This document shows positions 1 to 34,242 of a stretch of DNA of 34,242 bases, piece by piece. The translations under genes and the position numbers were made by a program. Below the pieces are notes generated by a model. That model had not been told where the DNA came from. It was given only the letters and a program-made list of their open reading frames with translations, and made no database searches. Origin of the DNA: a virus; the IMG/VR virus record IMGVR_UViG_3300036651_000511, positions 1 to 34,242 of that record. The stretch is one strand, 5' to 3'. How positions within the stretch are numbered: position 1 is the first letter of the stretch; each line of letters begins with the position of its first letter.

Positions 1-1080
1 AATGCGAATTCCGATGGCACCCTCGGGGAGATAGAGGTTCCCATCGGAGACATCGAGCGCCGCCCAGTCACCGGGGCGGTATTGGCCGAGAGCGAGCGCC
101 GCGTCACCGCGCACAGTGAAGGAGAGGGTGCGGCTCACCGCGCGGGCGAGGGCCGCATTCTCGGCCGTGTACTCGTCAAGCGTCGCCTGGATCGTGACAT
201 CCGTGTGCGACGTATCGACAAGGTCAGTGACCGGGTATCCGGCGAAGTCGATGAGTTGCTGATTAATGGCGCGGGAGACGATGACCTTGGAGTCGGTCTT
301 ACCTGCCTGCATCCACACATGCGTTGCGATCGAACCGCCGTCATCGGTGACGACGAGAGCATGCACCGGAGAGTCGATCGAGCCGACCGGCCATGACCCG
401 ACCCATTGCCCGAGGAGCGGGTTACCGGCCCGCATCGGGTACTCGAGCCCGAGTCCATCCGTCGTGCGCTGGGCGTCGAAAGCGAAGTCCGGCCCGTCCT
501 CACGCTTGGTCAAGTCATCGAGCGCCGCGCCGACCCGCTTGTAATCGACGAGTCGGTACGTGCCCGAGGTGCGGCCGACATCGGCGATCGGGGCGGGGAG
601 GATGTAAGCAGCCGGTGCGCCGGACCAGGAGAGCGCCTGAGCGACGAGAGCGACGCCGACGCTTCCGAGGGTGACGTCGTTGATGGTCGTATCATAGGCG
701 GTCGTCACGCTCCCATCCCCGAGGATGATCGCACCCGTCGCGGCGGCGGGCGGTGCGATGATGCGTTGGTTGAAATACTGACCGCCGCCCGAGGCGACGA
801 TCGCGAGCGTCCGGTCGTCATCGTTCCACGTCCGGCCCGAGATGACGCCCCATGCCAGAATCTCCCCGCTCGGCGCTTCGGCGAAGAGAACCGTCTTCTT
901 CGGCTCAGTCGTCGAGGGTGTGTCGAGCGCTTGCACGTCAGCGTCGCGAAGGTCGATGGCGCATGACAACTGATCGGGCCGGTTGAGCATGGTAGCCCAT
1001 GACGCGCCCTCGAGTACGGGGAGGTCGAGGATGCGGTCACCCGTGTTGTACTCCGCAAGTCCGAAGTTGACGCCGGTCAT
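1..1080 (-). CDS. Minor tail (baseplate hub-like) protein, 5' part; continues across the contig junction
   Basis: The frame begins MTGVNFGLAEYNTGDRILDL at 1080 and stays open to base 1. After merging the repeated ends it continues at 34113 and stops at 34044, giving about 382 residues. The ATG overlaps the stop of the upstream minor tail gene (ATGA). Its place after the distal tail protein, its size and motifs such as the ASW/LNRPDQL region and repeated beta-rich segments fit the tail-tip protein that siphoviruses encode after Dit. I recognise no catalytic motif, so a hub or receptor-binding platform role is inferred from position. It should not be read as truncated in the virus. Confidence 0.75.
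   Translation of the reverse strand, partial: MTGVNFGLAEYNTGDRILDLPVLEGASWATMLNRPDQLSCAIDLRDADVQALDTPSTTEPKKTVLFAEAPSGEILAWGVISGRTWNDDDRTLAIVASGGGQYFNQRIIAPPAAATGAIILGDGSVTTAYDTTINDVTLGSVGVALVAQALSWSGAPAAYILPAPIADVGRTSGTYRLVDYKRVGAALDDLTKREDGPDFAFDAQRTTDGLGLEYPMRAGNPLLGQWVGSWPVGSIDSPVHALVVTDDGGSIATHVWMQAGKTDSKVIVSRAINQQLIDFAGYPVTDLVDTSHTDVTIQATLDEYTAENAALARAVSRTLSFTVRGDAALALGQYRPGDWAALDVSDGNLYLPEGAIGIRI
2..127. repeat. End-redundant direct repeat, left copy
   Basis: These 126 bases are identical to 34114-34239. The repeat lies inside a coding region, and the reading frame continues perfectly if the two ends are merged. It is therefore best read as overlap of a circular or circularly permuted assembly rather than a physical terminal repeat. 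The flanking bases differ (position 1 versus 34113, and 128-130 versus 34240-34242), so the match stops exactly there. Confidence 0.95.
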
Positions 1081-2120
1081 GCCCGGATCATCTCGGCGTA
1101 ACACTCAGCCGGCGTGATCGTGAGGCCGCCCGCCTCGCCCCGCGAGAAGACCTCAACGTAATCGCCTGCGTTGAGTTGGAAGGATCGGGTCACGCTCGGG
1201 TAAGCGCCGCCCGGCGCACCGCCTCGCGCCCAAACGACCGTCGTCGCGTCGGGGGTGCCGTTCACGCCGAGTTGGATCGCGGACGCGAACGAGGTCGACG
1301 AGGTGCGCATCTTCGCCGTGATGGTGTAGAGCCCAGCGGCGGGCGCGGTTAGGCGCGAGGGGTTCGTGACGTTGTCGTGCGCGCCGAGGTCGTCGCGGTC
1401 TTCGAAGTTCCACGACATCACGGCGGCGGTGTTCGGCGTCGCGTGCGTCGCCATCGCGGTCGAGGTGCGAAGGATCGTGCCACCGCCGCGCACAACCCAT
1501 GCGGCGCCGATGCGGTCGACGATCGAGGCGAGGTCCTGGCGGTAGGCGCTCGCGCCAGGCGCGGGGGTCCAAGCCGTCGCCTCGGTCGCGTCGCGGAGGT
1601 TGACGAGGCCGCCGCGCATCGCGGTCATCGGGTAGGTGTTCGTGATGACGACGCCGGCGCTCGTCGTCGCGGTTGCGGTCGACGGGATCAAGACGCGGGC
1701 GAGCTCCTGCGCACCGGTCGGCACGGCGGGCACCGTCGGCGAGGCGGCGGCGGTGCCGGTGACCACGTCGACGATCGAATCGCTATTCGCGTCGCCCGCG
1801 GCGGCGTCGTTGTGCTTGGCGTAGATGACTACGTAATGCGAATTCGACACGGGCTTCGTGACGGTCACGAAGATCGAACCGTCATTCGTCCATACAGCGG
1901 CGCCGTCGGCTACGCCGCGCGTCGTGGCAAAGTCAGCCTTCGCGACGGCGACGCGCATCGGCGCGGTCGACGAGTTCGAAGTCACGATATTCGGGATATC
2001 GGTAAGCACGCCAACACGAGGCACGCCGGCGGCGTTCGCGGCGAGCTTGGCGGCGTCGGCCTTGCGCGTGTCGAGTGCGGTCGTCGCCGCCCCGGTGATG
2101 AAACCCTTGGTCGTCGTCAT
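1077..2120 (-). CDS. Minor tail protein with C-terminal jelly-roll-like domain
   Basis: A 347-residue protein starting MTTTKGFITGAATTALDTRK, with a good ribosome binding site (AGAGGAGA) nine bases upstream. The N-terminal half is Ala/Thr/Val-rich and beta-prone. Residues about 215-347 contain the pattern MSWNFEDRDDLGAHDN, then RLTAPAAGLYTITAKMR, then a YVEVF segment, which resembles C1q/TNF-like trimeric jelly rolls of phage receptor-binding proteins. It lies between the distal tail protein and the hub-like protein, so it probably sits at the tail tip and contacts the host surface. The family is recognised by pattern only. Its stop overlaps the next start. Confidence 0.7.
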   Translation of the reverse strand: MTTTKGFITGAATTALDTRKADAAKLAANAAGVPRVGVLTDIPNIVTSNSSTAPMRVAVAKADFATTRGVADGAAVWTNDGSIFVTVTKPVSNSHYVVIYAKHNDAAAGDANSDSIVDVVTGTAAASPTVPAVPTGAQELARVLIPSTATATTSAGVVITNTYPMTAMRGGLVNLRDATEATAWTPAPGASAYRQDLASIVDRIGAAWVVRGGGTILRTSTAMATHATPNTAAVMSWNFEDRDDLGAHDNVTNPSRLTAPAAGLYTITAKMRTSSTSFASAIQLGVNGTPDATTVVWARGGAPGGAYPSVTRSFQLNAGDYVEVFSRGEAGGLTITPAECYAEMIRA

Positions 2121-2135
2121 GGTTCCGATTCTCCT

Positions 2136-3005
2136 CTATAGGTAGGCGTCAGCGCCGAAAAGCTGGAAGAGTGGCGCGCCGGTCACGCCGCCGAGCGCGG
2201 CGAATTGGTAGCTTCGCGTCGCCTGGGGCGGGATCGAGAACCACTCTTTGCGCGTCATGTCACCGGTCACGTCGCCGCCGTTGATCGTGGCGCGCTGCGT
2301 ACGACTGTCGAGCCGCACGACGCCACCGCCCGTCGACACCGGGAACTCGAGTTCGCGCCCCGTCTCGACTTCGGTGAGACGGAAGCCGCCCGAGAGCGTG
2401 CCGCCGGCCCCGACGTAAGCAACGGGGAATGTCGTGGTGTTGCCGTGATTCGTCAGCGTCACGCGACCCGGATCACCCGGCGTTCCCCAATCCCAGAAGA
2501 GGCCGGGCGTCGTACCGAGCGGCCAGAGGAGCCCCGACGAGGGCGACGGGAGCCCCGTCGCCTCCTCGACCGAGGGCGCGTAGCGGCGCGGGTCGGGGGC
2601 GGCGAAGGCGAAAGCGAAGGCGAAATGCCCGTCTGGCATCCACTCGGGGTCGTAGGCGATGACGAAGCCGACGCGCCCCGTCGCGCCGAGGTCGTCGGTA
2701 ACGGTCATGACGACGGCCCGGCCGTCGTTGAAGAGGGCGGCGAGCCGGTTGCGTGCGACCGTGGCAGCAAGCGCCGTCTCCCCGTAGAACTGGCCGGCGA
2801 ACTCGGTACGGTGCTCGACTGTGAAGAGTTGATCGGGGAGGTAGGTTCCGTGCGCGTTGGGGCGCTTGTTCAGCTTGACGTCGACCTCGGCGAGCCGGAG
2901 CCACGAGCTCATCGTCGCGTTGTCGTAGACCCAGCCGTTAACGTCGGGCGTGGAGTAGAACTCGATGGCATCTGCGTCGGATGCGAGAGTGATAGCCGGC
3001 ATCAT
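2136..3005 (-). CDS. Distal tail protein (Dit-like)
   Basis: A 289-residue protein immediately after the tape measure gene. The ATGATG at 3005 overlaps the tape measure stop, and GGAAGGTGG lies just upstream, so the start could be either ATG. An N-terminal domain (FTVEHRTEFAGQFYGETALA, then a VGFVIAYDPEWMPDG strand region) is followed by a C-terminal beta-sandwich with VTLTNHGNTTTFPVAYV and WFSIPPQATRSYQF. This two-domain layout is typical of actinophage distal tail proteins, which form the ring joining the tail tube to the tip. Position strongly supports the call. Confidence 0.8.
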   Translation of the reverse strand: MMPAITLASDADAIEFYSTPDVNGWVYDNATMSSWLRLAEVDVKLNKRPNAHGTYLPDQLFTVEHRTEFAGQFYGETALAATVARNRLAALFNDGRAVVMTVTDDLGATGRVGFVIAYDPEWMPDGHFAFAFAFAAPDPRRYAPSVEEATGLPSPSSGLLWPLGTTPGLFWDWGTPGDPGRVTLTNHGNTTTFPVAYVGAGGTLSGGFRLTEVETGRELEFPVSTGGGVVRLDSRTQRATINGGDVTGDMTRKEWFSIPPQATRSYQFAALGGVTGAPLFQLFGADAYL

Positions 3006-4792
3006 GCCACCTTCCATTTCCGGAGTTCGCGGCCGACGCGGCCAGCCGAGCCGAGCGGGTCGGTCGCCTCGTTGATCGTGAGGTTGACCGTTTGCTGCGC
3101 GCCCCGCGACGAGCCGCCCATCGAGGCCGAGGTCGAGGAGCTTGTACCGGTCGAGCTGACCGATGGCACGGCGACCATGCCGCTGATGGTGCGGTTCAGC
3201 GACGGCATCCCCGCCTCGACGCCCATCTCGACGCCGGCGGGGATCATCGCGCCGACCTCGTAGCGGAAGACGCGTGACGGGGAGGCGATGCCGAGGATCT
3301 TCTTCGCGATCCCGATGAGGTCGCCGAAGAGTCCGGAGAACCAATCGACGAGGTTCCCCCACGCGTCCTGGATGCCCTCCCAGATGCCGGCGACGATGTC
3401 GCTTCCGATGTCGACGAGCCACGTCGCGGCGCCGGAGAGCGCGCCCATGATCTGCCCCGGGAGGCCGGTGAAGAAGCTGATGAGGTTGTTGATCGCGTCG
3501 CGGCCGAACGAGACGATGCCGTCCCAGATGCCGGTAAAGAAGCTCGCGATGCCCAGCCAGACGTTATACCAGAACGTGGCGTACCCGAGGATCACGGCCA
3601 TGATCCACGAGACGAAGCCGTCCCAGACGCCCTGGATCCAGCCGATGAAGCCGTTCCATACGTCGGTGACGAAGCCGCCGAAGCCGGCCCACATTCCATC
3701 CCACCATGCGACGAAGGCGTCGGTGATGATCGTAATGCCGTTGAGGAAGTGCGCCCACACCTCGCCGAGGAACTTGGCGATCGTATCCCACTGGGTGACG
3801 AGGAGCACGATAATCCCGATGAGGAGCACGACCGCGGCGATGATAAGCCCGATGGGATTCGCGTACATCGCGACGTTGACAATCCACACCGCCGCGGCGA
3901 GCGCGCCGAGCACGATGACGAGGGGCATGATGACGCCCTGATTCTTGCCGATCCACTCGGCGAAGCTCTGAAGCATCGGCAGGAATTGCGAGGTCACGAC
4001 GCCGAGAATCTCTTGCACGACCGGCAAGAGCGACGTGCCGAGCGTGCTCTTCAGGTCTTCGGTCTGCGCGGCGGCGGTCTTCTGCGCATTCGCGGCGCCG
4101 TCGGCGGTCTTCGCGAAGTCGCCCATCGCGGCGGCGCCGTCTTTCTGGACGATCGCCATGACCGCCATAGCCTTCTCCTGGGCGGTGAGCTCGCCGGCGT
4201 TCGTCTTGCCCGTGGCGGCCATAGCCTCTTGCTCGACGCGGGCGGCGTTGATGTTCGGAATGAGCGCTTGCAGCGAGTCGTACTCGCCGCGGAAGGCGGC
4301 GCTCATCCGGTCGGCGACGTCGGACGTCGGGAGGTTGTTGAATGAGCCGAGGTCGGCGGCCATTTGCACGGTGCTCTGCGAGAAGGCGGCGGCCTGGTCG
4401 CTCGTGAATCCGAGCTGGGTGAACATGTTGCCGAAGCCGGCGGCGGCGTCCATCGCGGCGGCCTTCGAGAGGCCGAGATTCTTGGCCGCATTGTCGCCGA
4501 ACGTCTCGATCGCGGCGGCCTGATCGCCGAAGATCGTAGCGCTCTTGCTCATCGTCTCGGAGAGGTCGGACGCTGCGGTGATCGAGTCACCGATGAAGGC
4601 GCCGATCTTCAGCGCCGCGCCGGCGGCGAGGATGCCGCCAACGAGCTTCTTGCCGAAGCCCGAGCCCGCACGCTCAGCATCGGGCGACGACTCGATGTCG
4701 TCGCCGATCTTCTTCGCGGCATCCTTGCCGGCGCCGTCCGCCTTCGCGGTGACCTCGACGTATCCCTCGAGCAGCTTTACTCCACCGGCCAC
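3002..4792 (-). CDS. Tape measure protein
   Basis: A 596-residue protein starting with GTG at 4792, a few bases after the chaperone fusion stop. It has an Ala/Lys-rich helical N-terminus, the conserved phage minor tail region (about 60-260), long hydrophobic helices at about 285-340, Trp/Gly-rich amphipathic repeats at about 345-480 (repeated WDG, WNGFIGW and WEGI units) and the signature IASPSRVFRYEVGAMIPAG near 510. The tape measure sets tail length and carries membrane-active segments for DNA delivery. At roughly 0.15 nm per residue the tail would be near 90 nm, which is an inference. No peptidase or lysozyme domain is visible. Confidence 0.95.
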   Translation of the reverse strand: MAGGVKLLEGYVEVTAKADGAGKDAAKKIGDDIESSPDAERAGSGFGKKLVGGILAAGAALKIGAFIGDSITAASDLSETMSKSATIFGDQAAAIETFGDNAAKNLGLSKAAAMDAAAGFGNMFTQLGFTSDQAAAFSQSTVQMAADLGSFNNLPTSDVADRMSAAFRGEYDSLQALIPNINAARVEQEAMAATGKTNAGELTAQEKAMAVMAIVQKDGAAAMGDFAKTADGAANAQKTAAAQTEDLKSTLGTSLLPVVQEILGVVTSQFLPMLQSFAEWIGKNQGVIMPLVIVLGALAAAVWIVNVAMYANPIGLIIAAVVLLIGIIVLLVTQWDTIAKFLGEVWAHFLNGITIITDAFVAWWDGMWAGFGGFVTDVWNGFIGWIQGVWDGFVSWIMAVILGYATFWYNVWLGIASFFTGIWDGIVSFGRDAINNLISFFTGLPGQIMGALSGAATWLVDIGSDIVAGIWEGIQDAWGNLVDWFSGLFGDLIGIAKKILGIASPSRVFRYEVGAMIPAGVEMGVEAGMPSLNRTISGMVAVPSVSSTGTSSSTSASMGGSSRGAQQTVNLTINEATDPLGSAGRVGRELRKWKVA

Positions 4793-4796
4793 GCGG

Positions 4797-5464
4797 CTAC
4801 CTCACTTCGATTAGGCCCGCGAGGGCGGGGTCGTGGCGCAGGTTCGCCGGGGATGACTCGACGGCGCGGTCGCGGCTCGTCGAGCCGCCACGCGATGCGG
4901 GGGGCGTCTGGTCGACGCTGGCCTTCTCGTGCTCGGCCTGCTCGACGAGCGCCCGCACGATGCCCTTGTAGGCGACAAGGCGAAGTGCGAAGTTGATGAA
5001 CCGAAGCGCGGGCATGGTGCGCACGTCATCGATGCGGTGGAATGCCGACATGTCAGATTCCACCTCCTCGATGAATGCGTACGCCCATGCCCATTGTTCT
5101 AGCGCCTCGGACTCGGGTCGGTTGCTTTTGGGAGGGCGACCGCTCGGACGCGCGTCATGATGCCCTCGAACGCCTCGTCGTCGAGGCCGCGCACGGCCTT
5201 CAGCGCGTCGAACGCCTGGCGGCCGAGCGTCTCGATGATGAGGTAGTGCGCCGCCGCGTCGTCGCCCTCGGCCGCCGCGAGGTCGAGGTAGGTGAGTGCG
5301 ATGTCGGCGCGCACGGCGCCGGGCATGTCGTAGGTGACGCCGTCGAGCTCGAAGATCGCGACGCGCTTGGCGCCGTCGATCTTCGCGGCCGAGGTGGCGG
5401 AGTCGATGCGGATGGGCGCGGCGAATCCGCCGGCCTGCTTCCGATCGGTCGGGGTCTTGCTCAT
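4797..5464 (-). CDS. Tail assembly chaperone, long frameshifted form (G-GT type)
   Basis: This product uses the short chaperone start at 5464, shifts -1 on the CCCAAAA heptamer (5132 to 5126), and continues in the next frame to a TAG at 4797. Across the slip it reads ...VALPK then SNRPESEALEQW. The extension includes WAWAYAFIEEVESDMSAFHR and RFINFALRLVAYKGIVRALV, then a polar tail. In lambda-like phages G and GT bind the tape measure and recruit tail tube subunits during tail assembly. The gene sits directly between tail tube and tape measure, as expected. The extension has no convincing start of its own. Confidence 0.88.
5099..5464 (-). CDS. Tail assembly chaperone, short form (G type)
   Basis: A 121-residue protein starting MSKTPTDRKQAGGFAAPIRI at an ATG preceded by a GAAA-rich leader. 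The family pattern is visible: an N-terminal basic stretch, VAIFELDGVTYDMPG, then a helical region ending in RVRAVALPKATDPSPRR and stop. It is made when ribosomes do not shift on the slippery heptamer near its 3' end. Its role is to coat the tape measure protein together with the longer fusion form. Only the assembly complex, not the virion, is expected to contain it. Confidence 0.9.
   Translation of the reverse strand: MSKTPTDRKQAGGFAAPIRIDSATSAAKIDGAKRVAIFELDGVTYDMPGAVRADIALTYLDLAAAEGDDAAAHYLIIETLGRQAFDALKAVRGLDDEAFEGIMTRVRAVALPKATDPSPRR
5126..5132 (-). promoter_or_regulatory. Programmed -1 ribosomal frameshift site CCCAAAA
   Basis: On the minus strand the zero-frame codons are CTC CCA AAA GCA, giving a canonical X XXY YYZ heptamer C CCA AAA. 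A one-base backward slip joins the short chaperone frame to the open downstream frame. It is 27 bases before the short-form stop, the usual position in tail chaperone genes. Confidence 0.88.
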
Positions 5465-5500
5465 GACGTGAGCCTTTCGTTTCGGGGGTGAGGAGGGGGT

Positions 5501-5535
5501 GCCGGCGCGGCATCCGTGACGAGCGCCGCGCCGGC
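5501..5535 (-). terminator. GC hairpin after the tail tube gene
   Basis: GCCGGCGCGGC (5501-5511) pairs perfectly with 5525-5535 around a 13-base loop, six bases beyond the tail tube stop and before the chaperone start. There is no clear U tract, so it may attenuate transcription or protect an mRNA 3' end rather than terminate fully. Confidence 0.55.
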
Positions 5536-5540
5536 GGGTG

Positions 5541-6086
5541 TTACGAGGTTGCGTCTTCGATCGAGAAGGGGGCGATCGAGCTCGAGACGTAATGCCCGGC
5601 GAACTCGACCGGCCAGAAGAATTGACCATCCTTCTTGTACGAGGCTTCCACGTTGCCGATCTGGAGCCCCTTGCGGAGGATGATCCGGCGCTTGAAGCCA
5701 CCCGGCGCGATGCCGTCGAGCATGAGCGCCGCGTAGTTCGGGTTGAACACCGTGGCGCCGAAGCTCGGGGTGAACTTGCCGGTGACGACGGTGCCGGCGA
5801 GCTCGTTGAGCGCGATCGCGAGGTTCGCGAGCGTCGCCTCGGCGAGGTTCGTCTTGATCTTCGGCACGCGCTTGGTGAGGCGCTGGCCGGGGATGTCGAC
5901 GAGCTGATCGACGGCGAGTTCTGAGAACTCCATTTCGACCGAGAGCGTCACGCCGTCCTGCGTGCCGCCGACGTCGGTCCACCCGACGCCGGGCGCGGTG
6001 GCGACGGTTGCCGGCTCGGTAACACCGAAGATGCCAGCCCAGAGCACGGCGGGCCCCTGGATCAGGTTCGTGGTCACGACGGGCAT
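5541..6086 (-). CDS. Major tail (tube) protein
   Basis: A 181-residue protein with start MPVVTTNLIQGPAVLWAGIF and a strong GGAGGG ribosome binding site. Features include GVGWTDVGGTQDGVTLSVEM near residue 35, then a long helix-strand core and FNPNYAALMLDGIAPGG. This arrangement (N-terminal strand, WTDVG...DGVTLS motif, C-terminal KDGQFFWPVEF segment) is familiar from tail tube proteins of actinobacterial siphoviruses. It polymerises as hexameric rings around the tape measure. Position before the chaperones supports the call. A GC hairpin follows the stop, consistent with separate control of a highly expressed gene. Confidence 0.88.
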   Translation of the reverse strand: MPVVTTNLIQGPAVLWAGIFGVTEPATVATAPGVGWTDVGGTQDGVTLSVEMEFSELAVDQLVDIPGQRLTKRVPKIKTNLAEATLANLAIALNELAGTVVTGKFTPSFGATVFNPNYAALMLDGIAPGGFKRRIILRKGLQIGNVEASYKKDGQFFWPVEFAGHYVSSSIAPFSIEDATS

Positions 6087-6087
6087 G

Positions 6088-6300
6088 TCAGCCCTCCTTC
6101 TTCTTGGTCGACGTGGCGGCGGGTGCCGTCTCGCTCTCGGCCTCGGACTTGGCCTCGTCTTCCCAGTCGTGGGAGCCGAAGCCCTCGCGACTGGCGGAGT
6201 AGATGAGCCCCTGGCGTTCGAGATCTTCGAGCTCGCGGTCGTCGATCGAGATGACGACATGCGGCTCGAACGTGGTGCGTACCTTGGTCTTTCGAGCCAC
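6088..6300 (-). CDS. Small protein before the tail tube gene, unknown function
   Basis: With a GTG start at 6300 the product is 70 residues and begins MARKTKVRTTFEPHVVISID. This start has a GAAAGGGG ribosome binding site at good spacing and resembles the GTG start of the capsid gene. An ATG at 6339 overlapping the upstream stop would add 13 residues. Residues include REFEDLERQGL-like helix (here RELEDLERQGLI), then a low-complexity acidic stretch and a basic KKKEG tail. Small proteins of this kind lie just upstream of tail tube genes in many actinophages. Function is unknown. Confidence 0.65.
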   Translation of the reverse strand: MARKTKVRTTFEPHVVISIDDRELEDLERQGLIYSASREGFGSHDWEDEAKSEAESETAPAATSTKKKEG

Positions 6301-6335
6301 GGCGCCGCCCCTTTCTGTGAGGTTGGATTCGGGGG

Positions 6336-6797
6336 TCATGCTGGCACCCAGTCGAGCGCCAAGTCGAAGGTCACATGAGCGTAGCCGGACGGGTCGCCCT
6401 CGGCCCGGCTCGGCTCGGCGATGAGGTAGGCCGCCTGCACGCGCGCGCCGGCATACTCGGCGGGGAGGGTGACGGGCCGGCCGTATTGCTGCGGCGTCTC
6501 GGTCGCGAGCCGGATGAGTTCGGAGAGCCGGAACGCCTTGGGCCAATGCGGCTTTGCCGTCTGTGCCCCGCCGGCGCCCCAGCAGTCGACCTGAATGACG
6601 GGGCGCCGTAGTGGGATGTCCACGTTCGGCTGCGTGCCGGGGATGCTGCGCGCGGTGACGAAGCCCTCATCGAGCCACGTCGCGACGTCGGGGAGCGTGG
6701 CGGCGACCTGGGCGGCGACGATGCCGGGCACGCGCTGCGCGAGCCACGCGAGGGCGACGAGGTCGGAGTTCGGCGGGAACGGGGGCGCGGCCGTCAT
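6336..6797 (-). CDS. Tail terminator protein
   Basis: A 153-residue protein whose ATG overlaps the stop of the gp10-like gene (ATGA). It shows the alternating pattern of tail terminators: N-terminal helix (DLVALAWLAQRVPGIVAAQV), strands around RSIPGTQPNVDIPLRRPVIQ and VDCWGAGG, a helix at ELIRLATETP and a final strand region HVTFDLALDWVPA. Such proteins cap the tail tube at the end that joins the head. Identity rests on this pattern and on position between the gp10-like and tail tube genes. Confidence 0.75.
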   Translation of the reverse strand: MTAAPPFPPNSDLVALAWLAQRVPGIVAAQVAATLPDVATWLDEGFVTARSIPGTQPNVDIPLRRPVIQVDCWGAGGAQTAKPHWPKAFRLSELIRLATETPQQYGRPVTLPAEYAGARVQAAYLIAEPSRAEGDPSGYAHVTFDLALDWVPA

Positions 6798-7171
6798 CGT
6801 GACCGCCTCGCAGGTCGGGCCGCCGCGACGCCGTGACGAGCGGGGGCGGTGCCCTCCTTGAAGTCACCGGCGCGGCTCTGCAAGAGCGCGGGGCGCATGT
6901 AGGGCTGGGCGGGGCTCTTGCTCGTGCCGCGCTCGACGAAGAGCGCATAGCCGACCTTGCCGCCGCCGGCGCCCGCGCGGGTCGTGACGGTCATGCCGTT
7001 CACTTCCGTCTCGGTGTCGACGGTGTCATGCAGCGCCCATGTCTTCTTGGGTACGAGGCGTTGCATGCGGCGCGCGATCGCGTTGCCGAGGTTGCGCATC
7101 TTCGGCTCGAGTTGCGATGCGACTTCTCCGGGGTCGGCGACCCGAGTGACGACGAAGCGAGCGATCGGCAT
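6794..7171 (-). CDS. HK97 gp10-like head-tail joining protein
   Basis: A 125-residue protein with start MPIARFVVTRVADPGEVASQ. It carries the family hallmarks: RRMQRLVPKKTWALHDTV in the first half, then VGYALFVERGTSKSPAQPYM and RPAL near the end. Members of this family occur once per genome between the stopper and tail terminator and are part of neck/tail completion. The C-terminus is Arg/Ala-rich and weakly conserved-looking. It overlaps the tail terminator start by four bases, suggesting translational coupling. Confidence 0.8.
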   Translation of the reverse strand: MPIARFVVTRVADPGEVASQLEPKMRNLGNAIARRMQRLVPKKTWALHDTVDTETEVNGMTVTTRAGAGGGKVGYALFVERGTSKSPAQPYMRPALLQSRAGDFKEGTAPARHGVAAARPARRSR

Positions 7172-7216
7172 TCGGGCACCCCCTCTACGGATAGTGTCGG
7201 TGTGAGGCTGAACGGT

Positions 7217-8164
7217 CTACCCGTCCGTGCGCCTCAGAGACAGACTAGCGGATGCGCGCCCGGAAACGCTGCGGCGCACGGGCTCGGACTCGTCGATGAT
7301 GTAGACGTCGCCGGTGCGGTTGTCGCGGAGCCGGTCACCGTCGAGGAGCAGCGCGGCGACCTGCGGGGGGATGCGGGCGACGAGCTCGCGCACCGTGCGG
7401 TACGTCGATTCGGCCGGATCGAAGACCGCGCGCCCGTGCTCGGTGATCGACACGGGGAAGTCGTCGAGGCCGACGACCGCGCCGTCGATGACGGTACGGA
7501 TGAGATTCTCTTGGATCGAGGTCGAGCGATCCATGACGCCGGTGAAGCCGAAGCGCCGGTCAGCCTCGTCGGGCGTGTTCCCCGAGAAGTAGTCATCGAC
7601 CGAATCCGTCTGCTCGATCTGCCATGCGGTGAGGTCGAGCGTTTGGCCGACCTGGGCGACGTCGCCGATGAACGCGAAGCCGACGCCAGGCGCCGAGCCG
7701 GTTGCCGCGGCGAAGCTCTGGTCGGCGACGGTGACCTCGCTGACGCCGGCGGGGATGGTGACGCCCGCGGCCATGACGCGCTGATTCGTGGCGCCGGCCT
7801 GGTTTGGTCGGGCCACGACCGTTACGCCGGGGATATCGGCCGACGCGCGCATACGGATGCGGAAGACGAGCGGGAGGCCACCCCCGGGGAAGTCGGTGTC
7901 GAGTGTTGTCGTGATACGTCCGGCGCCCGATCCGGTGCGCGTGAAGCGAGTACACGTCGCGACGTCGCCGGGGAAGTCGACGCGCGCCGCCGCGGAGAAT
8001 GAGACAAGCGAGAAGACGCCGGTACCGACACCCTCAGGGTTGCGCGCCCAATTCTTGCGCACCTCGACCCACGAGTCGACGGTGCCGCCGTTGTCGTCGA
8101 CCGTCTCGCCGAACTCGTCGACCCTCGTGCCGCGGAGGATCGCCCCGCGCGTCGTGGCGATCAC
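7217..8164 (-). CDS. Head-tail stopper with inserted carbohydrate-binding-like domain
   Basis: A 315-residue protein starting with GTG at 8164 (GTGA overlap with the adaptor stop). Residues 1-36 (ATTRGAILRGTRVDEFGETV) and about 219-315 (VRELVARIPPQVAALLLDGD, DNRTGDVYIIDESEPVRRSV) look like the two parts of a normal phage stopper of about 130 residues. Between them, about 37-218, is a beta-rich segment beginning RKNWARNPEG and ending DDYFSGNTPDEADRRFGFTG, a pattern I associate with carbohydrate-binding-like modules of actinophage minor tail proteins. The neck ring of this virus would thus display an extra domain. Insertion boundaries are estimates. Confidence 0.78.
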   Translation of the reverse strand: MIATTRGAILRGTRVDEFGETVDDNGGTVDSWVEVRKNWARNPEGVGTGVFSLVSFSAAARVDFPGDVATCTRFTRTGSGAGRITTTLDTDFPGGGLPLVFRIRMRASADIPGVTVVARPNQAGATNQRVMAAGVTIPAGVSEVTVADQSFAAATGSAPGVGFAFIGDVAQVGQTLDLTAWQIEQTDSVDDYFSGNTPDEADRRFGFTGVMDRSTSIQENLIRTVIDGAVVGLDDFPVSITEHGRAVFDPAESTYRTVRELVARIPPQVAALLLDGDRLRDNRTGDVYIIDESEPVRRSVSGRASASLSLRRTDG

Positions 8165-8595
8165 ACCGGCCGCCACGGGAGCGAGTCGTCGAACGCTTCG
8201 CTCGTCACGTCGTGCACGACCGTCGCGGCGGCCATGCCTGGCACGTTGAGCTCGCGAGGCCCGCGCCACGAGAGGCGCTTGACGGCCTTGCGCGCGAGCG
8301 GTGCGAGGGTGTGCGCGTCGGCGCGGAACGTCGCGCTCTCGCCGTCCTGGCTCGCGTTCGCGACGTCGTTGCGCTCGAAGAGGTCGGGCTGCGCGGCGAG
8401 CCACGCCGCTTGGTAGCACGTCGCGAGCTTCAAGAAGTAGCGGTCGCGGTCAGAGACATCGACGCGCTCGACCGCCTCGATGAGGCCGATGTGCACCTCG
8501 AGGGCGGCGACGGCTTGCGCCCGCTGCGCCTCGGTGACGGTCTTGCCCGTGAGCGTCACGACGTCGGCTGCGGTTGCCCATGCCTCGGCGGTCAT
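8161..8595 (-). CDS. Head-to-tail adaptor protein
   Basis: A 144-residue protein with start MTAEAWATAADVVTLTGKTV. The N-terminal half is all-helical, with VTEAQRAQAVAALEVHIGLI and DRDRYFLKLATCYQAAWLAA. The C-terminal half includes LAPLARKAVKRLSWRG. This is the expected pattern for gp15/gp6-type adaptors that bind the portal and begin the neck. Its place between capsid and stopper fits. Its stop overlaps the GTG of the stopper gene. Confidence 0.78.
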   Translation of the reverse strand: MTAEAWATAADVVTLTGKTVTEAQRAQAVAALEVHIGLIEAVERVDVSDRDRYFLKLATCYQAAWLAAQPDLFERNDVANASQDGESATFRADAHTLAPLARKAVKRLSWRGPRELNVPGMAAATVVHDVTSEAFDDSLPWRPV

Positions 8596-8623
8596 GTCGT
8601 TCCCTTCGTTGCGGAGTGTGGAA

Positions 8624-8657
8624 GGGGCGCGGCACCCCCCGAAGAATGCCGCGCCCC
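8624..8657 (-). terminator. GC hairpin between post-capsid gene and adaptor
   Basis: GGGGCGCGGCA (8624-8634) pairs perfectly with 8647-8657 around a 12-base loop. It lies 14 bases past the stop of the 180-residue protein and before the adaptor ribosome binding site. It lacks a clear U tract. Confidence 0.5.
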
Positions 8658-8671
8658 GACGTTCGACCGGT

Positions 8672-9214
8672 CTATGACTCGGCCGGCTCGGCACCCTCGT
8701 CGAGGTTGTCGTCGTGCTGCTCGACATCCTCGGCGGGAAGGTAGTTCGTCGCGCCCTCGGCGTCACCGTCGTCAGCGACGACGCGGGGTGACTGCGCGCC
8801 ATCTGCGGCGTTGTGCGCGGGGATGACCTCGACGGCGTACGTCAGCACCCACGAGACGCCGTCTGGGTGCTTCTTGGCACGACCGACGACGCGAACATCT
8901 CCGGTCGGCCAGAGCCCCGAGTCGATCGCGTACTGACGAGTCGCGGCCTTGTTCGGCTCGTGGTCGTACCCGGCCGCCTCGGTGTACGGGTTGGTATCGG
9001 GGGACGCCGGATTCGGCCCGAGCACGAACACCTTGCGGTGCTCGGTGGAAGGCTCCTCCATGTCGGCCGATCGCGCGGCGACCTCGACGTCGGTCGACAC
9101 CTCGGGGTCGCTCACGGCATGGTCAGGGTCGACGCTCTCGGTCGTCTGCGCGTGCTCTTCGGGGGTGACGAGCTCGGCGGAGTCGTCGCCCTGGGTGGTC
9201 TTCTCTTCTGCCAT
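8672..9214 (-). CDS. Acidic post-capsid protein, unknown function
   Basis: A 180-residue protein starting MAEEKTTQGDDSAELVTPEE at 9214, with GAAGGG upstream. The first 65 residues are acidic and low-complexity. A compact middle part follows (RKVFVLGPNPASP, then a helix with NKAATRQYAIDSGLWPTGDV and a strand VSWVLTYAVEVIPA), then an acidic tail rich in Asp/Glu. It directly follows the major capsid gene, so a head decoration or capsid-associated role is possible. The position supports this but I recognise no fold. Confidence 0.7.
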   Translation of the reverse strand: MAEEKTTQGDDSAELVTPEEHAQTTESVDPDHAVSDPEVSTDVEVAARSADMEEPSTEHRKVFVLGPNPASPDTNPYTEAAGYDHEPNKAATRQYAIDSGLWPTGDVRVVGRAKKHPDGVSWVLTYAVEVIPAHNAADGAQSPRVVADDGDAEGATNYLPAEDVEQHDDNLDEGAEPAES

Positions 9215-9250
9215 GATCGGCCCTTCGTTCGGCGCGGCGGGTGAGGGGAG

Positions 9251-9282
9251 GCGGGGCGGCGGTGTGACGGCCGCCGCCCCGC
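9251..9282 (-). terminator. GC hairpin after the major capsid gene
   Basis: A perfect 12-bp stem (GCGGGGCGGCGG at 9251-9262 with 9271-9282) and eight-base loop, starting eight bases after the capsid stop codon. No clear U tract follows in the leftward direction. It may be a partial terminator or an RNA-stabilising structure. Confidence 0.55.
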
Positions 9283-9289
9283 TCACGGG

Positions 9290-10240
9290 TTACGCCGTGA
9301 CGACTTCGAGCGCCGCGAATGCCTTGATGTTCGCGGCGACGAAGGCGCGACGGGCGCGAACCTTGAGGATCGTCTCGTCGGTCAGCGCCGAGAGCCCGTC
9401 GCGGCCGTCGATGACGACCGACTCGATGCCCGAGCGCTTGCCGAGGAGGGCGAAGTCGAGATTGCCGAAGAAGATGAGCGGGTTGCCCGCCGTCCCCTTC
9501 ACGCCGGCGCCGACGAGCGTCGCGGCCTGGGTGCCGGATGCCGTGGCGGAGACCACGGCGCCCTGCGACCAGAGCAGCGGGTACCCGAACAGTGTGTCGG
9601 GGTCACCCTCGCGCGGCGAGGCGGTGAAGATCGGCGCGCCGGTCGTATCCTTGATCTTGCGGAGTGCGCCCTTGACGACGGGGTGCGCGATGAACGCATT
9701 GGACGGCGCGCCGTAGCCCGAGCCCTCGACCTTGCTCGCGAGGTCGCTGAGCGAGTCGTAGGTGATCGTGGCGATGACGCTCGCGTAGTTCGCGTTCGCG
9801 GTGTAGCCGACCGCGGCGTCGGCCTGGGTGATCGCGCGGTAGACCGACGTGAACGGAACCGTTCCGCCGTTCGCCGCGGCCGAGGTGCCGAGCGTCGCGT
9901 TATCGAGGAAGACGCCGAAGCTGGAGGCCCAGCTCTGCTTCTTCGCCTCGATGATGTTGGCGATCTCGTCGTCGATGTCCTCTTCCGCGATGCGGAGGGC
10001 GGAACCGAACTTGATCGCGGTCAGGAGCACCTCGTCGTTGCTCGCGACGTCCTCGCCGTAGGCTGCGCCCTTGGCGACGACGGCGACCGACATGTCAGCC
10101 ATGCGCGGTTCGGTCTTGGTCGCGCCGCTCATCGGGATCGCGCGGAAGCGCGATTCGGCGACGGAGTAGTACTCGAGGCGCTTGATGACTTCGGAGCCCT
10201 GCTCGTCGCGGAGCCAAGCTTCCATTGTGTTTCGAGCCAC
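9290..10240 (-). CDS. Major capsid protein (HK97 fold)
   Basis: A 316-residue protein starting with GTG at 10240 (MARNTMEAWLRDEQGSEVIK), chosen because GAGAAGGGG lies at proper spacing. An in-frame upstream start would add a sequence unlike a capsid. The N-arm and early region (RFRAIPMSGATKTEPRMADM) are followed by the spine helix DDEIANIIEAKKQSWASSFG and a peripheral domain with SNAFIAHPVVKGALRKIKD. The strand series ending FFGNLDFALLGKRSGIESVV and the C-terminal KVRARRAFVAANIKAFAALE motif are typical of HK97-fold capsids. It follows the scaffold gene. Flanking hairpins on both sides mark it as a separately controlled, highly expressed gene. Confidence 0.93.
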   Translation of the reverse strand: MARNTMEAWLRDEQGSEVIKRLEYYSVAESRFRAIPMSGATKTEPRMADMSVAVVAKGAAYGEDVASNDEVLLTAIKFGSALRIAEEDIDDEIANIIEAKKQSWASSFGVFLDNATLGTSAAANGGTVPFTSVYRAITQADAAVGYTANANYASVIATITYDSLSDLASKVEGSGYGAPSNAFIAHPVVKGALRKIKDTTGAPIFTASPREGDPDTLFGYPLLWSQGAVVSATASGTQAATLVGAGVKGTAGNPLIFFGNLDFALLGKRSGIESVVIDGRDGLSALTDETILKVRARRAFVAANIKAFAALEVVTA

Positions 10241-10343
10241 GGGGGCCCCCTTCTCGAAAGAGTCGACCACGGCATGCACAATGCGGATACCGGGGCTCAT
10301 TCCGAGCTATAGGCGAGAAGCCTCTATGCGGGATCGTAGCATG

Positions 10344-10382
10344 ACGGGACCCGCCGAGGTCGGTGCACTCGGCGGGTCCCGT
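10344..10382 (-). terminator. Strong 15-bp hairpin between scaffold and major capsid genes
   Basis: ACGGGACCCGCCGAG (10344-10358) pairs perfectly with 10368-10382, leaving a nine-base loop. It lies 10 bases past the scaffold stop. About 100 bases remain before the capsid start, with room for a promoter (a TACGAT-like -10 is visible near 10334-10339 on the minus strand, weakly supported). It could reset transcription ahead of the capsid gene. Confidence 0.65.
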
Positions 10383-10392
10383 GTCGCGGGGC

Positions 10393-11100
10393 TCAGTGAC
10401 CGCGGCGCAGGAGCGACTCGGCCTGGCGCTGTGAGGCGGTCTTCTCGGCAGGCTTGCGGCCAGCGCCGCCGTCCCGGTCGTTGTCGCCAGCGACGGAGGT
10501 GCGGCGGCGGCGGGGCTTGTCGAAGAGGGCGGGCACGTCGGCGCGGAGGTCTTCGATCGCGTCGTCGAGTCCATCGACGTTGCCGTCGTCGTCGAGGTCG
10601 AGGTCGTCGAGGTCGACCATGCCCGAGAGGCGCTTGAGCGCGCCCTCATCGCGAACGCCGGCCTTCGCGAGAGCGGTGCGGAGTTCGGCGCGCTTGACGC
10701 GGTCGTTGCCGACCTTCTCGCCCTCGGCCTTCGCCTGGGCGCGGATGCTCTCGACGTCGAGGTCCTCGTCGACCTCGTCGCCCTTGGACTTCTTGCCGGC
10801 GGGCGGGCGGTTGGCGAGCTCGGCCTCGAGTTCGCGGCGGCGGCGGAGGTTCCGCTTGCTGGATCCGTTCGCCTTGCCGAGCGACGCGCGCACGGCCTTC
10901 AGCTCGGCGCGAAGGTCGCCCTCGCTCTTGTCGGCGTCCTCGTCCTCTTCGTCGTCCTCTTCGTCGAGGTCGTCTTCGTCGTCTTCGTCGAGGTCGTCGT
11001 CGGTGGCGCGGTCATTGTCGTCGGCGCGCTTGGCGAAGAGGGCGAAGCCGGGCCGGGCCCAGTAGGGGCGGTCGATCTTGTGGCGGTTGTCGAGCGTCAT
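10393..11100 (-). CDS. Scaffolding protein
   Basis: A 235-residue protein starting MTLDNRHKIDRPYWARPGFA at 11100, with AAAGG upstream. It is highly charged: a long Asp/Glu run at about 33-65, then a coiled-coil region (LRAELKAVRASLGKANGSSK, RRRRELEAEL), a helix AQAKAEGEKVGNDRVKRAEL and a basic C-terminus ending RQAESLLRRGH. Acidic N-terminus, helical middle and basic C-terminus next to the capsid gene are standard for scaffolds, which guide procapsid assembly and are later lost. No protease domain is present, so maturation cleavage may be absent or use another protein. Confidence 0.85.
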   Translation of the reverse strand: MTLDNRHKIDRPYWARPGFALFAKRADDNDRATDDDLDEDDEDDLDEEDDEEDEDADKSEGDLRAELKAVRASLGKANGSSKRNLRRRRELEAELANRPPAGKKSKGDEVDEDLDVESIRAQAKAEGEKVGNDRVKRAELRTALAKAGVRDEGALKRLSGMVDLDDLDLDDDGNVDGLDDAIEDLRADVPALFDKPRRRRTSVAGDNDRDGGAGRKPAEKTASQRQAESLLRRGH

Positions 11101-11134
11101 GCGGGGTACCTTTCGGGGGTGGGTGGAATCGCGA

Positions 11135-11923
11135 TCAGGATGCAAGCGTGACCTGTGGCACGACCGGAAGCTGGTACTTCATCTCGGCGGCCATATTCTC
11201 GAGAGTCTTGTCACCGGCCGCGTCGGCGCCGGCGACGATGACGAGCCCGCCCTTCGTGGCGAACGCAGCTTCGTTGCCCGAACAAAGGCGCATACGGGGC
11301 GCGCCGTTCGCGTCGGTGAAGACGTTGTACACCCAGTTGTTGTTTGCGCTCTTCACGTACATGGTGTCTTCTTTCTGTCGGCGCAAGAGCGCATAGTCGA
11401 TGGCGGGGACCTCAATGTCGCCGAGCCGCGCGAGCGCGGCGACGTGGTCGAGGTTCATGCTCGGGCCGGGGCATGCGGTCGCATACGATCCTGGCGTCTC
11501 GTTGTGGCCGATGATACCGCCCGGCGCGCGGACGAAGGCGACGCCGCCCGAGAGGATGCCGGCGGCGGCCATTTCGCGCGCGAGCTTCGCGAGTCGCTTG
11601 CGCTGCACCTCGGAGATGTCCCAGCCGGGACCGCCCGACTGATTCACCACCTCGACGGTGATGCACCAACGGTCGGCGCTCGACGATGAGGTATAGGCGC
11701 GCATGTGGCCGGGCACGACCTCGACGAGGGTGGCATCCATCAGGAGAAGGCCGTTCGCGGAGACGGTGCGCCCGCCCGGGAGCATGAGGTCGTATGAGCC
11801 CTCATCACTCGGGAATGCGGTGTGATGCGCCTGGAGCGTCGTGACCGGCGTCCCGCGGTCGGCGTATTCGCTCGGCCCGGTGTGGCGGGTGGCGTCGAAG
11901 AGCCCGAGGTATCCGACGCCCAT
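11135..11923 (-). CDS. Endolysin: N-acetylmuramoyl-L-alanine amidase (Amidase_2-like)
   Basis: A 262-residue protein with ATG at 11923 overlapping the preceding stop (TAATG). Zinc-ligand pattern of amidase_2 enzymes is visible: His33/His34 in LQAHHTAFPSD, His140 in GGIIGHNETPGSYATACPGP and Cys151. The strand WCITVEVVNQ carries Glu91. It would cut the amide bond between N-acetylmuramic acid and the stem peptide at lysis. Residues after about 170 form a separate C-terminal segment (MYVKSANNNWVYNVFTDANG) that could bind the wall, but I recognise no named binding repeat. Its site inside the head gene block, far from the holin, is unusual. Confidence 0.88.
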   Translation of the reverse strand: MGVGYLGLFDATRHTGPSEYADRGTPVTTLQAHHTAFPSDEGSYDLMLPGGRTVSANGLLLMDATLVEVVPGHMRAYTSSSSADRWCITVEVVNQSGGPGWDISEVQRKRLAKLAREMAAAGILSGGVAFVRAPGGIIGHNETPGSYATACPGPSMNLDHVAALARLGDIEVPAIDYALLRRQKEDTMYVKSANNNWVYNVFTDANGAPRMRLCSGNEAAFATKGGLVIVAGADAAGDKTLENMAAEMKYQLPVVPQVTLAS

Positions 11924-12126
11924 TACTCGCTCACCGGCTTCGCCCAAGGGAGGTCTTCGGGGGCGACGTGCTTGAGCATCCGCGCCTTCGTCTCGTCGTA
12001 CTCCTCATCGGAGAGGCCTTCGCGCTCATCGCTCTCGCCAGGCTTGCCCGAGTAGAACCAATCGGCGGCAGGGCCGTCTGGTACTTTGCTCTCGTCGAAT
12101 CCCTTGCCGTGCGCCATACGCGGCAT
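11923..12126 (-). CDS. Small acidic protein, unknown function
   Basis: A 67-residue protein beginning MPRMAHGKGFDESKVPDGPA, rich in Asp/Glu and with a helical middle (LSDEEYDETKARMLKHVAPE). Its stop overlaps the endolysin start, so the two may be translationally coupled. A second frame of the same length (11931-12134) is Arg/Ser-rich and looks like a shadow. Function unknown. Confidence 0.6.
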   Translation of the reverse strand: MPRMAHGKGFDESKVPDGPAADWFYSGKPGESDEREGLSDEEYDETKARMLKHVAPEDLPWAKPVSE

Positions 12127-12133
12127 CGTACCA

Positions 12134-13003
12134 CTACGGCCTCGCGCGGGTCGGGAACTCGCCCGCGGCGATGGCGCGGCGCGCGTACGCGATCACGCTC
12201 TTCGGCGCATCGACGCCGCCCTCGACGAGCCGGCGCGCCGCGTCGATCCTGGTCGCCATCGACTCGGACTCGAGCGAGAAGCCTCGCAGGATCGAGCGCT
12301 CAGCCTCGCGGCGGAGGGCTGCGGCGTAGCTCGCATCGTTGAGCGGCTCGATCGTGCATCGGCAGTGCGGGTGCAGCGGCGGGTACTTCAGCGGCGCGCC
12401 GGCCCGAGGTGGGCCGAACGTGAGCCCGCCCGGGAACTCCTCGCCAGGCTTGGCGACGCGGCCCGAGTAGGCGAGGCACTGCACGCATGCCGTCGTCTCG
12501 GCGACCCAGACGGTCGGCTGGCCGACGCGGTCGGCGACGGTTGCGGTGCCCTCGTTGCCGGCGAGGGTGATCGCGTCGGACACCGAGCGGCGCACGCGGG
12601 TCGCATGGGCGAAGATCGGGGCGAGGATCGTCGCGGCATCCGCGCCGGTCTTCGCGAGCTTCTTGGCCTTGCTCATCGCTGAGCGGCCCCCGCGGTCGAG
12701 CCCCTTGGTGATCTTCTGGGCGGCCTTCGAGGGCCGGCCCTTGCGGCTCACATCGTCGATGCCGTCTTGCTGCTCGACGATCGATGCGGCATCCGCCGCG
12801 CCGGCCGCGAAGGCGTCGAAGGTCGCGGCGAGCGCCTGCGCCTCGACCTCGGGGGATGAGAGCGAGAGCACGAGCTGCGCGATGTCTGGCTCGCCCATCG
12901 CGAGCAGCTTGCGGAGCTGATCGACGGTCGCGAGCCACTTCCCGAGGCCGCCCATCGCGACCACCCGACGCTCGAGGCGCGCGAGGTCGAGCTCGGCGCT
13001 CAT
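12134..13003 (-). CDS. MuF-like head morphogenesis (minor capsid) protein
   Basis: A 289-residue protein whose ATG overlaps the portal stop. The first 130 residues are helical. The C-terminal MuF-type domain is clear: VGQPTVWVAETTACVQCLAY with Cys173 and Cys176, then GEEFPGGLTFGPP, then PPLHPHCRCTIEPL with His211, His213, Cys214 and Cys216. These Cys/His sets probably bind zinc. MuF proteins are injected or head-associated minor proteins encoded after the portal. I see no added toxin domain after the MuF domain; the last 70 residues are a short helical tail. Confidence 0.88.
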   Translation of the reverse strand: MSAELDLARLERRVVAMGGLGKWLATVDQLRKLLAMGEPDIAQLVLSLSSPEVEAQALAATFDAFAAGAADAASIVEQQDGIDDVSRKGRPSKAAQKITKGLDRGGRSAMSKAKKLAKTGADAATILAPIFAHATRVRRSVSDAITLAGNEGTATVADRVGQPTVWVAETTACVQCLAYSGRVAKPGEEFPGGLTFGPPRAGAPLKYPPLHPHCRCTIEPLNDASYAAALRREAERSILRGFSLESESMATRIDAARRLVEGGVDAPKSVIAYARRAIAAGEFPTRARP

Positions 13004-14580
13004 TCGACGAGGTCGTCGTCAGCCGGCGGAAGCGGGCCGATGTCGCCGCGAGCGCCCTTGAGAATCTCGGGGAGCATCGCGACGAGGTCGTCGTCGGTGA
13101 GCACGCCGAGCGTCTTGGCGTTGCCGAGTTGCGCGAGCGCCGTCGCGAGGATGCCGAGCACCTCGGGCGTGATCGCGGGCCTGCCCTCGGGGTACCACTT
13201 CGCGACCTGCTCTTCGGTGTAGCCCGCCTCGAGCAGCGCCTGGGCGACCGGCACGCCGGTCTTGATCTTCAGCGAGACGAGCTCGAGCCCATCCTTATCC
13301 GTGCTCGTCTCGCTCGGGTTGAACGTTGCAGCAACGGTGCCCGCCGAGCCGAGCAGCGCGAGCACGGTGTCGCCGATCGCCTCGAAGAAGGCGCCGGCCT
13401 CACGCTTGACCTTCGCGGCCTTCTTGTTCGCCCGGCCCTCGGCGCGCCGGCGGGACTCGCCCGAGGGCTGCTCGCCGGTGAGGTCGAACTCGAAGAGCGG
13501 GATGCCGGTCGCGACGGCCATGACCCGGACATACCAGTCGAGGTTTTTGAGGAAGTCATCGGAGCCAGTTGCGGTGAATTGGCCGACCGCCTTGACGCCG
13601 CGGAGGATCGTGATCGCGCCAGGCGTCGAGCGCACGCGGCTCTTGCCGGTCGTCGCGGTCGTAATCCCGTCCGTGTTCGAGGGGTCGGTCGTCGGTCCGT
13701 TGTCGCCGAAGTCGTCGTCGATGTCGTCGTCGATCTCGGCGGCCGGGTCCGTGAGCGCCCAGCGCGAGGCGAAGCCCTGGGCATCGACGTTCGTGAGGTT
13801 CGTCGCGCTGATCTTCGTGACGGCATCCTGTGGGCCCCATGCCTTGCGGTGCAGCGGCACGCCGTAGGGCTTGCCGCCGATCGCGAGGTGCTTTACGAGG
13901 ATCTTGCCGCCCGGGTGCAGGATGATCGCGGCGTCGGCGTCCTCGCCCGGCTCGACGTCGTAGTCGAAGTCGGTCGGCTTCGGATCCTTCACGCCGAGCG
14001 AGGAGGCGAGACGCACGGTGACGTCGTTGTAGAAGAGCAGCGCCTTCGTCTGCGCGAGCGCGCCCGACCCGACCGTCCACACCTTCACCCCGTATCGGGC
14101 TTCGCGTCCGTACTTCGCGTCGTAGACGACGATCGTCGAGAGTGGCGACGAGCCGGTGACGCGGAGCCCCTCGGCGGTGATCTTGGCAGCGTCGTCGTCC
14201 TCTTCTTCGGTCGGGTCGATGATCGCGTAGTAGTCGCCGAAATAGCACGCCTTGCGCACGTAGTCATCGGACTCGGACTCGAGGTCGTTCCCATCGACGA
14301 CGACCGAGAGCGCCTCGGCGCCGGCGCCGTCCGTGACGACCGACGCGAGCTCGACCTTATCGGCGATCACGTCGACCGGGATATGCGCCAGGCTGATCGG
14401 CGCGAAGGCCGCCGACTGGGAGAGGAGCGCCTCGAGGGCGACCGTCGCGAACACCTCGGATCGGGTGCCCTCATAGTACGCCTTCCCGAGCCGGTAGCCC
14501 GGCGCCTTCTCGGTCATGAGCGCGAGCGCGGCGCCGAGGTGCCGGCGCAGGTCGTCGATGTCGTCGGGAGCGTCAGCCAT
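13000..14580 (-). CDS. Portal protein
   Basis: A 526-residue protein starting MADAPDDIDDLRRHLGAALA. Typical portal features are seen: an N-terminal helical clip region (KAYYEGTRSEVFATVALEAL), IPVDVIADKVELASVV, the FGDYYAIIDP strand, then the long central helix with DFLKNLDWYVRVMAVATGIP and LFEFDLTGEQPSGESRRRAE. A C-terminal wing (LKIKTGVPVAQALLEAGYTE) and an acidic tail end the protein. The dodecameric portal forms the DNA gate at the capsid vertex and binds TerL during packaging. It lies 10 bases past the large terminase stop. Confidence 0.93.
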   Translation of the reverse strand: MADAPDDIDDLRRHLGAALALMTEKAPGYRLGKAYYEGTRSEVFATVALEALLSQSAAFAPISLAHIPVDVIADKVELASVVTDGAGAEALSVVVDGNDLESESDDYVRKACYFGDYYAIIDPTEEEDDDAAKITAEGLRVTGSSPLSTIVVYDAKYGREARYGVKVWTVGSGALAQTKALLFYNDVTVRLASSLGVKDPKPTDFDYDVEPGEDADAAIILHPGGKILVKHLAIGGKPYGVPLHRKAWGPQDAVTKISATNLTNVDAQGFASRWALTDPAAEIDDDIDDDFGDNGPTTDPSNTDGITTATTGKSRVRSTPGAITILRGVKAVGQFTATGSDDFLKNLDWYVRVMAVATGIPLFEFDLTGEQPSGESRRRAEGRANKKAAKVKREAGAFFEAIGDTVLALLGSAGTVAATFNPSETSTDKDGLELVSLKIKTGVPVAQALLEAGYTEEQVAKWYPEGRPAITPEVLGILATALAQLGNAKTLGVLTDDDLVAMLPEILKGARGDIGPLPPADDDLVE

Positions 14581-14589
14581 AGCCGCATC

Positions 14590-16209
14590 CTACACGTAGG
14601 CCGCGGACGATCCGCCGACGTCGGCGCGCGCCTTGCGGGGGGCGAGGAAGTAGCGCACGCCGGCGCCGACCGCATCGACGAGGTCGTCGTGCGGGGCGTT
14701 CGGGAAGGCGACCATCTGGCCCTCGGCGTCGCGCAGTGCGGCGCCCTCGAGGTGGCCGACGCGACCTCGCTGGTAGTGGTCGAGCGCCTCGGCCGCGCGC
14801 ACCTCTTTCGAGGCGGTGCCCGCGGGGTGCGCGCGCACCTTGACCGGCATGCCCCAGAGCACCTGTTCCCAGAGGTCGCCGCCCTGATTCGACTCGATGC
14901 GCACGAGTCCGGCGTTCCACCGTTGCACGGTGTCGAGCACGTCGAGGCGGATCGCCGCGCCGGTCTTCTTGACTTGGCGCGCCTCGAGCACGATGCATCG
15001 ACCACGCCCGGCCGTGCCCTTCGGCGGGGGCTGCCAGCCGATCACCGCGATCGCGGTGTAGTCGCTCGACTTCTTCGTCGTCACGGCCGGGTCAACCTCG
15101 ACGAGGATGCGCGTAACCGGGATCGGGGCGGCGCCGCGGATGCTCCCGAGGCCCATCGTCTTGCCGACCTCGCGCGCCTTCGTGATGTCGTCGAGGGTCC
15201 AATAGTCGCCGTCTGCGCCGAGCGGGTCGTTCGCGTAATTCTTCAGGTAGCCGCGGGTGCCCTCGATGGACTCGAGGAAGTCGAGCGGCCACTTACTCGG
15301 CCAGATGGACGCGCGCGTACCGTCGGCCTTCGTGATGATCGGGAGCGTGTGCCGGCCGCCGATGTGATCCTCGCCGACCCACGCGTTACCCGAGGCGTCG
15401 TCGGCCTCGTCGCGCTCGCCGCGGAGGTAGCGCACGACTTGGTGAACGATCGAGCCTTGCATCGTGACCGTGCCGACGAGCACGACGTGCGCATAGACGT
15501 TCAGTGGGAGGATCGCCTCGCGCAGGGTGTTCAATCGCTTCTTCGCGAGCGCCGCCGAGTAGCGCGCCTCGTGCGGCTCGATGTCGTCGAGGATGATGAG
15601 GTCCGGGCGACGATCGCCGACCTTCATGCCGAGGTTCGACGAGTCCATGCCGGCCGCCGCGAAGACGAAGCCGGAACGCGCGTGGTAGAGGCTGACGCGG
15701 TCGGCCTCGACGGTGCCGCGGCCTCGGGTCTTCGGGTGGCAGAGGTCGGGGAAGTCTTCGCGGATCAGCGCGTTCGTATCGAGCTCGGCCTTGAAGCTCG
15801 CGAGGTGCGTTTGCGCCTGGGTGTCGGTGTCCGCGAACGCCGCGGCGAAGCCGACGTGCCCGTGCGCGGCGGCCCACATCGGGAGGATGAGAAACCACCA
15901 TGTACTCTTGCCCATCTCGCGGGGCGCGACCTCGGCGCGCCGGTCGCTCATGGGCTTCGCCGCGCGCCGGCGCCACGTCTTCGCACTCTTCGCCCATGCG
16001 ACGTGCACATCGGAGAGGGTGACGCGCCCCGTCGCGGGGTCGGCGAGATGCCGGGAGAGGTAGACCAGGGCGAAGAGCGCGGGGTCGTTGCGGGTGCGCA
16101 GGCGCCGGTGCTCGGCGAGCGCATCCTTCGAGGCGCCCATGCGCACGAGGTCGACCGCCTCGTCGAGAAAGGCGCCCCAGCGCGCGAGCGCCTTATCGCC
16201 CGGCGTCAT
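14590..16209 (-). CDS. terL: Terminase large subunit
   Basis: A 539-residue packaging ATPase/nuclease. The ATG at 16209 was chosen because sequence upstream of it in frame is a shadow of the preceding gene. Walker A APREMGKS is at about 95-102 and Walker B LIILDDIE at about 204-211, followed by a coupling motif near GTVTMQG. The RNase H-like nuclease follows: VEVDPAV (Asp373), SDYTAIAVIGW, RIESNQGG and HDDLVDAV near 507-512. It translocates DNA into the procapsid and cuts the concatemer. Length is normal for siphovirus TerL. It overlaps the preceding small gene by 17 bases. Confidence 0.95.
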   Translation of the reverse strand: MTPGDKALARWGAFLDEAVDLVRMGASKDALAEHRRLRTRNDPALFALVYLSRHLADPATGRVTLSDVHVAWAKSAKTWRRRAAKPMSDRRAEVAPREMGKSTWWFLILPMWAAAHGHVGFAAAFADTDTQAQTHLASFKAELDTNALIREDFPDLCHPKTRGRGTVEADRVSLYHARSGFVFAAAGMDSSNLGMKVGDRRPDLIILDDIEPHEARYSAALAKKRLNTLREAILPLNVYAHVVLVGTVTMQGSIVHQVVRYLRGERDEADDASGNAWVGEDHIGGRHTLPIITKADGTRASIWPSKWPLDFLESIEGTRGYLKNYANDPLGADGDYWTLDDITKAREVGKTMGLGSIRGAAPIPVTRILVEVDPAVTTKKSSDYTAIAVIGWQPPPKGTAGRGRCIVLEARQVKKTGAAIRLDVLDTVQRWNAGLVRIESNQGGDLWEQVLWGMPVKVRAHPAGTASKEVRAAEALDHYQRGRVGHLEGAALRDAEGQMVAFPNAPHDDLVDAVGAGVRYFLAPRKARADVGGSSAAYV

Positions 16210-16534
16210 CGCGCATCTCGAGCACGCAACCCCCGACGTGCCCCGCATCGAGCAAGCAACTCTCGACGGGGCAGACGCCGACCGGCGCGATCGGCACCTC
16301 GACGTCGAAGCGCTCGGCCGGGTCGTTCGCCTCGGGCCAGTCGATGAGGTTGACGCCCTCGCCCTCGACCGACCATTCGAGCACGGCGCGGTGCGGCTCG
16401 ACCTCGTTGCCGAGCACGTCGAGCACGAGGGGGTGCGGCTCGTCATGCCCGGCCGGCAAGTCGCACCGGATCAGGCCGACGGTCTTGCCGCCGACGGTGA
16501 GCTCGCCGACGTTGCGGCATGTCTCCTGGGTCAT
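16193..16534 (-). CDS. Small Cys/His protein, unknown function
   Basis: A 113-residue protein with ATG at 16534 overlapping the stop of the gene before it (ATGA). Two similar units, RCDLPAGHDEPH and SCLLDAGHVGGC, have the Cys-x4-GHxxxCys/His pattern common in small actinophage proteins and may bind metal. The middle (VLEWSVEGEGVNLIDWPEAN) is beta-prone. It sits between the two terminase genes. No function can be assigned. Confidence 0.65.
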   Translation of the reverse strand: MTQETCRNVGELTVGGKTVGLIRCDLPAGHDEPHPLVLDVLGNEVEPHRAVLEWSVEGEGVNLIDWPEANDPAERFDVEVPIAPVGVCPVESCLLDAGHVGGCVLEMRDDAGR

Positions 16535-16761
16535 TCGATTCTCGCTCTCGTATTGCGCGCGCCGTTCTGGCCGCGGTAGTGGCTCGTGAGGTGGTACGCG
16601 CCGCATGCGCAGCGGTAGACGTAGAAGGGGCGCGGCTTCAGGCCGGCGTGCTGCATCGTCTGCTCGGTTGCCTGGCCGTGCTCGCATGCCTCGGCCTCGG
16701 AGCCGTACCGGCCCTTCGAGGGCGTCGGGCAGAGCGACGCGTGCGCCCGGCGCCTACTCAC
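16531..16761 (-). CDS. Small zinc-ribbon-like protein
   Basis: A 76-residue protein starting with GTG at 16761 and overlapping the small terminase stop within GTGAGTAG. It contains Cys11 and a Cys-x-Cys pattern in YRCACGAYHLTSHYRGQNGA, with nearby His residues, resembling a short zinc ribbon. Proteins of this kind are common in actinophages next to terminase genes. No function is known from the sequence. Confidence 0.6.
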   Translation of the reverse strand: MSRRRAHASLCPTPSKGRYGSEAEACEHGQATEQTMQHAGLKPRPFYVYRCACGAYHLTSHYRGQNGARNTRARIE

Positions 16762-17275
16762 CGCGCGCCTCGATCGGATCGCGGCCGGCGCGGGCGAGCA
16801 TCGCGTTAAGCTCTTCGGTGACCGCGTCGCGGGTCGTTACCGTGGCCTCGACCTTCGTCGCCTCGTCGAGGCCGAGCAGCTTGCGACGTTGTGCGCCCGC
16901 CTCGGTGAACGCCTTCATCGCGTGGATGTCGAGCGCCTCGACCTCGGCAGCGCGGCGCATGCTCGCCATCGCGAGTTGCTGCACGAGGTCGAGGTCGTGG
17001 AGCTCGCGCTCGACCTGTGCCTCGCGGTTCACGAGCGCCCCGTGGTCGGCGCGGGCCTGCTCGATGAGGCCGCGCACCGCCGGCACGCCGAGGTAGTAGC
17101 CGAGGCCGCCGCGCTCGGCGGGCCGCATGCTCTCGGCGGCGAGTTGCCGCGGCGTCTTGTGCGTGAGCCAGCCGGCGTAGCACCATTCCCGCTCGACGGC
17201 GACGCGCGCCTCGATGAGGTCGGCGGCCGGTGCGGCATCCGCCTCGGGCTTCGGGCCCCGATGCTTCTTGCTCAT
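16754..17275 (-). CDS. Terminase small subunit (putative)
   Basis: A 173-residue protein starting MSKKHRGPKPEADAAPAADL. After a basic N-terminus there is a helix-turn-helix-like stretch (WLTHKTPRQLAAESMRPAER), then helices (LVNREAQVERELHDLDLVQQ) and the C-terminal DIHAMKAFTEAGAQRRKLLG, then LDEATKVEATVTT. The last motif resembles the oligomerisation region and C-tail of small terminases. Position two genes upstream of TerL supports the call. It would recognise the packaging site. Confidence 0.75.
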   Translation of the reverse strand: MSKKHRGPKPEADAAPAADLIEARVAVEREWCYAGWLTHKTPRQLAAESMRPAERGGLGYYLGVPAVRGLIEQARADHGALVNREAQVERELHDLDLVQQLAMASMRRAAEVEALDIHAMKAFTEAGAQRRKLLGLDEATKVEATVTTRDAVTEELNAMLARAGRDPIEARGE

Positions 17276-17284
17276 GGCCGCATC

Positions 17285-17524
17285 CTACCCTCGGCGATCG
17301 GACTGAAGGCGGTACGTGAGGCGGGCGAAGGCGGGCGCGTCGGCGCCGCGCGTGGCGAAGTCGTGGTCGATGCCCTCGAACTCGAGCGTTGCGCGCCAGT
17401 GGTAGCCGGGCGGCGACTCGGGGAGCGACTCGCGCGCCCTGGCATCCGCGGCCTTCAGTGCGGCGATCGTCTGCTCGATCGGCGTCTCGTCGTGCGGCAC
17501 GCTGGCCGAGTCGCGGAAGATCAT
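17285..17524 (-). CDS. Small protein, unknown function
   Basis: A 79-residue product starting MIFRDSASVPHDETPIEQTI, with its ATG overlapping the preceding 28-residue gene stop. A helix (IEQTIAALKAADARARESLP) leads to a beta-prone C-terminal part (GYHWRATLEFEGIDHDFATR). It is part of the leader string before the small terminase. Confidence 0.55.
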   Translation of the reverse strand: MIFRDSASVPHDETPIEQTIAALKAADARARESLPESPPGYHWRATLEFEGIDHDFATRGADAPAFARLTYRLQSDRRG

Positions 17525-17607
17525 CGCCGGGCCCGCCGCTTCTTGGTCATGCGCCAGAGCAGATCGATGACCCACCTCTCGAAGCGGTTGTACGTGCGTG
17601 CGCTCAT
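17521..17607 (-). CDS. Mini-protein of 28 residues
   Basis: ATG at 17607 overlaps the preceding stop and is preceded by GAGGAG. The peptide MSARTYNRFERWVIDLLWRM continues with a basic end KKRRARR. Its amphipathic Trp-rich helix and basic tail could associate with membrane or nucleic acid. Stop-start overlaps on both sides are the main evidence that it is translated. Confidence 0.5.
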   Translation of the reverse strand: MSARTYNRFERWVIDLLWRMTKKRRARR

Positions 17608-17777
17608 CGTCCGTCTCCTCGCTCGATCGTCTCCTCGCGGAGCGCTTGCTCCATGCCCTTCCGCATCTCGTCGGCCACGCGCGCCCACGCGAGGGTTGGC
17701 GAATACCACACCGAGCTCGGACGGGGCCGGAAGCCCAGCCGGTAGATCAGTCGTCGTAGGTGATGGAAGATCATCAT
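17604..17777 (-). CDS. Small basic protein, unknown function
   Basis: A 57-residue product starting MMIFHHLRRLIYRLGFRPRP. Both ends overlap neighbouring stops or starts. An amphipathic basic N-terminal helix is followed by YSPTLAWARVADEMRKGMEQ. It belongs to the overlapping leader string of the leftward block. Function unknown. Confidence 0.55.
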   Translation of the reverse strand: MMIFHHLRRLIYRLGFRPRPSSVWYSPTLAWARVADEMRKGMEQALREETIERGDGR

Positions 17778-18229
17778 CGTCCGATCCTTTCGAGTAGGGC
17801 GGTGACGCCCATTGGCTGGCCGGTGCGCGGAGTCACGCCCCGTTCGTACCATACGCACCCATCGGTGGCGGCGCGCCCTCGCACCCAGACGGCGCGGAAG
17901 CCATACCCGCGACGCACGTCGAGGCCCTGGACCTGGACGGCGGGCGCCTTCGTCTCGTTGCTCTTGCCGGCGTTCATCGTGTAGAAGCCGTGGAGGATCT
18001 TCACCTCGTAGTCGAGCGCCTCGGCCATGAGCCGAAGCTGCTGCGCCGACTTGGGCACCGGCCACCCGCCCGAGGGCACGCTCGGCTTCTCATGCTTGGC
18101 GACGAGCTTGCCGACGATGCGCTCGACGCGCTGCTCGCGCATCGCCTGGCGCGCGGCCTCGGCGCTCTCGGTCATCGTATGCGTGGGCGTCGGTGCGCCG
18201 AGCGTCGTGCCGAGGTAGGTGCGACTCAT
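17774..18229 (-). CDS. Protein of leftward leader operon, unknown function
   Basis: A 151-residue protein starting MSRTYLGTTLGAPTPTHTMT. A helical N-terminal half (AARQAMREQRVERIVGKLVA) is followed by a beta-rich half (DYEVKILHGFYTMNAGKSNE, GYGFRAVWVRGRAATDGCVW). Its ATG overlaps the stop of the 30-residue gene upstream, and its stop overlaps the next gene. I do not recognise a family. Confidence 0.65.
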   Translation of the reverse strand: MSRTYLGTTLGAPTPTHTMTESAEAARQAMREQRVERIVGKLVAKHEKPSVPSGGWPVPKSAQQLRLMAEALDYEVKILHGFYTMNAGKSNETKAPAVQVQGLDVRRGYGFRAVWVRGRAATDGCVWYERGVTPRTGQPMGVTALLERIGR

Positions 18230-18318
18230 GCGCCGGCCCACCCCTCGAGTCGTGCCTCGATCGCGTCGAGGTGATCGTCGTAGCCCTCGGGCTCTTCGGT
18301 CATGGCTGAATCGGTCAT
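18226..18318 (-). CDS. Leaderless mini-gene of 30 residues, first of the leftward block
   Basis: ATG at 18318 is only six bases after a TATGAT -10 box, so the transcript probably begins at the start codon. The peptide is acidic (MTDSAMTEEPEGYDDHLDAI, then EARLEGWAGA) and its stop overlaps the next start (ATGA). A second in-frame ATG at 18303 would suit a leadered mRNA. It may mainly couple translation to the next gene. Confidence 0.5.
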   Translation of the reverse strand: MTDSAMTEEPEGYDDHLDAIEARLEGWAGA

Positions 18319-18324
18319 CCCTCC

Positions 18325-18353
18325 ATCATACGCGACCCATTGGCCGACCACAA
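18325..18353 (-). promoter_or_regulatory. Leftward block promoter (PL) containing the 15-bp operator
   Basis: Minus-strand TTGTGG (18353-18348), 17-base spacer and TATGAT (18330-18325). The start codon at 18318 follows six bases after the -10. No other clear promoter is seen before the terminase genes, so this may drive the leader string and much of the structural block. Confidence 0.75.
18337..18351 (+). promoter_or_regulatory. Operator copy A, CCATTGGCCGACCAC
   Basis: Exact 15-base match to copy B at 27535-27549. It fills the spacer and overlaps the -35 of the leftward promoter. The TGGCCGACCA core is nearly palindromic. Confidence 0.75.
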
Positions 18354-18518
18354 GCGTTGCACTAAATCGACGGATCGGTCGAGATAAGCGACGAGGGCGA
18401 CCACTAATCTGCCGCGGAGCGCTCGCTAGGGGTCACTGCAAGGGGGTGCAAGGACCTTCCGTAAACATTGGTGCGTGCGCATGTGACATGAAGTGAGTAC
18501 AGGGAGGGGTTGCAGCCC
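18354..18518. other. Divergent intergenic regulatory region, possible replication origin
   Basis: This non-coding stretch separates the leftward and first rightward promoters. It contains an imperfect palindrome at 18367-18382 (TCGACGGATCGGTCGA), two TGCAAGG repeats ten bases apart (18437 and 18447), and relatively AT-richer sequence than its surroundings. Position between divergent blocks is typical for control regions or origins, but no iteron set is evident, so the origin idea is only inference. Confidence 0.4.
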
Positions 18519-18547
18519 TTGACTACTTGCACTACCTGAACTACCTT
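18519..18547 (+). promoter_or_regulatory. First rightward promoter (PR)
   Basis: TTGACT (18519-18524), 17-base spacer, TACCTT (18542-18547). The ATG at 18554 is six bases beyond the -10, giving a predicted leaderless mRNA. It lacks the 15-bp operator but overlaps three 9-bp direct repeats. Confidence 0.72.
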
Positions 18548-18548
18548 T
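18522..18548 (+). repeat. Three tandem 9-bp repeats (ACTACYTGM-like) over PR
   Basis: ACTACTTGC (18522), ACTACCTGA (18531) and ACTACCTTT (18540) follow each other without gaps from the -35 to the -10 box. Placement suggests a regulator binding array. Confidence 0.6.
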
Positions 18549-18553
18549 GACCC

Positions 18554-18856
18554 ATGACCTACGAACTCAAGCGCGAGGCGCCTCCATCCGCACCGATCGA
18601 CTGGGAGCGCATCGCCGCCGAGCTCCGCGATGAGCCGCTGACATGGTTCAAGCTCGACGCGTACCCCCCGAGCACCAAGCGCACACTGATCCGCAAGGGC
18701 CAGCCGTCCGCGTTCGCTCCCGCCGGCTCGTTCGACGCGACGATCGCCAAGGGCGCCCTCTACCTCCGATACCTCGGCGATCCCATCGAGCCGTGGTATC
18801 CGCACATGGGCGACGCGCGCGCCTTCGATGACCTCGAGCGCGAACTCCCCGCCTAA
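18554..18856 (+). CDS. First rightward gene, unknown function
   Basis: A 100-residue protein starting MTYELKREAPPSAPIDWERI, expected to be translated from a leaderless mRNA. The core has RDEPLTWFKLDAYPPSTKRT and SFDATIAKGALYLRYLGDPI. It is mixed alpha/beta and soluble. As the first gene of the rightward block it is likely expressed early and may act on host or phage regulation, but nothing in the sequence identifies it. Confidence 0.7.
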   Translation: MTYELKREAPPSAPIDWERIAAELRDEPLTWFKLDAYPPSTKRTLIRKGQPSAFAPAGSFDATIAKGALYLRYLGDPIEPWYPHMGDARAFDDLERELPA

Positions 18857-18857
18857 C

Positions 18858-18894
18858 CCATTGCCCCACCAATGCCCCGGCCATGTGCTACGCT
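18858..18894 (+). promoter_or_regulatory. Possible weak promoter with degenerate operator-like site
   Basis: CCATTGCCCCACCAA (18858-18872) matches 12 of 15 operator positions but breaks the palindromic core. TGCTACGCT (18886-18894) resembles an extended -10. Geometry differs from the four clear operator promoters, so this is tentative. Confidence 0.3.
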
Positions 18895-19034
18895 CGTCGT
18901 GACTCATGGCTGGGTCACCCACCCCGCCGCCTCGCGAGGCTCGCCCGATGATGTCGGGCATGATCGACACCGAGGCGGCGGGGCTCAACACTCCCAACCG
19001 TGAGCACACCCAGCCAAGAGAGAGGGTCTACGAC

Positions 19035-19442
19035 ATGACCACCCCCGAACCGCTCTACCTGAATCCCGGCGCCGATCGCGCCCGCGCCCTCGCTACCCTC
19101 GTGGCATCCGCCGCCCGCCTCCCTGGCGTGTGGGATGTCCAAGTGTTCATCGAGCACGGCAGTCGCTTCGACGGGGCGCGCATCGAGGCGCGAGCGACGG
19201 CGAGGATCAGCGCGGGCTGCGTGCTCGATGACAAGGCCGCGACAGGCGGCGCCGGCGAAGCTTCCATCTTGCAGGCGGTCGGCCTCGAACTCGGCCGGAT
19301 GATCCGCGAGGCTCATGACGCGATCACCCCCGAGCGCGCAGCCCTCGCCGCGATCATCGAGGCGAACGACCGGCCGAGCATGAACGGCTGGCAACACGAC
19401 GTCGATGCCGCGATCGAGGCCGCTCGCGAGGCGCTCCGATGA
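19035..19442 (+). CDS. Small Ala-rich protein, unknown function
   Basis: A 135-residue protein with ATG at 19035 preceded by GAGAGAGG at good spacing. An in-frame ATG at 18906 would add 43 Pro/Arg-rich residues and is less likely. Pattern: ARALATLVASAARLPGVWDV, then strand VFIEHGSRFDGARIEARATA, then helices. The C-terminal 25 residues (NGWQHDVDAAIEAAREALR) resemble the end of the next protein. Function unknown. Confidence 0.6.
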   Translation: MTTPEPLYLNPGADRARALATLVASAARLPGVWDVQVFIEHGSRFDGARIEARATARISAGCVLDDKAATGGAGEASILQAVGLELGRMIREAHDAITPERAALAAIIEANDRPSMNGWQHDVDAAIEAAREALR

Positions 19443-19984
19443 GCGGCTACAGGGTCGGCGACCGCGTGCGCCACAACTTCGGGGGCGGCTACCTCGTCAC
19501 GACGATCGCGCACGTCACCGCCCCGCAGCCGAGCGACCCGAGCTTCATCGTCTACGAGCTCGACATGCCGCAGAGTCGCGATGACTGCTTGCTCGTCACG
19601 GCCGCCGAACTCACCCCCGAACCGAAGACGACGCGGCCCGACGCGCACCTCTACACCGCCGCCGACTTCACGAGTGACTCGGAGTTCCGCAGGTGGCTCG
19701 CCGCCGCGCTCCGCGCCCAGGCGACCCGTGTTGAGCCGCTCTTCGCCCGCGACTCGCTCGCCGCCGGCGTGATGCTCGACGCCGCGCACTTCGTCGAGTC
19801 CACCGACGCCGCCGAACTCGACCGCATGCGCCGCCTTCACGAGGAGGCGACCGCGAACGCCGCCCGCTACCGCACCGCCCTCGAGGCGATCGAACTCGCC
19901 TATCCGGGCGGCATCGCCGAGCACGCACGTATGTACGACGCGCTCATCCGTATCGACGAACTCGCCCGAGAGGCACTCCGATGA
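19439..19984 (+). CDS. Protein with SH3/KOW-like N-terminus, unknown function
   Basis: A 181-residue protein whose ATG overlaps the previous stop (ATGA). Residues 1-55 (YRVGDRVRHNFGGGYLVTTI, then FIVYELDMPQ) look like a small beta-barrel. The rest is helical, with FRRWLAAALRAQATRVEPLF and LDRMRRLHEEATANAARYRT. The final residues IDELAREALR match the ending style of the preceding gene. No enzyme motif is seen. Confidence 0.62.
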   Translation: MSGYRVGDRVRHNFGGGYLVTTIAHVTAPQPSDPSFIVYELDMPQSRDDCLLVTAAELTPEPKTTRPDAHLYTAADFTSDSEFRRWLAAALRAQATRVEPLFARDSLAAGVMLDAAHFVESTDAAELDRMRRLHEEATANAARYRTALEAIELAYPGGIAEHARMYDALIRIDELAREALR

Positions 19985-20298
19985 GCGGCGACCGCCGATG
20001 CGGCGCCCCCTCGCCCTTCGCGACGTGGCCGCCCTGCCTCATGGCACTCGATCACGATGGGCGTGTCCACCGCTCGAATGGCCGATCGTGGATGCTCCCC
20101 GAGCACGGCGCCGACGCGAACGGTCTGGCCCCCGAGGGTATGACCAAGCGCGAGCTCGCCGAAGAGGTGGCCCGCCTGCGCGCAGTGCCCGAAGAGGTCG
20201 CCCGCCTGCGCGCCGCCCTCGAGGCGATCAAGCGCGAGAGCGAGCGCGGCCGATACCTCGACATCCCTGGCATGGTTGACGGGGCCCTCGGTGAGTAG
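19981..20298 (+). CDS. Small coiled-coil protein, unknown function
   Basis: A 105-residue protein starting at an ATGA overlap. The first 45 residues are Cys/Trp-containing and Pro-rich (CGAPSPFATWPPCLMALDHD). A heptad-like helix follows (TKRELAEEVARLRAVPEEVA, RLRAALEAIKRE). It overlaps the primase start by eight bases. It may be an accessory factor for the primase, judged only by adjacency. Confidence 0.6.
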   Translation: MSGDRRCGAPSPFATWPPCLMALDHDGRVHRSNGRSWMLPEHGADANGLAPEGMTKRELAEEVARLRAVPEEVARLRAALEAIKRESERGRYLDIPGMVDGALGE

Positions 20299-22786
20299 CC
20301 GCGGCATCCGGCTCCCCGCTCCGGAAGAGACGCTGCGCATCGCCCTCTCGCTCGCGCGTGCCGGCTGGCCGGTCTTCCCGGTCACGATCTACAAGGCGCC
20401 CGACGGCAAGCGCCACAAGGTGCCCGCCGTCCCCCGCGGCACGTCATGGGTCGACTGGGCAACGACGGATCCCGAGAAGATCGCGACGGCGTGGCAGGGC
20501 GAGCAGCACGGATGCTGGATCGGCGTGCACGCGGGCGCCGCGAACCTCGTCATCCTCGACACCGACAAGGTGCCCGACGACGGCGCGAAGTCCCTGAAGG
20601 CCGCGGGCCTCACCCCGCCGCCGACCTTCGACTACAAGACGCTCGGCGGCGGCCGTCACCGCCTCTACGCCGCGCCGAGGGGCATCGCCCTCACGAATGC
20701 GCAGGGCCTCATGTACCAGGGCGCCCGGTTGAAGGGCTGCGACGTGCGCGGCGGCAACGGGCTCATGGTCTACTACGGGCCCGAGCTCACCGCGAAGCCG
20801 AAGCTCGCCCCCGCCCCCGACTGGCTGCTCGTGCCGGCGACGCCGAAGAGCGCCGACCGTGCCCCGTCCGCCGACGAGGCCGCCTTCCGCGATCGGCTCG
20901 TCGGTGGCAAGCCCTCGAAGCCGGTGCGCAAGGTGCTCGAGCGCGTCAAGCCGAAGGGTATGAGCCACGACGACATGCTTGGCGCGATCACCGACCTCGT
21001 GCGCCTTGGCGCCGAGGGCGCGCCAGGCGTTGCCACCGCGCTCGATGTCGCCCGCGAGACATACTCGGCCGACTGGGCCGACGCGGGCCGGCACTGGGAT
21101 AACGCCCTCGCCGGATCGATCAAGCGCATCGGCCTGCCGCCCGTCACGCTCGCCGTGACCAAGGCCGAGCGCAAGGTGATCGCCGAGCGCAACGACCCAA
21201 AAGCGATCGAGGTGCGCAAGGTCGAACGGCGCGCCGCGATCGTCGTGCAGAAGATCATCACGGGCGCCGATCAGATCACCGACGCTGCCCTCGCTGAACT
21301 CCTCGCCGACGAGCTCGGCGAGACGTGGGCGAACGTGCCCGGCATCGGCCTCATGCGCTACGACGGCACGGTCTGGAAGCCTGCCGAGGAGGCGACGCTC
21401 GCCGAGCGGGTGCGCCGTCGCCTGCGCACGATCCGCGCCGACGTGACGAAGGCCGCGATCCTCCGCGGCGACGCGCGCACCGAGGCCGAGGCCAAGGCGC
21501 TCGAGTCCCGCACCCGGATCATGGCGACGGCACGCCTGATCGCCGGTATCCTGCTCGACGCGCCGCCGACCCTCGACGCCGACCCTGACGTCTTGAACGT
21601 GCGCAACGGCGTCGTCGACCTGCGCACGGGCGAACTCCGCGAGCGTCGCGCCGCCGACTACTTCACCCGCGTCGCGGCGGCCGAGTATCACCCGGGCGCG
21701 CGCTCGGCGTCGTGGGAGAAGGCACTCCGCGCCCTCCCGAAGTCGACGCGGGCATGGCTCAAGGTGCGGCTCGGCCAGGCGACGACGGGGCGCATCTCGC
21801 GCGACAAGTCCATCCCCTTCTGCGTCGGCGGCGGCGACAACGGCAAGTCCGCCGTGCTCGGCGGCGTCCGCAAGGCGCTCGGCGAGTACGCCGTGACCGT
21901 GCCCGAGCGGCTTCTGCTCGGCTCGGACAACGACCACCCGACCGACATCATGACGTTGCAAGGTGCGCGCCTCGCGATCTTCGAGGAGCTCCCCCGCGGC
22001 GGCCGGCTCAACGCCCAGCGAATCAAGCTGCTCGCCGGGACGAACGTGCTGAGCGGGCGGCGCATGCGTCAGGACTTCGTCACCTTCCCCGCGACGCACA
22101 CCCTCGTCGGCGCGACGAATCACCTTCCCGTCATCGTCGATGTCGACGATGCGATCTGGGAGCGCGTCGCGCCGGTGCCGTTCCCGTTCAAGTTCGTCGC
22201 CCCGTATCGGCCTGCGACCGATGACGACGCCGGCACGCCGGGTCCGAAGCCGGGCACGAATCAGCGTGACGGCGACTCAGAGTTGCGTGACCGGCTCGCC
22301 GAGGGGCACCCCGAGGATGCCGCCGCGATGCTCGCATGGCTCGTCGAGGGCGCGGTCGAGAGCTATCGCGAGGTGCCCGCGAAGCCGAAGCATGTTCGCG
22401 AGGCGCTCGACGAATGGCGCGGCGAGGCCGACCCCGTGCTCGGCTTCTTCCGCGATCACCTCGTCGCCGACCCCGCCGGCGTCATCGCGGCGAGTGACCT
22501 CTATTCGGAGTTCGGCCGCTACCTCGAGAGCCGCGGCCAGCAACGGTGGAGCGATCAACTCATCGCCACGTCGTTCACCGGACACTCGAGCATGGAAGGC
22601 GTCTCGAAGCGGCAGATGCTGCTCGGCGGCGGCACGATCCCGAGCCGCCCGCCGTTCACGCTCAAGCCCCTCCCGGCGCGCGCCGTCGTCTGGCGCGGCA
22701 TCCGCTTCGCCGAGGAGTCCGGCCGGGTGCCGATGAGTCCCGACGTCGCCGAAGCCGAGAGCATGGAAGCGAGGTTCCGAGGATGA
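20291..22786 (+). CDS. Bifunctional primase-polymerase / SF3 helicase (D5-like)
   Basis: An 831-residue replication protein with GTG at 20291 inside the preceding stop (GTGAGTAG). A TTG at 20276 is a less likely start. The N-terminal prim-pol domain shows LVILDTDK (Asp90, Asp92) and GGGRHRLYAAPRG (His123). A D5_N-like region (DPDVLNVRNGVVDLRTGEL) precedes the P4-type superfamily 3 helicase: Walker A GGGDNGKS near 513-520, acidic ARLAIFEEL near 560, and THTLVGATNHLP as sensor motif. A C-terminal winged-helix-like part ends the protein. It should unwind and prime phage DNA. No phage polymerase is present, so host polymerase is likely used. Confidence 0.92.
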   Translation: MSSRGIRLPAPEETLRIALSLARAGWPVFPVTIYKAPDGKRHKVPAVPRGTSWVDWATTDPEKIATAWQGEQHGCWIGVHAGAANLVILDTDKVPDDGAKSLKAAGLTPPPTFDYKTLGGGRHRLYAAPRGIALTNAQGLMYQGARLKGCDVRGGNGLMVYYGPELTAKPKLAPAPDWLLVPATPKSADRAPSADEAAFRDRLVGGKPSKPVRKVLERVKPKGMSHDDMLGAITDLVRLGAEGAPGVATALDVARETYSADWADAGRHWDNALAGSIKRIGLPPVTLAVTKAERKVIAERNDPKAIEVRKVERRAAIVVQKIITGADQITDAALAELLADELGETWANVPGIGLMRYDGTVWKPAEEATLAERVRRRLRTIRADVTKAAILRGDARTEAEAKALESRTRIMATARLIAGILLDAPPTLDADPDVLNVRNGVVDLRTGELRERRAADYFTRVAAAEYHPGARSASWEKALRALPKSTRAWLKVRLGQATTGRISRDKSIPFCVGGGDNGKSAVLGGVRKALGEYAVTVPERLLLGSDNDHPTDIMTLQGARLAIFEELPRGGRLNAQRIKLLAGTNVLSGRRMRQDFVTFPATHTLVGATNHLPVIVDVDDAIWERVAPVPFPFKFVAPYRPATDDDAGTPGPKPGTNQRDGDSELRDRLAEGHPEDAAAMLAWLVEGAVESYREVPAKPKHVREALDEWRGEADPVLGFFRDHLVADPAGVIAASDLYSEFGRYLESRGQQRWSDQLIATSFTGHSSMEGVSKRQMLLGGGTIPSRPPFTLKPLPARAVVWRGIRFAEESGRVPMSPDVAEAESMEARFRG

Positions 22787-22890
22787 ACCCAGGATTCCCG
22801 ACCGAGGGCACCGCGTGCCGCGCCGGCCATCACGAGCTCTGCGCGCTGCTCGGATGCCCGTGCGCGTGCCACGCGCCGCCCGCGGCATAG
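22783..22890 (+). CDS. Cysteine-rich mini-protein of 35 residues
   Basis: ATG at 22783 overlaps the primase stop (ATGA). Six potential metal ligands are packed in ACRAGHHELCALLGCPCACH. Similar tiny Cys/His peptides occur in actinophages, perhaps as zinc knuckles. It ends three bases before a strong terminator. Expression is supported by overlap and context only. Confidence 0.55.
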   Translation: MNPGFPTEGTACRAGHHELCALLGCPCACHAPPAA

Positions 22891-22892
22891 CA

Positions 22893-22935
22893 GAAGGCCC
22901 CCGATTCTCCGCTCGTCAGCGGATCGGGGGCCTTC
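22893..22935. terminator. Strong bidirectional terminator between converging genes
   Basis: GAAGGCCCCCGAT (22893-22905) pairs perfectly with 22923-22935. An inner CCGCT/AGCGG stem caps it with a four-base loop. It lies between the rightward primase operon and the leftward ribbon-helix-helix gene, whose stops converge here. Confidence 0.88.
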
Positions 22936-22944
22936 GGTGTGCGC

Positions 22945-23190
22945 TCAGCCCTCGGCGCGTTCGCCGCGAAGGTCGTTCCACGAGTTCAGGCCGGCGGTGA
23001 GCAGCGTTCGGCCTACCTCGCTCTTCGAGAGCCGCAACTCGGCGGCGATGCGGGCGACATCCTCGAAGAGGATGTCGTCGACCATGAGCACGAGCTGCCG
23101 CGGGTAGAGGGTCGGCCGCGGCGCGCCGCCCTTGACGGCGGCCCCGCTCGGCTTGCGCTTGGGCTTGGGGGTTGCGTTGTCGTCAGTCAT
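22945..23190 (-). CDS. Ribbon-helix-helix DNA-binding protein, candidate phage regulator
   Basis: An 81-residue protein with ATG at 23190, seven bases after its -10 box. A basic Pro-rich N-tail (about 1-25) leads to a ribbon-helix-helix core: strand RQLVLMV at 31-37, helix DILFEDVARIAAELR at about 39-53, turn LSKSE at 54-58, then helix VGRTLLTAGLNSW. Arc/MetJ/CopG-like proteins bind short palindromic operators as dimers and often repress their own genes. It is the only leftward gene within the rightward block, and its promoter holds one copy of the repeated operator. An unrelated DNA-binding role cannot be excluded. Confidence 0.75.
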   Translation of the reverse strand: MTDDNATPKPKRKPSGAAVKGGAPRPTLYPRQLVLMVDDILFEDVARIAAELRLSKSEVGRTLLTAGLNSWNDLRGERAEG

Positions 23191-23197
23191 GAGTGCT

Positions 23198-23227
23198 ACG
23201 ATACAGTGGTCAGCCAATGACCCGCAA
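23198..23227 (-). promoter_or_regulatory. Promoter of the ribbon-helix-helix gene with operator in the spacer
   Basis: Minus-strand TTGCGG (23227-23222), 18-base spacer, TATCGT (23203-23198). The start codon follows after seven bases. A weaker plus-strand promoter (TACGAT at 23197-23202 with TTGCGT upstream at 19-base spacing) overlaps it and could serve the rightward gene at 23258. Confidence 0.68.
23206..23220 (-). promoter_or_regulatory. Operator copy D, TCATTGGCTGACCAC
   Basis: Matches the copy A/B sequence at 13 of 15 positions, on the minus strand, entirely between the -35 and -10 boxes of the regulator promoter. This fits autoregulation. Confidence 0.7.
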
Positions 23228-23257
23228 CTCTTGCGGGCACCCCGAAGGGATCCAGCC

Positions 23258-23596
23258 ATGACCGTCAAGACCGCCCCCGCCCGCTACGTAATCGAGGTGA
23301 GCGGCGCCGAGCTCGACGTCGTGCGCCTCGCCCTCGGCCGCATGGTCGAGCCGAAGCCGACGCGCGCGCCCCGCCGCACCTCGACCCCCCGCCGCTACGT
23401 GCCGAAGCCGCCGCGCCTCACCCCGACGCGCTTCGCCGACGTGAGTTGCCGATGGGAGCGAGCGTGCGCCGACCCGGCGCGGTGGCGCGTCGAGCTTGCC
23501 GACGGCGTCGCGGCGGGCGGGCGCATGGGCGCTGGCTACACCCACGCGAGCGACGTGTTCCGCGCATGGGGCCTCGACGAGGTGACCGGGCTGTGA
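23258..23596 (+). CDS. Small basic protein before the methyltransferases, unknown function
   Basis: A 112-residue protein with ATG at 23258 and GAAGGGA upstream. Residues 1-30 (ARYVIEVSGAELDVVRLALG) form a strand-helix unit. The middle is a Pro/Arg-rich linker, and the C-terminal part has CRWERACADPARWRVELADG. The GTG of the cytosine methyltransferase overlaps its stop, so it may be coexpressed with the modification genes. I do not recognise a family. Confidence 0.6.
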   Translation: MTVKTAPARYVIEVSGAELDVVRLALGRMVEPKPTRAPRRTSTPRRYVPKPPRLTPTRFADVSCRWERACADPARWRVELADGVAAGGRMGAGYTHASDVFRAWGLDEVTGL

Positions 23597-24702
23597 GCGC
23601 CCCGCTCGAAGACGACATCGTTGCCCTCGACCTCTTCGCGGGCACAGGCTGGGGCGTGGCCTGCCACCGCCTCGGCATCGAGGAGCACGGCGTGGAACTC
23701 ATGCCCGAGGCCGTCGCGACGCGCGAGGCGGCAGGCATGCGCACCGCGTACCGCGATGTCTGGGCGGGACTCAAGGCCCCCGGCCTCGCACCGCTGCACG
23801 ACCTCCTCATCGCGTCGCCGCCGTGCCAGACCTTCAGCATGGCGGGCGGCGGCGCCGGACGGCGCGCGCTCGACGACGTGCTCGAAGCGATCCGCGAGCG
23901 CGCCTACCTCGACCCCGCGAAGCTCCGCGCGTTCGGCGAGAAGCACGACCCGCGCACCGCGCTCGTGCTCACCCCGCTCGCGCACGCCGCCCGCGACCTC
24001 CCCCGCCTGGTCGTCTTCGAGCAGGTGCCGACCGTGCTCCCCGTGTGGGAAGCGTGCGCCGAGGTCATGCGCGAGTGGGGCTACTCGGTCGTGACGGGCA
24101 ATCTTCAGGCTGAGATGTACGGCGTGCCGCAGACGCGCAAGCGCGCGATCCTCGTCGCGCGTTGGGACGGTGAGGCGCGGATGCCGACGCCGACGCACTC
24201 GCGCTACTACCCCCGCGACCCGAAGCGGCTTGACGAGGGCGTGCTCCCGTGGGTGAGCATGGCCGACGCGCTCGGCTGGGGCATGACCGAACGCCCCTTC
24301 TTCACGGTGTCGGGCGGCGCGAACGACGGTTCGCCTGGCGGCCATACGGGCGGGCAAGATCCGGCCATGCTCGGCGGCTCGGCGGCACGGGCGAAACTCA
24401 ACGCCGAGCGCGAGGCGGGCCGGTGGCTCGATGCACTCGATATCTGGTCGAGCCGCCCCGCCACAACCGTCGCCGCCGACGACCGGATCGGCGGCCCTGG
24501 CCGAAGCGAGTTCGTCAAGGGCGGCGTCTCGCGCCAGGATCGGAAAGGCACGATCCGAGTAAGCCCGGTCGAGGCCGCGCTCTTGCAGAGCTACCCCGCC
24601 GACTTCCCCTTCGCGGGCGGCATCGGGAAGGTGTCGCTTCAGATCGGAAACGCCGTGCCGCCGCTGCTCGCCGAGGCGATCCTGCGCGAGGTGATCCGAT
24701 GA
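23593..24702 (+). CDS. DNA (cytosine-5) methyltransferase
   Basis: A 369-residue protein starting with GTG in a GTGA overlap. Motif I LDLFAGTGWG (12-21) binds AdoMet. Motif IV is ASPPCQTFSMAGG with catalytic Cys78. Motif VI reads VFEQVP near 141-146, a variant of the usual ENV. Motif VIII is QTRKRAILVA near 180, and motif X is QIGNAVPP near 353. The target recognition region lies between VIII and IX. It transfers methyl groups to cytosine C5 in a specific site. No matching restriction enzyme is encoded, so it likely protects phage DNA from host restriction. The next methyltransferase overlaps by four bases. Confidence 0.92.
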   Translation: MSAPLEDDIVALDLFAGTGWGVACHRLGIEEHGVELMPEAVATREAAGMRTAYRDVWAGLKAPGLAPLHDLLIASPPCQTFSMAGGGAGRRALDDVLEAIRERAYLDPAKLRAFGEKHDPRTALVLTPLAHAARDLPRLVVFEQVPTVLPVWEACAEVMREWGYSVVTGNLQAEMYGVPQTRKRAILVARWDGEARMPTPTHSRYYPRDPKRLDEGVLPWVSMADALGWGMTERPFFTVSGGANDGSPGGHTGGQDPAMLGGSAARAKLNAEREAGRWLDALDIWSSRPATTVAADDRIGGPGRSEFVKGGVSRQDRKGTIRVSPVEAALLQSYPADFPFAGGIGKVSLQIGNAVPPLLAEAILREVIR

Positions 24703-25916
24703 GCCCGCTCCCGCCGCTGCTCTTGCGCGGCGACTGCATGGTCGAGCTCGCCCGCATCCCCGACGCCTCGGTCGACGCGATCGTCACCGACCCGCCCTAC
24801 GGCATCGACTTCATGGGCAAGGATTGGGATAAGGCCGTCAAGCTCGCGGCCGGCATGATCGGCCAGCTTGCCACGGGCGGCAAGAGTGACCGCGGCCCGC
24901 TCGCGAAGGGCGGCACGCATTCCCAGGGGTACAAGAATCACGACGGCCTCGCCTTCGAGTTGTGGGTGACGCGGTGGGCGACCGAGTGCATGCGCATCCT
25001 CAAGCCGGGCGGGCACCTGCTCGCGTTCGGCGGCTCGCGCACCTGGCACCGCCTCGCCGCCGGCATCGAAGACGCGGGCTTCGAGGTGCGCGACTCGATC
25101 GCATGGCTGTACGGCAGTGGCTTCCCGAAGTCGCTCGACGTCTCGAAGGCGATCGACAAGGCCGCGGGCGCGACGCGCGAAGTCGTTGGGCCTGGCGGCA
25201 AGTCGGGGACAGTTCGATCAAGCATGGCGGGCGACTTTGCGGGGTCGTGGGACACGACCGCGCCGACCACCGACGCCGCGCGCGAGTGGCAAGGCTGGGG
25301 GACCGCGCTCAAGCCCGCCTTCGAGCCGATCGTCGTCGCGCGCAAGCCGCTCAGCGAGAAGACGGTCGCGGCCAACGTGCTCGCGCACGGCACCGGCGCG
25401 CTCAACATCGACGCGACGCGCATCGAAACGGAGGATTCCCTGCTCGGCGGGCGCTCGACCTCGGGCGCAGTGAAGGCGAGTCACGATGGCTGGAATCGTC
25501 CATTCATGGATGACGCCGAGCACGTCGAAGCGATCCGTGACGCTGCGCGTGATCGCCAAGGGAAAGCGTCAGGCCGCTGGCCGGCGAACGTCATCCTCGA
25601 CGAGAGCCAGGCCGCCGCGCTCGACGAGCAGAGCGGCGCGTCGCGCTTCTTCTACGTCGCGAAGGCGCCGAAGAGCGAACGTCCGGTGACGCCTGACGGC
25701 GTTGCGCACCCGACCGTCAAGCCGCTCGCGCTCATGCGCTACCTCGTGCGCCTGGTCACCCCGCCGGGCGGATGCGTCGTCGACCCGTTCGCCGGCTCAG
25801 GCACGACGCTCGAAGCCGCCTACCTCGAGGGCTTCGAGTCGATCGGCGTTGAGTTGACGCCGGACTACTGGCCGTTGATCGAGGCGCGGATCGAGCGAGT
25901 TTCGCGTGGGGCTTGA
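24699..25916 (+). CDS. DNA adenine-N6 / cytosine-N4 methyltransferase (beta class)
   Basis: A 405-residue protein. The catalytic motif TDPPYG at 30-35 comes first, and the AdoMet motif VDPFAGSGTTLEAA near 361-374 is at the C-terminus, which is the beta-class order. The N-terminal LLRGDCMVELARIPDASVDA and HPTVKPLALMRYLVRL before the FxGxG motif are also typical. The middle region (about 100-330) is long and probably includes target recognition. DPPY favours N6-adenine, but N4-cytosine cannot be ruled out. Paired with the C5 enzyme it would give two different modifications. Confidence 0.92.
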   Translation: MSPLPPLLLRGDCMVELARIPDASVDAIVTDPPYGIDFMGKDWDKAVKLAAGMIGQLATGGKSDRGPLAKGGTHSQGYKNHDGLAFELWVTRWATECMRILKPGGHLLAFGGSRTWHRLAAGIEDAGFEVRDSIAWLYGSGFPKSLDVSKAIDKAAGATREVVGPGGKSGTVRSSMAGDFAGSWDTTAPTTDAAREWQGWGTALKPAFEPIVVARKPLSEKTVAANVLAHGTGALNIDATRIETEDSLLGGRSTSGAVKASHDGWNRPFMDDAEHVEAIRDAARDRQGKASGRWPANVILDESQAAALDEQSGASRFFYVAKAPKSERPVTPDGVAHPTVKPLALMRYLVRLVTPPGGCVVDPFAGSGTTLEAAYLEGFESIGVELTPDYWPLIEARIERVSRGA

Positions 25917-25942
25917 CGTGAGCCATTGGTCGGCCATAGACT
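25913..25942 (+). promoter_or_regulatory. Rightward promoter C with operator in the spacer
   Basis: TTGACG (25913-25918), 18-base spacer and TAGACT (25937-25942). ATG at 25949 follows after six bases, so a leaderless transcript is expected. The -35 overlaps the end of the methyltransferase gene. Confidence 0.78.
25923..25937 (+). promoter_or_regulatory. Operator copy C, CCATTGGTCGGCCAT
   Basis: Matches copies A and B at 12 of 15 positions; two of the changes, C to T and A to G, lie in the palindromic core and swap its half-sites, so palindromy is retained. It fills the promoter spacer. Confidence 0.72.
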
Positions 25943-25948
25943 GACGTT

Positions 25949-26161
25949 ATGACCAACAAGCAGAGCACCAAGACTCACCCGAAGTTCGGCACCAAGGCCG
26001 AGGCCACCGTCGACATGGGCCGCCAGATCCTCGCAGGCCTCGAAGCGGGTAACTACACCTCGACGGTTCGCGCCTCGCTCCCGATGTTCGTGGGCATGGT
26101 CGCGAAGCACGACGCCGACCTCGCCGACCGTCTCGCCGCATGGGTCGAGGCCGCCGCGTGA
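25949..26161 (+). CDS. Small helical protein under operator control, unknown function
   Basis: A 70-residue protein starting MTNKQSTKTHPKFGTKAEAT at a leaderless-type start. The rest is predicted helical (VDMGRQILAGLEAGNYTSTV, then MFVGMVAKHDADLADRLAAW). It has no cysteines, membrane segment or DNA-binding motif that I can identify. As the first gene after an operator-bearing promoter it is probably tightly regulated. Confidence 0.68.
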   Translation: MTNKQSTKTHPKFGTKAEATVDMGRQILAGLEAGNYTSTVRASLPMFVGMVAKHDADLADRLAAWVEAAA

Positions 26162-26280
26162 AGGTTCGCAGCACGTTCCCAGTGCCACCCCCGAAGCCGA
26201 TGTCGGCGCACGTCGCTAGACTTCAGCCCTCGCCCCCGCTCGTATGGAAGGAAGAAGACTATGAAGAAGAAGATCAGTGA
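26158..26280 (+). CDS. Possible 40-residue overlapping gene
   Basis: GTG at 26158 overlaps the preceding stop (GTGA) and the frame continues to 26280, with a Pro-rich middle (VPPPKPMSAHVARLQPSPPL) and acidic end WKEEDYEEEDQ. It overlaps the start of the next gene by 20 bases. The acidic end is read from a purine-rich ribosome binding site, so it may be an artefact. Weakly supported. Confidence 0.3.
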   Translation: MKVRSTFPVPPPKPMSAHVARLQPSPPLVWKEEDYEEEDQ

Positions 26281-26725
26281 CCGCCTTGTCGGCGGCTTCA
26301 TCGCGCTCGCCGTGCTCGGGGGCGCGACCGCCGCGACGGTCGGCATCGCCTCGGCGGTGCCCGAGCCTGCCTCGGTGACCGAGACGAGTACCCCGCTCAC
26401 CGTCCCGAGCGACGCGCCGAACGGGCTGGCCGCCGAGCAGGAAGCCGAAGCCGCCGCGGTCGAGGCCGCGCGCGTCGCCGCCGGGCAGGCCGCCGCGGCG
26501 GAAGCCGCGCGCCTCGCCGCCGAAGCCGCCGCCGCTGCTCAGGCCGAGGCTGACCGGATCGCCGCCGAGCAGGCCGCCCTCGAGGCCGAGAGCTTCGAGG
26601 AGAGCGAGCCCGAGGTCGTCGACCCCGAGCCGGTGCCCGAGTTCAGCGGCCCGACACCGGGCACCGCCGTTCACACAATCTGCCAGGTGCTCGAAGACGG
26701 CACGCAAGTTCCCTGCGCGCTCTGA
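26261..26725 (+). CDS. Putative secreted or envelope coiled-coil protein
   Basis: A 154-residue protein with a classic signal sequence: MKKKISDR, hydrophobic VGGFIALAVLGGATAATVGI and an ASA site near 30-32. After a Thr/Pro linker, residues about 56-115 form an Ala/Glu-rich coiled coil. An acidic Pro-rich linker (EPEVVDPEPVPEFSG) ends in a small tail with Cys141 and Cys152, perhaps a disulfide. It would act outside the membrane, or stay anchored if the signal is uncut. Superinfection exclusion is a possible role in this early context, but this is only inference. GGAAGGAAG precedes the ATG. Confidence 0.7.
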   Translation: MKKKISDRLVGGFIALAVLGGATAATVGIASAVPEPASVTETSTPLTVPSDAPNGLAAEQEAEAAAVEAARVAAGQAAAAEAARLAAEAAAAAQAEADRIAAEQAALEAESFEESEPEVVDPEPVPEFSGPTPGTAVHTICQVLEDGTQVPCAL

Positions 26726-26754
26726 TCCACCGACCCGAGAAGGATGACCCAGCC

Positions 26755-27384
26755 ATGAGCAAGACCCGATGGGCGCACGTCACCAAGGGCGACCGCGTCG
26801 AGCTCGGCGGCAAGCCGTGGACGGTGACGCGCGCGAAGGCCAAGGGCAAGAGCGTCAAGATCACCGTGACCGACGGCAAGCGAGAAGCCTCGAGCGAGGT
26901 GCGCGCCGCCGATAAGGTGAAGCTCGTGAAGGCCGAGCCGCTGCGCCGGCCCGCGATGGGCGGCAGTCAGCAAGCGCGATGGGCGACCGAGCGCGAGCGC
27001 GAGAAGCGCGACGCGAAGGCCGCGGCGAACCTCGCCCCGATCCGCCGCGGCGACCCGTCGCTCACCTCGCCGCCCGAGGCGCCAGGCGACGACGCGTGGA
27101 CGACGCCGCGAGGCAAGGCCGAGAAGGTCTTCGAGCGCGTGCTCGGTGCGCGCCTGGTCGGCGAGGCGACCGACGTCGACAAGGGCTACTATGTGCCTCC
27201 GGTCGACGTCACGACGGTCGCCTCGCATATGGCGCTGTTCCACCCGAACGCCTACGACGCGATGAAGGATGAGCCGACGATGCTGCGCTCGCACACCGAG
27301 TTGCACAAGGCGGTGGACAAGGGCGAGATGCGCCTCGACCTCAACCACTGGCACACCGAGACGCGGCCGAAGGTGGGTGCGTGA
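26755..27384 (+). CDS. Protein with KOW-like N-terminus, unknown function
   Basis: A 209-residue protein starting MSKTRWAHVTKGDRVELGGK with a leader ending in ACCCAGCC and GAAGGA upstream. Residues 5-65 are beta-rich and basic (WTVTRAKAKGKSVKITVTDG). A charged linker follows (ATEREREKRDAKAAAN). The C-terminal half contains VDVTTVASHMALFHPNAYDA and SHTELHKAVDKGEMRLDLNH, with several His residues. A nucleic-acid-binding role is plausible for the N-terminus. No catalytic set is recognised. Confidence 0.65.
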   Translation: MSKTRWAHVTKGDRVELGGKPWTVTRAKAKGKSVKITVTDGKREASSEVRAADKVKLVKAEPLRRPAMGGSQQARWATEREREKRDAKAAANLAPIRRGDPSLTSPPEAPGDDAWTTPRGKAEKVFERVLGARLVGEATDVDKGYYVPPVDVTTVASHMALFHPNAYDAMKDEPTMLRSHTELHKAVDKGEMRLDLNHWHTETRPKVGA

Positions 27385-27530
27385 TGTTCCGACACACCGG
27401 CGCCGACGCCCCCGAGGGCTCGCTCGCGCACTCGGGCTACATGCTCTATCTCGCCGAGTTGCGGCTTCACATCGCGCTCCGCAAGGCGATCCTCTTGCCG
27501 CTCGCGCATTGGCTCGACCGCTTCGCTTGA
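27384..27530 (+). CDS. Small amphipathic protein of 48 residues
   Basis: ATG at 27384 overlaps the preceding stop (TGATG), with GGTGGG upstream. The sequence MFRHTGADAPEGSLAHSGYM is followed by a long amphipathic helix (LYLAELRLHIALRKAILLPL, AHWLDRFA). Its stop codon lies within the -35 box of the next promoter. It may be membrane-associated. Function unknown. Confidence 0.55.
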   Translation: MFRHTGADAPEGSLAHSGYMLYLAELRLHIALRKAILLPLAHWLDRFA

Positions 27531-27555
27531 CAAGCCATTGGCCGACCACTAGGGT
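27527..27555 (+). promoter_or_regulatory. Rightward promoter B with operator in the spacer
   Basis: A consensus TTGACA (27527-27532), 17-base spacer and TAGGGT (27550-27555). Unlike the other operator promoters it has a leader of about 28 bases with AAGGAG before the ATG at 27590. It likely drives the recombination genes. Confidence 0.78.
27535..27549 (+). promoter_or_regulatory. Operator copy B, CCATTGGCCGACCAC
   Basis: Identical to copy A over 15 bases and placed exactly in the spacer of promoter B, ending at the -10 box. Confidence 0.78.
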
Positions 27556-27589
27556 TGGTCGTAACGATCACCCAGCCAAGGAGTTCAGA

Positions 27590-27796
27590 ATGACCCCCGA
27601 AGAGCGAGCCCGCCTCGACCAGGAGGCCGCATGGCTGGCCGAGTGGACTGCCGCAAGGGCCAACCTCCACAAGGTCATGGCGGCGCACCTCCGCGCACGC
27701 CGCATCAAGGAGAGAGTCCGCGGCTGGCTCGGAGCCCTCGCGATCGTCGCGGTCATCGCCGGCGCGTCGTGGGTCGTCGATACCCTCATCCCCTGA
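27590..27796 (+). CDS. Small membrane protein with C-terminal anchor
   Basis: A 68-residue protein starting MTPEERARLDQEAAWLAEWT after AAGGAG. A charged amphipathic helix covers about 1-45, and one transmembrane segment (GWLGALAIVAVIAGASWVVD) ends the protein. It is encoded under an operator promoter ahead of the nuclease gene, far from the lysis genes, so it is probably not a holin. It might act on host membrane functions, which is inference only. Confidence 0.65.
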   Translation: MTPEERARLDQEAAWLAEWTAARANLHKVMAAHLRARRIKERVRGWLGALAIVAVIAGASWVVDTLIP

Positions 27797-27835
27797 TCCA
27801 GCACCGCAACAACACAACCCCCGAAGGGATACACC

Positions 27836-29449
27836 GTGAGCAAGAAGAAGAAGGCCGAGCCGAAGCTCAGCAAGGCCGAGCGCAAGGCGCTCGAGCAGCG
27901 CGCCGCCGAACTCGCCGCCGAACTCGCGCGCCGCGAGAAGAAGGCCGCGAAGAAGAAGGGCAAGAAGGCCGAGCCCGAGCAACCCGCGAAGAAGGGCAAG
28001 GCCGCGAAGCTCGCCGACGACAACGCCGCGGCGCTGCTCGACGTCGCGGCCCGCGCCGCCGAGCGCAAGGCGAAGAGCCCGAAGTACGAGACGGCCGACG
28101 CCGCACGCAAGGTGCTCGCCGACGAGAATGCGGCACCCGCCGCGAAGGTCGCCGCCGAGACGGCACGCGACGCCGCGGCCGAGGCGAGCGACGAGGAGAC
28201 GGACGAGCAGATCCGCGCCCGCGTCCTCGCCAAGCGTGCGGCCCGCGCCGCCGCCGAGACGGGCGTGACCTCCACCCCCGAGGGGCTCGAGGCGATCATC
28301 GACCCGACGCCCGAGAAGATCGAGAAGGCGATCGAAGCCGTGAAGGCCGCGAAGGCCGCCGTCCAGGCGGTCACCGAAGTGCAGACCGAGCAGGGTCGCG
28401 AGTTCGTCGCCGGCGTCGAGAGCATCACGAAGTTCAAGGCCGCCGCCGAGCCCTTCGCCCTCCCGAGCGAGGCGCCGCGCACCGACTTCGAGGAGAACGG
28501 CAACCACCAATACAAGGTCAAGCGGCCGAGCGACGGCAAGACCATCGGCTACACGCGAGCCACGACCTACATCGCGAACCTCGAAGACACCTCGGCACTG
28601 ACGAAGTGGAAGATGCGGATGCTCCTCGAGGGCGTCGCGATCAACGACACCGACGGCCAGGCGGGGCGCGAGACGCTTCCCGACCCCGTCGTCTCGAAGG
28701 TGCGTGACCTGATCCACACCCGCGATGTCGCACTCGCGAAGGCGCACAAGGCCGACCGTAAGGGCAAGCTCGTCACGGGCCAACTCGCGACGATCGTTGA
28801 CGGCGCGTGGAGTGACTTCAAGCGGGCGCTCAACGCGCTCGCCGAGGAGCTCCTCGAGCTCGGCGGCGTGCACGAGAAGGCGCAGAAGGGCACCGACCTC
28901 CACGCGCTCTGCGAACTCTACGACCGTGAGGGCATCGACGCCGTGGGCGACCTCCTCACCGAAGGGAAGATCACGCCGGCCGACCTCGCCGACGTCGAGG
29001 CCTACGCCGACGCGGTGCGCCGGGCCGGGATCAAGTTCGATCTCATCGAGCAGACGGTCGTGAACGACGAGCTCAAGGTCGGCGGCCGACTCGACCGCAC
29101 CGCGCTCGTCAAGCTCCCCGGCATGGCGCGCTCGACGCGCGTCGTCGCCGATATCAAGACGGGGCGCATCGACCTCGGCGCCGGAAAGATCGCCCAGCAG
29201 CTCGAGATGTATGCCTCGTCGCAGGCATACGACCTCGACACCGACGAGCGCATCGACATGAAGCTCAGCCGTACCAAGGCGATCCTCATTCACCTCCCCG
29301 CGGGGACGGCGACGTGCACCGTTCACGTCGTCGACCTCGTGCTCGGCCGCAAGGGCAACGCGCTCAGCGGCCAGGTTCGCGCATGGCGCAACGAGGGCAA
29401 GAAGGCGATCGACACGTCGGTCGACCTCGCCGCCCCGGAGGGGGTCTAG
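27836..29449 (+). CDS. Cas4/RecB-like PD-(D/E)XK nuclease with long basic N-terminal extension
   Basis: A 537-residue protein starting with GTG after CCGAAGGGA. The C-terminal part holds the nuclease: GTDLHALCE (His356), IEQTVV (Glu405), VGGRLDRTALV (Asp420), VVADIKTGR (Asp439, Lys441) and IAQQLEMYA (Gln455). This is the RecB/Cas4 motif order. Residues 1-200 form a Lys/Ala/Glu-rich low-complexity helix, longer than usual for such phage exonucleases. It likely processes DNA ends for recombination or replication, perhaps with the next protein. No Cys cluster for an iron-sulfur centre is visible, so Cas4-like means the nuclease fold only. Confidence 0.85.
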   Translation: MSKKKKAEPKLSKAERKALEQRAAELAAELARREKKAAKKKGKKAEPEQPAKKGKAAKLADDNAAALLDVAARAAERKAKSPKYETADAARKVLADENAAPAAKVAAETARDAAAEASDEETDEQIRARVLAKRAARAAAETGVTSTPEGLEAIIDPTPEKIEKAIEAVKAAKAAVQAVTEVQTEQGREFVAGVESITKFKAAAEPFALPSEAPRTDFEENGNHQYKVKRPSDGKTIGYTRATTYIANLEDTSALTKWKMRMLLEGVAINDTDGQAGRETLPDPVVSKVRDLIHTRDVALAKAHKADRKGKLVTGQLATIVDGAWSDFKRALNALAEELLELGGVHEKAQKGTDLHALCELYDREGIDAVGDLLTEGKITPADLADVEAYADAVRRAGIKFDLIEQTVVNDELKVGGRLDRTALVKLPGMARSTRVVADIKTGRIDLGAGKIAQQLEMYASSQAYDLDTDERIDMKLSRTKAILIHLPAGTATCTVHVVDLVLGRKGNALSGQVRAWRNEGKKAIDTSVDLAAPEGV

Positions 29450-29455
29450 CAGACT

Positions 29456-29500
29456 GGGCCGCCGCCGGCGGTGCTGACCCCCTTCGGGCGGCGGCGGCCC
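29456..29500 (+). terminator. GC hairpin after the nuclease gene
   Basis: GGGCCGCCGCC (29456-29466) pairs perfectly with 29490-29500, with a 23-base loop that has further weak pairing. It starts seven bases past the stop. There is no U tract, so it may only attenuate. Confidence 0.5.
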
Positions 29501-29571
29501 TCACAACTCGGCAGCACCGAGAATGAGCATCGCAACCGCGATGCGAAACCCCGAAAGAGAAAGGCCAGATC

Positions 29572-30072
29572 ATGGCGAAGGACAAGAGCAAGCCCAGCAA
29601 GAGCACGAACGACGAGTTCGCGAAGCCGAGCGAGGCGCCCGCGGGCGGCGACGGGTGGAAGCTCGCAACGCCCAAGCATGTCGGCGACCTGTTCCTCGTG
29701 ACCCCGCTGCGCGAGCAGACGGTGAAGGGCTTCGAGGACTCCGACGCCGAGGTGATCGTCGCCGACGTCGTGCACCTCAACGAGAAGAAGCCCGAGAAGA
29801 GCGAGGAGCACGAAGAGGTGTTCATCTTCGGCGCGTGGCTGAAGGGGTCGCTCCGCGGCTTCATCGGCGAGCGCAAGGTGCTCGCCCGCCTCGACCAGGA
29901 CAAGAGCAAGGGTCGCGGCAACAATGCGGCATGGGTGTTCGAAGACGCCGACGCCGACGACATCGCCGTCGCGAAGGCGTACCTCGCGAGCGTCGACCCG
30001 TTCGCCCAGAAGTCGAGCAAGAAGGCCGACGACAAGCCGAGCAAGGGCGGCAAGAAGGCCAAGGGGAAGTAG
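29572..30072 (+). CDS. Putative ssDNA-binding or recombination accessory protein
   Basis: A 166-residue protein starting MAKDKSKPSKSTNDEFAKPS after GAAAGGCC. The core (HVGDLFLVTPLREQTVKGFE, AEVIVADVVHLNE, VFIFGAWLKGSLRGFIGERK, VLARLDQDK) is beta-rich and resembles an OB-like family that actinophages often encode beside their exonuclease. The C-terminal 25 residues are strongly basic (KKADDKPSKGGKKAKGK), unlike the acidic tip of standard bacterial SSB. The ssDNA-binding call is inferred from pattern and neighbour genes. Confidence 0.55.
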   Translation: MAKDKSKPSKSTNDEFAKPSEAPAGGDGWKLATPKHVGDLFLVTPLREQTVKGFEDSDAEVIVADVVHLNEKKPEKSEEHEEVFIFGAWLKGSLRGFIGERKVLARLDQDKSKGRGNNAAWVFEDADADDIAVAKAYLASVDPFAQKSSKKADDKPSKGGKKAKGK

Positions 30073-30083
30073 GCTCGATCACG

Positions 30084-30126
30084 CCGCGAGGCCCGTTCGC
30101 ATCCCCCCATGCGGCGGGCCTCGCGG
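30084..30126 (+). terminator. Intrinsic terminator-like hairpin
   Basis: CCGCGAGGCCCG (30084-30095) pairs perfectly with 30115-30126; an inner CGCAT/ATGCG stem with six-C loop sits inside. TCTTTC follows, giving a short U-rich tail. It separates the putative SSB gene from the next gene, so downstream genes may rely on read-through. Confidence 0.68.
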
Positions 30127-30165
30127 TCTTTCAACCCAGCACCGTTGATCGAAAGGAATCAACTC

Positions 30166-30852
30166 ATGAACCTCTACACCGAAGGCGAGTTCGACCCCGT
30201 GCTCGCGCAGAAGGAACTCGGCGCCGCCGCCGGCGTGACGAGTGACACCGTCGCCCGGCGCGACATCGCCCGGATCCAGGCCGCCGCGCTCATCGACATC
30301 GCCGGATCCCTCAAGGTGCTCTCGCTCGAGGCACTGCTCGCGATGGGCCAACTCGACGAGCCGGGCGGATACGACGACGACACCGAGGCCGACGGCTTCG
30401 ACGAGCCGCTCGACCTCACCCGTGCCGACGCCGGAACGCTCGTGCGCATCATCCGCGAACCGGCCGCGTACGGCGTGCTCACCGGCGAAGGCGGCGTCGA
30501 CCAGGGCGAGCCGTGGGTCGGCGTCAACTGGGAGAGCACCGGACTCGAGACGCCGCTCGGCACGCGCGTCTTCGTGACCGAACTCGAGGCGATCCCCACC
30601 GACGAGGTGCCGCCGATCCCCGGCGCGCCGCTCGGTGCGATCGTCGAACTCGAAGACGGCACCGTCCTCGGCGACGGCGTCACGCCGCCGACGCTCCCCG
30701 AGTACGTGCCGCCGGCCGTCGCCGACCTCGCGGAAGACCTCGATGACGACTTCGACGGCGACGAGCACAAGGCCGCCGAGGATGCCCTCGCCGCGCTGAA
30801 GGCTCGCGAGGCCGAGCGCAAGGCCGCGAAGAAGAAGGCGGCCAAGAAGTGA
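30166..30852 (+). CDS. Acidic protein with basic tail, unknown function
   Basis: A 228-residue protein with ATG at 30166 after GAAAGGA. The N-terminus has MNLYTEGEFDPVLAQKELGA and a helical TVARRDIARIQAAALIDIAG. A beta-rich acidic middle (PWVGVNWESTGLETPLGTRV, IVELEDGTVLGDGVTPPTLP) follows, and the last 25 residues are basic (AERKAAKKKAAKK). The next gene overlaps it by four bases. No family is recognised; the DNA-associated neighbours and basic tail suggest nucleic acid contact. Confidence 0.62.
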   Translation: MNLYTEGEFDPVLAQKELGAAAGVTSDTVARRDIARIQAAALIDIAGSLKVLSLEALLAMGQLDEPGGYDDDTEADGFDEPLDLTRADAGTLVRIIREPAAYGVLTGEGGVDQGEPWVGVNWESTGLETPLGTRVFVTELEAIPTDEVPPIPGAPLGAIVELEDGTVLGDGVTPPTLPEYVPPAVADLAEDLDDDFDGDEHKAAEDALAALKAREAERKAAKKKAAKK

Positions 30853-31163
30853 ACCGCGAAGAGCGTCGCCGCTCGAATCGCAACGTGAAGCGCGAGCTCG
30901 CCGCCCAGGGCGTTGCCGCCGTGTCGCGTATCTCGATCGAGCACGACGCGATCGTCGCCGCGCAGGAGAAGGGCGTCGACCTCGTTGACCTCGTCATGTT
31001 GCACGTCGACCAGGCGTTGCATGCGCTCATCGATCAGGGCGGCGACATTCTCGGCAAGACGGTCGTGCTCATCGGTGAGCACCCCGACGAGCCGGGCGCC
31101 GTGACGATCGAGGCGAAGGTCGCGACCCTCGTGAAGGCCGACAATGGCGGCGCAGCCCTGTAA
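30849..31163 (+). CDS. Small protein upstream of the HNH nuclease, unknown function
   Basis: A 104-residue protein starting with GTG in a GTGA overlap. A basic N-terminus (NREERRRSNRNVKRELAAQG) is followed by a helix-strand core (DLVDLVMLHVDQALHALIDQ, GKTVVLIGEHPDEPGAVTIE). It overlaps the nuclease gene by 20 bases. Function unknown. Confidence 0.6.
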   Translation: MNREERRRSNRNVKRELAAQGVAAVSRISIEHDAIVAAQEKGVDLVDLVMLHVDQALHALIDQGGDILGKTVVLIGEHPDEPGAVTIEAKVATLVKADNGGAAL

Positions 31164-31956
31164 GGAGTGCGGCCGACGCCCGAAGGCGCCGGGCCGTCAC
31201 CGTTGCCTGACGTGTCAACTCAGACACGAGCCGATCGGCGATCAGGTGGCGGCGGCGGCTCGGCGCTTGGCGATGGTGCCCGAGGAGTTGCGCCGCAAGC
31301 GCTCGAAGAGCATCGTCGCTCTCGCGCCGGCGGGGACCTCGTGGTGCGCCGGATGCCAGAGCTTCCGCGACCTCGAAGACTTCAGCAAGGGCGCGACGGC
31401 CTGCCGCGCATGCTCGAGCGCTCGCTCGCACGCGGCGATGGTCGCGAAGACCTACGGCATCACGAGCGACGACTACGCGACGCTGCTCGAGGCGCAAGAG
31501 GGGCGGTGCGCTATCTGCGGCGCGCGGCCGAAGTCGAAGCGCCTGGCCGTCGACCATGATCACAAGACCGGCGCGGTTCGCGGGCTTCTCTGCTCGCGCT
31601 GTAACCACGAGCTCATGGGCGCGGCGTGGGATTCGCTCGCGATCGCCTCGTCGCTCTGGCACTACATGAATACGCCGCCCGCCTCGGGCGCATGGGTGAC
31701 GCCGGCCGAGCAGCCGCTTCTCATGCCTGACGATGGAGGCGCTCAGCGCCCGCCTGACGCCTCGGACGACTTCGACGCCCTCGTGGTCACGGATGCCGCG
31801 AAAGCCTCAGAGCGGCGAAGCGGGCCCGGAAAGAGCACCGTTTCCGACGATGCATGCGGAAGGCCCCATTACTTGCCGACGGGATCACAGAGCATTCCGG
31901 GCAAGCGTGGGGCCTGGCGCGTATGGGTCGAGCCCGACGGGGATGCCCCGTTCTAG
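31144..31956 (+). CDS. Endonuclease VII-like HNH nuclease with extra zinc pairs
   Basis: A 270-residue protein starting MAAQPCKECGRRPKAPGRHR. The nuclease core CAICGARPKSKRLAVDHDH to LLCSRCNHELMG carries Cys122/Cys125, His138, His140, Cys150/Cys153 and the HNH-type DHDHKTG motif of recombination endonuclease VII. Two further Cys pairs sets occur before it: Cys6/Cys9 with Cys21/Cys24, and Cys68/Cys71 with Cys87/Cys90. The last 90 residues are Pro/Asp-rich. It may resolve branched DNA before packaging. It ends ten bases from the convergent holin gene. Confidence 0.87.
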   Translation: MAAQPCKECGRRPKAPGRHRCLTCQLRHEPIGDQVAAAARRLAMVPEELRRKRSKSIVALAPAGTSWCAGCQSFRDLEDFSKGATACRACSSARSHAAMVAKTYGITSDDYATLLEAQEGRCAICGARPKSKRLAVDHDHKTGAVRGLLCSRCNHELMGAAWDSLAIASSLWHYMNTPPASGAWVTPAEQPLLMPDDGGAQRPPDASDDFDALVVTDAAKASERRSGPGKSTVSDDACGRPHYLPTGSQSIPGKRGAWRVWVEPDGDAPF

Positions 31957-31966
31957 GCTTCGGCCT

Positions 31967-32233
31967 CTACTTGAAGGTGACGGTCGTCGACTTGAGCGCG
32001 ACCGCGGTACCCGTCACGCCCGAGCCGATAATGAAGGCGAGCGCGACGCTCACCCATTCGCCGGCGGTGACGTGCTCGTCGGCGAGCGCGGTGCCGAGTG
32101 CGGTGAGGCCACCGACGAGCGCGCCGGCGACGTAGCCGACGACGGCCTTCGCCGGGCCGAGGGTCACGTTCTGCGCGCTCGTCTTGATCGCGAGGTGATC
32201 CGGGCCGGGCGTCTGTGCGCTGGGATTCGTCAT
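31967..32233 (-). CDS. Holin-like membrane protein
   Basis: An 88-residue protein starting MTNPSAQTPGPDHLAIKTSA. Two transmembrane segments are visible: AVVGYVAGALVGGLTALGTA (about 30-50) and VSVALAFIIGSGVTGTAVAL (about 61-80), separated by DEHVTAGEW. The end is short and basic. This matches small holins common in actinobacterial phages, which permeabilise the membrane at lysis. It is the last gene of the leftward block, and the endolysin is encoded far away in the head block. Confidence 0.78.
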   Translation of the reverse strand: MTNPSAQTPGPDHLAIKTSAQNVTLGPAKAVVGYVAGALVGGLTALGTALADEHVTAGEWVSVALAFIIGSGVTGTAVALKSTTVTFK

Positions 32234-32242
32234 GCGGGCATT

Positions 32243-32905
32243 CTACCCGAGCGACGGCTCGCACGAGTAGGAGTAGGGCGGCGGGGTGCCGTTGATCTGG
32301 CAGACGTAGGTGACGCCGAGCATCGTGAACGAGTACGACTCGACCGCCCCGCTCGTGCCCGGTTCACCCTGCGGACCTTGCGGACCCTGCGCACCTTGCG
32401 GACCGGGCGCACCGGGCGCACCGGGCGCACCGTCGGCACCGGCCGGGCCGGGCTCACCCTGCGGGCCGACTGGCCCGGGTGCACCGTTCGTCCCGTCTCG
32501 CCCCTGCGCGCCGGGGGTCCCGGGCGCACCCTCGGGGCCGGCGGCGCCAGGCACGCCCATCCTGCCCTCGTCGCCGGCTGGACCGCTCGGGCCGCGCTCG
32601 CCGGGAGGCGACGAGGTGACGACATCGTCGGGCGCGTCGCCCTCGGGGCGCTCGCCGAGTTCGATGAGTTGCGCGTAGAGCTTCTCGCCGTTCGCCTGGC
32701 TCGCGGCCAGATCGTCGTAGAGTTCGGCGATCGTCGCCCGCTGCGAGGCGTTCGACGCGGCGAGGTAGATCGGGAGCCCGATCAGGATGACCGCGATAGC
32801 ACTGAAGATCAAGCCGGCGAAGGCTTGCCACGCGGTCGTGGCCCGCGGCGTGGGTTGCGCCCCGGGTACTTCGGCCAGGGGTACGGTATCGGGCTGCTCG
32901 GGCAC
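32243..32905 (-). CDS. Membrane-anchored collagen-like protein
   Basis: A 220-residue protein starting with GTG after GGAGGG. Residues about 25-50 form one transmembrane helix ([20 protein letters not shown]). A short coiled coil follows ([20 protein letters not shown]). From about 102 to 187 there are 28 unbroken Gly-X-Y triplets rich in GPQ, GAP and GEP, typical of trimeric collagen. The last 33 residues include two cysteines ([17 protein letters not shown]) and may cap the trimer. Collagen repeats are common in phage fibres, but here the N-terminal membrane helix and place between fibre and holin genes suggest a membrane-bound trimer or a tail-tip fibre with a hydrophobic root. Confidence 0.8.
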
Positions 32906-32908
32906 GGG

Positions 32909-33304
32909 TCACCCTCCTGCTGCGAGTTGCATGAGCGAGTTTAGCGTGAAGCCGCCGATGACCGAGAGCACCGTGCCCAGTAGTGCGAGGCCGATCGCCG
33001 TCCACGTCTTCGCGCGATCCTTGCGCGCCTGCTCGGCGGCTAGGTGCGCGTCATCCTTCAGGGCTTGGAGTCGGTCGCCGAGCGCCTTGTGCTCGTGATC
33101 CTTTGCCGACTCGATACCGTCGATGCTCGCGCGAAGCTGGGCAATCTCGCGCCCCTTCGCGCGATCCTTCTCCTCGAGCGCCCGCTTCTCGACCTCCCAG
33201 ACTTGCAGGGCGAGGTAGTTGCGACGGTCATCTCGAACCTCTTGCGCGAGGCCGCGGATGAGTCGGCCCAATTCGCCTAGCGTCATGGGCTCTTCGTCGG
33301 CCAC
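32909..33304 (-). CDS. Coiled-coil protein with C-terminal membrane anchor
   Basis: A 131-residue protein starting with GTG inside the preceding stop (TAGTG). A long charged helix spans about 8-100 (LGRLIRGLAQEVRDDRRNYL, EEKDRAKGREIAQLRASIDG, KALGDRLQALKDDAHLAAEQ). One transmembrane segment ends it (WTAIGLALLGTVLSVIGGFT). Proteins of this shape occur in actinophage lysis cassettes, sometimes called holin-like or membrane proteins. It could be a second holin, an anti-holin or a structural anchor. Confidence 0.7.
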   Translation of the reverse strand: MADEEPMTLGELGRLIRGLAQEVRDDRRNYLALQVWEVEKRALEEKDRAKGREIAQLRASIDGIESAKDHEHKALGDRLQALKDDAHLAAEQARKDRAKTWTAIGLALLGTVLSVIGGFTLNSLMQLAAGG

Positions 33305-34047
33305 TATTCCCCCTGGTCGTCGGCGCCTTTGTCACTCGTAAGGGTAGCAACTTCGGCGGCGAGGTCTTGGAACTCTGCGTAAAAGGATCGCATGCCCTCG
33401 AGCACGACGCCGGCGACGAGGTCGTGGCGGACGCCGAATGGCTTGCCCTCCTCGTCGTAGGTGACGAGCCACGGGAAGCCGGCGGCCTCGGAGTCCTCAG
33501 CGAGCAGCGAGAGCATTTCAGGCTGAAGCTCTTGGCTATAGGGCACGTCGGCGATATACCGGTAGTAGAACGCCTCGAGCCTGAGCACGTCGGCAACCGA
33601 GAAGCGGGCGGGCCGGATGTCGGTCTTGAAGCGGCGCGAGGAAGGCACGTAGCCGACGCGCCCGTCGAGGTGGATCCACGCCGCATTGTAGGCGCCGCCG
33701 CCTGAGAGGTTCGTCGCGTAGGCGCCCGTCGAGCGGAGCCCGCCCGAGAAGTCGCCGCCGTAGGCGCCGCTCACCGTGCCGGATGCGGTCACGTTGCCGG
33801 GCGCGATGTTGCCGGGCGACGCGATCTTCGCGTCGATCTGCGCCTTGTTGTAGGTGCCGTTCGCGATGTAGTCGTCGAGTTGGGCCTGGATGTCATTGAC
33901 GAGCGCGGTGAGCTCTTCGACGACCTGGGCGAGCTGCTCGCCCGAGGGTCGCTCGAGCGTATCGAGGCGACGACCAATCTGCTCGAGCTCGAGGATGAGG
34001 CCGGCCAATTCGGTCGGCGGCTGACCGCCCCGGTATCCGCCGCTCAT
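33304..34047 (-). CDS. Tail fibre protein with S74-type intramolecular chaperone domain
   Basis: A 247-residue protein with ATG overlapping the hub-like gene stop (ATGA). An N-terminal coiled coil (about 13-62) is followed by a short glycine-rich shaft (GNIAPGNVTASGTVSGAYGG). From about 124 the S74 chaperone pattern appears: IHLDGRVGYVPSSRRFKTDI with Ser136/Ser137 and Lys141, LRLEAFYYRYIAD, PWLVTYDEEGKPFGVRHDLV and a final helix GMRSFYAEFQDLAAEVATLT. Such domains trimerise fibres and usually cut themselves off before Ser. The shaft is very short, with no enzymatic body. Confidence 0.85.
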   Translation of the reverse strand: MSGGYRGGQPPTELAGLILELEQIGRRLDTLERPSGEQLAQVVEELTALVNDIQAQLDDYIANGTYNKAQIDAKIASPGNIAPGNVTASGTVSGAYGGDFSGGLRSTGAYATNLSGGGAYNAAWIHLDGRVGYVPSSRRFKTDIRPARFSVADVLRLEAFYYRYIADVPYSQELQPEMLSLLAEDSEAAGFPWLVTYDEEGKPFGVRHDLVAGVVLEGMRSFYAEFQDLAAEVATLTSDKGADDQGE

Positions 34048-34242
34048 GCGGACTCACCAAGTTCGCATTCGATCTTGATATCGTTCCCCGTCTCGTCCCC
34101 GCTGATGCCGGTGATGCGAATTCCGATGGCACCCTCGGGGAGATAGAGGTTCCCATCGGAGACATCGAGCGCCGCCCAGTCACCGGGGCGGTATTGGCCG
34201 AGAGCGAGCGCCGCGTCACCGCGCACAGTGAAGGAGAGGTTC
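34044..34242 (-). CDS. Minor tail (hub-like) protein, 3' part across the junction
   Basis: The minus frame reads in from the right end and stops at 34044 (GISGDETGNDIKIECELGES then A and stop). It is the continuation of the gene at 1-1080; bases 34114-34239 duplicate its segment at 2-127. It is therefore not a separate gene. The last three window bases do not match the left copy and probably represent an assembly edge error. Confidence 0.85.
   Translation of the reverse strand, partial: NLSFTVRGDAALALGQYRPGDWAALDVSDGNLYLPEGAIGIRITGISGDETGNDIKIECELGESA
34114..34239. repeat. End-redundant direct repeat, right copy
   Basis: Identical to 2-127 over 126 bases, giving a repeat unit of 34,112 bases. 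It lies within the hub-like tail gene. Confidence 0.95.

Follow-up and report, generated by a model that had tools for sequence, protein, structure and literature searches.

The near-palindromic sequence repeated at four promoters of this phage probably serves as the operator of a small autoregulated repressor of the Arc/CopG type. This repressor would occlude RNA polymerase at sigma-A-type promoters, both those of accessory genes and the one ahead of the leftward structural block. The window, meaning the whole stretch analysed, consists of the 34,242 nucleotides of IMG/VR record IMGVR_UViG_3300036651_000511, which belongs to a small, apparently non-integrating actinobacterial phage.

Candidate operator sites and promoters in the window

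The consensus CATTGGYYGRCCA occurs without mismatches at four places, all of them intergenic according to our own gene calls. The initial annotation had described an exact repeat with two close variants, and this was confirmed at all four places. The sites, their promoters and the first genes behind them are as follows.

18337-18351, plus strand: candidate operator, CCATTGGCCGACCAC, at the leftward promoter of the structural block
23206-23220, minus strand: candidate operator, TCATTGGCTGACCAC, in the promoter of the ribbon-helix-helix gene itself; a palindrome lies at the homologous place in the relative G001
25923-25937, plus strand: candidate operator, CCATTGGTCGGCCAT, in the promoter of orphan gene 25949-26161; matches G001rc 5677-5692
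27535-27549, plus strand: candidate operator, again exactly CCATTGGCCGACCAC, in the promoter of orphan gene 27590-27796; matches G001rc 7938-7953
18859-18874, plus strand: fifth, weaker candidate operator, palindrome CATTGCCCCACCAATG
18325-18353, minus strand: leftward promoter, TTGTGG (18348-18353), 17 bp, TATGAT (18325-18330); first gene 18226-18318
23198-23227, minus strand: repressor-gene promoter, TTGCGG (23222-23227), 18 bp, TATCGT (23198-23203)
25913-25942, plus strand: promoter, TTGACG (25913-25918), 18 bp, TAGACT (25937-25942)
27527-27555, plus strand: promoter, TTGACA (27527-27532), 17 bp, TAGGGT (27550-27555)
18226-18318, minus strand: first small gene of the leftward block, with a homologue in G001 only
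22945-23190, minus strand: gene for an 81-residue ribbon-helix-helix protein, the proposed repressor (AlphaFold2, Foldseek and PHROG matches of its family)
25949-26161, plus strand: orphan gene of 70 residues behind an operator promoter, with no homologue in 12 related phages and no Pfam match
27590-27796, plus strand: orphan gene of 68 residues behind an operator promoter (from Pfam and comparison with relatives), preceding the exonuclease gene 27836-29449

The sites are far more frequent than expected by chance and are confined to non-coding DNA. The core TGGYYGRCCA, noted earlier as common to the four sites, is found at these four places only (seven strand-wise matches, with 0.47 expected from shuffles), and none of 100 shuffles of the window reached the observed count. 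The matrix scan proposed in the initial annotation was carried out with a held-out matrix, built from G001 only and then run on the window. Its top five matches are the four sites and, at rank five, 18859-18874; all are non-coding in a genome that is 93% coding. In the matrix scan the four sites score 18.5 to 22.0 bits and the best coding matches 14.3 and 10.3 bits, so that the many equally good coding matches that would have spoken against the sites are absent. Elsewhere the top three matches in G001 and the top seven in G002 are non-coding. The fifth candidate is without a clear -35 box and lies upstream of the plus-strand orphan gene 18948-19442. The window copies differ from each other outside the palindrome, and one is inverted relative to its own promoter.

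Three of the sites lie wholly within a 17-18 bp spacer between -35 and -10 boxes, as had been claimed for all four. The 18337 site is not strictly between the boxes because its core overlaps the -35 hexamer (18348-18353), and its orientation is opposite to that of its promoter. A simple promoter scan of the window recovered the 25913 promoter alone, owing to its strict 9-of-12 rule. The repressor gene has its start codon 7 nt after the -10 box, and its transcript is probably leaderless. No Rfam families were found in the window.

The ribbon-helix-helix protein and its proposed action

The product of 22945-23190, which the initial annotation had put forward as the binder, is predicted to have the ribbon-helix-helix (MetJ/Arc) fold. 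The AlphaFold2 monomer model has helices at residues 39-52 and 56-80 and an extended strand region, with blocks over residues 41-70 at pLDDT 94-97; the paired ribbon is not visible in a monomer. The Foldseek matches are mostly CopG, AmrZ, Arc, NikR and ParD, with CopG-DNA at the top (best E 0.28, probability 0.90, none at E<0.001). The window protein itself has no Pfam or PHROG match. Among 13 family members, five are matched weakly by Pfam RHH_1 (best E 0.0017, 18.7 bits against a cut-off of 20.5) and four by PHROG 3431, 'Arc-like repressor' (best E 1e-4). A sequence search of PDB chains with the repressor gave nothing convincing. A six-row alignment of the repressor was too variable for a scan of the collection.

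The gene is monocistronic, divergent to 23258 and convergent to the primase gene, and a candidate operator lies inside its own promoter, as in Arc-like autoregulated repressors. We infer that its product binds the sites and represses, that this happens early, and that all of the promoters are switched jointly. The protein, acting as one dimer or two, would put its beta-ribbon into the pseudo-palindrome within or beside the spacer of host sigma-A-type promoters, thereby excluding RNA polymerase. When the phage enters, the promoters would be free and would drive transcription of the leftward block, the repressor gene and the small accessory genes. Once the repressor accumulated, those promoters would be turned down together; since its own promoter carries an operator, the repressor would also limit its own level.

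Other functions known for such proteins were considered and rejected. A temperate-phage immunity repressor would be accompanied by integrase or partition genes. Tyrosine integrase, serine recombinase and ParA-type ATPase were found neither in the window nor in G001-G006, and no integrase or partition genes are annotated in OscarSo, Isperia and Wyvern. The sites are not partition sites, as there is no ParA and they are not arrayed. An antitoxin was also rejected, as there is no toxin partner: from 22786 to 23258 the gene has no neighbour on its own strand.

The leftward promoter allows another reading. The protein may have a dual role, repressing the accessory promoters and its own and either activating the leftward structural promoter or delaying and then releasing it, as an early-to-late switch. 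The reading shares ground with the repressor model and departs from it at one promoter only. The ribbon-helix-helix protein AmrZ is both an activator and a repressor (PMC3325190), and the -35 box of the leftward promoter is weak (TTGTGG) and lies under an operator whose position and orientation are unlike those of the other sites; given this poor box, activation could occur there. However, in G002 the corresponding site directly adjoins the -10 box, as do the sites in that phage's other promoters, and the G001 counterpart is degenerate. We consider a dual role unlikely.

Conservation and turnover of the candidate operators in relatives

The layout of gene and operator is kept in the relatives, while the operator sequence differs between lineages. 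G001 keeps sites at homologous promoters, namely those of the ribbon-helix-helix gene, where the site is the near-perfect palindrome TATTGGTTGACCAATG, and of the matches of the window 25923 and 27535 sites; here the initial annotation holds in a relative. The ribbon-helix-helix gene is found at the same locus in G001-G006, L157, OscarSo, Isperia, Wyvern, FuzzBuster and SM23, the last five being more distantly related Microbacterium phages. An operator-like element is present in its own promoter in the window and all of these except L157, in which no operator was recognised; it is weakest in OscarSo, G004 and G006. Most relatives have this element at further promoters too, with two or three sites only in G004. 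An unbiased 16-mer search ranked the operator within the first three non-coding repeats of eight genomes and missed it in four or five. A generic repeat search in the isolates was swamped by codon-bias repeats.

Operators recur mostly in the phage of origin and its close kin. The pattern TTGAC-N3-6-CATTGGYYGRCCA was found at 41 IMG/VR loci, nearly all of them coding or chance matches in unrelated phages; the sole true relative among them is L007 (G001). Contig G009 carries the 18337 site, but it looks like a fragment of the same phage and therefore adds no independent evidence.

Operator specificity follows the repressor only partly, and phage phylogeny explains more. Across 12 phages, operator distance correlates more strongly with primase distance (Mantel r 0.70) than with repressor distance (r 0.34). 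Controlling for primase lowers the latter value to 0.28 (p 0.02), and the beta-ribbon taken by itself gives no significant correlation (p 0.13). In favour of the ribbon-helix-helix protein as the binder, the ribbon YPRQLV(L/I)M occurs together with the half-site TTGG in the window, G001 and G004, even though the G004 primase is only 45% identical. Because phylogeny accounts for more of the variation, strict co-evolution of repressor and operator is not claimed. The same pattern would also fit a different phage-encoded DNA-binding protein that reads the sites, with the ribbon-helix-helix gene as just one of its targets. All relatives keep the early proteins 26755-27384 and 29572-30072, and a weak helix-turn-helix match (E 0.005) falls on 30166-30849. 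However, none of these three has an operator in its own window promoter, 30166-30849 has homologues in only three of 12 relatives while the ribbon-helix-helix gene keeps its locus and operator nearly throughout, and the depositors' annotation of OscarSo holds no other DNA-binding regulator. Another phage-encoded reader seems quite improbable.

The turnover also bears on readings that need no phage protein. The conserved spacer might be explained by a host transcription factor or by a promoter-strength element that host RNA polymerase reads, as the element lies next to the -10 box and the promoters resemble host sigma-A promoters. However, Isperia, OscarSo and FuzzBuster all infect Microbacterium and yet have different operators, those of FuzzBuster (TCACCTANTAGGTGA) and Isperia (AGTAGCCGACTACT) being unrelated, which speaks for a phage-encoded binder. 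The elements are palindromic, and a promoter-like sequence in the same region of the window (TTGACT-17-TACCTT, ahead of 18554) is without one, making a host factor very unlikely. Recent copying of one promoter cassette, with the spacer shared by descent and no protein reader, could account for two copies identical over 15 bp ahead of differing genes, but hardly for copies that differ outside the palindrome, one of them inverted, or for symmetric elements kept at homologous places in G001 and G002 after 27-46% primase divergence, and we give it the least credence.

Accessory genes and comparison with known systems

The genes behind operator promoters are mostly lineage-specific. With the repressor gene excluded, 27 of the 35 first genes are lineage-specific orphans, compared with 123 of 553 other genes, and the association of operator promoters with lineage-specific genes goes well beyond what gene size would predict. 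It is possible, as a tentative reading, that in this actinophage lineage the pair of autorepressor and operator acts as a portable 'early-accessory' label. Any gene put behind such a promoter would join a common pulse-then-off programme, and the cargo, probably anti-host or anti-defence genes, would be swapped quickly, with the pair re-specified in each lineage. If so, operator searches would reveal unknown counter-defence genes in these phages, in the way that regulatory sequences have for archaeal viruses. The location of a gene behind an operator thus offers a handle on orphans, and the family, which combines a single layout with several operator sequences, lends itself to learning how DNA specificity shifts among ribbon-helix-helix proteins. 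A literature search found no paper on regulation of these Microbacterium phages, for which the model offers a concrete and testable control circuit.

The Arc operator of phage P22 sits between the -35 and -10 boxes of Pant. As in P22, a small phage ribbon-helix-helix protein has a candidate operator in its own promoter. Arc, however, acts at essentially one promoter region of a temperate phage, while here there are four to seven promoters, no integrase was found and the operator sequence varies between relatives.

Aca repressors are small autoregulators whose inverted repeat, inside a strong core promoter, blocks RNA polymerase (PMC9410906). The proposed autoregulator resembles them in size and in having an inverted repeat within its promoter. 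The Aca proteins tested have helix-turn-helix domains and are in operons with acr genes (PMC9410906), while here the fold is ribbon-helix-helix and the gene stands alone, so membership in this group was rejected. No known acr gene was recognised in the window, read without comparison to an anti-CRISPR library.

In SIRV2, with Aca8, a virus-specific regulatory sequence is found at many small, poorly conserved early genes and at the regulator gene, and it differs between viruses (PMC11065993). The window likewise has a candidate regulatory sequence common to small, poorly conserved genes and to the proposed regulator's own gene. The archaeal system differs in its TATA/BRE promoters and winged-helix regulator, and early timing was measured there and is deduced here.

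Cluster A mycobacteriophages (L5, Bxb1) have phage-wide repressor sites with a consensus that differs between subclusters together with the repressor (PMC6550527). Phage-wide sites with a lineage-varying consensus are common to both. The stoperators are 20-30 asymmetric sites, mostly outside promoters and linked to lysogeny, in contrast to the four to five near-palindromic window sites at promoters of a phage in which no integrase or ParA was found, and a stoperator system was rejected.

Proposed operator sites and promoters in the window

All four proposed operators lie at the positions claimed in the initial annotation, and our own codon-usage gene calls confirm that they are intergenic. Placement between -35 and -10 boxes holds strictly for three of them, while the core of the fourth overlaps its -35 box.

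Promoters at the operator sites
18337, leftward: TTGTGG-17-TATGAT, core overlapping the -35 box
23206, leftward: TTGCGG-18-TATCGT
25923: TTGACG-18-TAGACT
27535: TTGACA-17-TAGGGT

Within the window the ten-base core TGGYYGRCCA is confined to these four sites. Chance would give 0.47 matches, and the observed number was reached in none of 100 shuffled sequences. A gap of 6-7 nt separates the -10 box from the start codon at the promoters of the proposed repressor gene (22945-23190, minus strand) and of 25949, so both transcripts are probably leaderless.

Related record G001 (IMG/VR 3300042934_000462, 35,275 bp), reached via a promoter-pattern search, is colinear with the window, with about 70-76% DNA identity in the main aligned blocks. 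A symmetric matrix built from five G001 sites alone ranks window positions 27536, 23204, 18338, 25924 and then 18859 highest. All five are non-coding in a window that is 93% coding, and the matches after them are coding and weaker. Conversely, the window matrix places promoters homologous to the window's at ranks 1, 2 and 3 in G001. With a joint matrix the top seven sites in G002 are non-coding, although its operators differ. The matrix scans give the outcome that the initial annotation named as support, and the many equally good coding matches that would speak against it do not appear.

Proposed operators and repressor genes in related phages

Records G002-G006 and L157 and the Microbacterium phage isolates OscarSo, Isperia, Wyvern, FuzzBuster and SM23 share primase and other early genes. 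In all of them a ribbon-helix-helix gene occupies the equivalent position and is oriented away from the adjacent early genes. G002 is 35,171 bp long, OscarSo, Isperia and Wyvern are 32-34 kb, and FuzzBuster and SM23 about 55 kb.

Ribbon-helix-helix genes absent from GenBank annotation
Isperia L073:27854-28279, plus strand
Wyvern L074:29003-29416, plus strand
SM23 L075:15618-15827, plus strand

The operator sequence varies from lineage to lineage, and G003, G005 and G006 have operators other than those listed.

Operator sequences
Window and G001: CATTGG-N4-CCAMTA
G002: TAGTKG-N4-CNACTA
Isperia: AGTAGCCGACTACT
FuzzBuster and SM23: TCACCTANTAGGTGA

In an unbiased screen for 16-mers with repeats outside coding DNA but none inside it, the operator ranked in the top three for the window, G001, G002, Isperia, SM23, FuzzBuster, G003, G005 and G006; it did not for OscarSo, Wyvern, G004 or L157. 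When each repressor-promoter operator was searched against all genomes, enrichment was mostly within its own genome and close kin (G002, 7 non-coding versus 1 coding; SM23 and FuzzBuster, 8 each; G003, 5 versus 0). OscarSo, Isperia, Wyvern, G004 and G006 showed weak enrichment.

Operator specificity partly tracks the repressor; we make no claim of strict co-evolution. In Mantel tests, operator distance is correlated with repressor distance (r 0.34, p 0.005; 0.28, p 0.02 after controlling for primase) and more strongly with primase distance (r 0.70). G004, with a primase only 45% identical, has the ribbon YPRQLV as in the window and TTGG-N4-CCAA at its repressor promoter.

Genes and other elements near the proposed operators

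Apart from the repressor itself, most genes in first position after an operator promoter are orphans. No homologue in 12 other phages was found for 27 of 35; the figure for the remaining genes is 123 of 553 (odds ratio 11.8, or 7.1 among genes of at most 200 residues). A more sensitive search with length-matched genes from the same phage gave 25 of 35 versus 11.5 expected, a count reached in none of 20,000 draws. In that analysis, orphans among small unit-heading genes are 22 of 32 with an operator and 31 of 145 without. Exact P values are rough because promoters in the relatives were listed by visual curation, some of the gene calls are doubtful, and sister phages do not count as independent.

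Several other elements were observed.

Start-associated motif ACCCCCGAAGGGA (CCCCGAAAGGTCAGC in relatives): ahead of many start codons, several copies per genome, mainly non-coding; window 23240-23257, 27810-27835 and similar; L071, L072-L074, L183-L184
CGTCAGC(ATCC): conserved in the first transcribed bases at several operator promoters, some 10-15 nt past the -10 box; L075, L076, L072-L074, G002 promoters 23556 and 25290
GTGCAAGG-type repeats: divergent region between two gene blocks, window 18318-18554; reversed G001 record 20-180 and 35171-35275

The repeats, possibly an origin or sites of another regulator, occur with a conserved CTTCCGTAAAC, also present in G002. Two adjacent DNA methyltransferase genes (23593-24702 and 24699-25916) separate the repressor gene from the 25923 operator, and G001 lacks them at the corresponding place. 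A helix-turn-helix profile, Pfam HTH_Crp_2, matches the early protein at 30166-30849 weakly (E 0.005, below cut-off), and this protein has homologues in three relatives. An endolysin-like gene (PHROG 7698, 11135-11923) lies within the head-gene block, as likewise annotated in OscarSo, Isperia and Wyvern. A minor tail gene, single in G001 (14901-16055, reversed record), seems divided between window ends 1 and 34242, so the record probably represents a circularly permuted genome that is nearly complete.

The proposed repressor and known systems

The 81-residue window product alone has no family match; among relatives there are weak matches to 'Arc-like repressor' and RHH_1. The AlphaFold2 model of the window product has an extended strand region followed by two confident helices. 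Most Foldseek matches have the ribbon-helix-helix fold (CopG-DNA, AmrZ, Arc, NikR, ParD). No E value falls below 0.001, which is common with a 45-residue domain. The best explanation is that the operators serve an Arc-like autorepressor, which would occlude RNA polymerase at the promoter spacer; we infer operator binding and the sign and timing of regulation. Neither the window nor G001-G006, some of which may be incomplete records, yielded an integrase, serine recombinase or ParA, which makes a lysogeny repressor unlikely.

Freely available papers on Microbacterium phages yielded no description of this circuit. P22 Arc, whose operator lies between the -35 and -10 boxes of Pant, is among the nearest known systems. 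Others are the Aca repressors, which act at inverted repeats inside core promoters (PMC9410906), the SIRV2 early regulatory sequence, which marks anti-defence genes (PMC11065993), and the cluster A stoperators (PMC6550527).
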